A DNA stretch of 54,571 bases from Fibrobacteraceae bacterium (GTDB lineage: Bacteria; Fibrobacterota; Fibrobacteria; Fibrobacterales; Fibrobacteraceae). The notes under the pieces were generated by a model that was not told the DNA's origin, did no database searches, and saw nothing but the letters and a program-made list of their open reading frames with translations. The position numbers were made by a program, and so were the translations under genes. The DNA lies in NCBI GenBank assembly GCA_017631885.1, contig JAGBSH010000015.1, positions 1 through 54,571 on the forward strand, read 5' to 3'. This document shows, one piece after another, positions 1-54,571 of this stretch (position 1 is the stretch's first letter; the number at the start of each line of letters is the position of its first letter).

Positions 1-948
1 AGGGTCTTCTAAGCGTTCATAAACCATGCCAAATGTTCCCCAATGCATAGCAATACTCTTTTTTGAACCAACCATTAAATGCAACTGCACTGCCTGCCTT
101 GGACTAATATGCTGTCTTGTATATCGTGATGGTTTATAACTCCCGATTGGCAAAAAAGAAACATCTATAGGAGAAAATCGCTTTCCAATTTCTTTATAAT
201 AGGAGCCATCTCCAAAAGCAATGTCACCAGCAAACCAAATTTTAAACCCAGATTTTTCAATTACCCAACCACCCCATAACGTGGAATTTTTACTTGATTT
301 CAACAAGCCCCGACGACTCGTGTGGTGCGCTGGAACAAACGTTAAATTATATTCACCCACCTTCGCAGATTCCCACCAATCTAACTCAATAATTTGTTTT
401 TTAGGAATCCCCCACCGAACAAGAATTTCAGCGACTTTTAAAGGAACTGCAAAAACGACAGCCTTATTTTTCTTAAAAATTTGAAGCACGCTCGCTTTGT
501 CTAGATGATCGTAATGGTCATGAGAAATAATCACTAAATTCACTTGTGGTAATGAATCTAAAGAACGCCCAGGTTTCGTCCCACGCTTAGGCCCAGCAAA
601 TGTCACGGGAGAAGCTCGTTCACTAAAAATTGGGTCTGTTAAAATTCCAAAATTTTTCCAACGAATATAAAATGTGCTATGCCCTATCCAAGTCGCTGAA
701 ATTGCATTCGAATCTTCCCATAAATTTTCATTACCTCGCACAATCGGCAATTCATACATTCGCGTGCGAAATTTAGGCACTAAAGAATCAACTTCCATTG
801 TATCGCGCACTGGCGGCGTTAAAGTGTCTGTATTTCTAAAATGCCCATTTGGCAAATGGTGTAAAGGCAAATCTTTTTCATTAAGATACACCGTTTGGCT
901 TACACAAGCACACAACAAAAAAAGACTAAAGAAAAGAGTTAAACGCAT
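1..948 (-). CDS. MBL-fold hydrolase, NAPE-PLD/UlaG-like lipoprotein (3' end off window)
   Basis: The reading frame opens with ATG at 948 and runs off the left edge, so about 316 residues are visible and the C-terminus is missing. A short signal peptide ends in a lipobox (LLCAC), which suggests an anchored lipoprotein. The metal-binding signature SHDHYDHLD (HxHxDH type) is clear. It is preceded by the WIGHSTFYI and ILTDPIFSERASP blocks typical of the NAPE-PLD/UlaG-like branch of the metallo-beta-lactamase fold. Further metal-ligand regions are visible at PAHHTSRRG, FAGDIAFGDG and AMHWGTFG. The substrate cannot be told from sequence; relatives cleave phosphodiester or lactone bonds. The gene is divergent from tilS with a 67-base gap, so the promoters probably face away from each other. 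Confidence 0.85.
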   Translation of the reverse strand, partial: MRLTLFFSLFLLCACVSQTVYLNEKDLPLHHLPNGHFRNTDTLTPPVRDTMEVDSLVPKFRTRMYELPIVRGNENLWEDSNAISATWIGHSTFYIRWKNFGILTDPIFSERASPVTFAGPKRGTKPGRSLDSLPQVNLVIISHDHYDHLDKASVLQIFKKNKAVVFAVPLKVAEILVRWGIPKKQIIELDWWESAKVGEYNLTFVPAHHTSRRGLLKSSKNSTLWGGWVIEKSGFKIWFAGDIAFGDGSYYKEIGKRFSPIDVSFLPIGSYKPSRYTRQHISPRQAVQLHLMVGSKKSIAMHWGTFGMVYERLEDP

Positions 949-1015
949 AAAAGCAAAATACAATTTCCAAAATTCCACCACCAGTCATTTCTTAGAAATT
1001 TTCTAAATTCAAGCT

Positions 1016-2242
1016 ATGCTTAAAATTATGGAAAATCTTCATGGGAAAAGCCTTTTACTTGCCGTTTCTGGCGGGCTTGATTCTGTGTGTTTGCTCCATT
1101 TTTTTAAAACTAATTTTGAAATTCTTGGGCTAAAAAAAATTGCTGTTGCCCATATTGACCATGCCTTGCGAAATGAAGAATCTGAAAAAGATGCCTTATT
1201 CGTTAAAGAATTATGCCAAAAATGGAATGTCGATTTTTATTTCAAATCACTCAAAGGCATTTTAGAAAAAGGCAATAACTTAGAATCCCGTGCACGAGAG
1301 TGGCGTTATCAAATTTTGCAAGATTTTAGGCGAAACGGAAATTTTGATTACTTGCTTACCGCTCACCATGGAAACGACCAAGCAGAAACCGTTTTGATGC
1401 GACTTGCACGTGGCACTTCTATTTCTGGTTTAAAAGCTATTCAAAAATTTAGAGAAGACTTTGTTTATAGACCTTTTTTACATATTCCAAAGCAAGAACT
1501 GAAGGAATATGCAAAAAAATATAACCTTGAATGGTGTGAAGATAGTTCTAACCAGGACACTTCTTTTAAAAGAAATTCATTCCGTTTAAAAACTTTACCT
1601 TTTATTGAAAAAAATTTCCCGGATTATTTAAAAGGGCTTATTCATTTACCATTTATTGCCGAACAATCTTATAGAAAAATCATTTCTTGTGCTGAAAATA
1701 TTTTTAATCCGCTTGTTATTCCTACAGAAAACTGGCCTTTCCCTTATGAATTTTGCCCCTATAAAAAAGCTCTTTGTTTAGATTACAACGCATTACATTC
1801 TACTATAAATTCTTTTGGAAAAGCTGAAATTTTTCGCTTCTGGTTAAAAAATCAAGGTTTTCACTTTCCTCTTGGAGAAAAAGGGCATTTATTTTATCCT
1901 TTTCCAAAAAACCGATTGCAATTTCGTTCTATTTTGGTTGAAAAATCAGGAAAAGGGCTTTGGTTTTTTAAATTAGACTCTTTTTCCCCACTAGATAATT
2001 TGTATCTTTACAACGCTTCTGCGGATTCTGTTAGAGAAACCTCAGTTATTTGGCGATTTCGACAACTTGGCGATTTTTATATCGTGAAAAATTCTTGTAG
2101 AAATCGTAGAAAATGGTCTAAATGGCTTCAGGAAAACGGTATTCCAAATGCTGTGCGTGACTATCTTCCTCTTTTAGCTGAAGGTTCAAAAATTATCCGC
2201 ATGGGATGCCCGACGGATTTCGTCAACAATAACAGTTTGTAA
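1016..2242 (+). CDS. tilS: tRNA(Ile)-lysidine synthetase TilS
   Basis: This is the ATP-dependent enzyme that attaches lysine to C34 of the CAU-anticodon tRNA-Ile, letting it read AUA. The PP-loop SGGLDS lies at residues 18-23. The family blocks AHIDHALRNEES, LLTAHHGNDQAETVLMRL and CEDSSNQDTSFKRNSFR follow in order. The protein has 408 residues, close to the E. coli enzyme (about 430), and the region after about residue 200 is the variable C-terminal tRNA-binding part. An in-frame ATG four codons downstream (1028) is an alternative start; no strong Shine-Dalgarno decides between them. It lies 15 bases upstream of ftsH, an association also known from other phyla, and is probably co-transcribed with it. 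Confidence 0.95.
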   Translation: MLKIMENLHGKSLLLAVSGGLDSVCLLHFFKTNFEILGLKKIAVAHIDHALRNEESEKDALFVKELCQKWNVDFYFKSLKGILEKGNNLESRAREWRYQILQDFRRNGNFDYLLTAHHGNDQAETVLMRLARGTSISGLKAIQKFREDFVYRPFLHIPKQELKEYAKKYNLEWCEDSSNQDTSFKRNSFRLKTLPFIEKNFPDYLKGLIHLPFIAEQSYRKIISCAENIFNPLVIPTENWPFPYEFCPYKKALCLDYNALHSTINSFGKAEIFRFWLKNQGFHFPLGEKGHLFYPFPKNRLQFRSILVEKSGKGLWFFKLDSFSPLDNLYLYNASADSVRETSVIWRFRQLGDFYIVKNSCRNRRKWSKWLQENGIPNAVRDYLPLLAEGSKIIRMGCPTDFVNNNSL

Positions 2243-2257
2243 ATATTAAAGGACTTT

Positions 2258-4348
2258 ATGGCAAAGGCAAAAAAAACATCTCCTATTCGCAACAAGAATC
2301 TTTTTGTCGTTTTTGCAATGATTTTATTGCTGATTTTTATGATGCGTTATTCTGAAAACGGTTCAACACAAGAAATGACCCGCACAGAATTTCTCGCTAT
2401 GATGGCTGATTCTACAATAAAAATCCAAGAAATTTCTTTACAAAAAACACCCGATGGTATCGTAGTTGACGGCAAACGTTTTATGACGGCAGAAGAAACT
2501 CAAAGTAAGAAAGCTAAAGGTTCTGCTTGGAGTCGTTTTATGCGTGCCGAAGCGAATGCAAAAAACACAACGCCGTTTAGCTCTCATTTACTTTCTATCA
2601 CCAATGAAGAAATTTCTGATTGGGAAAAGTCCAAAAATGTAAATGTAACTGTGATTCATGAAACTCCTGGTTTCTTTGAACATATTCTCGCATTTCTCCC
2701 TGTAATTTTGCTTATTGCCTTTTTCTGGATTATGATGTCAAGACAAAGCGGTGGCGGAAAAGGCATGTTTTCTTTTGGAAAAAGTTTAGCTAAACAATTA
2801 GATTCTAATAAAGCTAAAAAGACAACTTTTAAAGATGTTGCTGGTTGCGATGAAGCGAAACAAGAACTTGAAGAACTTGTCCACTTTTTAAAGAACCCTA
2901 AAAAATTTGATAACCTTGGTGGGCGTATTCCAAAAGGAGCTCTTTTAGTAGGTCCTCCGGGGACAGGTAAAACATTACTTGCAAGAGCAGTTGCTGGTGA
3001 AGCTGGCGTACCATTCTTTAGCATGAGTGGTTCTGATTTTGTAGAAATGTTTGTTGGCGTTGGTGCTTCTCGTGTTCGTGACTTGTTTGAAACAGGCAAA
3101 AAACATGCACCTTGTATTCTTTTTATTGACGAAATTGATGCAGTCGGTAGACAACGTGGCGCAGGGCTCGGTGGCGGTCATGATGAACGCGAACAGACCT
3201 TAAACCAACTTCTTGTTGAAATGGATGGATTTTCTGCTAATGAAGGCGTTATCCTTATAGCTGCAACAAACCGCCCAGATGTTTTAGATAAAGCACTTTT
3301 GCGCCCAGGCCGCTTTGACAGACAAATTATTGTTGGGCTCCCTGACTTACAAGGTCGTGAAGAAATTCTTCGTGTGCATATTCGCAAGCGAAAAGTGCCT
3401 TTAGATTCAGACGTAAAAATCCGCGATATCGCAAAAGGAACTCCTGGACTTGCTGGCGCTGATTTGGAAAACCTCGTTAATGAAGCCGCACTTTTAGCAG
3501 CTCGTTTTGACAACAAGAAAGTAACAATGCTTGACTTTGAAGAAGCTCGCGATAGACTTTCTATGGGGACAGAACGCCGCACACTGCTTATGACCGAAGA
3601 AGAAAAGAAATTAACCGCATACCATGAAGCTGGTCATGCTTTAATGAATCTATTGTGCCCACACACAAATCCTCTTCATAAAATCACAATTATCCCTAGA
3701 GGTAATGCTCTTGGTATTACCATGTCTTTGCCTGAAAGAGACCAAGTTTCTTACAGCCGAGAATTTGCTGAAGAACAAATTATGTTGCTTTTGTCTGGCA
3801 GACTTTCTGAAAAGATTTTCTTTAACCACCAAAGTACAGGGGCTTCTAACGACATTATGCGAGCAACCGAACTTGCCCGTAAAATGATTACTGAATGGGG
3901 TTTTGACGACGAAATTGGACCTGTTTGCTATTCTAGATCAGAAGGAGAAATTTTCCTTGGACGAGAAATAAGCAAGCCGCGTGAAATGTCAGAAAAAATG
4001 GCAGAAAAAATTGATACTGCTATCAACAATTTAATCCATAACTTAAACGAACGCGCTAAAAAACTTTTAGAAGAAAATCGTGAAAAATTGGTCGCTTTGG
4101 CAGAAGCCCTTATTGAACACGAAGTGCTAGATCGTGAAGAAGTGGATAAAGTCATTGCTGGCGAAAAACTAGAAAGTACAAAAAAGAGCCGTCAATACCA
4201 GCATATTTTAGACTTGGCTGAAAAATTGAAAAAGGACAATACCCCGCCGCCTGATCCAGGCAACAGAAACGAGCCTCCACCACCAATACAAACAACAGAG
4301 ACAGAAGAAACGCCTGTTACGGCTCCTACGACAAAGAATGTCCTTTAA
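2258..4348 (+). CDS. ftsH: ATP-dependent zinc metalloprotease FtsH
   Basis: This is a membrane-anchored AAA+ protease that degrades unassembled membrane proteins and regulatory proteins as a hexamer. Two transmembrane segments (about residues 15-32 and 145-162) flank a periplasmic domain. The AAA+ core follows, with Walker A GPPGTGKT near residues 232-239, Walker [13 protein letters not shown] and the second region of homology [20 protein letters not shown]. The zinc site HEAGH is at about residues 456-460. At 696 residues it is somewhat longer than E. coli FtsH (644), because of a larger periplasmic part and a proline/threonine-rich C-terminal tail. Its last 11 bases overlap the start of folP, pointing to translational coupling. 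Confidence 0.97.
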
Positions 4349-5234
4349 TGAATTTTTAAAAAGGTGCAAATCAAACCCTTGGCGGGTAGACAGGGAAACC
4401 ATTTCAGGTTCCCCTGTTCCTGTTATTATGGGAATTTTAAACGTAACTCCTGATAGTTTTTTTGACGGTGGTTTATATAAAAATGAAGATAATGCTTTAA
4501 AGCATGCCATTAAACTTTTAGATGACGGAGCAAAAATTATTGATATCGGTGGAGAAAGTTCAAGACCTGGAGCATCCTGTGTTACGGCCGAAGAAGAAAT
4601 CAACCGAGTTGTTCCGGTAATAAAAAAACTGAAACCACTTTCTGATTCTCGTTCCTTTTTTATTTCTGTAGATACCACAAAAGCAAAAACTGCAAAAGCA
4701 GCGCTTGAAGCTGGGGCTCATATTATTAACGATGTTTCAATGCTTTCCGATGAAAAAATGCCACAAGTCATTAAAGATTTTGATGCTTCTGTTATCATTA
4801 ATCATAGACGTGGAAATTTTTCAACGATGCAAAAGGATTTTACTCCTTATCAAGACGTTGTAAAAGAAGTCCGAAAAGAACTTTTAATTGCCGCAGAAAA
4901 ATTATTACAAATTGGCATTCCTAAAGAAAAAATTTGCCTTGATCCGGGAATTGGTTTTGGCAAAACGGCAAAAGATAACATAGATTTAATAGCAAATGCA
5001 GAAGTTTTGCTTCAAGATGGCTTTGCATTACTTTACGGTATGTCGAGAAAATCCTACATTGCTAAAGTAAAAGGACTAGAATCAAGTGATAGGTTGATTC
5101 CTTCTCTTGTTTCTGGAATATTTGCCGCTCTTGGTGGTGTTAGTATCCTTCGGGTGCATGACGTAAAAGAAACAAAAGAAACTCTAGCCTTACTGGAGGC
5201 TTTTAGAAAAGATGGAACTATTTACGCTATTTGA
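4338..5234 (+). CDS. folP: dihydropteroate synthase FolP
   Basis: The enzyme condenses 7,8-dihydropterin pyrophosphate with p-aminobenzoate to give dihydropteroate (folate synthesis, the sulfonamide target). Signature blocks are present: [15 protein letters not shown] at residues 31-45, [12 protein letters not shown] near 68-79, the loop DPGIGFGK and the C-terminal GMSRKSYI. Length (298 residues) is normal for the family. The start overlaps the end of ftsH by 11 bases and the end overlaps cdaA by 23 bases, so ftsH-folP-cdaA reads as one coupled operon. No other folate gene is in the window. Confidence 0.96.
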
Positions 5235-6048
5235 CATTATCCCTGTCCGCATGGCAGATATTTTGGACATTCTTCTTGTGTCCATTCTTGCGTATTATGT
5301 TTTTTACCTTTTCCGCGGCACGCGTGCAGTTCAAATGCTTTTTGGCGGTGCTATTTTACTTATCATCTGGTTTATTGCCAAATGGTGGGAACTCCACACG
5401 TTAACATGGCTTTTAAGCAACTTAGCGACTCTTGGAATTATTGCTGTTGTTATTTTGTTCCAACCTGAAATCCGAAGTGCTTTAACTCGTATTGGGCAAA
5501 TGATTAGCAGACTTAATTTACGTTCTTTATTTTTCCACGCCAAAGCACTTGACCAAATCACAGAAGCTCTTTCTTCTGCTGTGCAAGATTTAGCTAAAAA
5601 TCGTTATGGTGCATTGATTGTACTTGAAAAACGCGTAGGCTTAAAAAATTATGCAGACACAGGCGAATACCTTCATGCTAAAATAAGTTCAAGACTTTTG
5701 CGTTCACTCTTTTTCCCGAATTCGGCTCTCCATGATGGAGCCGTAATTGTCAATTATGAAGAAATTGTTGCTGCTGGTTGCATTCTTCCTATGCCTACTT
5801 CTTCGGATACAGAATCCGGTTATGGTATGCGCCATAGAGCTGCAAAAGCACTTGCTGCAGAATGTGATGCTATGGTTATAGTAGTTTCAGAAGAAACAGG
5901 TATTATTTCTATAGCTTACCGAAACTCCTTAAGAAGGCGACTCAGTATTAAAGAACTCGAAGAAGAAATCAAACGCCATTGGCAAGATCTCTTTGAAGAC
6001 GATTTAAACCTTAAATTCACAAAGAAATTAATGCGAAAGGAATCCTAA
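5212..6048 (+). CDS. cdaA: diadenylate cyclase CdaA (c-di-AMP synthase)
   Basis: It makes cyclic di-AMP from two ATP. The N-terminus carries three membrane helices (about residues 18-34, 42-58, 66-84) ending in ILFQPEIRSAL, as in CdaA. The DisA_N catalytic domain has the DGA motif at residues 175-177 and the RHR motif at 207-209. Length of 278 residues matches CdaA. The usual Firmicutes partner cdaR (YbbR) and glmM are not adjacent; instead it sits behind folP and overlaps the next gene by one base. A second in-frame ATG lies at 5251; the upstream start is preferred because the CdaA N-terminal helix is normally preceded by about a dozen residues. Targets of c-di-AMP (often osmolyte or K+ transport) are not in the window. 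Confidence 0.94.
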   Translation: MELFTLFDIIPVRMADILDILLVSILAYYVFYLFRGTRAVQMLFGGAILLIIWFIAKWWELHTLTWLLSNLATLGIIAVVILFQPEIRSALTRIGQMISRLNLRSLFFHAKALDQITEALSSAVQDLAKNRYGALIVLEKRVGLKNYADTGEYLHAKISSRLLRSLFFPNSALHDGAVIVNYEEIVAAGCILPMPTSSDTESGYGMRHRAAKALAAECDAMVIVVSEETGIISIAYRNSLRRRLSIKELEEEIKRHWQDLFEDDLNLKFTKKLMRKES

Positions 6049-7172
6049 TGCAACCCTCTAAGAAAAAATCTTCCAAAAAAAATATCATTTTTCTTTTTCT
6101 TATTTTCTTTTTACTCGTGTGCTTGTTTCTAGTACAATGTGCTTTAAAAGGTATTGCAGAACCTAAAGAGCAAGAAATTATCCCCGAAGAAAAACCTGTG
6201 GAAGTTCCTATACAAAAACCAATCGTTATTGATACAGTAAAAGAAGATACGATACCTCAAGATACGGTTCAAACAGTTCCAACACCTAAAAAAGAAAAGA
6301 AACCTGAAAAAGTGGAAAAACCTGTTATCGACTCTTCTGCTATAAAAAAACAGGATTCCATTCGCATTGCAGATTCACTTGCCAAAGCAGATTCTTTAAG
6401 AATTTTAGATTCTTTAGCTAAACTTCCAACAGATTCTGTTCCTCCAACTGTTAGTCTTGTGCCACCTCCTGGACGTTATTATGAGCCAATAAAACTCAAA
6501 GCAAAATGCGATGAGCTGAAATGTAATTCTTGGATTTCTATTGGTGATACCAATTCTCCGCAAGATGCCAAAAAAGGTATTGAATACAATAAAACGGGCT
6601 TAGTCTTTTTCAGAGCTCAGGATTCTGCTGGCAATTACAGCGAATGGCAAAGTGGTGAATACGATATGGCAAGCGATAACCGTTGCGGAAAAAATGCTTA
6701 CCCAGTTCCAGTTAATGGTAAAGAAATTTGTGTTGATGCTTATGAATACCCAAACAAAGCAGGCGAAGTTCCAAAAGACATGGTTTCGCAAGAACAAGCA
6801 GCTTCTTTATGTGCTAGCGAAGGCAAAAGACTTTGCTATTTAGAAGAATGGCAAGCCGCTTGTAAAGGTCGTGAACAAAACAACCGTTACTCTTATGGAA
6901 CATCTTACATTCCATCTCGTTGTAATTCAAATACAAAAGCTGTTATCCGTTCTGGCCGTCGCACACAATGCCGTAGCTGGTGGGGCATGTATGATATGAA
7001 CGGGAATTTATGGGAATGGACTGCAACCAAAAGCAAAGAAAAAGAATCTGCATTTATTGCAGCAGGTGGGACTTGGAGCAGCAACAACCAAACGCGTTGT
7101 ACAGAATCTAGTTATAGTTTCTACCCACAAAACCAATACCCTTCTGTAGGATTCCGTTGTTGTAAAGATTAA
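6048..7172 (+). CDS. membrane-anchored protein with C-terminal FGE/SUMF1-like domain
   Basis: A basic N-terminus and one hydrophobic segment (about residues 12-31) anchor the protein, leaving the rest outside the cytoplasm. Residues 40-140 are a low-complexity linker rich in Pro, Glu, Lys and DSxxIADSLAKAD-like repeats. A small Ig-like chitobiase/beta-N-acetylhexosaminidase C-terminal type segment follows (PPGRYYEPIKLKAKCDELKC). The C-terminal 170 residues form an FGE-sulfatase-type fold: GKEICVDAYEYP, GKRLCYLEEWQAACKG, MYDMNGNLWEWTATKS, AAGGTWSSNN and the ending GFRCCKD. Such domains outside sulfatase clusters are often non-catalytic, and no sulfatase gene is nearby. It ends the tilS operon, before a clear terminator. 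Function unknown. Confidence 0.8.
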   Translation: MQPSKKKSSKKNIIFLFLIFFLLVCLFLVQCALKGIAEPKEQEIIPEEKPVEVPIQKPIVIDTVKEDTIPQDTVQTVPTPKKEKKPEKVEKPVIDSSAIKKQDSIRIADSLAKADSLRILDSLAKLPTDSVPPTVSLVPPPGRYYEPIKLKAKCDELKCNSWISIGDTNSPQDAKKGIEYNKTGLVFFRAQDSAGNYSEWQSGEYDMASDNRCGKNAYPVPVNGKEICVDAYEYPNKAGEVPKDMVSQEQAASLCASEGKRLCYLEEWQAACKGREQNNRYSYGTSYIPSRCNSNTKAVIRSGRRTQCRSWWGMYDMNGNLWEWTATKSKEKESAFIAAGGTWSSNNQTRCTESSYSFYPQNQYPSVGFRCCKD

Positions 7173-7190
7173 AAATCAAATTGAATTTTT

Positions 7191-7222
7191 AAAAGCTCTT
7201 AGTTTTTCTAAGAGCTTTTTTT
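7191..7222 (+). terminator. rho-independent terminator of the tilS-cdaA operon
   Basis: AAAAGCTCTTAG and CTAAGAGCTTTT form a 12-base stem around a TTTTT loop, followed by a T run. It lies 19 bases after the stop of the FGE-like protein gene and separates that operon from the lipocalin gene. Confidence 0.9.
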
Positions 7223-7303
7223 ATTAATGCATAAATTTCCTCAAAAAAAAAGACTGATTATAAAATTTCTTTTTTCATATATCCTATAAAAAAAGGAGTT
7301 TTT

Positions 7304-7816
7304 ATGGAAAAGATTTTTATCTCTATTTCTGTACTTTTATTTTTAGGTTGCAGCAAAGTAACTGTCGATAATTCCGTCATTTCAGATTTTAATCTAAATC
7401 GCTATTTAGGTAAATGGTATGAAATTGCTCGTTTTGATCATTCTTTTGAAAAAGAAATGGAAAATACAAGTGCACAATATTCGCTACGACAAGATGGAAA
7501 AATTTCTGTCATAAATACTGGAATAAAAAATGGCAAACCAAAAGAAAGTAAAGGTATTGCAAAAACTACCGATACTACCGCCGTTTTAAGAGTCTCATTT
7601 TTTAGACCATTTTATGCTGATTATCGAATATTAATGCTTGATAAAAATTACACTTACGCTCTTGTTGGGAGTAATAGTGATGACTTTTTATGGATTTTAT
7701 CAAGAACAAAAAAACTTCCTTTAGAAGAAAAAAATAAAATTCTTCAAGAAGCAAAAAAACGAGGTTATAAAACTGAAAATTTAATCTGGGTAAAACACTC
7801 ATCAGATGCAGATTAA
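7304..7816 (+). CDS. Blc-like bacterial lipocalin (lipoprotein)
   Basis: A short signal peptide ends in the lipobox FLGC, so the mature protein is lipid-anchored. The lipocalin signature is intact: NRYLGKWYEIARFDHSFEK (GxWY motif) and later DYRILMLDKNYTYALVGSNSDDFLWILSRT, the classic strand G-H region with the conserved Arg. Length is 170 residues, as in E. coli Blc, an outer-membrane lipocalin that binds lysophospholipids or fatty acids. The start is well supported by AAAGGAG upstream of the ATG. It is probably a single-gene unit, with a terminator upstream and a 50-base gap before the Fe-S genes. Confidence 0.93.
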   Translation: MEKIFISISVLLFLGCSKVTVDNSVISDFNLNRYLGKWYEIARFDHSFEKEMENTSAQYSLRQDGKISVINTGIKNGKPKESKGIAKTTDTTAVLRVSFFRPFYADYRILMLDKNYTYALVGSNSDDFLWILSRTKKLPLEEKNKILQEAKKRGYKTENLIWVKHSSDAD

Positions 7817-7866
7817 TTTCAATATTTTAAAATAATTTATTGCGAAATTGTTGCTATTTTTGAGTT

Positions 7867-8652
7867 ATGAGTGAAGAAATACAGCCAACATTTTCAGAAA
7901 AACTTTTAAACCTAGCCAAAGCCCCAAAATACCGTGGTGCTATTTTCCAAATTGAAGCCGATGAAAAAGGTTTAGCATTAGTTGATTGCAAAGAAGGCAG
8001 TCTTAAAGTTTATCTTATGTTTGACCCTGAAGTAGACCAGGTTCTTGAAACTAGATTCTTTACTTATGGCGGTCCTGTTTTTACCGCTTTAGCCGATTTA
8101 TTTTGTTCTAAAATTCAAATGATGAAAATTGCTGACATTGCAAATATTCAGGTTGAAGATTTAGAAACAGAGCTTAGAGATATTCCAGAAGTTAGAGCTA
8201 TTCCGGAAACCGCTTCTGAACTAGCTCAAATGAAAACTCTTATTGAAAACATAGTTTCAACTTACCCAGCCAAAAAAGCGCTTGCACTTGCCACACGAGA
8301 AACTATGGAAAGAATCCGTTACAGGACGCAAACCGCAGAAGGGCGTGCAGAAGCAGATGCCGAATGGGCTTCTTACACTCACGAAGAACGTTTGAAAAAA
8401 ATTGAAGATTGTTTACACGAAAAAGTCCGCGGATTACTCCAAAATGATGGTGGCGATGTTGAAATCATTGAACTAGTTGAAGAAAGAAAATTGAGAATCC
8501 GTTACCAGGGAGCTTGTGCTGGTTGTGGTTCTGCTATGGGTGGCACACTCTTTTACATTGAAGACCAATTACGGGATAACGTTTATTACAACTTAACCGT
8601 TGAACCTGAAATGCCTGACATGTCCAATCCATTTGGAGAAATGCCTGTATGA
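7867..8652 (+). CDS. IscU-like domain fused to NifU C-terminal (Nfu) domain
   Basis: The protein has two domains. Residues about 1-110 resemble IscU/NifU-N, including the block [17 protein letters not shown] that aligns with the IscU TYGCG region. Only one of the three scaffold cysteines is obvious (C41); the TYGCG cysteine is replaced by TYGG, so this half may no longer assemble clusters in the usual way. Residues about 172-250 are an Nfu domain with [13 protein letters not shown] and the cluster-ligating motif GACAGCGSA (C217 and C220), which normally carries a [4Fe-4S] cluster to target proteins. The stop overlaps the sufB start by four bases (ATGA), so the two are coupled. It most likely acts as an Fe-S carrier with SufB. 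Confidence 0.85.
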
Positions 8653-10064
8653 GTGAACGCTACCGCTATGGTTTTGTAACCGACATTGAAAATGAAAGTT
8701 TTGAAAAAGGTTTAAACGAAGACATTATTCGCCGAGCATCTAAATTGCGAGGCGAACCAGATTTCTTATTGCAATTTCGCTTAAAATCTTATGAAAAATT
8801 ATTATCCATGAAAGAACCCAATTGGGCTGAACTAAAATTTGCTCCTGTAAACTTGCAAGATATTGTCTATTATTCAGCACCAAAAACAAAAAAAGAGCAC
8901 CAATCTATTGACGAAGTGGACCCAGAACTTTTAGCCACATTTGAAAAATTAGGCATTCCTTTAGATGAACAAAAACGACTTGCAAATGTCGCGGTTGATG
9001 CCGTTTTTGATAGTGTAAGTATTTACACTTCTCACAGGAAAAAGCTCATGGAAATCGGTGTCATTTTTTGTCCTATTTCTGAAGCCGTCAAAGAATACCC
9101 TGAACTAATTGAAGAGTACCTTGGTTCTGTTGTTCCTCCTGGAGACAATTACTTTGCCGCTTTAAACAGTGCTGTATTTAGTGATGGCAGTTTTGTCTAT
9201 ATTCCACCAGGTGTCACATGCCCAATGGACCTTTCTACTTATTTTCGCATTAACAATAAAGAAGCCGGACAATTTGAACGCACATTGATAATCGCCGACG
9301 AAAACGCTAAAGTCAGTTATTTAGAAGGTTGCACGGCTCCGGCATTTTCATCTAACCAACTTCATAGTGCCATTGTTGAACTCATTGCAAAAGACAATGC
9401 CAAAATCAAATACAGCACAGTCCAGAACTGGTATGCGGGCGACCCAGACACAGGTGAAGGTGGTGTGTATAATTTCGTTACCAAACGCGGAAAATGCGCT
9501 GGGAAAAATAGTCACATCAGTTGGACACAAGTAGAAACAGGGAGTGCCATTACCTGGAAATACCCAAGTTGTATTCTTCAAGGTGACAATTCCTCTGGCG
9601 AATTTTATTCAGTTGCTCTCACCAATGGAAAAATGCAAGCCGACACCGGCACCAAAATGATTCACATTGGTAAAAATACAAAGAGCACAATCATCAGCAA
9701 AGGAATTAGCGCCGATTATTCAAGCAATGCCTACCGTGGCTTAGTTGACATTCGTAAAATGGCAGACGGAGCAAGAAACTACACACAATGCGATAGCATG
9801 CTTGTCGGGACAAAAAGCGCTGCCCACACATTCCCTTACATAACAGTCGCAAATCCTTCTGCCAAAACCGAACACGAAGCCACTACAAGTCGCATCAGCG
9901 AAGACCAATTATTTTACTTTGAAAGCCGAGGCATTAAACGCGAAGACGCCATACAAACAATGGTCAGCGGATTTTGCAAAGATGTTTTCCAAGAACTACC
10001 TGGTGAGTTTGCCTCCGAAGCAAGACAACTCCTGACTCTCAAACTCGAGCATAGCGTCGGTTAA
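8649..10064 (+). CDS. sufB: Fe-S cluster assembly scaffold SufB
   Basis: SufB is the scaffold subunit of the SufBCD cluster-assembly complex. The 471-residue product has typical family blocks: [69 protein letters not shown] and the C-terminal [21 protein letters not shown] with [14 protein letters not shown]. Length matches bacterial SufB (about 470-495). It overlaps the IscU-like/Nfu gene by four bases. The normal partners sufC and sufD do not follow: the next 430 bases are non-coding repeat sequence, so they must be encoded elsewhere or be absent. Confidence 0.96.
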
Positions 10065-10069
10065 ATTTT

Positions 10070-10215
10070 ATGGGGTTCCCCGCGCAAAGCGCGGGTCGGG
10101 CTCTCGCGGTATCTCGTGCCGCCAGGTTTTAACTTTTAAATCCTTGCGCGGCACTCGTCCGTTCAGCCTTGCGGCAAGCCACAAGTCCGAACCATTTAGG
10201 CATCGATCCCTACCC
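10070..10215. repeat. GC-rich intergenic repeat element with hairpin
   Basis: A block much richer in GC than its surroundings follows sufB. It begins with a perfect hairpin, CCCGCGC-AAA-GCGCGGG (10078-10094), then GGGTCGGGCTCTCGCGG, further GC-rich segments (GCGCGGCACTCGTCC, CTTGCGGCAAG) and ends CATCGATCCCTACCCC. From memory it resembles intergenic repeats that start GGGTCGGGCT and end ATCCCTA in Fibrobacter and Bacteroidetes genomes; that resemblance has not been searched. The first hairpin could also terminate sufB transcription, although no good T run follows. No gene is seen here. Confidence 0.6.
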
Positions 10216-10334
10216 CACTTGTATCTTATCCCTTACAAAAAAAACTTACTTGCAAGTTATCACTTACAAAAGACTTGTGGACAAGTTTATTATCGCTTAC
10301 AATAGACTTAGCCCACAAGTAGTCTTTGTTCAGC
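10216..10334. repeat. short tandem repeat, TTATCNCTTACAA units separated by palindromes
   Basis: TTATCNCTTACAA occurs three times (10226, 10257, 10290), a period of 31-33 bases. Each unit is followed by A-rich sequence and an ACTTG...CAAGT inverted repeat: ACTTGCAAGT, then ACTTGTGGACAAGT, then ACTTAGCCCACAAGT. A further ACTTGTACACGATTTATC lies just after the array. The alternation of conserved single-strand and hairpin parts is regular. Short open frames cross it on both strands but start at TTG without ribosome-binding sites and simply reflect the repeat. The remaining stretch, 10335-10497, shows no gene or recognisable signal. Confidence 0.7.
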
Positions 10335-10497
10335 ACTTGTACACGATTTATCTTTTCAATTTCTAAAAAAGTGAAGCAATCTATTTGCCAATTAGCTGCA
10401 GATGACAATCTCGTCAAAAAGACATCTCGCTATAAAAACTGTTTCTATACTTGCACAGCTTATGGCGAACAACTTCTAGTTATTGCAAGCAAACTAA

Positions 10498-11046
10498 TTA
10501 GCGAGCAACAATCTGTTCGCGAATAGTTTCTCTTAAAGAAACATCTCCAAGAAGAGCAATACATTCAAGTGCAAATTCTTCTGCAGTACCTGCCCCGCGA
10601 CTTGTTAAAACCTTGCCATCAAGAACCACTCTCTCTTCAGAAAATTCACGACAAAGCATATCACTTTCACAACCTGGAAAACACGTTGCTTTTAAATTCG
10701 CAAGAATCCCTGCTTTTGACAAAACAAGCGGAGCCGCACAAATGGCAAAAATGAAACGGTCACTTTCAAAAAATTCAAGAACTGTTTTTTCAACAGGTTC
10801 AGAAGCCAAAAGATTTTTAAACCCAGGATTTCCACCAGGCAATAAAACCGCATCATATTGAGAAAGCTCGGCATTTTCTAAAAGAATATCCACTTCTATT
10901 TTTAAACCATGTGCTCCAATAACACTTGTATTCCCTGAAATAGATGCAAGAACCACATTAAAGCCAGCGCGTTGCAAATAATCAAAAGGAGTTACAAATT
11001 CGGTTTCTTCAAACCCATCAGCCATTAAAAAAAGAATTGTTTTCAT
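10498..11046 (-). CDS. DJ-1/PfpI family protein
   Basis: The 182-residue product is a DJ-1/ThiJ/PfpI-type protein (glyoxalase III/deglycase-like or stress-sensing). The conserved acidic residue lies in MADGFEETEFVTP, and the nucleophilic cysteine is C103 in FAICAAPLVL. The GAHGLKIEVD and VLLPGGNPGFKNL blocks and the C-terminal VLTSRGAGTAEEFALE are also typical of the DJ-1 subgroup. The ATG at 11046 is chosen; an upstream in-frame TTG at 11055 would add three residues. It is divergent from hslO, with only 32 bases between the starts, so the two redox-related genes may share a control region. Its exact substrate cannot be told. Confidence 0.9.
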   Translation of the reverse strand: MKTILFLMADGFEETEFVTPFDYLQRAGFNVVLASISGNTSVIGAHGLKIEVDILLENAELSQYDAVLLPGGNPGFKNLLASEPVEKTVLEFFESDRFIFAICAAPLVLSKAGILANLKATCFPGCESDMLCREFSEERVVLDGKVLTSRGAGTAEEFALECIALLGDVSLRETIREQIVAR

Positions 11047-11078
11047 AGCAAACAAGATAACAATTCTATATTTGGGGC

Positions 11079-11963
11079 ATGATTGAAAAAGACAGAATTA
11101 TCCGTGCAACTGGTGCCAAGGCTCCCATGCGCTTGGTCGTTATTGATTTAACACGTGCTGCAAACGAAATGGCTAGTCGTTTAGGTGCCAAATCTTACCC
11201 AGCAAAACTTCTTGCTGAAACAGCCATTGCTTCTTTATTTTTATCCAATAGCTTAAAATTCCGCGGAACAATAAGCACGTTTTTCAAATTTTCTGGAGAC
11301 ATTTCTCAAATTCAAGCCGATAGTACGCCAGAAGGGCTAGTCCGCGCAACGATTTCTCACAATGAACTCGTTAATATGAACCAAGCAGAACCTTCTTTGT
11401 TGCCTAAAAATTTTGAAGTCATCAAGACAAACGAAGAAGGTAAAAGAATCCAACAAAGTATCATTGATGCCGTTCAAGGGACTGTAAGCCAGAACTTAGC
11501 CTCTTACTTATTACAATCTGAACAAGTGCGTTCCGCCGTTGGAATTGAAGCAAAAGTCAATGAAGAAGACCCTTCTAAATTAGACTATGCAATTGGTTTT
11601 ATGGTTGAAGCTTACCCGGACCTTTCTGAAAAAGATTTAGCCATTATGGAACAAGTGGTATTGACACTTCCAGAGCTTAATTCTTTCTATAAAGACGGAA
11701 ACTACGATTTAGATGGTTTACTTGATCTTCTCCGTGGCCCTTACGAAATAGAAATTATCAAAGAACAAAATCCTGTATTCTTCTGCCCTTGTACCGAAGA
11801 ACGCATTTTAAAATCTCTCGCTACACTACCAGAAAGAGATTTAAAAGATTTAGCTTCTGAAACAAAACCATTAGAAATTATTTGTGATTTCTGCAGAACA
11901 GCTTACCACATTTCTCCAGAAAAATTCAAAGAACTTCTCACTGAAAAAAAAGGCATTAATTAA
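11079..11963 (+). CDS. hslO: redox-regulated chaperone Hsp33
   Basis: Hsp33 is a cytoplasmic holdase switched on by oxidation and unfolding of its zinc domain. The zinc motif is complete: C236-x-C238 in FFCPCTEE, and C269-x2-C272 in ICDFCRTAY, with a 30-residue spacing inside the usual range. The N-terminal blocks IIRATGAKAPMRLVVIDLTR and LAETAIASLFLSNSLKFRG (substrate-binding domain) are present, and the 294-residue length is normal. There is no strong Shine-Dalgarno; the ATG follows TTTGGGGC. One base separates its stop from the ThrH start, so the two genes form an operon. Confidence 0.95.
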   Translation: MIEKDRIIRATGAKAPMRLVVIDLTRAANEMASRLGAKSYPAKLLAETAIASLFLSNSLKFRGTISTFFKFSGDISQIQADSTPEGLVRATISHNELVNMNQAEPSLLPKNFEVIKTNEEGKRIQQSIIDAVQGTVSQNLASYLLQSEQVRSAVGIEAKVNEEDPSKLDYAIGFMVEAYPDLSEKDLAIMEQVVLTLPELNSFYKDGNYDLDGLLDLLRGPYEIEIIKEQNPVFFCPCTEERILKSLATLPERDLKDLASETKPLEIICDFCRTAYHISPEKFKELLTEKKGIN

Positions 11964-11964
11964 A

Positions 11965-12591
11965 ATGTTTTCCAAACAAACTATTGTCACACTTGATTTA
12001 GAAGGCGTTCTTGCTCCAGAAATTTGGATTGCTGTTGCAGAAAAAACTGGCATCGCCGATTTACGTCTCACCACAAGAGACATTCCTGATTATGATGTTT
12101 TAATGCAAGGCCGTTTGAAAATACTTGAACGCGAAAACATTACGCTTTCGACCATTCAAAAAATCATTGCAGACCTTGGACTTCTTGAGGGAGCAAAAGA
12201 TTTTTTAGATAGTTTACGCGATGAAACGCAAGTGATTATTCTTTCCGATACATTCCAAGAATTTGCTTACCCAATTATGAAAAATCTTGGATTCCCGACT
12301 ATTTTTTGCCACAACCTTATCGTAGAAAATGATAAAATTGTATCCTACCAACTTCGCATGCAAGACCAAAAAACAAAAGTCGTAAACGCTCTACGAGCCC
12401 TTAATTACAATGTTTTCTCTGCAGGCGATTCATTTAACGATACTGGTATGCTTCTTGCTGCTCACAAAGGCGTTTTCTTTAACGCTCCAGAATCTATTGA
12501 AAAGCAATTCCCGACTCTTGAAAGCACTCACTCTTATAACGAGCTTTTACAAAAATTCAGGATTTTTTCAGAAACTCTTGGCTCTCGGTAA
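11965..12591 (+). CDS. thrH: ThrH-type phosphoserine/homoserine phosphatase
   Basis: The HAD-family product of 208 residues matches ThrH of Pseudomonas (205 residues), which dephosphorylates phosphoserine and can transfer the phosphate to homoserine. HAD motif I is the ThrH-type DLEGVLAPEIWIAVAEKTG rather than the usual DxDGT. It is followed by LTTRDIPDYDVLMQGRLKIL, motif II in IILSDTF and motif IV in FSAGDSFNDTGML. The frame is open further upstream inside hslO, but the ATG at 11965, directly after the hslO stop, gives the family's normal N-terminus. It probably provides serine synthesis. Confidence 0.9.
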   Translation: MFSKQTIVTLDLEGVLAPEIWIAVAEKTGIADLRLTTRDIPDYDVLMQGRLKILERENITLSTIQKIIADLGLLEGAKDFLDSLRDETQVIILSDTFQEFAYPIMKNLGFPTIFCHNLIVENDKIVSYQLRMQDQKTKVVNALRALNYNVFSAGDSFNDTGMLLAAHKGVFFNAPESIEKQFPTLESTHSYNELLQKFRIFSETLGSR

Positions 12592-12597
12592 TAACAA

Positions 12598-12709
12598 GTT
12601 GTCATCGCGAACGCAGTGTGGCGATCTGTTGACAAGGAGATTGCTTCTGTCACTACGTTCCATCGCAATGACAATTTCAGGGTTGTCATCGCGAACGTAG
12701 TGTGGCTCG
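12598..12709. repeat. MITE/REP-like inverted repeat (TGTCATCGCGAACG family)
   Basis: GTTGTCATCGCGAACGCAGTG (12598-12618) pairs with CACTACGTTCCATCGCAATGACAA (12651-12674), enclosing GGCGATCTGTTGACAAGGAGATTGC. A third, partial copy, GGTTGTCATCGCGAACGTAGTGTGGC, begins at 12681. This matches a short non-coding repeat known from many bacterial genomes, usually written TGTCATTGCGAGCGAAGTGTGGCAATCT. It encodes no protein. The internal copy and the truncated third copy suggest tandem insertion or recombination. Confidence 0.75.
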
Positions 12710-12754
12710 TGGCATAGATTTAATGATAAAATTTCATTTAAAACTTTTATCTAC

Positions 12755-12785
12755 AAAAAGTCCCGAGCAAAGCTCGGGACTTTTT
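12755..12785. terminator. bidirectional rho-independent terminator
   Basis: AAAAAGTCCCGAGC-AAA-GCTCGGGACTTTTT forms a strong, nearly perfect stem with A and T runs on both sides. It can end transcription of hslO-thrH from the left and of the small protein gene (12805-13014) from the right. Confidence 0.9.
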
Positions 12786-12804
12786 GCCTTTACCTTTAAC
12801 AAAA

Positions 12805-13014
12805 TTAAACTTGTTTTTCTTCAGAAGATTCTTCTTTTGCAGGAGGTTCGGAAAATTCAGCACCGCAACAACCGCAAGGTTCATCATCTTCAAAAGTTTC
12901 ACCTTCAGACATGCAATCACATTCTAATTTACGACCGCGAACCACATGATAAAGCCCAAGTGCTGCAGCTGCTGCGGCCAAAGCCACCAAAAAATATTTT
13001 ACGATTTTTCCCAT
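12805..13014 (-). CDS. small Cys-rich single-pass membrane protein, unknown
   Basis: This 69-residue protein is not recognised. It has a short basic start, one transmembrane helix with an Ala-rich core (about residues 6-25) and the basic stop-transfer sequence HVVRGRK. A soluble tail carries the cysteines CDC and CGCC and is otherwise very acidic (Glu/Asp-rich to the end). A good Shine-Dalgarno (GAGGAGT) precedes the ATG and the gene has its own terminator, which argues that it is real. The five clustered cysteines could bind a metal or form disulfides. The tail would be cytoplasmic by the positive-inside rule, since its basic residues follow the helix. Confidence 0.75.
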   Translation of the reverse strand: MGKIVKYFLVALAAAAAALGLYHVVRGRKLECDCMSEGETFEDDEPCGCCGAEFSEPPAKEESSEEKQV

Positions 13015-13112
13015 ATTTTTAACTCCTCAACAAACAAATTAAAAGTTGAAAAAACATTCTTCCTTTAATTTAAGCTATTCAAACCATAAAAACAAGAGTT
13101 TCCTAAAAAAAT

Positions 13113-14063
13113 CTACACTCTTGATTTTTCAACTACAAGACAAATCGCAGGCAACGCCTTCATAGCAACCGATTCACTCACAATAATTTCAGAAGAGAGA
13201 ATCTTACAAGGCAAATCTTGCAAAAGAAATTCAATTCGATTTCTGTCAAAACCAAGCCAAATATGACCATGAGTTTCACGCAATTCTTCTTCATTATGCT
13301 GAGCTAAATCTAAAAGCGCTAAAATTCCACCGGGGCGTAAAATACGAACCGCTTCACGTAAAGCATCTCCAGGAGAAGGAGCATGGTGTAAAACCTGACT
13401 CATCAAAACTAAATCTGCTGAATTATCTGGCAACGGGATATCTTGCATGTTCGCACAAAGTGGTACTACATTTGTAATCCCCTTTTCCCTTAAAACAACT
13501 TTCAAATCACGAATTACTTCTTTCTGAATATCAACAGCCGTCACTTTTTCGCAACGTCCGGCAAGTAAAATACTTAAATCAGCGCCTTCCCCACAACCAA
13601 CATCAACCACATGACCATAAGGTTGAAGCAAATGAGAAAGCAAAGAGATTTGAGCTTTTAAACTACCACCCGTTTCATCTAACTTATGAAATTTACGAGC
13701 GTTATTAACTCTTCTTTCATTTAAAACCGTTTTGATTCTACTTTTCACCAACTGAAGGTCTGGCAAATTTTTATAAGCCAAACGAATCATGTCTAAAACT
13801 GTCGGGCTCATATACAAATCGTCACTCAATCCATAATAAGATTTCGTGCTTTCGCGCCTATCTTTTAAAAGTCCACAAGCTGAAAGTTTAGAAAGATGCC
13901 TACTGGCATTCGATTGGTGAATACAAAGAATATCTTTTAACTCATTTACTGTAAATTCAGAAACATCTAAAATCATCATGATTTTTAGCCGCATTTCATC
14001 TGCAAGAGCATTAAAAAGCTCTGTATTTGGCTGTAATGGTTCTGTTTTTTTCATTTTGTTCAC
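13113..14063 (-). CDS. ArsR-type HTH fused to SAM-dependent methyltransferase
   Basis: Residues about 12-85 are an ArsR-family winged helix (LADEMRLKIMMILDVSEFTVNELKDILCIHQSNASRHLSKL). Residues about 140-310 are a class I methyltransferase with motif I VVDVGCGEGADLS, a following acidic residue in VTAVDIQ and the motif LVLMSQVLHHAPSPGDALREAVRILRPGGIL. Such fusions are known in several phyla, often near methionine or SAM-cycle genes, but no such genes are next to this one. A GTG at 14063 has GGAG five bases upstream and is taken as the start; an ATG three codons later (14054) is the alternative. It could be a regulator that senses SAM or methylates a small molecule; the target is unknown. Confidence 0.85.
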   Translation of the reverse strand: MNKMKKTEPLQPNTELFNALADEMRLKIMMILDVSEFTVNELKDILCIHQSNASRHLSKLSACGLLKDRRESTKSYYGLSDDLYMSPTVLDMIRLAYKNLPDLQLVKSRIKTVLNERRVNNARKFHKLDETGGSLKAQISLLSHLLQPYGHVVDVGCGEGADLSILLAGRCEKVTAVDIQKEVIRDLKVVLREKGITNVVPLCANMQDIPLPDNSADLVLMSQVLHHAPSPGDALREAVRILRPGGILALLDLAQHNEEELRETHGHIWLGFDRNRIEFLLQDLPCKILSSEIIVSESVAMKALPAICLVVEKSRV

Positions 14064-14169
14064 AAGAACTCCAAAAATTCTTTGAATAACGTTCCTTTTA
14101 AATATAGGATTTATTTTATCAGTATTTAGGACTATTTTTATCCATTTTTAATTTTTAAATTTGATTTTG

Positions 14170-14955
14170 ATGTATAAAAATGGGCTTTTTATTGCGCTAC
14201 TAACCATACTTATTTGTCAAAGTTCACTCTTTGCAAAAGAGTCTTTATTTTATGCAAGTAAAATTCTTGATATACCTCTTGCCATTATTTCTGCAAGCAC
14301 GGCTTTAACCGGACTTTATTTCATTAAAGACTCAGAAGTTCCCAATTCTATCAAAGACAAATCATCTCTTTTACCTTGGGACAAACCTTTTGCCGGAACT
14401 TATTCAGAAAATGCTGATTTATGGAGTGATATTTTAAACGTTGGTCTGCTTTTTCCAATAGCAATAAGCGGGACAGCCCTAGCCCAAAATGACATTCAAA
14501 AAAATGATTTTTGGAAAGTCCTTTTAATGTATTCAGAAGCTTTAGCTTTACAAAGTGGGTTAAATCTTTTAACACGTTCTTTTCAACTTTGGCCTAGACC
14601 TTACCTTTACAAAACAGGTAAAGCCGAAAAAGCAAAAGGCGAAGCTTATGGTTCTTTTTATTCTGGTCATGTTTCAGCCGCATTTACTTCTGCTGTTTTT
14701 ACTTCTTACCTTTTTCATAAAATTTATCCTAATTCTAAATACAAAACTTGGGTCTCAACAGGTTCTTTTACTATTGCTTCTGCCATTGCTATTTTACGCG
14801 TTGCTGCAGGAAAACACTACCCTACTGATGTGATTGTCGGAGCATTAGCTGGTTCTGGAATAAGTCTTGGCGTTATCGCTTTACATGAACAATTCAAGTC
14901 CGATGTTTCCGTTTCTGCAGCACCTGGTTTTGCGGTTGTTAGCTTTTCATTTTAA
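14170..14955 (+). CDS. PAP2-family membrane phosphatase
   Basis: The three phosphatase motifs are recognisable: LLTRSFQLWPRPY (KxxxxxxRP-like), SFYSGHVSAAF (PSGH-like) and RVAAGKHYPTDVIVGA (SRxxxxxHxxxD-like). Several hydrophobic segments and an N-terminal signal-like stretch fit an inner-membrane enzyme facing the periplasm. PAP2 proteins dephosphorylate lipid phosphates such as undecaprenyl pyrophosphate or phosphatidylglycerol phosphate. ATG at 14170 is preferred over a TTG nine bases upstream. It is divergent from the ArsR-methyltransferase gene. The substrate is not assigned. Confidence 0.85.
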   Translation: MYKNGLFIALLTILICQSSLFAKESLFYASKILDIPLAIISASTALTGLYFIKDSEVPNSIKDKSSLLPWDKPFAGTYSENADLWSDILNVGLLFPIAISGTALAQNDIQKNDFWKVLLMYSEALALQSGLNLLTRSFQLWPRPYLYKTGKAEKAKGEAYGSFYSGHVSAAFTSAVFTSYLFHKIYPNSKYKTWVSTGSFTIASAIAILRVAAGKHYPTDVIVGALAGSGISLGVIALHEQFKSDVSVSAAPGFAVVSFSF

Positions 14956-14973
14956 TTCTAAAAACGAAATCTC

Positions 14974-15002
14974 TTGCCAATTTATTAAAGAAAAGCTATA
15001 CT
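14974..15002 (+). promoter_or_regulatory. sigma-70-type promoter of tRNA-Ala
   Basis: TTGCCA (14974-14979) and TATACT (14997-15002) are separated by exactly 17 bases, and the tRNA begins 12 bases after the -10 box. It is the cleanest housekeeping promoter seen in the window. Confidence 0.75.
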
Positions 15003-15014
15003 TTTTTTGCATTC

Positions 15015-15087
15015 GGGGATATAGCTCAGTTGGTAGAGCGATACGTTCGCAATGTATAGGCCAGGGGTTCGACTCCCCTTATCTCCA
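15015..15087 (+). tRNA. tRNA-Ala (anticodon CGC)
   Basis: A 73-base cloverleaf folds by eye. The acceptor stem is GGGGATA/TATCTCC with A as discriminator, the D arm is GCTC-AGTTGGTA-GAGC, the anticodon stem ATACG/TGTAT encloses loop TTCGCAA (anticodon CGC), and the T arm is AGGGG-TTCGACT-CCCCT. The G3-U70 wobble pair, the identity element of alanine tRNA, is present, which supports the assignment. The CCA end is not fully encoded. It sits alone between its own promoter and a terminator. Confidence 0.93.
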
Positions 15088-15130
15088 TTCAATACTTTAA
15101 TAATGTAAAGGTAAGACAAAAAATCAAAGT

Positions 15131-15156
15131 AAAAGGCTAGCGAATGCTAGCCTTTT
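15131..15156. terminator. bidirectional terminator after tRNA-Ala
   Basis: AAAAGGCTAGC-GAAT-GCTAGCCTTTT is an 11-base perfect stem with A/T runs at both sides. It lies between the tRNA and the stop of the oppositely oriented esterase gene and can serve both. Confidence 0.85.
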
Positions 15157-15176
15157 GTATTATTACAAGTGAACTT

Positions 15177-16373
15177 TTAGAAATTTTTGCATTGACCATT
15201 CCAACGACCTTGTGTTCCGTTCGCTACATAAATAGGTCCATCAATATATTTACCGGTTGAACCTACAAAATCTGCCTTACGGAAATCTTCTCCACCAAGG
15301 TGCCAACGCATCCAAGCAACAGTTGCAGGAATGCCATCCCATGCGCCAGAGCCGTGCCCCCAACCGCATTCCCCATTATAGCATTCAGTTCCGTTTCCGC
15401 CAGTCATTTTAATAAGGCAAGCCGGGGCTTTCACACCATTATTGTGATAATCTGCTTCTGCATTAGGCCGTTCCATACCACCTTCACCATAAACAATGGC
15501 AATCGTTTTATTTGTTGGAACCTGAGCCATAGCAGAATGGCCTAAATCACCACTATTGTTAAGTAATGCAGTAATAACACGACTATCTTTAATAAGCATT
15601 TGTTCTGATTCAAGACCTCCCATAGAATGCCCAGAGCAACCTACTTTAGTCATATCTAATTTAGCATACAATGGGTCGCCTGGAGTATTGTTTTTATTTT
15701 CAAGCCAATCAAGGGCTTTTTTCCCTTGAGATGCATCACCTGGAGATTCTCGAAGAGCAATCACCACAAAACCATGAGAAGCAAGACGACGAATCATGCC
15801 GCCATAAGCACCAGGTTCTGTACCACCACCAGGTCCCCACATCACAACAGCATGCTTTTTAGTTTCTGAAAGTCGTTTTGGATGAGCAAGAATTCCACCG
15901 CCATCCCAACCAGTGTTAGTGATGTATTCTACTTCCATTTCGTCACCATTTTCATTGGTGCCATTAGCTAAGAAAATACCTCCTTCTTCTGCAACAGAGC
16001 TAGAACTCGGTTCTTCTACAACAGGTTCACTTGAACTAGATTCCGGAACAAGCATTTCACTAGAACTAGATTCAACAACATCACCGACATTTGGGTTGCT
16101 TGAAGAATCTGGAGTTGGAGGAATTAAAATTGTGGCAGAATCAAAAGGATTTTCTGGATTATCTGGTGTTACTATTGGTTGGTTCGGGTCAATATTCACA
16201 TCTGGATTTAATGAATCTACTGGCAAATTACCAATCTGATCCTGAAGTTGATCTTCTGCATCAGAGATAGCTGAGTTTACTTTATCTGTAGCTTCTGAAC
16301 AATTTAAGAAAGCTAAAGAAACACCCAATAAACAAACCCCTTTCACTAAACTTTTAAAGTTAATGGTTTTCAT
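15177..16373 (-). CDS. secreted alpha/beta-hydrolase lipoprotein (esterase-like)
   Basis: A signal peptide ends at a lipobox-like FLNC. A linker of about 100 residues rich in Pro and Asp and carrying three SSSS tracts (about residues 85-130) follows, a style typical of Fibrobacter surface lipoproteins. The catalytic domain resembles the chlorophyllase/PET-hydrolase-like alpha/beta hydrolases: HAVVMWGPGGGTEPGAYGGM (oxyanion region), FVVIALRESPG, the nucleophile elbow GCSGHSMGG, and a late His in GECGWGHGSGAW. It probably hydrolyses an ester at the cell surface, for example on plant polysaccharides, but the substrate is unknown. The start is supported by AAAGGAG. Three copies of a 10-base motif lie just upstream (see the separate entry). 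Confidence 0.85.
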   Translation of the reverse strand: MKTINFKSLVKGVCLLGVSLAFLNCSEATDKVNSAISDAEDQLQDQIGNLPVDSLNPDVNIDPNQPIVTPDNPENPFDSATILIPPTPDSSSNPNVGDVVESSSSEMLVPESSSSEPVVEEPSSSSVAEEGGIFLANGTNENGDEMEVEYITNTGWDGGGILAHPKRLSETKKHAVVMWGPGGGTEPGAYGGMIRRLASHGFVVIALRESPGDASQGKKALDWLENKNNTPGDPLYAKLDMTKVGCSGHSMGGLESEQMLIKDSRVITALLNNSGDLGHSAMAQVPTNKTIAIVYGEGGMERPNAEADYHNNGVKAPACLIKMTGGNGTECYNGECGWGHGSGAWDGIPATVAWMRWHLGGEDFRKADFVGSTGKYIDGPIYVANGTQGRWNGQCKNF

Positions 16374-16430
16374 TTTTACTCCTTTAATAACGGATTTATC
16401 TAAAGATACCTTGAGTAAAAAAGAAAAATG

Positions 16431-16484
16431 ATTTATCCATTAAGGATTTTATGGATAAATAGTCAACATGGATAAATAATCCAT
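16431..16484 (-). promoter_or_regulatory. triple ATTTATCCAT motif, candidate operator
   Basis: On the minus strand, ATTTATCCAT occurs at 16477-16468 and 16460-16451 as a direct repeat 17 bases apart, and as its exact reverse complement at 16440-16431. All three lie 58-104 bases upstream of the esterase-lipoprotein start, in what should be its promoter region. The motif differs from a DnaA box (TTATCCACA) at its 3' end. A regulator-binding function is inferred from copy number and position only. Confidence 0.5.
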
Positions 16485-16487
16485 ATA

Positions 16488-16518
16488 AAAAAACAACCCG
16501 CCGGCAAATGCCGGCGGG
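16488..16518 (-). terminator. terminator of the porin gene
   Basis: CCCGCCGGC-AAAT-GCCGGCGGG (16498-16518) forms a perfect 9-base GC stem. Read on the minus strand it is followed by TTGTTTTTTT. It lies 27 bases after the porin stop. Confidence 0.9.
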
Positions 16519-16545
16519 AAGTATACTTTCAGAATTCGCTAAGAA

Positions 16546-18324
16546 TTAGAAACTAAAGACAGTTTCAACACCAAACTTGAGAGTTGTGTCGTCTTCGTTA
16601 TCACCCATAGCAATGTCGACCATACCAAATGCAGTAAGTTCGAGATTTTCTACTGGAGAAATGTACACACGACCACCAACATCAAGAGTTTCTTGAGTTG
16701 AATCATCGTCGTCAAGAGTATTGGTGTGGTATTCTACAGGAATTCCGAGCTTGATGAATTCAGCCAACTTGAGAGCTGGTTCTGCATACAAGAAGAAGTA
16801 TTCTGGAATTTCACCACTATAGAGGTCCAAATTACCAGCATCGCCTTCGTCAATAAATGCATAGAAAGCTGTTGTTTTAATCTGGAACATTGCCACTTCA
16901 AAGCTTGGTTCTGCCAAAACAGTGTGAGCTGTTGAAGTCCAATCTTGCCCCTTAACCATATCTTCATCGTCCATGAGATAATCCGCATGGAATCCATAAA
17001 CTGCACGGAAAGCAAAACCGCCAATGGAAACACCGGCATCTACACCTGCATGCAATTCATTATGTTGTAATGTCTGGTAGCTCTTATAATCGAAATATGG
17101 GCGCAAATGTTGACCAGCATAATCAAATTCATAAGCTACATGAGCATCATAGTTTTTACCAGATTCTTCTACGCAATTGTCTCCAGCGTAACAAATTCCA
17201 CGAGTATCGTTTTCGCCACGACCAAAGCCAAATCCGAGTTCCAAACCAGCAAGAGTAATTTGAATACCACGAATATCATGTTCTTTCATACCTGCTGCAT
17301 TGTAAGCAGGATCATCATAACCATAATAAGACTTGAATGCGCCTTCAGAGAAAGTCAAATCACCGACTTTAACATTGAAGAAATCAGCTGGTTTATATTG
17401 GATATATGCTCCATTATAAATTGCTGCTGGAGAAGCAGATTCACCATCAGCTTCTAAACCAACAAATGCAGACCACTTATCATTGAATTGAACATCAACA
17501 TTCAAATCAAAGGTCGATGCATAAGAATGATTCAAATCGGCATCGTTAATAACGTCACCGGTATAAACGTCAAATTCTACTTCACCAGAGAAATTAACTT
17601 TCATTTCTGCTTTAGAAGTTGCTTCATTCATGCTAGCTTTGAGTAAATCAAGAGCGTTTCCAGCAGCAGCTGAAACTTCGCCCTTTTCTTCTGCCTTTGG
17701 TGCTTCAGCAGCTGGCTTTGTTTCTTCTACTTTCTTAGCTTCTGGTTCTGCCTTAGCTGTTTCTGCCTTTGGTGCTTCGGCTGCTGGCTTTGCTTCTTCT
17801 ACTTTCTTTGCTTCTGGTGCAGCCTTAGCTGTTTCTGCCTTTGGTGCTTCAGCTACTGGCTTTGCTTCTTCAACTTTCTTGGCTTCTGCGGCTGGCTTAG
17901 CGGCTTCTGCCTTTGGTGCTTCAGCAGCTGGCTTTGCTTCTTCTACTTTCTTTGCTTCTGGTGCAGCCTTAGCTGCTTCTGCCTTTGGTGCTTCAGCAGC
18001 TGGCTTTGCTTCTTCTACTTTCTTTGCTTCTGGTGCAGCCTTAGCTGCTTCTGCCTTTGGTGCTTCGGCTGCTGGCTTTGCTTCTTCAACTTTCTTTGCT
18101 TCGGCTGCTGGCTTAGCGGCTTCTGCCTTTGGAGCTTCGGCGGCTGGCTTTGCTTCTTCTACTTTCTTTGCTTCTGCTGCTGGCTTAGCGGCTTCTGCCT
18201 TTGGAGCTTCGGCTACTGGCTTTGCAGGTTGTTCTGCTGGCTTTGCTGCAGGAGCTGTAGCCTGTGCAAAAACACTAGCAGCCGCAAAGCTTAAAAGCAT
18301 TGCAGAAAATTTCATTTTTTTCAT
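16546..18324 (-). CDS. outer-membrane beta-barrel protein with Ala/Lys/Glu/Pro-rich repeat arm
   Basis: A typical signal peptide is cleaved after VFA. Residues about 39-215 are seven tandem 24-residue repeats (consensus AEAKKVEEAKPAAEAPK plus EAAKPA). A domain with alternating hydrophobic residues then continues to the end and finishes in VFSF, the terminal aromatic expected of an outer-membrane barrel (about 370 residues; porin-like, with Asp-rich loops). The charged, Pro-containing repeat could cross the periplasm or bind peptidoglycan, as TonB-like arms do. AAAGGAG precedes the ATG and a strong terminator follows, so this looks like a well expressed single-gene unit. The transported solute, if any, is unknown. 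Confidence 0.8.
   Translation of the reverse strand: MKKMKFSAMLLSFAAASVFAQATAPAAKPAEQPAKPVAEAPKAEAAKPAAEAKKVEEAKPAAEAPKAEAAKPAAEAKKVEEAKPAAEAPKAEAAKAAPEAKKVEEAKPAAEAPKAEAAKAAPEAKKVEEAKPAAEAPKAEAAKPAAEAKKVEEAKPVAEAPKAETAKAAPEAKKVEEAKPAAEAPKAETAKAEPEAKKVEETKPAAEAPKAEEKGEVSAAAGNALDLLKASMNEATSKAEMKVNFSGEVEFDVYTGDVINDADLNHSYASTFDLNVDVQFNDKWSAFVGLEADGESASPAAIYNGAYIQYKPADFFNVKVGDLTFSEGAFKSYYGYDDPAYNAAGMKEHDIRGIQITLAGLELGFGFGRGENDTRGICYAGDNCVEESGKNYDAHVAYEFDYAGQHLRPYFDYKSYQTLQHNELHAGVDAGVSIGGFAFRAVYGFHADYLMDDEDMVKGQDWTSTAHTVLAEPSFEVAMFQIKTTAFYAFIDEGDAGNLDLYSGEIPEYFFLYAEPALKLAEFIKLGIPVEYHTNTLDDDDSTQETLDVGGRVYISPVENLELTAFGMVDIAMGDNEDDTTLKFGVETVFSF
17677..18210 (-). repeat. seven in-frame 72-base repeats in the porin gene
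   Basis: The 72-base unit encodes 24 residues built around KKVEEAKP and EAPKAE. Seven full copies plus one partial copy differ by a few conservative changes (KPA/KAA, EAA/ETA, AEA/PEA). Copies that alternate AEA and PEA show that the array has been shuffled by recombination, so length variation between strains is expected. Confidence 0.9.
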
Positions 18325-18662
18325 ATTTTCTCCTTTAGAGTTTTTTTGTTTGAATTTGGGTAGGTCAAAACATAATTAAATTAGTGTGCTTTATCACATT
18401 TTTCTTACAGTTTTAAGACTAAATGGTTGTTTTTTTACGATGTTTACTTTTGAAAATTCATTTTTTACACATAATAAAAAGCTTTTATGCTGTAAATATT
18501 TTTAAACATTTGAAACCGATATAATTCTCTTTACCCCAGAACACAAATTTTATCCGTTTTTATTTTTGCACACTTATAAAAAAGTTCTATTTAAAATTTT
18601 TGTAAGATAAAGTCCTTTTTTTTAATGATATATTTCTTTAAAATTATTCTTTTAGGTACTTT
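18325..18662. other. AT-rich divergent intergenic region
   Basis: These 338 bases separate the divergent porin and DUF4874 genes and must hold both promoters. The porin ribosome-binding site (AAAGGAG) lies at the left end. The rest is very AT-rich. TTGAAA followed after 16 bases by TAATAA (about 18452-18479) is a possible plus-strand promoter, but it is not convincing. No open frame, hairpin or repeat is evident. Confidence 0.5.
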
Positions 18663-20576
18663 ATGATTTTTCTTAAAACGCAAAAAATCTTTATCATTTT
18701 ATTTTTCTTTTTAATCTCTTTCGCCTATTCTGCTGAATTAGTAAAACAAAATTTGGATTATACCGATCATATCCAAACGTTTTACAACCCAGACAGAGGA
18801 TTTTATGTTCCTCAAGTAATTCATTTTAAACCAACTGGGGCAAGTGCTAACCCTTGGAGTCGCTTTTTACACTTACGGGCTGAAATTTCAGAATTTTCTA
18901 GCAATGCCGTGTGGGATACTTGTGCAACATGTCATGGGACAACACAAGATTTAACAACTGCTATGCTAGATTCTCTCAAAGCTTTTTTAAATAAAATCCG
19001 AGAAAAAAATGGGACCGTTGTTTTACGATTTTGCTATGACCCTTGGTTTGAAGGGAAAGCCAACATGGAACCCGAACAAGAAATTATTCTAAGACATGTC
19101 CGACAGCTTTCAAAAATTTATTCTGAATACGACGATGTAATTACTTTTGTTGAACTTGGAATGTATGGCCCTTATGGAGAAAATCACTCTAGTAAAATCG
19201 CCACGGCAGAGAATTCAGGTTACGCTCTACGTGAAATGATATTAAATACATCCAAAAATGTAGATATTGGTGCTAGAACAGCCCCTGTTGTTGCTAGAGC
19301 TTTTGGTTTTTCTCCGACAACAATTTTAGATACTCTTTCTAAAGAACCTCTCAAATTAGGCGATACACTTGCTTGGAATTATGGTGTTTCTTTTGATATA
19401 AACCACCCTTATTTCAAACAAAAAGCCGATTCCATTGGCGAAGATATTTTTCGTGTAGGTCTTTTTAACGATGGTTATCTTGGAACAGAATACGATTACG
19501 GAACTTGGGGTGCTGATTGTAAAACTAGTATTTGTCGAGATCGCGGAACGGACTGGCTTGAAAAATATGGTAAACACGTTCCTTATGGTGGCGAAGCTCT
19601 CACTACAGCCTCTGGATACAAAAAAATAAATACACCAGCATTCCTTGCTTACGAAGGCTTTCGTACTCACACCAGTTATTTAAATATCCAATGGAATTAC
19701 AATTTAATCAACGAATGGAAAGAAACTCCGTTTACGCCAAGACATGATATAGATTCCGCATATAAATCCTATGAAAGAAATGATACTCTTTTTAATAGTG
19801 GTTTTAAATATATTGAAGACCATTTAGGGTATCGTTATGTGTTAAAAGAATCGAATATGTTTGATTCTCTTGGTACCGGAAGTCTTTTAAAAATCAAACT
19901 AAAAATTCAAAATGTCGGCTTTGGAAATATGACAAAAAAACGCCCTGTTACCATAATGTTGCGTTCGCACCAAATGATTGATTCCTCTTACACATTAAAT
20001 GATAAAACCATTGATACTCTGGTTTACGCTAAACGCATAGAACTCAAACTAGAAAATGATTTTGACCCACAAACTATTTATTCTAGAACTATGACAAAAG
20101 ATACAATCGTCACTTTTGATAGAACTAATGAATTTGAAATAACGACTCAACTTCCTGAAAATTTACCAGATGACTCTTATGATGTTTTTTTACGTATTTC
20201 TCAATACGGAAATTGGCCTAGCGATAAAAACTATTCTACAATCCGTTTTGCAAACGATTCAACTTATTTTGATAATATAACTGGAGCAAATTTAATAGGC
20301 AGTTTTGTACTAAGTAAAAAAGCACCAGTTATCTCAAGAATACCACAAGAAAATTCACTCCAATCTAAGTTTAATTTTCATATCCACGAAAAGAACCTCT
20401 ATATAAATAACGCAACGTCTATCGAAATATTTAATATAAAAGGCGTTCTTTTATATTCTCAAAAACTTTCTTCAATGCAATCAGTCATTGCTTTAAACCC
20501 ATTACCTAAAGGTTTATTAGTAGTAAAAATCTATAATCCAAACAAAAGTTTCTCTCAAATTATCCGAAATCAATAA
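18663..20576 (+). CDS. secreted DUF4874/DUF4832 protein with C-terminal sorting-like domain
   Basis: A hydrophobic signal peptide (residues about 5-24) is followed by YNPDRGFYVPQ, the opening of DUF4874, and by VVLRFCYDPWFEG and VITFVELGMYGPYGE. The DUF4832 part follows (AYEGFRTHTSYLNIQWNYNLINEWK). These paired domains occur in secreted, glycosidase-like proteins of unproven activity. The last 75 residues (SIEIFNIKGVLLYSQKL ... PLPKGLLVVKIYN) look like a C-terminal secretion/sorting domain of the type IX kind, which suggests a cell-surface or released product. There is no strong ribosome-binding site. Function is likely to involve carbohydrate, but this is unproven. Confidence 0.75.
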   Translation: MIFLKTQKIFIILFFFLISFAYSAELVKQNLDYTDHIQTFYNPDRGFYVPQVIHFKPTGASANPWSRFLHLRAEISEFSSNAVWDTCATCHGTTQDLTTAMLDSLKAFLNKIREKNGTVVLRFCYDPWFEGKANMEPEQEIILRHVRQLSKIYSEYDDVITFVELGMYGPYGENHSSKIATAENSGYALREMILNTSKNVDIGARTAPVVARAFGFSPTTILDTLSKEPLKLGDTLAWNYGVSFDINHPYFKQKADSIGEDIFRVGLFNDGYLGTEYDYGTWGADCKTSICRDRGTDWLEKYGKHVPYGGEALTTASGYKKINTPAFLAYEGFRTHTSYLNIQWNYNLINEWKETPFTPRHDIDSAYKSYERNDTLFNSGFKYIEDHLGYRYVLKESNMFDSLGTGSLLKIKLKIQNVGFGNMTKKRPVTIMLRSHQMIDSSYTLNDKTIDTLVYAKRIELKLENDFDPQTIYSRTMTKDTIVTFDRTNEFEITTQLPENLPDDSYDVFLRISQYGNWPSDKNYSTIRFANDSTYFDNITGANLIGSFVLSKKAPVISRIPQENSLQSKFNFHIHEKNLYINNATSIEIFNIKGVLLYSQKLSSMQSVIALNPLPKGLLVVKIYNPNKSFSQIIRNQ

Positions 20577-20656
20577 ATACCACAAAAATAAATGGAGAAA
20601 CGTACTTAACAAATGTTTATTTTTTTTAAATTTGCTGAAAGCTTTTTGAGGTTTTT

Positions 20657-21124
20657 ATGATTGGCAACTTTTTTTCTACTTATTGGCCTGTTTTAGTCAT
20701 TCTTCTTGTGGTGGTTGTAGTCCTTGCTATTTTCCGCGCTGTTCGCCGTTTTTTAAAAGAAGGTGGTGGAGCATTCCGTTTAGAAACCGCTCGTAAATGT
20801 TCTGAACCCAATATGTTATTTTTAACGCAATGTTCAAAAGCTGTTCTCGCCGACGCTGACATTGTTTGTAAATACAAAGGTGAATTTGTTACACCAACAA
20901 AAGATGATATGCGCATTTTGCGTTCGGCTGTTAAAAAGAAATACCAATGCATGCCGTTTCTTGTTCCAAATACAGAATTTGTGGCTTACTTTTTCTGCAA
21001 GTCAGAAGCTGGTTTTAAACGCCGCATGAGCAATTTATTGCCAAATGACAAACGCAAAAGTCATAAATGGCCTTATAACGATGTAGAAACTGGTAAAAAA
21101 TTAAAATATTCAATGGATTCTTAA
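20657..21124 (+). CDS. small membrane-anchored protein, unknown
   Basis: This 155-residue protein is not recognised. It has one strongly hydrophobic N-terminal helix (about residues 10-28) followed by arginines (FRAVRRFLKEGGG), so the remainder is probably cytoplasmic. The soluble part has four cysteines and a basic C-terminal half (FKRRMSNLLPNDKRKSHKW). It lies 21 bases upstream of hrpB on the same strand and is probably co-transcribed with it. The regular amino-acid composition and good spacing support a real gene. Confidence 0.7.
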   Translation: MIGNFFSTYWPVLVILLVVVVVLAIFRAVRRFLKEGGGAFRLETARKCSEPNMLFLTQCSKAVLADADIVCKYKGEFVTPTKDDMRILRSAVKKKYQCMPFLVPNTEFVAYFFCKSEAGFKRRMSNLLPNDKRKSHKWPYNDVETGKKLKYSMDS

Positions 21125-21145
21125 GAGTCTTTTTAAATTCACGCC

Positions 21146-23566
21146 ATGTCTGGTGGATTTTCTCATTTAGCGCTTTCTAGATTCGTCCCCGATTTAGAGA
21201 AAGCGCTTTTTTCAAATAAAAACATTTTACTTTCAGCGCCAACAGGGAGTGGGAAATCTATATATTTCCCTTATTTTCTTTCAGAACGTTTTTCTGGTAA
21301 AATTGTCATTCTTGAACCAAGGCGTTTAGTAGCTAAAGAACTTGCCCGCTATATGGCAAAATGTCTTGGAGAACCTTGCGGTAAAACGGTCGGTTATAAA
21401 TTTCGATTAGAGCAATGTAAAAGCGAACAGACAAGAATCATTTTTCAAACTTATGGCAATTACCTTCAAGAAATTTTACACCACGAAGAAAATGCGGATT
21501 GGATTTTGTTTGATGAATTCCACGAACGCAAAGCCGAAATGGATTTATTGCTTGCCTATTACGTTCAAAAGCAAAAACAAAATTCTCATTTGCGCCTGGC
21601 TGTTATGTCAGCAAAATTAAATAGCACGCCTATTGCTGAATTTTTAAATACAGAACTTTTAGAAACTGGTATTCCTCTCTACCCTGTTCAAATTATTCAT
21701 CAAGCTTCTGCACAAAAAAAATCACTTGAAGACTCTATTTGTCAAGCTCTTAGAACTTTACAAATAAATGGTATCTGGAAAACTACTCTTGTTTTTCTTC
21801 CTGGAAAAGCCGAAATTAAAAAAGCAAAAGAAACTGTCGAAGAATCTTTTGGAAAATCAACTGAAACTTTTGAACTTTATAGCGGTCAATCAGATGAAAT
21901 ACAAGAAAAAATTTTCACTCCTTCTGCAAGCCCACGAGTTGTTTTTACAACCAATATCGCAGAAACGTCTTTGACTGTTCCTGATGTAAGTGGCGTTATT
22001 GATTCTGGTTATGAACGGCTACTTGAACATTCTAAAGATTCAAGTATTCCGGTCTTACGGATTTCTAGAATCACTTTACAAAACGCAATACAACGCACTG
22101 GTCGTGCAGGCCGTTTAGAACAAGGAACTTGTATTCGTTTATGGAGTAAAGAAGAAGAAAAGTCATTTCAAGAAAATATTATTCCAGAAATTTTACGAAT
22201 AAATCCACAAGAATTTTTTCTAAAAAAAATAGCTCTTGCAGAAAAGCTTTCCATAAAAGCTAGCGAACTACCATTGCTTACAGAAATTCCAAAAGAGAAA
22301 AAGGATGCTTGTCAATTTATTTTAGAAAAGTCGGGTTTTATCCAACAAGAAACCCTTACAGAATTAGGAAAAGAATCTTTAGAAGTGCCTCTTGAAAACA
22401 TTAAACTACTAGAAGTATTCCTAAAAGTTCGTTCGCAAAATCCGTTGTTTATTGCTATGTTAGCCTGGTTAGATGCTGGCAATGAATTTTTCTTTCGGTC
22501 TAAAGAAACCTTTTCGTTAAAAAATTTAGCCGAAACATCAGTGGAAAATTCTAAAAGCGTTCCCCGAGAAGTTGAATATACTTTTCGAAAACTTTTAAAG
22601 TTCGCTCAAAGCAAAAACTTTAAAAACCTTTTTACAGAAGATATTCCTAAAACGATGCTTGAATTTTTCCCAGAAAATCTAGCCATTCGTAATGGTGAAT
22701 CATTTAAGCTACAAGACAAACAAATGTTGCGGTTAAAAATTGAGTCAGCAAAAGCAATTCTCGCTTTTGCACTTGTACGAACTGGCAATATAAATTCTTC
22801 TGAATTACGAACAGGTGCTTATTTAGAAATTCCAGAATCTCTTATTTATAGCAAAGAAGATGTTCTTCATTACAAATTACTATGGCAAAATTCAAAAGAA
22901 CGATTTATAGGCATAGCTATTAGAGAAAGCCATGGTAAAGAAATTGCTCGAACAGAAATAATTCCACAAGAAACTGATGAAAATACAAGAAAAAATCTAA
23001 CATCTCTTTGCAGTTCTTATTGGAAAGAAAAAAATTCTAAAGAAAACCTTTCTCACCTGTGGTTATCAGCAGAAAATCAAATTCTATTTTGCAAAATGAA
23101 ATTAGCTGCCAAATATTTCCCTGAATACAACCTTCCTTTGTGGAATGAGGAAGATATGGATTTAATTGCAGAGGTCTTTTTTGATTCCATTTTTTTAAAG
23201 AAAGATCTTACACCAGAACGTTACCGAAATATTATTGAAGATTATTTTGGAAAATCAATGATTTCTTGGTTGCATAAAAATTTTCCGGATAACACTACCC
23301 TTTCAAATGGTAAACGAGCTAAGTATATATACCAAGAAGACGTTGTAGAAATTTCTGCTAGACTAGGTGATTTTATTGGAACGCGAGGCAAACATTTCAT
23401 TGCTGAAAATAAAGTTCCTGTTCGTTATGATATTTTAGCCCCTAATTACCGCTCTGTTCAAAAGACTTGGGATTTAGATAGTTTTTGGATAAACACCTAC
23501 CCAGAAATCAGAAAAGAACTCAGAGGGCGCTACCCCAAACACCCTTGGCCAGAAAAAATTCTTTAA
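21146..23566 (+). CDS. hrpB: ATP-dependent helicase HrpB
   Basis: This is a DEAH/DExH-type RNA helicase of the HrpA/HrpB family. Walker A is LLSAPTGSGKS, motif II is DEFHERKAEMD, motif III is VMSAKL, and motifs V-VI are VFTTNIAETSLTVPDVSGVID and QRTGRAGRLEQG. The C-terminal HrpB domain is diagnostic: KVPVRYDILAPNYRSVQ, WINTYPEIRKELRGRYPKHPWPE. Length of 806 residues matches the E. coli protein. Its cellular role is poorly defined even in E. coli. It is convergent with dnaA, with only four bases between the stop codons. Confidence 0.95.
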   Translation: MSGGFSHLALSRFVPDLEKALFSNKNILLSAPTGSGKSIYFPYFLSERFSGKIVILEPRRLVAKELARYMAKCLGEPCGKTVGYKFRLEQCKSEQTRIIFQTYGNYLQEILHHEENADWILFDEFHERKAEMDLLLAYYVQKQKQNSHLRLAVMSAKLNSTPIAEFLNTELLETGIPLYPVQIIHQASAQKKSLEDSICQALRTLQINGIWKTTLVFLPGKAEIKKAKETVEESFGKSTETFELYSGQSDEIQEKIFTPSASPRVVFTTNIAETSLTVPDVSGVIDSGYERLLEHSKDSSIPVLRISRITLQNAIQRTGRAGRLEQGTCIRLWSKEEEKSFQENIIPEILRINPQEFFLKKIALAEKLSIKASELPLLTEIPKEKKDACQFILEKSGFIQQETLTELGKESLEVPLENIKLLEVFLKVRSQNPLFIAMLAWLDAGNEFFFRSKETFSLKNLAETSVENSKSVPREVEYTFRKLLKFAQSKNFKNLFTEDIPKTMLEFFPENLAIRNGESFKLQDKQMLRLKIESAKAILAFALVRTGNINSSELRTGAYLEIPESLIYSKEDVLHYKLLWQNSKERFIGIAIRESHGKEIARTEIIPQETDENTRKNLTSLCSSYWKEKNSKENLSHLWLSAENQILFCKMKLAAKYFPEYNLPLWNEEDMDLIAEVFFDSIFLKKDLTPERYRNIIEDYFGKSMISWLHKNFPDNTTLSNGKRAKYIYQEDVVEISARLGDFIGTRGKHFIAENKVPVRYDILAPNYRSVQKTWDLDSFWINTYPEIRKELRGRYPKHPWPEKIL

Positions 23567-23570
23567 AATT

Positions 23571-24968
23571 TTATTTTCCAAAGCTATAACGAATCTCTTG
23601 AATTCTAAAAGCAAGATCTTCATTATTTTCTAGCATAGTCATTACAGAGTTACAACTCGCTATTACTGTAGAATAATTGCGCCCAAAAAATTCCCCTATC
23701 GCCTGTAAAGATTCGCCAGTATCTTCTCTACAAATAAACATGGCTATTTTCCGTACAAATGAAATTTTTTCTATCCGAGAAGGAGATAATAAAGATTCGC
23801 ATTCAACACCATACGCTGCTGCCGTTGCGGCTGTTATTGCTTCAAGCGTTCTGCCCGATTGCCTAGGCAATAAAAATAGCCGCACCGAATTTAAAGTTAG
23901 CGTTTTACGCTGTAACTCATATTCCGCTTGTAAACGCTTGATTTTTCCAATTAATGTACGGAAATTATCGACAGCTGGCGTTGCTATCCAACGGCAAATT
24001 TCATGGCGTTCTTTTTCTAAAAATGGAAATTCAAGCGTAGCGCGTTCCACAACACCTAAACGCGTTTTGGAATCTGGCATTTCTAATTTCAAAGCAATAC
24101 ATTCTTCTAAACGGTTCAAAAATTTTGCTTTAAAATACCTTTGATCCATTTCTGTCGGGAGTCTATCACTTGAAAAAACAGTTTGTCTACCATGAAGTCT
24201 ACGGCGTTCAATAACATTTAAAAGAGCTAATTGTACGCCACTTCTTTTTGCTAAAAACTGCACGTCGTCTAACAACAAAAGATCTACTTGTTCATAAGTT
24301 TCTCTAAAATCATTTTCCGCTGCTTCTTTATTTTTAGCATTTCCTTCAAAACACTTAAGAAAATCTTCTAAAAAGCGAATCCCAGAAGTGTATTTTACAC
24401 TAACATTTCTTTTGGATTCTTTTATTGCATAGGCTATTGCTTGCAGCAAGTGGGTTTTACCTAAACCAGATTTGCCATAGATATAAAGCAATAAAGCATC
24501 TGAACGACATGGCTCTTCAGCCACTTTTTTACACATTGAAAGTGCTTCGCGATTACAAAGGCCTTCCACAAAATTCTGGAATGTATTTTCTACATAACCC
24601 AAAACTTCATATTGTTTTTTCTGAACAAGATGTTCTTTTCGTTTAATTTGAACTGGCGATAAAGCAATACTTGGAACTTCTAAAAAACGGCGTTCATTTT
24701 GAGCTATTTTCAAACTTAAGTTTTCTATGGTAGAATCAATAGAGACAAGAATTTTTAAAATACGTTTGGAAAAATGTTTTTCGGCCCAATCACGCGTAAA
24801 TTTATTTTGAGTTTCAAGAATACAAATGCCTTTTTCAACCCCAACGAAATGCAACGTTTTTACAAAATTAATCTCAACATTTGTAAAGCCAGAAGTCCCC
24901 AATACAGAAATAACAGTCTCCCAAAGAGAACTTACCGAACGTTCAGCACAAGAATCTATAAAAGTCAA
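23571..24968 (-). CDS. dnaA: DnaA replication initiator, divergent
   Basis: All four DnaA domains can be traced. Domain I ends LETQNKFTRDWAEKHFSKRI. The AAA+ domain has Walker A GKSGLGKTHLLQA, Walker B LLLLDDVQFLAKRSG, the sensor region SSDRLP and an arginine-finger region FLNRLEE. Domain IV has AMFICREDTGESLQAIGEFFGR. The signature helix reads NYSTV (residues 431-435) where the usual sequence is DHTTV or DHSTV, so the residues aligned with E. coli D433, H434 and T435 are all changed. The best start is TTG at 24968, weakly preceded by GGGTG; no in-frame ATG exists upstream. No dnaN, gyrB or rpmH is adjacent, so it may be a paralogue or a relocated dnaA. Confidence 0.9.
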   Translation of the reverse strand: MTFIDSCAERSVSSLWETVISVLGTSGFTNVEINFVKTLHFVGVEKGICILETQNKFTRDWAEKHFSKRILKILVSIDSTIENLSLKIAQNERRFLEVPSIALSPVQIKRKEHLVQKKQYEVLGYVENTFQNFVEGLCNREALSMCKKVAEEPCRSDALLLYIYGKSGLGKTHLLQAIAYAIKESKRNVSVKYTSGIRFLEDFLKCFEGNAKNKEAAENDFRETYEQVDLLLLDDVQFLAKRSGVQLALLNVIERRRLHGRQTVFSSDRLPTEMDQRYFKAKFLNRLEECIALKLEMPDSKTRLGVVERATLEFPFLEKERHEICRWIATPAVDNFRTLIGKIKRLQAEYELQRKTLTLNSVRLFLLPRQSGRTLEAITAATAAAYGVECESLLSPSRIEKISFVRKIAMFICREDTGESLQAIGEFFGRNYSTVIASCNSVMTMLENNEDLAFRIQEIRYSFGK

Positions 24969-25248
24969 AATACACCCAATTTTAAAGTCAGAATTTTTCG
25001 TTCCAAATTTAAATCAAGAGACTAAAGATTTCTCCGAAATTCTGCTTTTTTTTAAGATTTTGGCTTTTTTTGCTTAAAACCGCAATAAAAAAATAACCAA
25101 CGATTAAACACTTTTAATAACCAAAGTATTAAGAGACTAATTACTTATTTATTACAAAGTTGTATACCACTTATCAACAACTATTTTTAGAAAAATACTT
25201 GACAAACAATATATTACATTATAAACCTAATTTTAGATTTATAACAAA

Positions 25249-26121
25249 TTAATGTTTCAAAAATATACTAGGAACAAACAATTTTAAAAATCGCTTAAAA
25301 AATGGCAGAGAAAAACTAGCCAATTCAGGAAATCGTTTTAACGCTTCTTTTGGATTTGAGTAAGCAAGACGTGAAAACCAATGTGATTTCCAGATATTTA
25401 AAGCTTTTTTGTACAAAGGATGACTTTGGTAACGTTCTAATACTCGTATAAAAGTCCCATACATTAATGTATTATCTAAAGACATATTTTTACCATGTTC
25501 TCGGTAATAACAACAAACAGTAGATAATACTGGCAAAGAGCCATATTTTTCTAACATAGAAAGCCAAAGCGGAAAATCTTCAAATGGGAATTCTTGGTCA
25601 TACCCACCATTTGCTTTAAATTCTTCTAATCGAATCATTTCTGTGCAACCATGAAGTTCTTTTTTTCCTAAGAAAAATTCTTCAAAAGAAACTTCTGGAA
25701 TGGAGTGGAGGTATCTAGGGTCTGGCATAAGAGCCCGATTTCCATCTTTATCCATTTTAACAATTTGTCCAAAACACGCTATTTTTTCAGGGTGAGCTAT
25801 TAAGTAATCCGCTTGGGCTTTTAAACGCCCCATTGGCATTATATCATCAGATGCAAATGTGCAAAAAAAGGTCCCTTTGGCTAAACCTATAAGCTCTGAA
25901 AGGGTTGCCATTACACCTTTATTTTCACGATGTTTATAAACAAATCCTAATTCTTGTGCTAGCTTTTCCAATATTTCTGGCGAAGAATCTCTACTCCCAT
26001 CATCTATTACAATTAATTCAAAAGAAACACCTTTCTGAGACATTACTGAACGCACAGAAGCTTCGATATAAGCTTCATGATTATAACTTGCAAGTAATAC
26101 CGATACTAAAGGGTTTTCCAT
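25249..26121 (-). CDS. family 2 glycosyltransferase
   Basis: The GT-A fold of family 2 is clear: VSVLLASYNHEAYIEASVRSVMSQ at the N-terminus, LIVIDDGSRDSSPEILEKL (nucleotide-binding DDGS) and CTFASDDIMPMGRL (metal-binding DDI). Next come the acceptor-region GCTEMIRLEEF and FPFEDFPLWLSMLEKYG. The product has 290 residues. Its start overlaps the end of the flippase gene by 16 bases, making it the last gene of an aminotransferase-flippase-glycosyltransferase operon. It most likely adds a sugar to a lipid-linked surface glycan. The donor and acceptor cannot be read from sequence. Confidence 0.9.
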   Translation of the reverse strand: MENPLVSVLLASYNHEAYIEASVRSVMSQKGVSFELIVIDDGSRDSSPEILEKLAQELGFVYKHRENKGVMATLSELIGLAKGTFFCTFASDDIMPMGRLKAQADYLIAHPEKIACFGQIVKMDKDGNRALMPDPRYLHSIPEVSFEEFFLGKKELHGCTEMIRLEEFKANGGYDQEFPFEDFPLWLSMLEKYGSLPVLSTVCCYYREHGKNMSLDNTLMYGTFIRVLERYQSHPLYKKALNIWKSHWFSRLAYSNPKEALKRFPELASFSLPFFKRFLKLFVPSIFLKH

Positions 26122-27371
26122 GAAATTTTCCTAACAAATAAAAGAGCAATTATAAAATACAAAAGATTTTCAATCGCATAAGTAATAACCGGCGAATAAG
26201 CACCAAGTTTAGAAAGTAAGCTCCAGGTACAACAAACAAAAAAGACTTGAAAAAATATTTCTAGAAAAAGAAATTTCTTTGTTTCCCTTTTAGCCATTAA
26301 AACCATTCCACAACACCAGCCCCCCGCATGAAAAAAATCTCCTAATAATTGCCAAGGGAGTAAAAGAGAGGCTTCAGAAAATGATTCTGAAAGAAAAAAC
26401 AAAATCGTTTCTTGTTTAAAAAAATATAAGCATAGAGAAACTATTCCAGCTATTCCTAAAACACGTAATAATAAAGGATAAAATATTTTAGAAAAATCTT
26501 TCTTTGAAAGTTTTTCTGAAATTTTAGGTAAAAGTATGATTCCTAGAATCGAAGAAATGCCTACATTAAAAAAATCAGATATTTTAGAAATTCCTTGCCA
26601 AAGCCCAGCTATTTCTAATCCTTGAGAAAAATGTAACATTTGACGCACAAGCGTTAAAACAATTGGGGTTAAAAGCATTGGAACTAAACCCATTGCCACA
26701 AAAGGGAGCCAAACTTTTTTATTTTCCGCTAAACGTGCAGAAGTACTTTTTAAAAGAGAAAAAGAAAAGCCTGCACGAGAAGCTATTGGTATAGCTATTG
26801 CCACAGAAAGTATAGATTGAGTAGCGATAATTGAGAGAAGAGAAAGTGATTTTGTATAAACTAAAATAATTACCCAAAGCGTTTGTATTGCACTAATAGA
26901 CAACGCTATTATTGCATAACGATGGTAACGCTCTAAACCATTCATTACAGATAAACAAATTGATGCAATGTTACTAGCCGCAATTCCAGGGAGAGCAAAT
27001 AAAATTGCTGCTTGGATATTTCTGTGCGGCATTCCTGGAAACATTTCTTCAAGCGGTGCTATAAAAAGAAAAACAACAGCAACAACCACTAAAACAAACA
27101 TTCCAAAAATATTTAAGCGCAATCCTCCACGCCAAATGCCATGCAAAGACTTTTCATTTTTATACCTAGCCGTTAAACTAACCCACCCATTCTGGAGGGC
27201 TAGTGATGAAATTCCTTGTCCAATAGAAAGAAAATTTTGAAATTGTCCAACACAAGCAAATACAGATGGTCCTAAAATAACTGCTAAAAATTTATGCAAT
27301 ACAAAAGAACAAACCGTTCTAAATAAAGTAATAAAAGCCGAGCCGCAAAATAATTTCCAAAAAGACTTCAA
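26106..27371 (-). CDS. WzxE-like lipid-linked oligosaccharide flippase
   Basis: A polytopic membrane protein of 421 residues with about 12 hydrophobic segments, matching the size and pattern of Wzx/WzxE (416 residues in E. coli), which flips undecaprenyl-linked repeat units across the inner membrane. The N-terminus (KLFCGSAFITLFRTVCSFVLHKFLAVILGP) is of the WzxE style. The start is TTG at 27371, preceded by AGGGG at a six-base spacing; no ATG is available. It lies nine bases after the WecE-like aminotransferase, the same pair that adjoins in the E. coli enterobacterial common antigen locus. Confidence 0.85.
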   Translation of the reverse strand: MKSFWKLFCGSAFITLFRTVCSFVLHKFLAVILGPSVFACVGQFQNFLSIGQGISSLALQNGWVSLTARYKNEKSLHGIWRGGLRLNIFGMFVLVVVAVVFLFIAPLEEMFPGMPHRNIQAAILFALPGIAASNIASICLSVMNGLERYHRYAIIALSISAIQTLWVIILVYTKSLSLLSIIATQSILSVAIAIPIASRAGFSFSLLKSTSARLAENKKVWLPFVAMGLVPMLLTPIVLTLVRQMLHFSQGLEIAGLWQGISKISDFFNVGISSILGIILLPKISEKLSKKDFSKIFYPLLLRVLGIAGIVSLCLYFFKQETILFFLSESFSEASLLLPWQLLGDFFHAGGWCCGMVLMAKRETKKFLFLEIFFQVFFVCCTWSLLSKLGAYSPVITYAIENLLYFIIALLFVRKISWKTL

Positions 27372-27380
27372 AGTAAACCC

Positions 27381-28496
27381 CTAAAGAGACGGAGAAAATG
27401 AATTAACAGCATCTATCACTTGTAAAATTTCTGATTCTTCCATTACTGGGAAAAGTGGCAAACTCAACGTTTCTTTTGATTGTTTTTCAGCTACAGGAAA
27501 TTCTCCAAAATGACAATCAAGAAAAGCGCCTTGCAAATGAGGCGGTAAGGGATAATGGACTAAAGTTTCAACGCCTAATTTTTGTAAATGTTCTTGCAAT
27601 TCATTTCGATACTTTGTATGCACTGCAAAAATATGAAACACATGCTCATTCGTATTTGTAATACAAGGTAATTTTAAAAAAGGATTGTTGATTTTTTCAC
27701 TATAAATTTTTGCAATTTCTATACGACGATGATTATCGTTTTCTAAACGTTTTAATTTTAATGATAAAATCGCTGCTTGGATTTCATCTAATCTTGAATT
27801 TTCTCCAGCAAGTTCATGAACATACTTTTTTGAAGAACCATAATTTCCCATTTTACGAACAGTATCAGCTAGTTTAGAATCTGAAGTGACAACAGCGCCT
27901 GCATCGCCCAAAGCACCAAGATTCTTTGTTGGGTAAAAACTAAAAGCGCTTGCGTTGCCAAAAGACCCTGCTTTACGCCCGTTTCGAGAGGCCCCATGTG
28001 CTTGAGCGGCATCTTCAATTAACACAAAATTTTTTTCTTTTGAAAAATTTTCAAATTCTTCCATATCGGCCAAAAGCCCATACAAATGCACAACTATAAC
28101 GGCTTTTATATTTTCATCCCAAGCTAAACGCAATTTTTCTACTGTCAAAAGAGAAGATTTTTCATCGACATCAACAGGATAAGGTTCTAGCCCCGCATTT
28201 TTTACAGCAAGCCATGTGGCAATAAATGTATTAGCCGGCACAACAACCTTATCGTTTTTTTTCAAAATTCCAAGCGCAATATAAGATTTCAAAATCAAAG
28301 AAAGAGCATCTAAACCATTCCCCACGCCAATACAATATTTCACACCACAAAAATCAGCGAATTCTTTTTCAAAAGAATTATTCTGATTTCCTCGTATAAA
28401 CCAGCCAGAATTAAAAACAGAAGAAAAAATATTCTGGGCAGAAGCAGTATAAACAGCATTTATTCTATCAAGCGGATAATAAGGAACTTTACGCAT
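27381..28496 (-). CDS. DegT/DnrJ/EryC1 (WecE/FdtB-like) sugar aminotransferase
   Basis: This is a PLP-dependent enzyme that puts an amino group on a nucleotide-activated keto-deoxy sugar. Family blocks: YCIGVGNGLDALSLILKS, VVVPANTFIATWLAVKNAG, VLIEDAAQAHGAS, the PLP lysine in FSFYPTKNLGALGDAGAVV, and SRLDEIQAAILSLKLKRL. The overall pattern (371 residues, opening PYYPLDRINA) is closest to the WecE/FdtB/QdtB group acting on dTDP-keto-deoxyhexoses. It is the first gene of the operon with the flippase and GT2, and implies an amino-deoxy sugar in the surface glycan. The dTDP-sugar synthesis genes (rmlAB-like) are not in the window. Confidence 0.9.
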   Translation of the reverse strand: MRKVPYYPLDRINAVYTASAQNIFSSVFNSGWFIRGNQNNSFEKEFADFCGVKYCIGVGNGLDALSLILKSYIALGILKKNDKVVVPANTFIATWLAVKNAGLEPYPVDVDEKSSLLTVEKLRLAWDENIKAVIVVHLYGLLADMEEFENFSKEKNFVLIEDAAQAHGASRNGRKAGSFGNASAFSFYPTKNLGALGDAGAVVTSDSKLADTVRKMGNYGSSKKYVHELAGENSRLDEIQAAILSLKLKRLENDNHRRIEIAKIYSEKINNPFLKLPCITNTNEHVFHIFAVHTKYRNELQEHLQKLGVETLVHYPLPPHLQGAFLDCHFGEFPVAEKQSKETLSLPLFPVMEESEILQVIDAVNSFSPSL

Positions 28497-28573
28497 ACAA
28501 GGAAATTAGAAAAATGAGAAAAGATAAATGTGAAATAAAAGTTTTTTTAATTGAATTTTTCTAACATTATTAT

Positions 28574-29542
28574 ATGCTTGAAATTTTGCCTTACTCTCCA
28601 GAACAAAAAACACGTTTTGATTCTTTTGTTTTAAATGATTCCATAAACGGGACCTTTTTACAAACGCAAAATTTCTTAGAATACCACCCCAAAGATCGTT
28701 TTCAAGATGCTTCTTTATTTTGTCACAATAGTGGTACTCTTTGCGCTGTAATTTCTGGCGCTAAAATCGGAGAAGAATTTATATCACACCCTGGCTCTAC
28801 TTTTGGTGGGCCAGTTATTTCTTTAAATTGTTATTCTGGAAAAAGAATTTTTGACATTTTAAAAACATTTGACCATTATTTTTCAGAAAATTATAAAAGT
28901 GTCAAATTAAAAATCACTCCAGCACTATTTTCACAACAACCTACAGACCTTTTAGAATATGCATTAGAACGACTTGGTTACCAAAGGCACACCGAACTTA
29001 GTTCTTACATTCCTTTGAAAAAAGAAACTGACCCAATAGAATTCTGTAATCAAGAATGCCGTAGAATCATTCGAAAAATTGATACAGAAACTTTAGAATA
29101 CAGAGACTTTAAAACAGCTGAAGATTTTGAATGTTTTTTTCATTTTTTAAAAATATCTAAAGCCAAATATGGTGTTTCTCCAGTGCATACTTTAGATGAA
29201 TTATTGGATTTAAAAAACAATCGAATTCCTGATAACATCAGATTCCGCGGGCTTTGGCAAAATGGCGCTTTTGTTTCTGCTATTATGTTTTTCATTTTTC
29301 AAAAAACAAAGTGTATTCATGCCCAATACATTGCCACTAACCCAGATTTTAAAATACTCCAACCAGGCACTGCTATTTACATTCACACCATAAGAGAAGC
29401 AACAAAAGAAGGTTTCCAAAATATTTCTTTTGGAATTTCTACTGAAAACCACGGCGAATATTTAAATCAAAATCTTTTACATTTCAAAGAATCTTTTGGT
29501 GCCAAACATTCTGTCAATGCTTTCTACACCAAAAATTTCTAA
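28574..29542 (+). CDS. GNAT/FemAB-like acyl- or aminoacyltransferase
   Basis: The 322-residue product resembles the Acetyltransf_6/FemAB-type double-GNAT fold. The N-terminal block FLQTQNFLEYHPKDRF and the GGPVIS strand are followed by a central ECRRIIRKIDTETLEYRDF. The C-terminal half has FRGLWQNGAFVSAIMFF and HAQYIATNPDFKILQPGTAIYIHTIREATKEGFQNISFGIS, the pattern of this group. Relatives acylate sugars or add amino acids to glycopolymers. It is divergent from the aminotransferase operon with 77 bases between starts, so it may acylate the amino sugar made there. That link is contextual inference. Its stop overlaps the convergent U32 gene by four bases. Confidence 0.7.
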   Translation: MLEILPYSPEQKTRFDSFVLNDSINGTFLQTQNFLEYHPKDRFQDASLFCHNSGTLCAVISGAKIGEEFISHPGSTFGGPVISLNCYSGKRIFDILKTFDHYFSENYKSVKLKITPALFSQQPTDLLEYALERLGYQRHTELSSYIPLKKETDPIEFCNQECRRIIRKIDTETLEYRDFKTAEDFECFFHFLKISKAKYGVSPVHTLDELLDLKNNRIPDNIRFRGLWQNGAFVSAIMFFIFQKTKCIHAQYIATNPDFKILQPGTAIYIHTIREATKEGFQNISFGISTENHGEYLNQNLLHFKESFGAKHSVNAFYTKNF

Positions 29543-30819
29543 TTCGATTTTCTTAAAACCAAAAACGCATATTCAAAAGAACCTGGATCTTCTTCCAAGT
29601 AAATTTTCCCGACAGTTCCCGGGTGTAAACGGTCTGCCTTTTCCCCGCGGAAGTTTTCAACGTATTTGATTTTACATGGTTTCATTCCAGATGGACTCAT
29701 CCATTCCAAGGTATCAGTTTCTGGAGAAAACGCATTTTTCACATCAACAATAAAAGCATTTTCCTCTTTACCAGAAATAAGGCCAGCCACACAACCTACT
29801 TCTGAATGAACTTGTGTTGATTCATAATTTTGCGGTAATTTATCACCATAACCAAATCCTAACATACGCCCACGACTATCTGTTAAAGAAATGGCATCAA
29901 AAGCTTTTTCAGGGACATCGCCGCCTGCTAAAACAGAATCTATTGCTTGTCTATAAGCAGAAACTACTTGACTTAAATAATAAACTGAACGCGTTCTACC
30001 TTCTATTTTAAAAGAAGCAATACCCGCATTGACTAAATCTTTTAAAAGCGGTAAAGCGCAAAGATCTCGGCTACTCATAAAGTAAGTACCCCAACGATCT
30101 TCATCTAAAGCAATAGGAGCTAACTCTGGTTTATCAGGCCGCGATAAGAAAAAATCTCCAACATGTTCTCTATAGCCATCTGACTGAACATCCTGATTTG
30201 CATAAAGTGCATAAGGCATACGACAGGAATTATTGCAAATACCTTGGTTTGCATCTCGATGCGAAACCCAATTACTTAACATACAACGCCCTGACATAGA
30301 CATGCAAATGTTACCATGCACAAAAACTTCTAGTTCTAAATCAGGCAAACGTTCTTGTATTTCAAGAACTTCTTTTAACGAAAGTTCCCGAGAAAGGATT
30401 ATTCGCTTCACCCCAAGGTCAGCCCAAAAAGCAGCCGTTAACCAATTTGTTGTATTCGCCTGTACCGAAAGATGCACTTCCATTTCTGGTATTTCTTTTC
30501 GTAAAAAACCAACCACACCTGGGTCTGCGACAATAACCGCATCCGGGCCTAAAGCAGCGGCTTCTAAAAGTGTTTTACAGAAAGGTTCTACTTTACCATT
30601 ACGAGCAATGACATTACTTGTCAAATAAAATTTTTTGCCTTGTTCGCGACAAATAGCAATTCCTTCTGCTATATCATCTAACGAACGAAAACCATTTTCT
30701 CTAGCTCTTAAAGAAAATGCAGGTTGACCAGCATAAACAGCATCAGCACCATATGCCAAAGCATAACGCAAACGATTCAAGTCTCCAGCAGGAGCAAGTA
30801 ATTCAGGTTTTCTTACCAT
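29539..30819 (-). CDS. trhP: peptidase U32-family protein, TrhP-like
   Basis: Starts ELLAPAGDLNRLRYALAYGADAVY, the U32 hallmark. It then has ELEVFVHGNICMSMSGRCML and SHRDANQGICNNSCRMPY, the cysteine-bearing signature that holds an Fe-S cluster in this family. The 426-residue length and the C-terminal domain fit TrhP (YegQ, about 450), which makes 5-hydroxyuridine at position 34 of tRNAs, rather than the shorter UbiU/UbiV. The annotated name peptidase U32 is historical. The start ATG overlaps the stop of the upstream Wzi-like gene by seven bases. Confidence 0.8.
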   Translation of the reverse strand: MVRKPELLAPAGDLNRLRYALAYGADAVYAGQPAFSLRARENGFRSLDDIAEGIAICREQGKKFYLTSNVIARNGKVEPFCKTLLEAAALGPDAVIVADPGVVGFLRKEIPEMEVHLSVQANTTNWLTAAFWADLGVKRIILSRELSLKEVLEIQERLPDLELEVFVHGNICMSMSGRCMLSNWVSHRDANQGICNNSCRMPYALYANQDVQSDGYREHVGDFFLSRPDKPELAPIALDEDRWGTYFMSSRDLCALPLLKDLVNAGIASFKIEGRTRSVYYLSQVVSAYRQAIDSVLAGGDVPEKAFDAISLTDSRGRMLGFGYGDKLPQNYESTQVHSEVGCVAGLISGKEENAFIVDVKNAFSPETDTLEWMSPSGMKPCKIKYVENFRGEKADRLHPGTVGKIYLEEDPGSFEYAFLVLRKSN

Positions 30820-32285
30820 TTAAAGCCAAGCCTCGTATAAAATTTACGGTCATCAATAAAAGTCCATTCCAAAGCAAAGAAGGTATACTGTCCTTCATAA
30901 GCAAGTGAAGGTGTTATTGAATATTGCATCTTTGCACCTTCCAAAAATGATTTAGGGTATTTCATGTGATTATTAGGGGTTGTATCATTTAATGCACTCC
31001 CATAATCAGTACCTTTCCAAAACCAGGTTTGTCTAAGTCCAACATTCCAATGTTTATTCAATCTTCCATATACAAGCCAATCAATGGTTTGACTATTTGG
31101 TCCACCTTGGTTTCCAAGAGGTTTTCCTAAATGAGCTAACTGAGCTGTATTTTCAATAAAATGAGTATAGACATAGGGTTCAACTCTTGCATATTCTGCT
31201 AAAGTTCCCACTTCTAAAAAATGTTTTCCTATTTGAAAATCCTTACCAAATTGCAAACCGCCAAGAAAAGCCCATTTTGCTTCAGCATTATCGTTTCGAA
31301 TCAAGCTTATCGGGCTTTCCATATCATCTAAGAAAAATTCTGTATAAAGACGAAACATTTCAAGAAAACGATAGTTGGCGTCAAATGAGAGGGCTCCATT
31401 ATTGCTGCGCTCTGAAAAATTTCCCTTTTCCATAAAAAGCGGAACAATCGGGACAAAAAGCCATGCATTATTATTATCATAAACTGCTTGGATTTCACTC
31501 ATTCCAAGGGTTAAATTTCCTAAGTCCAATTCGTAACGATGGCCATACAAATGACGTTGGTCTTTATTTTTAATACTCATGCTATTTTTATAAATCCGCA
31601 AATCACCATAAAAAGAAATTACAGAAAGTGGACCAACCTGCAATTCAAACGTGAGCGAATTAAATGGCAATGCAAATTGGTTTAAAGTCAAGTTATTATA
31701 ATAACCTGGTCCCCAATGCATGACATCTCGACCAAAGTCTAGGCGGCCAAAGCCCATATTCAACGCTAAATGCCCACGATACCTTGCATAACTTGCGTAT
31801 TCAACCCCAGAATTATCTTCTTCTTTTTGAAATTCAACAAATTCACCATCAAAAGAAGACGGGCGTTCAGCACTATGACTTTCGACATAAATTCTTGCAT
31901 CAAGCATAAATTCAAGAGAATCAATAAAACCTCTCAAATAAACGCCACCATCTGCCGCCGGGAAAATCGTATCACGAATAGCTTCGCCACCGCGATAATC
32001 CAAACCACCAATCAAACTTGCCGCAATAGAAGATTTCGGGTGAGAAAATTTTAAAAGAGCATCTTTTTCTTCTTCATTATAGTTACGTCGCCAGGCGGAA
32101 TCTCTTTGTGGAAAATAAAAACGTTGCCGATAATCTGTTGTTGTAAATTTATGGAATTCAAACAACAACGGAGAAGCTTCCAAAGTTTTCAAATTACGGC
32201 TACGTTCCCCTGCTAATACTGGAGAAGCATTAAGTGATGAAACAGAAAATAACACCAACAAAAACAAATAAATCATTTTCTTCAT
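30813..32285 (-). CDS. Wzi-like outer-membrane capsule assembly protein
   Basis: An N-terminal signal peptide (LFLLVLFSVSSLNA) precedes a beta-rich sequence of 490 residues that ends in LGFKW, an aromatic C-terminus typical of outer-membrane barrels. Central blocks match the Capsule_assemb_Wzi family: LNMGFGRLDFGRDVMHWGPGYYNNLTLNQFALPFNSL and the later WLFVPIVPLF. Wzi in E. coli is an outer-membrane lectin that ties capsular polysaccharide to the surface. ATG at 32285 is used; a TTG nine bases further upstream is less likely. With the flippase/GT2 operon nearby it suggests this cell builds an attached surface glycan. Confidence 0.8.
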   Translation of the reverse strand: MKKMIYLFLLVLFSVSSLNASPVLAGERSRNLKTLEASPLLFEFHKFTTTDYRQRFYFPQRDSAWRRNYNEEEKDALLKFSHPKSSIAASLIGGLDYRGGEAIRDTIFPAADGGVYLRGFIDSLEFMLDARIYVESHSAERPSSFDGEFVEFQKEEDNSGVEYASYARYRGHLALNMGFGRLDFGRDVMHWGPGYYNNLTLNQFALPFNSLTFELQVGPLSVISFYGDLRIYKNSMSIKNKDQRHLYGHRYELDLGNLTLGMSEIQAVYDNNNAWLFVPIVPLFMEKGNFSERSNNGALSFDANYRFLEMFRLYTEFFLDDMESPISLIRNDNAEAKWAFLGGLQFGKDFQIGKHFLEVGTLAEYARVEPYVYTHFIENTAQLAHLGKPLGNQGGPNSQTIDWLVYGRLNKHWNVGLRQTWFWKGTDYGSALNDTTPNNHMKYPKSFLEGAKMQYSITPSLAYEGQYTFFALEWTFIDDRKFYTRLGFKW

Positions 32286-32474
32286 TGGATACAAAATAGC
32301 AAAATATCAATCACCATTTTTTGAAAAGCTCTTCATTATTTACAAAAAAACATAATATCAATCATCGCTTTTTTTAAAAGACCTTTGAAAAAACATTCAA
32401 ATAAAATCAAAATATTAAATTTCTGCCGTTGGGTGTTTATTCGTAATAAAAATGGTCAAAAAAGGAGAGAATTT

Positions 32475-34577
32475 ATGACCTGTTTTAAAATATTATTCGC
32501 TTTTTCCATTTCTATTTCTATAATAGCTTGTGGAGATAATTCATCAAATTCATCGAGTACAGATTCTTGTTCTTACGACGCAATAAGCAACACCTATTTT
32601 TGTAAAGACGAAAATGGCGATTATGCTTATGCTATTTTACCTGATGGAACAAAACAAGAAATAACTACTCTACCAGACTCACAACCAGATTCATTAAATG
32701 ATTCTACAGCACAATTAACTTGTACAGACTTATTACCATCATTTATCTTAAACGACATCCATTACTATGTAGAAAATGAAAAAACCTTTTATTTTGATGA
32801 ATCTTGTAACCAGATTTTCTTAACCGGAACAGAAGTTCCATCATCTGCTGACAATGCTTATTCTAGTCAAGAAACTATTTCTTCTTCAAGCCAAACAGTT
32901 GCTATTTCTTCTAGCTCTGTAGCTATCTCTTACAACCCAAATGGGACTGAAAAACAAATTATCTTTTCTAATGCGGGAATAGAAATAACGAATGATTCCT
33001 GCGTAGAAATTACAAATACAACTGTAAAAATAACTTGTGCTGGACAATACTATTTAAGCGGAAACTCTGACAATTTCCAAATTATGGTCAGTGCAAATGA
33101 CTCAGACAAAGTTTATTTATACTTAAACAATCTCACGCTTTCAAGTACAGACGCTCCTATCTATGTTCAAAATGCAGACAAGACATTCCTTATGCTCATT
33201 GATGGAACCACAAATACATTGGCAGATGCTTCTTCAAGAACAACAACTTATACAAAAACTGATGGAACGCCTGACACCACCAACGCTTGCATTTATTCCA
33301 AAGATGATTTGACATTTAAAGGAAACGGAAGTCTCATAATTTATGGGAATTACAAAAATGGGATTCAATCTTCTAACGACATTAAAATTAAAGATTTTCC
33401 ACAAGTGACAATTACTGCAACCAATCATGGCATTAAAGGTAAGGGATCTGTAGAAATTGAAGGCGGTAATTTCACAATAAACACAACAAATGGTGATGCT
33501 ATCAAATCCGATGAAGGTGAAGACGAAGGTTATATCGCTGATAAAGGCTATGTACAAATTACTGGTGGTAACTTTAATATTACTGCAGGCGATGATGGCA
33601 TTCAAGCATATAACTATGTATTCATTGCCGATTCTAACGCAGTTCCTTCTTTTGAAATTAAAACCGGAACAGGAGCCTCTGCACAAACAAATTCTGGTTC
33701 TATGGGAGGTTTGTGGGGCGAAACTTCGGCAACGACTACTGATTCTACTAGTCTGAAAGCGATTAAAGCCGACTCATTGGTTCTTATTAATGCAGGAATC
33801 TTTACTATCAATTCTGCTGATGATGCAATCCATTCTAACGGAACTGTTCGTATAAATGGTGGGGATATAACAATTGCAGCAACTGATGACGCAATACATG
33901 GCGATGTTTTATTCCAATTAAATGGTGGAAAAATTTCTGTTTCTCAATGTTATGAAGGTTTTGAAGCTTATGAACTTGAAATAAATGGTGGAGAAACTTC
34001 CGTATCAGCAAGTGACGATGCTTGGAATGCTGCTGGTGGAACAGATAATACCTCTTCTGGCGATAGTTTCCGCCCTGGACAATCTAATTCAACAAGTTCT
34101 GGCGTTATCCATATCAAAGGAGGCTATCACTATGTAAAAACAGGCTCTGGAGATACAGATGGTATTGATTCCAATGGTGATATCAATATTACAGGTGGCG
34201 TTCTTGTAATTGAAGCTGGTGGCAATATCATTGATAATAATGGTTCTGTTAATTACACTGCAGGCATTCTACTTGGAATGGGAAAGCAAATTGAAGGCAT
34301 TCCTTCTAGTGGCAATCCAAAATGTTTCAGTAGCTTGAGTGCCAATACTCGTTTCTCTGTTATGAGCAACGGAACGGTTCTTTCAACATTTACGGCAACA
34401 CAATCTGCGTCAACTGGCATTTATGTAAATTCTACTACTGGTGATTTCTACACAGGTGGTACTTATTCTAACCCAACCATTGAAACATTCTTTGGGTACG
34501 GTGAAGGCGGTTCTCTTTCTGGCCAAAACCAGTTAAGCGCTAATACTTGTTCTTCTTCAGGAATGGGTGGTTGGTAA
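32475..34577 (+). CDS. Cthe_2159-type carbohydrate-binding lipoprotein
   Basis: The start is ATG at 32475 with AAGGAGAG seven bases upstream; the frame is open further left but without a ribosome-binding site. A signal peptide ends in the lipobox IIAC. Serine-rich linkers (SSNSSSTDS; SSSSQTVAISSSS) lead to a domain of about 500 residues with repeated DGIQ/DAIHS/GIKGKG turns and GG(N/D)ITI strands, e.g. DAIHSNGTVRINGGDITIA. That pattern is the right-handed beta-helix of the Cthe_2159 family, which includes a cellulose- and pectin-binding protein. About 700 residues. Probably an anchored plant-polysaccharide-binding protein; a strong terminator follows. Confidence 0.85.
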   Translation: MTCFKILFAFSISISIIACGDNSSNSSSTDSCSYDAISNTYFCKDENGDYAYAILPDGTKQEITTLPDSQPDSLNDSTAQLTCTDLLPSFILNDIHYYVENEKTFYFDESCNQIFLTGTEVPSSADNAYSSQETISSSSQTVAISSSSVAISYNPNGTEKQIIFSNAGIEITNDSCVEITNTTVKITCAGQYYLSGNSDNFQIMVSANDSDKVYLYLNNLTLSSTDAPIYVQNADKTFLMLIDGTTNTLADASSRTTTYTKTDGTPDTTNACIYSKDDLTFKGNGSLIIYGNYKNGIQSSNDIKIKDFPQVTITATNHGIKGKGSVEIEGGNFTINTTNGDAIKSDEGEDEGYIADKGYVQITGGNFNITAGDDGIQAYNYVFIADSNAVPSFEIKTGTGASAQTNSGSMGGLWGETSATTTDSTSLKAIKADSLVLINAGIFTINSADDAIHSNGTVRINGGDITIAATDDAIHGDVLFQLNGGKISVSQCYEGFEAYELEINGGETSVSASDDAWNAAGGTDNTSSGDSFRPGQSNSTSSGVIHIKGGYHYVKTGSGDTDGIDSNGDINITGGVLVIEAGGNIIDNNGSVNYTAGILLGMGKQIEGIPSSGNPKCFSSLSANTRFSVMSNGTVLSTFTATQSASTGIYVNSTTGDFYTGGTYSNPTIETFFGYGEGGSLSGQNQLSANTCSSSGMGGW

Positions 34578-34599
34578 TTTAACCTAAACCTAAAAGTTT

Positions 34600-34636
34600 A
34601 AAAAGTCTCAAATTTTAAAAAATTTGAGACTTTTTT
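34600..34636 (+). terminator. terminator of the carbohydrate-binding lipoprotein gene
   Basis: AAAAAGTCTCAAATTTT and AAATTTGAGACTTTTTT form a long stem with a short A loop, followed by a T run. It begins 22 bases after the stop codon. Confidence 0.9.
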
Positions 34637-34738
34637 CGTTTTTCTAGTAAAAAAAAGCTTTTCTTTCGTAAATTCTCATTTAATTATGTCAACATTAGTC
34701 ATATTATTTGTATTTTTTTGAAAATTATGAGGAATCTT

Positions 34739-35206
34739 ATGAAAAAATTACTTCTTTTGTCTGCTGCATGTGCAGCAATGTTTTCTCTCTCAGCATGTAG
34801 TGAAGAGAGCAGTCCAAGCCGCGCAGAAGCTTGTGCAGAACTTTCTACAGATTGCTTAAAAGGAAAATGGTCTGTAGCATCTCTTGAAGGGTCTAGCATT
34901 AGTTTTGCAGGTACCGGGACTCTTAAATTTACAGGTTCTGAATTTTCATACACTCCGGCTATTGCAGATTTAGCTCATACTTATTGCCCAGGTACAGAAC
35001 TTGAAGGCACTTATGACATTATTTCTCCAACCCAAATTAAACTTACTGTTGGCGGCATTCGTCTTTACGACTGTTTCATTGGAAAAAAAGAAATTATTGT
35101 TAATGCTATTGCTTCAGAAAACGAACTCCGTTTGACTGGAATAGAACAATCTCCATTTGTTCCTAATGATGAAGCAGCAGTAACCGAAGTTTACTCAAGA
35201 CTTTAA
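34739..35206 (+). CDS. small secreted lipoprotein, unknown
   Basis: The ATG at 34739 has GAGGA seven bases upstream, and the encoded N-terminus KKLLLLSAACAAMFSLSAC is a textbook lipoprotein signal. The mature part (about 130 residues) has four to five cysteines and reads like a small beta-sandwich: LKGKWSVASLEGSSISFAG, GTLKFTGSEFSYTPA, LEGTYDIISPTQIKLTVGG. Such lipocalin-like or META-like GxW starts are common in small lipoproteins, but no family can be assigned. The gene stands alone between two terminators. Confidence 0.8.
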   Translation: MKKLLLLSAACAAMFSLSACSEESSPSRAEACAELSTDCLKGKWSVASLEGSSISFAGTGTLKFTGSEFSYTPAIADLAHTYCPGTELEGTYDIISPTQIKLTVGGIRLYDCFIGKKEIIVNAIASENELRLTGIEQSPFVPNDEAAVTEVYSRL

Positions 35207-35231
35207 TTGCTTTCAACTTTTATGTTTTACA

Positions 35232-35265
35232 CAACTCCCGCACGTTCCGTGCGGGAGTTGTTTTT
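35232..35265. terminator. bidirectional terminator between lipoprotein and zinc-transport genes
   Basis: CAACTCCCGCACG-TTC-CGTGCGGGAGTTG is a 13-base perfect stem followed by TTTTT. It lies between two convergent genes and can serve the plus-strand lipoprotein gene and, less well, the znuC-like gene. Confidence 0.85.
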
Positions 35266-35276
35266 ATGCAAAAAAA

Positions 35277-36029
35277 TTAATGTTTAGAATGGCAATGAGA
35301 ATGATCATGATCTGAAAGCACTCGATGTCCAACAACACCATGCGCAATAAGGTCTATTTCGCACCCATAGGCTTCATGCAAAGATTCTCCGGTAAGACCA
35401 TTGCCTGGGTGATAATGCACACAACGATTCACACATAAAACACTTTTTACATATTTTGAAATAGCCATCAAATCATGACTCACCAAAACAATAGTCATAT
35501 CTTGATTCAATTTTGCCAAAAGTTTAAACAAATTTTCTTGGCCTTGCGCATCCATATTACTAGACGGTTCATCTAAAAAAAGTATTTTCGGCTTACAAGC
35601 TAAAGCTCTTGCAATTAAAACTTTCTGCCGTTCCCCCCCAGAAAGTTCCCCTAATCGTTTATCAGCAAAATCCTGAACTCCAACTTTTTCTAAAAGTGGT
35701 TTTAATTCCGAAAGATTCTCTTTTCCTTTAACAAATCCGGTTGCCACACATTGAGTCACTGTTATCGGAAATTCCAAATTAGCATTTGTATTTTGCGGGA
35801 CATAACCAACAGGAATTTTGCGACAAGGAACATTTTCTCCAAATATTTGTACAGTTCCTGTTGCTGGTTTCAAAAGACCAAGAAGCAATTTTAAAAGAGT
35901 TGTTTTTCCTCCCCCGTTTGGCCCTATCAAAGCTAACAAATCTCCTTCAGGGATAGAAAACGAAGTGTTTTCAATAATGGTTGAACGAGAATACCCAAAA
36001 GAAAGATTTTTGACTTCAATCGCATTCAT
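35277..36029 (-). CDS. znuC: zinc-type ABC transporter ATPase (ZnuC-like)
   Basis: This is the ATPase of a metal ABC importer. Walker A is GPNGGGKTTLL, the Q-loop is VGYVPQNTN, the signature is LGELSGGERQKVLIARAL, Walker B is ILFLDEPSSNMD, and the switch His is in VLVSHDL. The 250-residue product ends in a His-rich tail (DHDHSHCHSKH), which points to zinc or a similar metal. It overlaps the binding-protein gene by one base (TAATG). The permease gene (znuB) that normally follows is missing: the operon ends here at a terminator. ZnuC and ZnuA must therefore pair with a permease encoded elsewhere. Confidence 0.9.
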   Translation of the reverse strand: MNAIEVKNLSFGYSRSTIIENTSFSIPEGDLLALIGPNGGGKTTLLKLLLGLLKPATGTVQIFGENVPCRKIPVGYVPQNTNANLEFPITVTQCVATGFVKGKENLSELKPLLEKVGVQDFADKRLGELSGGERQKVLIARALACKPKILFLDEPSSNMDAQGQENLFKLLAKLNQDMTIVLVSHDLMAISKYVKSVLCVNRCVHYHPGNGLTGESLHEAYGCEIDLIAHGVVGHRVLSDHDHSHCHSKH

Positions 36030-36865
36030 TATTGCACCTTAGAGAGAGTTTCCAAAAGAATTTTTATGGCTTTTTCAAAATCATAAGCCAAAGGATTCAA
36101 AGTCACTACATTAGCATTCAAAGATTTTGCAATCATTTCTGCAGAACGCTTGCTGAAATTAGGCATAATAAAAATGGATTGAATTTTTGATTTCTTAGCT
36201 TCTTGAATCAAATGTTGCAAATCTTTAGGTTTTGGTTCTTTACCATTTGCCTCAATACAAAGTTGCTTAAAACCATAATCTCTCGCAAAATAACCAAATG
36301 AAGGGTGAAACACCATAAATGTTTTCTTTTCTTCTGGTAATTTTTTAGAAAGAGATTCTATTGAATCTGATAAAGAAACTAATTCTTCCATATACGTGTT
36401 AAAATTTTCTAGGTAAAAGTTTTCCCCTTGTGGATCATACTGCATTAAAACAGCTAACATATTTTTTAAAATAATCTGAACATTCTTAAGAGAGACCCAA
36501 AGATGCGGGTCTAAAGCCTCACTTTCATGATGATGGTCGTCTAAACTTTCAAACTGAATTCCGGAATCTAATGCTAAAATTTTAACTTTTGAATTTACAC
36601 CTTTAAATCGAGGCAACCAATTTTTATCTAATCCAGAGCTATCCGTAAAATAAATTTCTGCTTTCGAAAAATCTTTTAATGTTCCAGGTTTGGGCTCAAA
36701 AGTATGTGGGTCAGAGCCTTCTGGAACGAGCACAACAATTTCTATTCTATCCTTTCCTAAACGGGATAGCATTTTGGCGTAAGGTTGCAAAGTGACTGCT
36801 ACTGTTAAAACAGGAGATGCCAATAATGTTGAAGCTAAAGACAATATCAGAAAAAAATATTTCAT
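36029..36865 (-). CDS. znuA: metal-binding lipoprotein/periplasmic protein ZnuA-like
   Basis: The cluster A-I solute-binding fold is clear. A signal peptide (MKYFFLILSLASTLLAS) is followed by VLVPEGSDPHTFEPKPGTL (first His ligand), the His-rich loop DDHHHESEALDPHLWVSLKN (second His) and MVFHPSFGYFARDYG (third His). Total 278 residues. The short His-rich loop is typical of zinc rather than manganese binders. The ATG at 36865 overlaps the stop of the HAD gene as ATGA; this coupling and AAGGG just upstream support it over a TTG at 36883. No Zur box was identified. Confidence 0.88.
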   Translation of the reverse strand: MKYFFLILSLASTLLASPVLTVAVTLQPYAKMLSRLGKDRIEIVVLVPEGSDPHTFEPKPGTLKDFSKAEIYFTDSSGLDKNWLPRFKGVNSKVKILALDSGIQFESLDDHHHESEALDPHLWVSLKNVQIILKNMLAVLMQYDPQGENFYLENFNTYMEELVSLSDSIESLSKKLPEEKKTFMVFHPSFGYFARDYGFKQLCIEANGKEPKPKDLQHLIQEAKKSKIQSIFIMPNFSKRSAEMIAKSLNANVVTLNPLAYDFEKAIKILLETLSKVQ

Positions 36866-37674
36866 ATTCCCTTCTGGAAACAAGAATCAAAATCAATATC
36901 AGCAACCGTTTCTGCAACAATATCAGGTTGTCTTGCTTGTCTTGCCAAATCACTTCTACTTGTTTCACCACAAAGCGCTAAAGCAAAACGACACCCCGAA
37001 CGAATAGCTAATTCAAAATCGGTATAAAGTCTATCTCCAACCAACAAAATTTCTTCTGCTGCACAATGATTCAAAACAGGGGCTAACATATCTGGATTCG
37101 GTTTTCCAAACGAAAACTCAGGCCTTACATGGTAGGCAGTTTCAAACATTGAAAGAAAAGAACCAATATCTGGAACCGGCCCCATCGCATCAGGACAAAC
37201 CAAATCGCTATGAGTTACCCAAAAACGAACGCCTCGTTGGATTCGCCAAGAAACTTCACAAAGTTCTTTATAATCAAAAGAATTGTGATAAGCAACCAAA
37301 ACTAATTCTGTTTCTTTTATAGATGGACGCAAATTCAAAGACGGATCTTGAGCCGCAAACCATTCTGTAACTTCTGGGTTTCCAAAGAAGAAAACATTTT
37401 TAATCTTTTCTTGATGAATTTTTTGAAGTGCTAATGTCAAAGCAGAGATAATTGCTGAATCACCTTGCAATGGAAGTCCCATTTTTAAAAGTCGATTTTT
37501 ATAAAAAACAGGCGATTTACTTGTATTATTACTCAAATAATAAACAGGAACATGTTCTGCGACACGGCATACTGTTTCTACGGCACCAACAAAAGGCTTT
37601 CCACTCAGATAAAGTGTACCATCAAGATCAAAGACTACGGCTCGAATAGGTTTTGCAACTCGCTTTTTTTCCAT
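36862..37674 (-). CDS. HAD-IIA family phosphatase (NagD-like)
   Basis: The motif FDLDGTLYLSGKPFVGAVE (residues 15-33), YYLSNNTSKSP (motif II) and the C-terminal FGKPNPDMLAPVLNHCAAEEILLVGDRLYTDFELAIRSG (motifs III and IV) place it in HAD subfamily IIA, with NagD and phosphoglycolate/4-nitrophenyl phosphatases. The 270-residue length is normal. The frame is open well upstream, into rsmE on the other strand, but ATG at 37674 gives the proper N-terminus. It is the first gene of an operon with znuA and znuC, so it may be a metal-dependent phosphatase controlled with zinc uptake. Substrate unknown. Confidence 0.88.
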   Translation of the reverse strand: MEKKRVAKPIRAVVFDLDGTLYLSGKPFVGAVETVCRVAEHVPVYYLSNNTSKSPVFYKNRLLKMGLPLQGDSAIISALTLALQKIHQEKIKNVFFFGNPEVTEWFAAQDPSLNLRPSIKETELVLVAYHNSFDYKELCEVSWRIQRGVRFWVTHSDLVCPDAMGPVPDIGSFLSMFETAYHVRPEFSFGKPNPDMLAPVLNHCAAEEILLVGDRLYTDFELAIRSGCRFALALCGETSRSDLARQARQPDIVAETVADIDFDSCFQKGI

Positions 37675-37705
37675 ACTCCGTAAAATATAATTAGATTTAG
37701 AGCCT

Positions 37706-38413
37706 ATGAAATCCCCAGATACTCGCTTTTTCCTTTCTCCCTTGTTGATTGGCGAACAAATACTCTCTGAAGAAGAAAGTAAACACGCCACAAAAGTTTG
37801 TCGTGCGCAAGTTGGCGATATATTACTAGTTTGTGATGGTAAAGGTAAATTAGCTGAAGCTGAAATTTTAGAAGCCAACCCAAAAGCTTGTAAAATCCTT
37901 ATTAAAAGCATTTCAATCCTTGAAAAAGAGCCTCCTCGCTTACAGTTGGCCATTGCCTGTTTAAAAGATGATGCTAATGAAGAAGTCTCATTTCATGTTG
38001 CACAAGCAAATGTTTCTAAAATCATACTTTTACGAACAGAACATTCTCAAGAACCTAAAAATTCTGATTTATCCCGTTTGGTAAGACGCTGTCATTTAAA
38101 AAGCCGTGTTAGCTTAAAACAATCTATGAAATCATGGGAAACAGAAATAGAAGGTCCTATTGAATTAAAAGATTGGTTAAAAACCGTTGAAGGAACTCTT
38201 GTGCTTTGCGATATAAACGGACAATCTCAATTAGAAAATTTAGATTCAAATGTTCCTACAACGCTTCTCATCGGTCCAGAAGGTGGTTTTTCAGAGAAAG
38301 AAATAGAACTGATTAAAAATGTTCCTAATGCCAAAACACAATTATTAAAACTAGGAAACACGCGCTTACGTGCAAGGACTGCCGCTTTATTAGCTTTAGG
38401 TAAACTAGTCTAA
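37706..38413 (+). CDS. rsmE: 16S rRNA m3U1498 methyltransferase RsmE
   Basis: RsmE methylates N3 of U1498 in 16S rRNA, using a SPOUT knot. The N-terminal PUA-like part has EEESKHATKVCRAQVGD (the H..VLR block of the family). The knot region has LLIGPEGGFSEKEIELI and LKLGNTRLRARTAALLALG, with GPEGGFS and LRARTA diagnostic. The length of 235 residues is typical. It is divergent from the HAD phosphatase with only 31 bases between starts. The last nine bases overlap the convergent PIN-domain gene. Confidence 0.95.
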   Translation: MKSPDTRFFLSPLLIGEQILSEEESKHATKVCRAQVGDILLVCDGKGKLAEAEILEANPKACKILIKSISILEKEPPRLQLAIACLKDDANEEVSFHVAQANVSKIILLRTEHSQEPKNSDLSRLVRRCHLKSRVSLKQSMKSWETEIEGPIELKDWLKTVEGTLVLCDINGQSQLENLDSNVPTTLLIGPEGGFSEKEIELIKNVPNAKTQLLKLGNTRLRARTAALLALGKLV

Positions 38414-38845
38414 CAAAAGAGAACTTGGTGTAACTATTACCGCATCTAAGTAATCATTCCAATCTTCGTTCAATGTAAAAACGGCATCTGCTCCAGAAAC
38501 AAAAGCGGTTGCTATTTGAAAAGATTCTCCTAAATCCAAACCATATTTATTTCTAAAACTCGCCGCAACCTGAGCTATTTCGGCATCAATTTCTCTTAGC
38601 GCCACGCCAAGAGACCTAGTAAAAAATTCTTTATACTGACGAACTAATAAAGAAGCGTCTTTTTCATAAGCTCGATAAGAAATTTCATGCAAGGTTATCG
38701 GGGAAACAACCATCTGCAAATTTTTTTCATAAGCCACATCTAAAACTTTAGAAATCACAGGGAAAATATCCATGTCTGCTTGTAACAACTTTTGAATAGG
38801 GCCCGAATCCAAAAATAAGAGTCTTGCTTTTTCAATGCGTTGCAT
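38405..38845 (-). CDS. PIN-domain protein
   Basis: A 146-residue PIN-type nuclease-like protein. Acidic positions expected of the active site are visible in LFLDSGPIQKLL, ITLHEISYRAY, GLDLGESFQIATAFVSGADAVFTLNEDW. PIN proteins are usually toxins cutting RNA, but no small antitoxin gene (AbrB, RHH or Phd type) sits beside it. It starts within the stop codon of the preceding gene (TAATG), so it is translationally coupled to the lysine-rich secreted protein rather than to an antitoxin. A non-toxin RNase role is possible. Confidence 0.75.
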   Translation of the reverse strand: MQRIEKARLLFLDSGPIQKLLQADMDIFPVISKVLDVAYEKNLQMVVSPITLHEISYRAYEKDASLLVRQYKEFFTRSLGVALREIDAEIAQVAASFRNKYGLDLGESFQIATAFVSGADAVFTLNEDWNDYLDAVIVTPSSLLLD

Positions 38846-39861
38846 TATTCGTAAATCTCCATATAAGCAGCGTCTTCTCTGTTACCAGCCCGCACCATTT
38901 TATAGCGTTCGGCTTTAGGATAATAATACCAAAGCATCCATTCATTGGACATATCTGTGCGTTTTGTTTTCCAAATAATCGGTTTTTCACCATTTAGAAA
39001 ATCTTTCTTTGCTGGAATCATCCGTTCAAACGGACGATATTTATGCACTCTGTCATCACAGCGCCTTTCAATAACACCTGTACCTCCAGCACTCCAAACA
39101 ATTTCTACAGTACAATCATCTTCATCTCGAATTTTTTCACATGAAAAAGAGCCTTCCGGACACCAGACAAATTTTTTGAATTTAGCCCTACGTTCTGGTT
39201 CATTAAAAACTTCAGCTTTACGACTTCTTTCTGAAAATCTATCATAAACCCCAGCTAAAGTGTAATTTCCATAATTGTACTCAGTACAACCTTGCTGAGC
39301 TACGCGTACTTTGCGTTGATAGAGATCTATATCAATTTTACAACCAGGTTCACTATATTGAAACCGTTTGTGTTCTCCGGCATTAATTATTGGAGCATTT
39401 CCAAAAGCAATTTCTGCTCTACCATCAAGAGGACCATTTTGGATAGTCACGTTAAATTTACCCGGTGAATTCGGAGACTTTTCTAAAATCACATGCCCAG
39501 AAGCCGAAGCGTAACGCCCGCTTAAATCAGAAGCTTTTTCCTTAAAACGAGCAAATTCAGCTCGACGCACAAAACCTTTTCCAAACTTGGTTTTTACAGG
39601 AATAAAAGCTGGTGGTTCTTTGGGTGTAAATTCTTCATAAATAACTTTTTTCTTTTTCTTGCCTTTTTTATTTTTCACATAAATTGTTTTTTTCTTTTTC
39701 TTTTTTGGAATAGGCAATTCTTCTACAAAATCAGCATAGGTTATAGTTCCTCTGACTTTAGAATTTTCATTTTCTTGAGCATAAATAGTTAAACTCTGCT
39801 GCGCTAAAACAAATGCAGGAAAGGTTAATAAAAAGAATAAAACAAAGCAAATTTTTTTCAT
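38845..39861 (-). CDS. secreted protein with SH3-like start and lysine-rich insert, unknown
   Basis: A signal peptide (FVLFFLLTFPAFVLAQQ) is followed by a bacterial SH3-like strand pattern (LTIYAQENENSKVRGTITYADFV). An extreme lysine-rich insert follows at about residues 51-72 (KKKKKKTIYV, KKGKKKKKV) before the SH3-like part resumes. The C-terminal 230 residues have six conserved-looking cysteines and many aromatics, and match no family known to me. ATG at 39861 gives the complete signal peptide. The protein is 338 residues long, is translationally coupled to the downstream PIN gene and follows the FGE-like lipoprotein gene on the same strand. Confidence 0.75.
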   Translation of the reverse strand: MKKICFVLFFLLTFPAFVLAQQSLTIYAQENENSKVRGTITYADFVEELPIPKKKKKKTIYVKNKKGKKKKKVIYEEFTPKEPPAFIPVKTKFGKGFVRRAEFARFKEKASDLSGRYASASGHVILEKSPNSPGKFNVTIQNGPLDGRAEIAFGNAPIINAGEHKRFQYSEPGCKIDIDLYQRKVRVAQQGCTEYNYGNYTLAGVYDRFSERSRKAEVFNEPERRAKFKKFVWCPEGSFSCEKIRDEDDCTVEIVWSAGGTGVIERRCDDRVHKYRPFERMIPAKKDFLNGEKPIIWKTKRTDMSNEWMLWYYYPKAERYKMVRAGNREDAAYMEIYE

Positions 39862-39941
39862 ATTGGAAAGATAACTTAATTTAATCAAAAGAAATATTTA
39901 TTTATAAAATCTTACAAAAAACCTACATTCTTTTCAAGCAA

Positions 39942-42257
39942 TCACTCTTCTGGATAAGCACAACACCTAAATCCAATAGATGAATTTTTATAAAATGCCG
40001 CCACTTTTTTATAAGGTGTATTGCCTCCTAACAAGAAAACCACTTCGATTCTATCCGGTTCATATTCCATATTTCCAGCTAAATTTTTTAACCACTTTTC
40101 TCCCCCTTTGCGATATTCTTGTAAAGGAGCATAATCATAACCTACAATTTCTCCTGTTGCAGGATTTTTTACAGCAAAAAATTGCAAAGAATCCTTAAAA
40201 TCTTTTTGCGTTAACTTTTTATAAAGCGTTCTTGTTGTATCTTCTACTAAACTTGTATCTACAACTGTCCCACTACGATACAAATAAACGATTGTATCTT
40301 TTACAAAAGCGCGCCTTGTATAAAATGGAAAGAATCTGTTTGTACAAAGCGCAATAGATTCTCTATCAAGCCCATCATAAGAACGATAACTAGAACCTTT
40401 TAGCAATTCCAATGTATCTGCAGAACGTCCTAAAACCCATTCTTGATAATTTCCGGGTAAATCACGCACACCAGAAGCATTCACACATTTATAATTACGA
40501 GCTTCTAATGATGCCGCCGAAATAGAATCATTTGTCGCTACATTACAATTAGTGTAAAGGTATTCAGATGCTGAAATATCTTCTTCTACAACTCCATAAG
40601 AAGAAATGCCATTTGTCAAACAAACTAACTCCCAATCACGTTCTCCACAAAGAGCTGTTTTAAATCCTGATACAGAAAGAGAACTACAAGCCGCAACCGC
40701 TTCTGAATGGAGAACATTTGTCATAAATTCTCCCGAAGAATCTTGATGTTCAAAACGTTCCATACAAAAACGCAAAGAATCACCTAAAGCCACAGGTAAA
40801 AATCCTTCTGGACAATTCATATTTGCATTTTCTCCTGGAGAAACATAAATCGTATCTATCAAAGCCCTAGAATAATACCCAGATGAATCTATTGAACGCA
40901 CTCGTAAAATTAAAGTATCTCCAGGAGAAACCCAACGAATCGTATCTGTAACAAATGTTCCCTTTTCAAAATACTGCATAGAATCTGATTCTATTGCATA
41001 ATAATCTAAATAGCGTTCCTCTGATTTACCACCAGCCTCACTTAAACGAACCCATTCATCATTCATCCACCTATCTATTTCGTAAGATTCAACACTGCGA
41101 TAACAGAAAAATTCATAACAAGTATCTGGCACAACTAAAACAGAATCTTCTAATATACCATGATCTTCTTTAAATGGATCTAAACTCCGACTCCAAAAAA
41201 TCCGTAGTCGATTATTACTATCTAAACGCGCAAGTTCTGGCTTTAAAGAATCTCTCATAAACCATAAAGCCGTAGGCATTGTTGGTGCCACTTTATCAGT
41301 TGTAATAAACATTTGATTCATTTCGGCTGACGTTGTTGAACCAGAATAATTTCCAGAAGAATCAAATGCTGTAATCCCAATCGTATAACGTGATTGTGAT
41401 TTTAATCCAGAAAGAACCAAGCGGAAACGATTTAAAGAATCCGTTTCTGAAAAACCTTCTCCATCAAGAACTGCCAAGCGAAGGTAACGTTTTTCTTCTT
41501 TATCAGAAATTTTTTCATCTAACCAGACAGAATCATTACGAGCTCGAAAACGAGCATTTTTTACATAAAGTTCACTTCCTAAAGAATCCGTTTTCAAAGA
41601 ATGAATAACAGTAACTTTTAAATCTTTGATGCTTTCAGATTCATCTAACGCATAAACAACCACATTATACCCTGCAATCGGCCCAGAAATATTTTCTGGC
41701 GTATAAAAATCAGTCTGATCTGTTGGCCTAGACCAATCAAATGCAGCGCCAGTAGCCCATACAGAATCTTGCAAAGAAATAATTGCTGGTGCCATATCAT
41801 CGCCGAAATGCACAAATACCCGCTGCACTGCTCCAGGGTCTTCACCATCTGTATATTCAGGCCAAATAGCGATTTGTACACTATCTCTATCAGCAAATTC
41901 TTTCAATTCTTCTGTCAAATCTAAAGTATCATAATAACCTTTAGGTTCCTTTGGAAAAGGTATTTCCATCGTAGCATTCTTTTTTGCTTCAGAAGAAACA
42001 GAACGAGTTGTATCATCAATAACTGTAGTATCTAACCATATTAAAAATTGTTTTAAATCTTCTGTTTCTATTGGATAGCGATAACGCAAACGGAAACAAG
42101 AACTTTCTTTTGAATCTGCAGCACAAGTTTTCAAAATACTCATTTCAAGAATTTCTCTATCAAAAAGGTATTCTTCACCATCAGAATCATCAGAACATGC
42201 TATGCAAAAAATAGCACAGCACAAAAAAGAAAGTATTAAAAACAATTTCTTTTTCAT
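39942..42257 (-). CDS. large lipoprotein with fibronectin-like region and C-terminal FGE-like domain
   Basis: The lipobox CIAC ends a normal signal peptide. About 400 residues of beta-rich sequence follow, with fibronectin type III-like elements (LSGLKSQSRYTIGITAFDSSGNYS). The C-terminal 250 residues resemble the FGE/SUMF1 fold: FCMERFEHQDSSGEFM, ALCGERDWELVCLTNG, VRDLPGNYQEWVLGRS, LLKGSSYRSYD and the ending SIGFRCCAYPEE. That mirrors the protein at 6048-7172 and suggests a paralogous family of surface scaffolds. It has 771 residues and starts six bases after the glnN stop, so it may be read through from glnN. Function unknown. Confidence 0.8.
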   Translation of the reverse strand: MKKKLFLILSFLCCAIFCIACSDDSDGEEYLFDREILEMSILKTCAADSKESSCFRLRYRYPIETEDLKQFLIWLDTTVIDDTTRSVSSEAKKNATMEIPFPKEPKGYYDTLDLTEELKEFADRDSVQIAIWPEYTDGEDPGAVQRVFVHFGDDMAPAIISLQDSVWATGAAFDWSRPTDQTDFYTPENISGPIAGYNVVVYALDESESIKDLKVTVIHSLKTDSLGSELYVKNARFRARNDSVWLDEKISDKEEKRYLRLAVLDGEGFSETDSLNRFRLVLSGLKSQSRYTIGITAFDSSGNYSGSTTSAEMNQMFITTDKVAPTMPTALWFMRDSLKPELARLDSNNRLRIFWSRSLDPFKEDHGILEDSVLVVPDTCYEFFCYRSVESYEIDRWMNDEWVRLSEAGGKSEERYLDYYAIESDSMQYFEKGTFVTDTIRWVSPGDTLILRVRSIDSSGYYSRALIDTIYVSPGENANMNCPEGFLPVALGDSLRFCMERFEHQDSSGEFMTNVLHSEAVAACSSLSVSGFKTALCGERDWELVCLTNGISSYGVVEEDISASEYLYTNCNVATNDSISAASLEARNYKCVNASGVRDLPGNYQEWVLGRSADTLELLKGSSYRSYDGLDRESIALCTNRFFPFYTRRAFVKDTIVYLYRSGTVVDTSLVEDTTRTLYKKLTQKDFKDSLQFFAVKNPATGEIVGYDYAPLQEYRKGGEKWLKNLAGNMEYEPDRIEVVFLLGGNTPYKKVAAFYKNSSIGFRCCAYPEE

Positions 42258-42263
42258 TAAATA

Positions 42264-44321
42264 CTACCCGACAAAAAACATTTCCCCATAACCAGGCAAA
42301 GGCCATTGATTTTCTGGCACAATCAATTCTAACGCATCAGCAGCTTCACGAACTTTTTCCATTGCTTTAACATTTTCCTTTGCAATGTTTTTGCGCAAAG
42401 ACTTTTCTAACAATTGAATGCCTGCCAAAAGATCATCAACCAAATCAGCGACTTCTTTTGCATATTTAGAAAGTGTATCAGATTCCACCGCATCAGCAGA
42501 ATCAGCAAGTTCTGTTGCATAAGAAATAGCAGCCGGTAAAATCATTGTCTTAGCAATTCTCAAAGAACATTCCGCTTCAAGAGTAATAATAGTTTCATAA
42601 TGTTGATTGCCTATCACATAACGGCTCTTTAACTCCTCACGAGAAAGCACATTATATTTTTCAAACAAAGCAACAACGTTTTCATCTAAATAAGCTTTTA
42701 AGGCTTCTGGCGTTGTCTGAATATTAGGAAGCCCACGACGTTTGGCTTCTTTAACCCATTCTTCACTATAACCATTGCCATCAAAAATTATTTTATCATG
42801 AGCATTAACTTCTTGAGTTAAAAGTTCTTGTAACGCAATATGGAATTCTTTACCACTAGCCAAATCATTTTCTAATTGCGTAAGCATTTCATCTAAAGAA
42901 GCTGCACAAATCAAATTCAAAACCGTATTCGCGGTAGCGCAACTTGCAGTCGAACCAACAGCACGCAATTCAAACTTATTACCAGTAAATGCAAACGGAC
43001 TTGTTCTGTTTCTATCTGTAGCATCTCTAGATAATTTAGGCAAAGAATCAACACCTATTTCCATTGATGTTGATGATTTAGACGACTTAGCCGCTCCAGT
43101 CTTTAATTGTTGCACTACATCACTTAATTGATCGCCAAGGAAAATGGAAATAATCGCAGGAGGCGCTTCATTTGCCCCAAGACGATGGTCGTTTCCAGGA
43201 GCAGCCACCGCTGCCCGAATCAACCGAGCATGTTCATCTACCGCTTTAATAATAGCCACAAGAATCAAAAGGAACTTTGCATTTTCTTGAGGATTTTTCC
43301 CTGGAGATAGCCAATTTTTCCCATCAGGACCAGTGATAGACCAATTATTATGCTTACCAGAACCATTCACTCCAGCAAATGGTTTTTCATGCAATAAGCA
43401 TACCAGATTATGGCGTGCAGCAACCATCTGGAGAACATCCATAGTAAGCATATTATGGTCAACAGCTAAATTCTGTTCTTCAAAAATAGGAGCTATTTCA
43501 AACTGTGCTGGCGCCACTTCATTGTGTCTTGTTTTAGCCGGAATTCCAAGTTTCCAAAGTTCGTTATCCACTTCAGCCATAAAGGAAAGAATCCGAGGCT
43601 TAATTTGTCCAAAATAATGGTCATCTAATTGTTGGTGTCTTGCAGGACGCACGCCAAAAAGTGTTCTACCTGTCTGAATCAAATCTGGTCGTTGTGCATA
43701 AAGATCCGCATCCACCAAGAAATATTCTTGTTCAGGACCTAATGTAGCGTATGGTCTTTTTGTTTCTGGCAAGCCAAATAATTTTCCCACACGATATAAT
43801 TGTGAAATCAAAGCTTTTTGAGAACGCAACAATGGTGTTTTTTTATCTAACGCTTGCCCATGATAGCCACAAAAAACAGTAGGGATACAAAGCACGGCCA
43901 AACCATCATCTGTTTTCTTAATAAAAGCAGGGCTTGTTGGGTCCCAAGCTGTATAACCTCTCGCTTCAAAAGTAGCTCTCAAACCACCTGATGGAAAACT
44001 AGAAGCATCTGGTTCTGCTTGCAATAATTCTTTTCCTGAAAAAGAAAAAATCACTCCACCATCAAAATCAGGATTAATAAAAGCATCGTGTTTTTCAGCA
44101 GTAACTCCAGTCAATGGTTGAAACCAATGCGTAAAATGAGTCACACCATGCTCCATAGCCCATGTCTTCATTCCCTCAGCTACTTCATCTGCAATAGAAG
44201 CATCTAAAGGCGCAGAACCTTCCATTGTTGATAAAAGACTATGAGTGGTTTTATCCGAAAGATACTTTGTCATAGTTTTAGCATTAAATACTAAACTACC
44301 GAACATGTCTTTGACATTCAT
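42264..44321 (-). CDS. glnN: type III glutamine synthetase
   Basis: Glutamine synthetase III makes glutamine from glutamate, ammonia and ATP. The N-terminal FGSLVFNAKTMTKYL and VTHFTHWFQPLTGVTAEKHDAF are diagnostic of GSIII. The catalytic core has TLGPEQEYFLVD, KTRHNEVAPAQFEIAP and the later GSGKHNNWSI. The 685 residues fit the 700-residue GSIII class and exclude the 470-residue type I. AAGGA lies eight bases before the ATG. It is a key nitrogen-assimilation enzyme in Bacteroidetes and Fibrobacter-like rumen bacteria. Two tRNA-related terminators precede it, so it has its own promoter in 44322-44410. Confidence 0.96.
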   Translation of the reverse strand: MNVKDMFGSLVFNAKTMTKYLSDKTTHSLLSTMEGSAPLDASIADEVAEGMKTWAMEHGVTHFTHWFQPLTGVTAEKHDAFINPDFDGGVIFSFSGKELLQAEPDASSFPSGGLRATFEARGYTAWDPTSPAFIKKTDDGLAVLCIPTVFCGYHGQALDKKTPLLRSQKALISQLYRVGKLFGLPETKRPYATLGPEQEYFLVDADLYAQRPDLIQTGRTLFGVRPARHQQLDDHYFGQIKPRILSFMAEVDNELWKLGIPAKTRHNEVAPAQFEIAPIFEEQNLAVDHNMLTMDVLQMVAARHNLVCLLHEKPFAGVNGSGKHNNWSITGPDGKNWLSPGKNPQENAKFLLILVAIIKAVDEHARLIRAAVAAPGNDHRLGANEAPPAIISIFLGDQLSDVVQQLKTGAAKSSKSSTSMEIGVDSLPKLSRDATDRNRTSPFAFTGNKFELRAVGSTASCATANTVLNLICAASLDEMLTQLENDLASGKEFHIALQELLTQEVNAHDKIIFDGNGYSEEWVKEAKRRGLPNIQTTPEALKAYLDENVVALFEKYNVLSREELKSRYVIGNQHYETIITLEAECSLRIAKTMILPAAISYATELADSADAVESDTLSKYAKEVADLVDDLLAGIQLLEKSLRKNIAKENVKAMEKVREAADALELIVPENQWPLPGYGEMFFVG

Positions 44322-44410
44322 TATAAAAATCCTTTCAATCCTAATTCATACCTACTTTTAAGGCAATTTGTTATCACTCGAAAAAATAGAAAGAATCAAC
44401 CATAAATACC

Positions 44411-44440
44411 AAAAAAAGTCCTCAAAAAGAGGACTTAAAA
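44411..44440 (-). terminator. terminator of tRNA-Arg
   Basis: On the minus strand TTTTAAGTCCTC-TTTTT-GAGGACTTTTTTT forms an eight-base stem with a T run immediately after the tRNA. Confidence 0.85.
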
Positions 44441-44513
44441 TACCCGGATTGCGACTCGAACGCAAATCGAACCCTTAGGAGGGGCTAGTTTTATCCTGTT
44501 AAACTATCCAGGC
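44441..44513 (-). tRNA. tRNA-Arg (anticodon CCT)
   Basis: Read on the minus strand, GCCTGGA pairs with TCCGGGT (acceptor) with A as discriminator. The D stem GTTT/AAAC is weak, the anticodon stem AGCCC/GGGTT encloses loop CTCCTAA (anticodon CCT, reading AGG), and the T arm is TTGCG-TTCGAGT-CGCAA. Length 73 bases. The D stem and the wobble pairs of the acceptor are poorer than in tRNA-Ala, but all arms are present and a terminator follows. Confidence 0.88.
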
Positions 44514-44536
44514 ATTATTACGCTAGCAAATATAAT

Positions 44537-44566
44537 AAAAAAGTCCCTTTGAAAGGGACTTTAAAA
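44537..44566 (-). terminator. terminator after the unknown anchored-protein pair
   Basis: AAAAGTCCCTTT-GA-AAGGGACTTTAAA gives a strong stem with a T run on the minus strand. It ends the 45646-44586 transcript just before tRNA-Arg. Confidence 0.85.
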
Positions 44567-44585
44567 ATTCTAGGCCAAAGAATGA

Positions 44586-45065
44586 TTATTCTTCAACAAC
44601 TTCTTCTGATTCTGTGGCAGGCTTTGCCACATTTCCAAGCAAAGCATCAACAGAAATGCTCTGTAAATCCACTAAAGTTTTCACTTGAGTTTTTGGATCT
44701 TCAGAAACATTTGCAAATGTAGACACAATGAACAAATCTGAAGTCAAAGAGAATGTACGAGTCTTTTGTGAAATACTATTAGAACCCTTTGTACTTGGAA
44801 ATGCTTTTGATTCCAAGTCAGCCATTTGCTTAGCGGTCTTTACATTTTGAATAGCATTTGAAGCCAAAGCCCAAAGATCGCGATTTTGTTCAATACCTGA
44901 ATTCACAAAACCCAAAAGCTGTGAGGAGCCTTTAAAACTTTTAGATGTTGTTTCTTCATAATGACTCTGAGCTTGAGAAATATAATTACCTTTCTGCATA
45001 AAAAGCATAATGGCAATCAAAACCGCTAGAACTGTTGCAACAATAGAAATCAATTTAATATTCAT
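44586..45065 (-). CDS. small membrane-anchored protein, unknown (pair member 2)
   Basis: This 159-residue protein is not recognised. It has one N-terminal membrane helix (about residues 5-22) without a lipobox, then an alpha-helical, polar periplasmic region rich in Gln, Ser and Lys (YEETTSKSFKGSSQ, IQNVKTAKQMADLES) and an acidic end (ESEEVVEE). Its organisation matches the gene directly upstream (helix, then soluble domain; 11-base gap), and the two form one transcript ended by a terminator. It could be a pilin-like or envelope structural protein, but nothing proves it. Confidence 0.75.
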   Translation of the reverse strand: MNIKLISIVATVLAVLIAIMLFMQKGNYISQAQSHYEETTSKSFKGSSQLLGFVNSGIEQNRDLWALASNAIQNVKTAKQMADLESKAFPSTKGSNSISQKTRTFSLTSDLFIVSTFANVSEDPKTQVKTLVDLQSISVDALLGNVAKPATESEEVVEE

Positions 45066-45076
45066 TTTCTCATCTC

Positions 45077-45646
45077 CTATTCAAAACGGAATGGTGCAGG
45101 TTCAGCCAATTTAAAATGTTCTGCAGGTACATACTTTTCAAGAGCGCTATAATCTAAAGATTTAAGATTTCCCTTTACAAAGGTGAATGAAATTTTGCAA
45201 TCTTTTCCACAAGCAACTTCTTTTACACCATTTTCATTTTTCAAAAGAATTGAACCTTCAGCATACCCCAATTCGCTAAATTGCAATTGTGCTTTTTCTG
45301 GAATACCTGCTGCAGAATAAAGATGCTGTACTTGACGTTCTCTAGCAGGTTTATCATTTTCAATCGCTTTTAAACGAGCGTCAAAAGATTTTTCTGATTT
45401 ATCTTTAGAAGACACCGTTTCAAAAACAAGACGCCATGCCATGCCAAACTGGTCTACAGACTTCCATTGTTCATGCAAAATATCATTTGCTTGTTTACGA
45501 TAAGCATCACGTTGTTCTGTAGCCAATTTCTGAGCCATTTCGCCATATTGACCTTTCAAAACAAACATAACTACAGCAAGAGCCACAATAATTACAATAT
45601 CAATGGCTAAAAGAATCTTGAATTTTTTCATTTTATCTGGATTCAT
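45077..45646 (-). CDS. small membrane-anchored protein, unknown (pair member 1)
   Basis: This 189-residue protein starts with a single membrane helix (about residues 8-28, KILLAIDIVIIVALAVVMFVL). A helical region follows (YGEMAQKLATEQRDAYRKQ) and then a beta-rich C-terminal half with two cysteines in VACGKDC. The two cysteines, four residues apart and probably outside the membrane, may form a disulfide. It is the first gene of a two-gene unit with the 44586-45065 gene. No family is recognised. The upstream region 45647-45784 shows no clear promoter, only AT-rich sequence. Confidence 0.75.
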   Translation of the reverse strand: MNPDKMKKFKILLAIDIVIIVALAVVMFVLKGQYGEMAQKLATEQRDAYRKQANDILHEQWKSVDQFGMAWRLVFETVSSKDKSEKSFDARLKAIENDKPARERQVQHLYSAAGIPEKAQLQFSELGYAEGSILLKNENGVKEVACGKDCKISFTFVKGNLKSLDYSALEKYVPAEHFKLAEPAPFRFE

Positions 45647-45784
45647 AAATTCCTCGAAAAAAAGATTTTCCTTAATCTAATTAGATTTCATCAAAAAACA
45701 AAGAAAAAACACAACTTTTTTGTTTTTCTTATTAAAATTATCCTACAAACAATCCGAATAAAAGAAAGTTTTTGTAAAAAATAC

Positions 45785-46105
45785 TTATCCGCCAGAAAGT
45801 TTTACTTTATAACCTTGTTTTTCCAAAGTCTGCTTAATTAACTCTCTTCTATCGCCTTGAATTTCTATTGTCCAATTTTTTACAGTTCCACCTGTTGCAC
45901 ATTTTCTTTTTAATTCAGAACAAATGCTTTTCAATTCATCTTCAGAAACGTTTAATCCAGAAATAATACTTACAGCCTTATTCCCACCTAAACGTTTTAA
46001 AAGAATTCGTACAACACCATCTCCTGACGGTGGTTCTTGCTTAGTTGGTGTTTCTTTAATACGCCCCTGGCCACTTACATAAACTAAAGAAGTACGGTTT
46101 TCCAT
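45785..46105 (-). CDS. yciH: SUI1/YciH-type translation factor
   Basis: The 106-residue product is a bacterial eIF1 homologue. The core reads VRILLKRLGGNKAVSIISGLN, KSICSELKRKCATGGTVKNWTIEIQGD and LEKQGYKVKLSGG, the exact SUI1 pattern with the TGG(T/S)VK loop. Bacterial YciH is thought to affect start-site fidelity or translation under stress. It follows prfB by 20 bases on the same strand, so both translation factors are probably co-transcribed. Confidence 0.93.
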   Translation of the reverse strand: MENRTSLVYVSGQGRIKETPTKQEPPSGDGVVRILLKRLGGNKAVSIISGLNVSEDELKSICSELKRKCATGGTVKNWTIEIQGDRRELIKQTLEKQGYKVKLSGG

Positions 46106-46125
46106 AACTTATCAAATCAATAAAT

Positions 46126-47224
46126 TCAACCTTCACTTGTTGAAAGCAAATAAGCTTCCATAAAAGCTTTTAATTTACCATCAAGCACGCCACCAGTATC
46201 AGAAGTTTCTACTCCTGTTCGTAAATCTTTTACCATTTGATAAGGGTGTAAAACATAGCTACGAATTTGAGAGCCCCATTCTACTTTTTTCTTATCAGCC
46301 ATGCGATCTGCACGTTTTGCTTCTTCTTCTTGGCGATAATGTTCAGCAACCATGGTTTTCAACATTTTCAAAGCCGTTTCTCTGTTTTGTATTTGAGATC
46401 GTTCTGTTTGGCAACTAGCTACAATCCCTGTAGGCAAATGGGTCATACGCACCGCAGAATCTGTTTTATTGATATACTGACCACCAGCTCCGCTAGAACG
46501 ATAAGTATCCACACGAACTTCGCTCATATCCAGTTCAAACTGAATATCTTCATGAACCGGATACAAGTAAACGGCACAAAAACTAGTATGGCGGCGAGCA
46601 TTGGCATCAAAAGGGCTAATTCGCACTAAACGATGAACACCGATTTCAGAACGAAGCAAGCCATAAGCAAATTCAGAATTCACTTCAATTGTTGCGCTTT
46701 TCAAACCGGCTTCATCACCATCTTGTACTTCAACCACACGAAAGTCCATATTTTCTCGTTCTAAAAAACGAACATACATGCGATAAAGCATCAATGCCCA
46801 ATCTTGCGATTCAGTCCCGCCAGCTCCTGGGTGAATAGACAAGAGTGCTGTACAAGCATCATCAGGTCCATCAAGCATTTTACGGATTTCCATTTCAGCC
46901 ACTTTTTTTTCAAGTGAAATAAAATCCGAATTAATAGATTCTTCTAATTCAGCAGATTCTTCAGCTTTAGCCATTTCGTAAAGTTCAGCCAAATCATCAC
47001 AACCAACTGAAACTTCGTTCCAGCGATTAAGTAAATCCCGCAAAGAGCCTATTTTCTTTAATAAAGCTTGTGCTTTTTCTTGGTCATTCCATAAATCAGG
47101 ATCGGCCGATTGTTTTTCCAATACGGCCAATTCTTCTTCTTTGACTTCTAAGTCAAAGATACCCCCGTAATTTATCGATTCGCTCACGCAAATCGTTCAA
47201 CCCGACATGGGATGTTTGAATCAT
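46126..47224 (-). CDS. prfB: peptide chain release factor 2 (programmed +1 frameshift)
   Basis: RF2 terminates at UGA and UAA. The GGQ motif is in RSSGAGGQYINKTDS and the codon-recognition SPF motif is in VRISPFDANARRHTSF. Translation begins at ATG 47224, immediately after the TAA stop of the chaperone gene. It reads 23 codons and meets an in-frame TGA at 47155-47153 within GGGGGTATCTTTGAC. A +1 shift on CTT continues as DLEVKEEEL to the stop at 46126. The total of 365 residues equals E. coli RF2. The frame after the shift alone would lack the correct N-terminus. Confidence 0.97.
47152..47167 (-). promoter_or_regulatory. prfB programmed-frameshift site
   Basis: The minus strand reads CGGGGGTATCTTTGAC. 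The G run acts as an internal Shine-Dalgarno, three bases before the slippery CTT and the in-frame TGA followed by C. The arrangement is essentially that of E. coli prfB. When RF2 is scarce, ribosomes pause at TGA and shift by one base, so RF2 controls its own level. Confidence 0.95.
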
Positions 47225-48229
47225 TTATTTTCCCCCGATAGCTTCCGGTGGTGTATAATCTTTATTCAAATACTGAACTTTATATTTTTTTGCAAGAGAA
47301 TCAAGATAAGATTTTAATTTTTTTGCTCTGTCTTGTTCGGCTTGCATACGTAAAATGTATTCAATCTGGTGCTTGTAACTATCATACTTGCCGTCGTTCT
47401 TTTCAGTCAACATGAAAATAGCTACTCTATCATCCATTACGATTACATCAGAAATATCACCTACTTTCATTTTATTTACTGCACTTACAAAATTTTTGCC
47501 TTTAGATGCTGCAGTAAATTTAGAAATAACGCCACCTGTTTTTTTAGCTTCTTGATCGTCACTATATTGAGCAGCAAGTGTTGCAAAAGGAGCCTTAGCC
47601 AAGCGAACCTGAGCTGCAAGTCCCTTCAACAATTCTTTTTTGTCATTAAAGTCTTTGGCACTTGATTTAGTTTTCAAATAAATCCAAGCCCCGCTTATGG
47701 TATCGTTAATAGCCACTTTCTTTTTATTAAGTTCCCAATAAGCTTGTTTTTCTTTGTCCGTTGGTGCTGCTGGGTATGGTACTTCTTTTTCAAGAATTTG
47801 TTCTGTTAAAAGTTGCTGTTCAATTTTTTCACGGAATTGAGCTTGTGAAATACCACTCTTTTTGAGTTCTTCATTAAACTTTGCATCACTTGGGAACTGG
47901 CTCTTGAATAACTTCATTAAGCTATCAACCTTAGCAGCAGCTGCTTTCAAGCCGCGTTTCTTTATTTCTAATTTCAATAATTCTTGGCCAACCAAATTAT
48001 CTACAACGGCCCAACGTACTTGTTGCATGGCTTCTGGTGGCAACTGACGCCCGCCAGCCTGCTGCTGAGCTAAAATCTGAGCCAAACTATCGACACGTCC
48101 TTGAGAAATCCCAGCTTTTTCAACACGAACAACTTCAAAATTCTTGCCACTCATTAATTGAGCAGAAGCAACTCCTGCTACAAGAGCAAGAGAAAGGCAT
48201 ACGCTACGAAAACAAGATGATAAATGCAT
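47225..48229 (-). CDS. periplasmic PpiC/SurA-like peptidyl-prolyl isomerase
   Basis: A signal peptide (CLSLALVAGVASAQ) and a SurA-like N-terminal helical part (VRWAVVDNLVGQELLKLEIKKRGL; FPSDAKFNEELKKSGISQAQFREKIEQQLL) surround one parvulin-type domain (FATLAAQYSDDQEAKKTGGVISKF; VGDISDVIVMDDRVAIFMLTEKN). Length is 334 residues with one rotamase domain, unlike the two in E. coli SurA. It should help outer-membrane and secreted proteins fold. Its TAA stop abuts the prfB ATG with no gap, so prfB translation is coupled to it. Confidence 0.88.
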   Translation of the reverse strand: MHLSSCFRSVCLSLALVAGVASAQLMSGKNFEVVRVEKAGISQGRVDSLAQILAQQQAGGRQLPPEAMQQVRWAVVDNLVGQELLKLEIKKRGLKAAAAKVDSLMKLFKSQFPSDAKFNEELKKSGISQAQFREKIEQQLLTEQILEKEVPYPAAPTDKEKQAYWELNKKKVAINDTISGAWIYLKTKSSAKDFNDKKELLKGLAAQVRLAKAPFATLAAQYSDDQEAKKTGGVISKFTAASKGKNFVSAVNKMKVGDISDVIVMDDRVAIFMLTEKNDGKYDSYKHQIEYILRMQAEQDRAKKLKSYLDSLAKKYKVQYLNKDYTPPEAIGGK

Positions 48230-48368
48230 AATAATCCTATTTTGGTAATAATTTTAGGCAAAATATATAAAATTAAAGATAATCTGCTATAAAACCCTAA
48301 AAAAAATGTTCACATATTCTAAGCTTTAAGAACAATTTTTCAAAATCCTTCATTTTTATAAAAATTTT

Positions 48369-48400
48369 AAAGGCACGGCGAATGTATTCGCCGTGCCTTT
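48369..48400 (-). terminator. terminator of the tyrosine autokinase gene
   Basis: AAAGGCACGGCGAAT-GT-ATTCGCCGTGCCTTT is a 15-base perfect stem. On the minus strand it is followed by AAAATTTTTATAAAAATG, a modest T run. It lies 17 bases after the kinase stop. Confidence 0.85.
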
Positions 48401-48416
48401 AAAAGAAAATCATCTT

Positions 48417-50528
48417 TTACTTGTATTTATAATAATACGAATAACCTTGGAAACTACCATCATTATAACACTGGTTCATAACAACGGCACGTTTTTCTTG
48501 GCCAACCACATCTAACGTTTTAACTGCTTCTTGAATATCTTCAATAGAATCTTTTCTGAATTTAACAACAAGCAAAGCAAAATCTACCAAAGGAGCTATA
48601 CTTTGAGCATCAGCCACAACATTGATAGGTGGAGCATCAAGTAAAATTACATCGTACTTTTCTTTTATTTGATTTAAAAATCCCTTAAACCCATTAGAGG
48701 ACAAAAGTTCATTTGGGTTTGCCGTTTTTGCTCCAATTGGCAAGAAATCAAATGTTTCTGAAGAATTCACAACGCAATCTTCTAAAGAAATTTTACCACA
48801 AAGAATATCAGAAAGGCCGCGTTGAGAAAGGCCGCGTTTAGAAAGTCTTGATTTTCTCAAGTCAGTGTCAACAAGCAAAACCTTTTTTCCCATTTTAAAC
48901 AACAAATGAGCTAAATTGACTGAAATAAAGGTCTTACCTGCCCCTGCTGAAACCCCTGTTACTAATAGCGTTTTTCCTTTCTGTTCAAAGAAAGAAAATT
49001 CTAATGTTGATCGCAAAAGCCTTATTTGTTCAACCGCTAAATTATCAGAATCTTCTTTAGCTAAAGTAAATAGAGAATTATTTTGAACCTTTGATTCATC
49101 ATATTTTACCAAAGGCACCTTAGCGTAAACAGAAACATTGGTTTCTCTTTCAACTTCTGACGCAGAAGAAACCCCTCCTTCACGTAATAAGCGTTGTAAG
49201 AAAATTAAACCACAACCAAGAGCAAGACCTCCCAAAAGACCACCTAATAAAATAATTTTACGTTTAGGCTTAATCGGTTTTGCCCGAATGCATGCTTTAT
49301 CGACAATTCGAACGTTTCCAATTTCTCCTGCCCGCACAACACGTAATTGTTGAATATTATTTAAAATAGATGTATAAAGTTCGTTATTTATCTGTACTTC
49401 CTGTTGGAGTTTTATAACTTCTTGTTGTGTAGTAGGTAAATCTTTTACTAAAGCTTCTTCTTTAGCTATTTCTCGTTTTAAACGCGTTTGTTGTTGTAAA
49501 ATAGCCTGCATTGTCGGATGGTCTTCTGTATAAAGTCGTGCGTTTTCTTGTATCTGTTGTTCAACATTTAAAAGCTGTGCTTTCAAATGAACTTGTCTAT
49601 CCAAAGTTACTTTAGCTTCTGCTGTTAAATCAACAGTTCCTACTTTATGCCTATAATTGGTCAAAACACTTTCAGATGAATCTAATTTAGCTTTAATAGA
49701 AGGTAATTGTTCTTCCAAAAATTCTAGTGTTTTTTCAGCTTCTGCACTACGCATTTCTACATTCTGCCGCACATAAGTTTCAATAATAGCATTAAGTATA
49801 GAAGCAGCCTTATCTGGATAACGATTTTCTAATGATAATGTTAAAATATTTGTTTTCTTTCCATCTTCAGCAACATTCAATATTTTCTTTAAAGATTCTG
49901 CAACTTCTAAAACCGAAGAAGACGCTAACTTAAATTGTTGCCCTGGTTCTGCAAGCATCATAGAAACACAAATGGCAACCGTATCACCAGCAAATGGCAC
50001 ACGATAGGTATTACCAACAGAGCCTTCAATCAAAGTTCCACCCAATGGCGAATTAAGTTTAAATGTTGTTGGGGTCAAAGCTTCGACAATCCATTCATAT
50101 TCTTCTGTCACCACAGCATCAGGAATCTTAAACAAAGACAATTCCATTCGGCCTTCTTTTCTCGCCAAACGTTCCTTAAAACCAATTGGAGAAGCAGAAT
50201 AATTCAAATGTTCTTTTTCAACAACTTCCATCAAAACTTGACGACTTTTTATTAAACGAATTTCAGCTTCCGCAGGACTTTCTTGTTCAAAAAGGCTCCC
50301 CATATCAACCATTGCAGATGCTTTACTCGATTTTGAATCTAATTGTAACAACGCATCACTAGAATACACATCACGCATCCAACGTGTTAAAAAGACTCCA
50401 ACACAAAGACCTAAAAAAGAAAAAAGTACAACACTCCACTTTCGTGTCCAAAGTATTTTTGCAATAGCTAATAAATCTATTTCATCATCTTTTGCCATAT
50501 CTGGCATTGATTGTGTATTTTGAACCAT
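48417..50528 (-). CDS. Wzc-like polysaccharide co-polymerase and BY-type tyrosine autokinase
   Basis: An N-terminal Wzz domain is flanked by two membrane helices (one near residue 35-55, one at about 405-425) with long coiled-coil helices between. The cytoplasmic kinase follows: Walker A VTGVSAGAGKTFISVNLAHLL, Walker A' VLLVDTDLRKSRL and Walker B DVILLDAPPINVVADAQS. The C-terminus is a tyrosine cluster (YNDGSFQGYSYYYKYK, six Tyr), the autophosphorylation tail. It controls length and export of capsular or exopolysaccharide. ATG at 50528 with GAGGG is chosen over an ATG at 50555. No cognate phosphatase (Wzb) or export lipoprotein (Wza) is in the window. Confidence 0.93.
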   Translation of the reverse strand: MVQNTQSMPDMAKDDEIDLLAIAKILWTRKWSVVLFSFLGLCVGVFLTRWMRDVYSSDALLQLDSKSSKASAMVDMGSLFEQESPAEAEIRLIKSRQVLMEVVEKEHLNYSASPIGFKERLARKEGRMELSLFKIPDAVVTEEYEWIVEALTPTTFKLNSPLGGTLIEGSVGNTYRVPFAGDTVAICVSMMLAEPGQQFKLASSSVLEVAESLKKILNVAEDGKKTNILTLSLENRYPDKAASILNAIIETYVRQNVEMRSAEAEKTLEFLEEQLPSIKAKLDSSESVLTNYRHKVGTVDLTAEAKVTLDRQVHLKAQLLNVEQQIQENARLYTEDHPTMQAILQQQTRLKREIAKEEALVKDLPTTQQEVIKLQQEVQINNELYTSILNNIQQLRVVRAGEIGNVRIVDKACIRAKPIKPKRKIILLGGLLGGLALGCGLIFLQRLLREGGVSSASEVERETNVSVYAKVPLVKYDESKVQNNSLFTLAKEDSDNLAVEQIRLLRSTLEFSFFEQKGKTLLVTGVSAGAGKTFISVNLAHLLFKMGKKVLLVDTDLRKSRLSKRGLSQRGLSDILCGKISLEDCVVNSSETFDFLPIGAKTANPNELLSSNGFKGFLNQIKEKYDVILLDAPPINVVADAQSIAPLVDFALLVVKFRKDSIEDIQEAVKTLDVVGQEKRAVVMNQCYNDGSFQGYSYYYKYK

Positions 50529-50584
50529 TATTCCCTCAACAAAATTAGACTCCATAAAAATAGTATTTTTAAACTTTTTGATAA

Positions 50585-50616
50585 AAAAAATCCATCAGAG
50601 AACTGATGGATTTTTT
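50585..50616 (-). terminator. terminator of the giant repeat-protein gene
   Basis: AAATCCATCAG-AGAA-CTGATGGATTT forms an 11-base stem, with TTTTTTTT following on the minus strand. It lies six bases downstream of the stop codon and separates this gene from the tyrosine kinase gene. Confidence 0.9.
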
Positions 50617-50622
50617 ATTTAA

Positions 50623-53600
50623 TTAACGTTTTCCACGTTTTTTCTTTGATTTCTTTTTAGAAGATTTTGCCTTTTTATCTTCTTTAGGCTTATCTTCTTC
50701 TTTTTTCACTACAGGTGCAGCACTCTGCTGATTACGAACATCACGCAATTTGAATGTTACATTAATTTCTGCAGTCTGGACTTGAGACATAGCACCGCCC
50801 TTATCCTGCAATTTAAATGTGAATTCATCAATTCCGCTAAAGCCTTTTTTAGGTTCGTAAACAAAAGAGCCGTCTTTTTCATTCAATTTAACAGAACCAT
50901 TCTTTGGTTTATTAACCAAAATTACCTTTACAGCTTGTTCATTATCAGGGTCAGAAGATCCATTCATCAAGCCTTCTCTTTCAGAAACATTAAGAGATGT
51001 TCCTTCTTGAGTCTGGTAATGTTGAGCTACAGCTACCGGAGGGTTATTTACAGCAATAACAGTAAATTTAGCCGTCTTAAAAACTTTAGCTCCTTCTGGA
51101 TCGGTTACAGTGAAAGTAATCTTTTCTGGGGCACCTTTCCAATGAGAATATGGTTGTGCAATTGTCATTGTATTCTTGTACTTGTCATGAGTAACTGTCA
51201 AATACTTATTCCCAGAGAAAGACCATTTCAATTCATTGAAACGATGATCACGGTCACGAGCCAACTGATTCAATTTCAAAACAGCCAAAACGCCACCATT
51301 TTCATTTTCCTTGATTGTGTAATCTGGAATGTCTCTCATTTCAGGAACCGCATTAACATGCTGAATAATAAATTCTGCTGTTGTCTTTGCTGTTATACCT
51401 GCTGGGTCACGCACAATGAAGGTAATCTTTTCAGAACCAAACCATTCTGCTTTCTTTGGCTTAATTGTTGCAACTCTAGATCCACTGATCTGCACATCAA
51501 GCATGCGGGCACCTGAAACGCTCCACTTCATTTCTGAAGGTTTGTTATCAGGATCTTTTACATACTTATCCAAAGAAATCGTTTTGAATGCTTTGCCTTC
51601 AAGAATCTTTTCTCCAGGAATTTCAGAAATTTGTGGAGGGTCATTAACCGGATGTACTACAAAACGTACTTGAGTAGAAGCCTTTTCACCACTAGGGTCA
51701 AATGCAACTATCGTAACTGTTTCATTACCATTCCAATTAGGATTTGGAGCAGAAACGGTTAACTTACCATCGCTGAAGGAATAATCCAACTTGCGATCTG
51801 TTTTAGGTGCTTTTGCCTTTGTTTTACGGCCACGTTTATCTTTGCCTTCTGGTTCTCCGTCATCACGAGTAAAGTAAAGTTCAGAAATTTTATTATCTGG
51901 GTCCTTTACAAACTCAGCAAGATTAATCACAGGGAATTCTTGTTTTTCTTTGATTTCCACTGGCTTCATCTGTTTGAAGAACGGAGGATCATTCACTGCA
52001 TTTACTTTGAAAGTAACTTTTGTTTCATCAGAAGCACCACTTGGGTCGCTAACCTTGAAAGTCAAAGTTTCTTGACCATACCAATTTGTATTAGGTGTGG
52101 TGATATTTGCACGTGTTCCCTTGATTTCAACCTTCAATTCTTTAGCACCAGAAACAGTCCACTTTAATTCAGCAGGCTTATTATCTGGGTCTTTAGCTGC
52201 ATTTGAAAGATCAATAGGAGCAAAACGTTCTTTTTCTTTAATTGTCTGTGGAGCTATCTTAGCAATTTTTGGAGGGTCATTAACAGGTTGAACTGTGTAA
52301 AGAACTTGTTGCGTTGCTTTAGCGCCTTCTGGGTCTGTAACGGTTACAGTAACTTTTTCTGAACCACTCCAGAATTTATCAGCAACAGAAACAACCAATT
52401 GATTTTTCTTATCAATTGAAGCTTTCAAATTGCGTGTTTCAGCAACAGAGAATTTCAATGCAGATGTTGGGTGGTCAAGGTCACTAACCAATTCGCCCAA
52501 AGCAACTGATTTGAATTTTTCTTTTTCCTTAATTGTCTGTGGAGCAATTGCCTTCAAGACAGGAACATCATTTACAGATTCAACTTCAAATACAGCAGAT
52601 CTAGAATCCTTAGCACCTTCTGGATCTGTGACAGTAAAGGTTATCTTACGAGCACCATGCCATTGTTCTGAAGGCAACTTGATATAAGCAATGCGATTAT
52701 TATCAATTGTCACAGTCATATCAGGAGTTTCAACTTTAGGCTCTTCTTTTTGCTTTTTATTTTTCTTACCCTTAGCTTTTTTCGGAGCCTTTTTAGCAGA
52801 AGTTTCTGCTTCTACTTTTTCAACTTTTGCAGTCCATACCAATTTTTCTTTTTGATGGTCTGCATCCATTACAAACTGATCCAACTTAATTTCGCGGAAT
52901 TTTGCTTTTTCTTTAATCTTCTGTCCTTGAATATCCTTCATTTGAGGAGGATTATTTACAGAAGTGATTTCATAGAAAACAGTCATTGTATCTGCATAAC
53001 CTGCTGGGTCAGCTACACGCAAAGTAATAGGTTGAGAAGGGCACCAGAAGTGTTTATTTTCTGCAGAAACTTGTAATTGACGGCTAGGAGTAATTTCAAC
53101 TTTTAAACCTTTCTTAATGTCCTTAGCATTCTTGATGGTCCATTTCATTTCAGCTGGTTTATTATCAGAATCCTTTACAAACTGATCTAAACGAACCGCT
53201 TCAAACTTTCCACCTTCTTTAATCTTCTGGTTTGCAATCTTTTGAATTTTTGGAGAATCGTTCACCGGAGTCACTTCAAAATTCATACGATGTGTTGCTT
53301 TAGCACCTTCTGGGTCTGTGACTGTGAAAGTCAGAGTTTCACGACCATTCCATTCCGAATCTGGAGTAGAAATAGTAACCGTATTATCTTTGTTAATCTT
53401 GGCTTTCAAAGCTTTATTGCCAGAAATTGCCCATGTCAACTGTGAGGCAGAATGATCTGCATCACTTGCAAGAGAAGAAAGCAAAACTGATTTGAATTTT
53501 TCACCTTCACGAATTTTTTCTCCAGCAGGAGCTTCTTTTGAAATAACCGGAGCATCGTTTACACTCTTAACGGTAAATATTGCAGAAGAAGAAACTGTAG

Positions 53601-54571
53601 CACCTTCTGGGTCTGTGACAGTAAAGGTTATCTTTGCTGCTCCATTCCAATTCTTATCAGGAATCAAAATAGAAGCTACACCATCTTCTTTAATTCCAAC
53701 TTGTAATTCAGAAGTTTTAGATTCTGGTTCTTCTTTTTTAGCTTTTTTACCTTTCTTTTTAGCAGGAGCTGCTTGTTCAACATACTTTTCAGCGTTCCAA
53801 CTCCATTTTAAATCTTCTGGTTTATGGTCAAAATCCTTAACCATATCACGCAAACGAATCTGAGCGAACTGTTTCTTTTCGTCAATCGTCTGATCTTGTA
53901 TTTGCTTTACAAATTCAGGCTTATCGTTTACAGATTCAACAGTAAATTCAACATCTTGAGTTACTTTAGCACCTTCTGGGTCTGTAACTGTTAATGTTAC
54001 CTTTTCTGTTCCATTCCAATATTTATTTGGAATAGTTACTTTCAATTGACGTTCACCATTAACAGCCAATTTTAATGTTTTATTGCCTGTAAATGTCCAT
54101 TTTAATTTAGCAGCCGGGTGATCAGCATCCTTTACAAAGTCATTCAAATCAATAGTTTTGAATTCGCCTTTTTCCTTGATCTTTTGTGCTGGAATTTCTT
54201 TTACAAATACAGGTGCATCGTTTACACTCTTAACAGCAAATGTTACAACTTGCTTTGCACTAGCACCTTCTGGGTCTGTAACAGTAAAGGTAACTTTTTC
54301 TGTACCATTCCAAAGTTCATTTGGTGCTTTAACAGAAACTGTTCCATCTTTACCAACACTTACTTTCAAGTCTTTATTACCAGAAACAGCAACTTTCAAT
54401 TTACCAAATTCATGGTCTTCGTCTTTAATAAGTTCTGAAAGATTGAATGCCTTGAATTCTTGTTTTTCTTGGATTTCTTGATTTTCAATTGCCTTCGCAA
54501 ATACCGGAGCATCATTTACACTCTTAACGGTAAAGGTTGCTTTTGAACTTGCTGTTGCGCCATCTGGGTCA
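50623..54571 (-). CDS. giant tandem-repeat (cadherin/Ig-like) surface protein, 5' end off window
   Basis: The frame is open to the right edge, so at least 1315 residues are visible without the N-terminus. The visible part is a series of about 98-residue repeats, each closing with TFTVTDPEGA-like and VNDxP-like motifs (eleven VND/VNN junctions in window order). The last repeat (GTSLNVSEREGLMNGSSDPDN, KNGSVKLNEKDGSFVYEP) is the classic tandem-95/VCBS cadherin-like domain. Three repeats carry lysine-rich inserts. The C-terminus is a basic KKSKKKRGKR tail of about 28 residues, of the type seen as basic terminal domains in Fibrobacter. It is likely a long adhesin or fibre on the cell surface. No substrate can be named. 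Confidence 0.85.
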   Translation of the reverse strand, partial: DPDGATASSKATFTVKSVNDAPVFAKAIENQEIQEKQEFKAFNLSELIKDEDHEFGKLKVAVSGNKDLKVSVGKDGTVSVKAPNELWNGTEKVTFTVTDPEGASAKQVVTFAVKSVNDAPVFVKEIPAQKIKEKGEFKTIDLNDFVKDADHPAAKLKWTFTGNKTLKLAVNGERQLKVTIPNKYWNGTEKVTLTVTDPEGAKVTQDVEFTVESVNDKPEFVKQIQDQTIDEKKQFAQIRLRDMVKDFDHKPEDLKWSWNAEKYVEQAAPAKKKGKKAKKEEPESKTSELQVGIKEDGVASILIPDKNWNGAAKITFTVTDPEGATVSSSAIFTVKSVNDAPVISKEAPAGEKIREGEKFKSVLLSSLASDADHSASQLTWAISGNKALKAKINKDNTVTISTPDSEWNGRETLTFTVTDPEGAKATHRMNFEVTPVNDSPKIQKIANQKIKEGGKFEAVRLDQFVKDSDNKPAEMKWTIKNAKDIKKGLKVEITPSRQLQVSAENKHFWCPSQPITLRVADPAGYADTMTVFYEITSVNNPPQMKDIQGQKIKEKAKFREIKLDQFVMDADHQKEKLVWTAKVEKVEAETSAKKAPKKAKGKKNKKQKEEPKVETPDMTVTIDNNRIAYIKLPSEQWHGARKITFTVTDPEGAKDSRSAVFEVESVNDVPVLKAIAPQTIKEKEKFKSVALGELVSDLDHPTSALKFSVAETRNLKASIDKKNQLVVSVADKFWSGSEKVTVTVTDPEGAKATQQVLYTVQPVNDPPKIAKIAPQTIKEKERFAPIDLSNAAKDPDNKPAELKWTVSGAKELKVEIKGTRANITTPNTNWYGQETLTFKVSDPSGASDETKVTFKVNAVNDPPFFKQMKPVEIKEKQEFPVINLAEFVKDPDNKISELYFTRDDGEPEGKDKRGRKTKAKAPKTDRKLDYSFSDGKLTVSAPNPNWNGNETVTIVAFDPSGEKASTQVRFVVHPVNDPPQISEIPGEKILEGKAFKTISLDKYVKDPDNKPSEMKWSVSGARMLDVQISGSRVATIKPKKAEWFGSEKITFIVRDPAGITAKTTAEFIIQHVNAVPEMRDIPDYTIKENENGGVLAVLKLNQLARDRDHRFNELKWSFSGNKYLTVTHDKYKNTMTIAQPYSHWKGAPEKITFTVTDPEGAKVFKTAKFTVIAVNNPPVAVAQHYQTQEGTSLNVSEREGLMNGSSDPDNEQAVKVILVNKPKNGSVKLNEKDGSFVYEPKKGFSGIDEFTFKLQDKGGAMSQVQTAEINVTFKLRDVRNQQSAAPVVKKEEDKPKEDKKAKSSKKKSKKKRGKR
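50770..54571 (-). repeat. about 11 tandem cadherin-like repeats with three Lys-rich inserts
   Basis: Distances between successive VND junctions are 98, 123, 99, 102, 128, 97, 96, 116, 97 and 102 residues. The three long units carry the inserts, at about 53707-53784, 52726-52818 and 51787-51861. They are the second, fifth and eighth complete units, exactly every third. Units with inserts 1 and 2 resemble each other, as do the units after each, so three-repeat blocks appear to have been duplicated. Confidence 0.85.

Follow-up and report, generated by a model that had tools for sequence, protein, structure and literature searches.

A three-module super-repeat with a phase-locked loop in a tandem-95 Ig-repeat protein of Fibrobacterales

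Stalks of Ig repeats in bacteria are usually viewed as interchangeable modules, variable in number. A giant repeat protein encoded at the end of a contig from the Fibrobacterales, an order that includes major fibre degraders in herbivore guts, raises the question of whether such a chain can be built in multi-module blocks, and what such blocks might do. A preliminary description of the 54,571-nucleotide stretch analysed here (the window) had proposed that every third repeat carries a Lys-rich insert and that the ancestral duplicating unit was a block of three domains rather than one.

Results

The open reading frame of the giant protein runs from 54570 to 50623 on the minus strand. The window spans contig C21 from end to end, which leaves the frame open on the 5′ side. 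It represents the C-terminal half of the gene (1,315 aa and the stop codon). The remainder lies beyond the contig end, and contig C32 ends in an N-terminal half with a signal peptide, which was identified by eye. Both halves exceeded the curated cut-off of 90 bits for the tandem-95 profile NF012211 (P0001, 368.6 bits, and P0002, 183.5 bits; E 9e-113 for the window half and 5e-55 for the other), and the window half also matched Big_9 (E 1e-94). The protein starts with a Sec signal peptide and a short linker rich in Ala and Pro, continues through 22 tandem-95 (cadherin-like) Ig modules and a divergent 23rd one, and closes with a basic tail; most orthologs have approximately 2,400–2,490 aa.

Junctions located in the window with a repeat HMM were spaced at 98, 98, 123, 99, 102, 128, 97, 96, 116, 97 and 102 residues. 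Every third repeat was therefore longer, as had been proposed (116–128 vs 96–102 residues), and the added length corresponded to the three Lys-rich inserts quoted in the preliminary description, whose listed motifs were also present in the translation. We labelled the phases A-B-C, with B at positions 2 mod 3 by ortholog numbering; outside the B repeats, head-to-tail spacing was 96–102 residues. On the minus strand, the window begins with the end of a B-phase repeat (54505..54570), repeat 11 by ortholog numbering, which was recognised by the repeat HMM and phased from the repeats after it. Junctions and ortholog mapping then placed repeats 12 (phase C, 54211..54504), 13 (A, 53917..54210), 14 (B, 53548..53916), 15 (C, 53251..53547), 16 (A, 52945..53250), 17 (B, 52561..52944), 18 (C, 52270..52560), 19 (A, 51982..52269), 20 (B, 51634..51981), 21 (C, 51343..51633) and 22 (A, 51037..51342). 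The top ortholog match of repeat 13 was repeat 10 (57%), followed by repeat 13 (54%), both of phase A. Long inserts occurred at model position 43 of the three complete B repeats: YVEQAAPAKKKGKKAKKEEPESKTS in repeat 14 (53710..53784), VEAETSAKKAPKKAKGKKNKKQKEEPKVETP in repeat 17 (52723..52815) and PEGKDKRGRKTKAKAPKTDR in repeat 20 (51793..51852). The divergent 23rd module (50734..51036) gave the protein's top Big_9 and Cadherin_5 match and a weak repeat-HMM match, and was well ordered in the structure model. The translation ends in the basic C-terminal tail, NQQSAAPVVKKEEDKPKEDKKAKSSKKKSKKKRGKR (50626..50733).

Motifs shared by repeats three apart had been taken as a sign of the three-repeat period within the window itself. 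This reading did not hold: core identity rose only from 39% at offsets 1 and 2 to 42% at offset 3, and shuffling did as well in 684 of 2000 cases. The peak sought in the rest of the gene was found in full-length orthologs, drawn from two families of the same order (n = 50; the second family is represented by G101 and G102). In the 43 orthologs with 22 repeats, mean repeat identity at offsets 1–6 was 43.3, 43.6, 50.2, 43.4, 43.3 and 47.7%, and none of 3000 shuffles matched period 3. Period 6, a multiple of 3, was matched by 14/3000, and periods 2, 4, 5 and 7 gave no signal in this shuffle test. Identity peaked at offsets 3, 6 and 9, and same-phase repeats formed clades. The signal was strong in repeats 1–14 and absent in repeats 15–22; with repeats 12–22 alone, it was not significant (333/3000 shuffles). 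Period 3 was seen in none of the four tandem-95/Ig controls in which four or more repeats could be detected, and one of them (Variovorax, L133) had a two-module period; three more controls were not segmentable.

Repeat number was then compared across the orthologs. The seven that did not have 22 repeats had 19 and belonged to a single clade, a difference of exactly one block of three. This clade is nested within the 22-repeat orthologs, and its repeats align in order to the longer form with a single break, a shift of three at repeats 8–9. In a check for a 9/12 chimera at this block-loss junction, repeat 9 of the 19-repeat form was equally like repeats 9 and 12 of the 22-repeat form. One event, amounting to precisely one block, accounts for all copy-number change in the sample. 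Because of the offset-3 identity peak, we regard the three-domain block as the ancestral unit, and the further peaks at offsets 6 and 9, the grouping of repeats by phase and the clean removal of a single block bear out this proposal. By their sequences, the 22 modules form seven A-B-C blocks plus a final A, and we consider this part of the account, covering sequence and evolution, close to certain. Identity between orthologs was 48–58% along the whole chain.

Insert placement was as regular in the rest of the gene as had been anticipated. Across the 50 orthologs, one particular hairpin loop carried an insert in 343/343 repeats at positions 2, 5, 8 and so on to 20, vs 3/736 elsewhere, and the other loops contained no insert of at least 5 residues among 1,079 modules. 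By arithmetic, the chance that 7 of 22 positions all share one phase is 10/170,544. Column 41, in the turn of the insert hairpin, held Gly at every A and C position apart from 18; at B positions 2–17 it was usually Val or Ile. The claim that the inserts are Lys-rich stood for repeats 14, 17 and 20, where they are long, with mean net charges of +2.9, +4.1 and +6.0 in the 22-repeat form. It did not stand for repeats 2, 5, 8 and 11, whose inserts are short (3–12 residues, mostly 8–10) and nearly neutral (net charge averaging −0.8 to +1.8 in the same form). Even the long loops are only modestly charged, as Glu accompanies Lys in these Lys/Glu polyampholytes. Loop sequence varied among the 22-repeat orthologs, as did length, which ranged from 17 to 44 residues at repeat 17. 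In the 19-repeat form, mean net charge was 0 at repeat 11 and −1 at repeat 14. The "regularly spaced positive patches along a fibre" are therefore confined to the last three of the seven blocks, with the first four lacking them, and in the 19-repeat clade two of the three long loops are approximately neutral. The window shows no sign of recent codon slippage as the origin of the Lys inserts, which mix AAA and AAG with identical-codon runs of at most 2; older slippage may have been their source.

The modules are predicted to be cadherin-like beta-sandwiches. In a model of repeats 13–17, only the loops of repeats 14 (over the middle of the insert) and 17 had pLDDT <50, and the C-terminal tail was the sole such segment in the C-terminal model, where the insert of repeat 20 had moderate confidence; pTM was low for both models (0.36 and 0.38), which limits them as guides to module orientation and to whether the loops share a face. 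The repeat 14 and 17 inserts are predicted to form disordered loops at one fixed position. Foldseek placed cadherin ectodomains at the top, with an RTX adhesin extender also among the matches. A DxD[HNDG] motif was found in 1031/1079 repeats, and the junction carried ND or NN equally often (1031/1079). Module charge shifted from acidic (repeats 1–7) to neutral or basic (repeats 14–22 and the tail), with a correlation between charge and repeat position of rho 0.90 for the mean and 0.47–0.90 per genome. The basic C-terminus noted earlier proved general, with a net positive tail (+4 to +14) in 49/49 orthologs measured; the basic part after the last Ig module spans 9–45 residues.

Profile scans found no recognised outer-membrane export or anchoring signal in the protein. 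We rejected it as type IX secretion cargo: TIGR04183 had no match in the open reading frame, though 28 matches above cut-off occurred elsewhere in the genome, which also encodes the type IX machinery component SprA. Pfam and NCBIfam scans detected no recognised adhesive domain; only Ig/cadherin-type repeat families matched convincingly, the rest being weak or partial. A novel adhesive site may lie inside the repeats. The gene was missing in 12/12 sampled g5 genomes and in G003, which is of the same genus as the window, and is therefore dispensable. The conserved neighbourhood consists of a divergent upstream group only (a 136-aa protein, an M23 peptidase and a small lipoprotein), of which the 136-aa protein and the M23 peptidase remain in genomes without the giant gene. 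The downstream side is not conserved, and the Wzc-like kinase and SurA-like gene located there were set aside as partners. The cadherin proteins FSU_2931 and FSU_2932 of F. succinogenes, listed at 22 and 318 kDa and pI 4.69 (PMC4619616), were also provisionally rejected as counterparts on mass and pI, vs approximately 236 kDa and pI 5.4–5.5 for the 19-repeat form.

Discussion

The phase is fixed and the copy number nearly so, which suggests that spacing and length matter. We tentatively favour, at a little short of an even chance, a rod of Ig modules, polarised in charge, that docks by its C-terminal third on an anionic envelope polymer; both the partner and the location are inferred. The gene product would be a secreted, rod-like protein in which modules with conserved acidic DxD and ND motifs might, judging from these motifs only, form a rod stiffened by calcium. 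Electrostatic docking of the C-terminal third onto the polymer (LPS, capsule or peptidoglycan) would run through the tail and the last three B loops, with one contact per three modules, leaving the acidic N-terminal part free or bound to another partner. Against docking weigh the modest net charge of the long loops, the short and nearly uncharged loops of the other four blocks, the genomes that lack the gene, and the low pTM of the models. An extension of this idea would give bacteria a counterpart to the super-repeat logic of titin: each three-module block would be length-matched to a regular partner along the envelope and touch it through one loop, and the nearly fixed total of seven blocks would set a length, as a molecular ruler or spacer. 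It seems quite improbable.

The periodicity could also record nothing but ancestry. On this view, an A-B-C ancestor whose B loop was already slightly longer was duplicated several times; later, growth was tolerated in that loop only, where Lys/Glu-rich sequence built up by drift or slippage with no specific role. Both the clades of same-phase repeats and the lost block would follow from ancestry alone, B-loop length and sequence differ among orthologs, and the two-module super-period of the Variovorax protein indicates that multi-domain block duplication is not special. However, positive charge at loops 14, 17 and 20 recurs in most orthologs despite this variation, the tail is basic in every ortholog measured, the window codons give no sign of recent slippage, and 22 repeats were kept across two families. 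We consider this explanation somewhat unlikely.

An ordinary fibrillar adhesin, with an Ig stalk, a basic C-terminal anchor and N-terminal modules binding plant fibre or cells, would make the period incidental. Tandem-95 and cadherin-like repeats are frequent in long bacterial cell-surface proteins (PMC9210967), and surface proteins mediate Fibrobacter attachment to cellulose (PMC3079729). Such an adhesin is nevertheless improbable here, as repeats extend from the signal peptide and linker through to the 23rd module without a distinct adhesive domain, ortholog identity is uniform along the chain, no export or anchoring signal was recognised, and repeat number is near constant while adhesin stalks vary in length (PMC9210967). 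Self-assembly, with acidic N-terminal halves pairing with the basic C-terminal halves of other molecules to give staggered filaments or a layer in three-module register, would suit the regularly spaced loops and the charge polarity seen in all genomes. Long charged loops occur in only 3/7 blocks, however, and docking onto an envelope polymer fits the polarity as well; we judge self-assembly improbable.

Among known systems, the single repeat belongs to the tandem-95 family (NF012211; Big_9, PF17963; Cadherin_5, PF17892), from which the Fibrobacterales protein differs by its three-module super-repeat, its loop locked to one phase and its almost constant copy number. Papers on tandem-95 proteins and on bacterial Ig super-repeats yielded passing mentions only. 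A signal peptide and a long Ig-like stalk are shared with bacterial fibrillar adhesins (PMC9210967, PMC8286594), but a recognised adhesive domain or anchor is absent and length is nearly constant. The BTD/FPm-1 proteins, likewise secreted Fibrobacter proteins with a basic C-terminus, carry a region of approximately 45–90 residues that is found in carbohydrate-active enzymes and proposed as a type IX secretion signal (PMC3079729, PMC6851124), whereas here the basic stretch after the Ig module is only 9–45 residues and TIGR04183 is unmatched. The nearest solved folds by Foldseek, the RTX adhesin extender (6xi1, Aeromonas hydrophila) and cadherin ectodomains, share acidic motifs at module ends, but identity is just 12–18%, TM-scores are low over multi-module chains, and calcium binding here is suggested by motifs.

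Module identity in this protein is position-specific, and one loop of every third module is the sole site of insertions of at least 5 residues in 1,079 modules. This brings an unstudied, putative envelope protein of Fibrobacterales to notice and puts the question of periodic function in a bacterial Ig rod within reach of testing. The closest parallel in organisation is the titin A-band, where blocks of 7 and 11 FnIII and Ig domains are matched to the myosin filament, and modules at equal positions are most alike, an effect strongest centrally and weak at the ends (PMC10665226). Both proteins arrange Ig-type modules in super-repeats with same-position modules more alike than neighbours, and copy number changed by a whole block in the one event observed here. 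The Fibrobacterales protein differs in using three modules of one type, and the comparison concerns organisation, with no claim of homology: it is titin-like without being a relative of titin.

Assembly of the giant gene and its repeat number

The window, an entire contig from a 2.37-Mb genome, carries the C-terminal half of a giant Ig-repeat ORF (54570 to 50623, minus strand; 1,315 aa, 5' end open). A second contig of the same genome, C32, terminates within a 692-aa ORF bearing the same repeat type, whose signal-peptide-like N-terminus is followed by an Ala/Pro-rich linker. A genome search gave strong repeat matches in these two places only, and the two ORFs are most likely the ends of one gene with its middle missing. 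Ortholog mapping assigned the C32 portion to repeats 1–7 and the window to the end of repeat 11 through repeat 22. Because repeat 6 of this genome was as similar to ortholog repeats 12 and 9 as to its own position, the repeat number here could be fixed by phase only (19, 22 or 25). At the DNA level, repeat 6 at the end of C32 (L008:16160-16587) and repeat 12 of the window (54170-54490) were ~80% identical; this likeness, possibly due to gene conversion or a recent block change, probably caused the assembly to break here.

We then scanned 50 orthologs with a single-repeat profile of 97 positions. The count was 22 in 43 of them and 19 in the other seven, which form one clade nested among the 22-repeat orthologs. 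Repeats 1–8 of the 19-repeat form paired with 1–8 of the longer form and repeats 10–19 with 13–22, while repeat 9 was ambiguous between 9 and 12. This pairing indicates that the 19-repeat form arose by in-register loss of one three-repeat block.

A phase-locked insert and a three-repeat period

The preliminary description had reported a Lys-rich insert in every third repeat. Across the orthologs an insert was present in all 343 phase B repeats (positions 2 mod 3) vs 3 of 736 others (repeat 21 of G101 and G102, two genomes from another family of the order, and repeat 10 of G101), which confirms and extends that observation. All inserts share model position 43, the hairpin turn between two strands, and no insert of at least 5 residues was found in any other loop of these repeats. 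Column 41 of the same hairpin is Gly in A and C repeats throughout, with the single exception of repeat 18, and mostly Val or Ile in B repeats 2–17. Along the 22-repeat form, mean insert lengths were 8, 8, 8, 9, 24, 35 and 22 residues. The corresponding mean net charges were −0.8, −0.5, +1.2, +1.8, +2.9, +4.1 and +6.0. Given this series, the insert phase is universal but its Lys-rich character is confined to the last three blocks; the proposed regular spacing of positive patches is therefore only partly supported, as it applies to those three blocks.

With the inserts taken out, core identity peaked at offsets 3, 6, 9 and 12 (50.2, 47.7, 45.7 and 43.7%); offsets 1 and 2 gave 43.3 and 43.6%, respectively. 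In a detrended shuffle test, period 3 was reached in 0/3000 shuffles and its multiple, period 6, in 14/3000; periods 2, 4, 5 and 7 gave no signal. The test was run on one averaged matrix and disregards kinship among orthologs; single genomes gave the same result. These data support the proposal that a three-domain block was the duplicating unit. The signal was strong in repeats 1–14, where identity at offset 3 was 54.6%; it did not reach significance in repeats 12–22 (333/3000 shuffles) or within the window alone (684/2000). A neighbour-joining tree clustered B repeats 2–17, C repeats 3–12 and A repeats 7–13.

As controls, we used a small set of seven other tandem-95 or Ig-repeat proteins. At least four repeats were obtained from four of these; the remaining three could not be segmented with the single-repeat profile. 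The outgroup protein had no period, and two others showed similarity declining with distance. The tandem-95 protein of Variovorax paradoxus (CP063167.1, locus 1-19902) had a two-module super-period, with 77% identity at offset 2 vs 57% at offset 1, so block duplication per se is not unique. Within this small control set, the unusual features are the phase-locked loop and the constant repeat count. A second, distant protein of the window's genome with a few cadherin-like Ig repeats (contig C9, 75283-76452; 1,045-aa frame) lacked the three-module period.

Predicted structure, charge and possible role

Two AlphaFold2 models, built from eight sequences, had mean pLDDT of 81.6 and 81.5. In the model of repeats 13–17, pLDDT fell below 50 only in the two Lys-rich loops (147-166 and 468-495), and in the C-terminal model only in the 36-residue tail; the shorter insert of repeat 20 was modelled with moderate confidence. 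As pTM was low, the models do not fix the arrangement of modules. Foldseek neighbours were cadherin ectodomains and an RTX adhesin extender, and a PDB sequence search returned one weak match only. A DxD[HNDG] motif was kept in 1031 of 1079 repeats, the pattern that putative calcium sites at module ends would be expected to show.

Net charge per repeat rose along the chain: repeats 1–7 had −4 to −8.5 and repeats 14–22 roughly −1 to +3. Its correlation with repeat position had a rho of 0.90 (0.47 to 0.90 genome by genome). The tail carried +4 to +14 in 49/49 orthologs. As calculated from sequence, the giant protein is charge-polar along its length, a feature not visible in the preliminary description.

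The fold and motifs suggest a stiff Ig rod, and the charge suggests that its basic C-terminal third may be docked onto an anionic envelope polymer; such a rod would offer one flexible loop every three modules. The main alternative is that the three-module period is a record of ancestry only, and the sequence data fit both readings. As a working comparison, with no relationship claimed, the organisation resembles titin super-repeats, in which positional similarity is greatest in central blocks and weaker toward the ends (PMC10665226), a feature that the giant protein appears to share.

The protein may lie in the periplasm or at the surface. By reading of the sequence it has an N-terminal signal peptide, and no outer-membrane export signal from the families searched was found. 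SprA is present in the genome, and none of the 28 type IX sorting domain matches above the cut-off lay inside the giant ORF. In the proteomic papers on F. succinogenes consulted here, the main tables name no protein of matching mass and pI.

Distribution and neighbouring genes

The repeats belong to the NCBIfam tandem-95 family (NF012211, E 9e-113) and Pfam Big_9/Cadherin_5. Among 61 genomes of the family, 44 had homologs; at phylum level the figure was 85 of 168, with another family of the order represented (G101, G102). Beyond the order, this phylum sample held only generic tandem-95 proteins (G094, G097). None of the 12 genomes sampled from genus g5 had the giant gene, and within the window's own genus G003 and G013 lacked it. 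A divergent upstream group (L008:11829-14179, minus strand), conserved in nearly all relatives, comprises an M23 peptidase and two proteins that match no Pfam family, one of 136 aa and the other, lipoprotein-like, of 144 aa. G003 and three g5 genomes kept these neighbours and lacked the giant gene. Other genes fill its site beside them in G003 (L126), G034 (L127), G005 (L128), G023 (L129) and G008 (L130), a set that includes one member of the window's own genus as well as g5 genomes.

Elsewhere in the window, a 637-aa ORF (18663-20576, plus strand) ends in a type IX sorting domain (TIGR04183, 20394-20558). A 771-aa lipoprotein-like ORF (39942-42257) and two small ORFs (44586-45065 and 45077-45646), all on the minus strand, were without Pfam matches.
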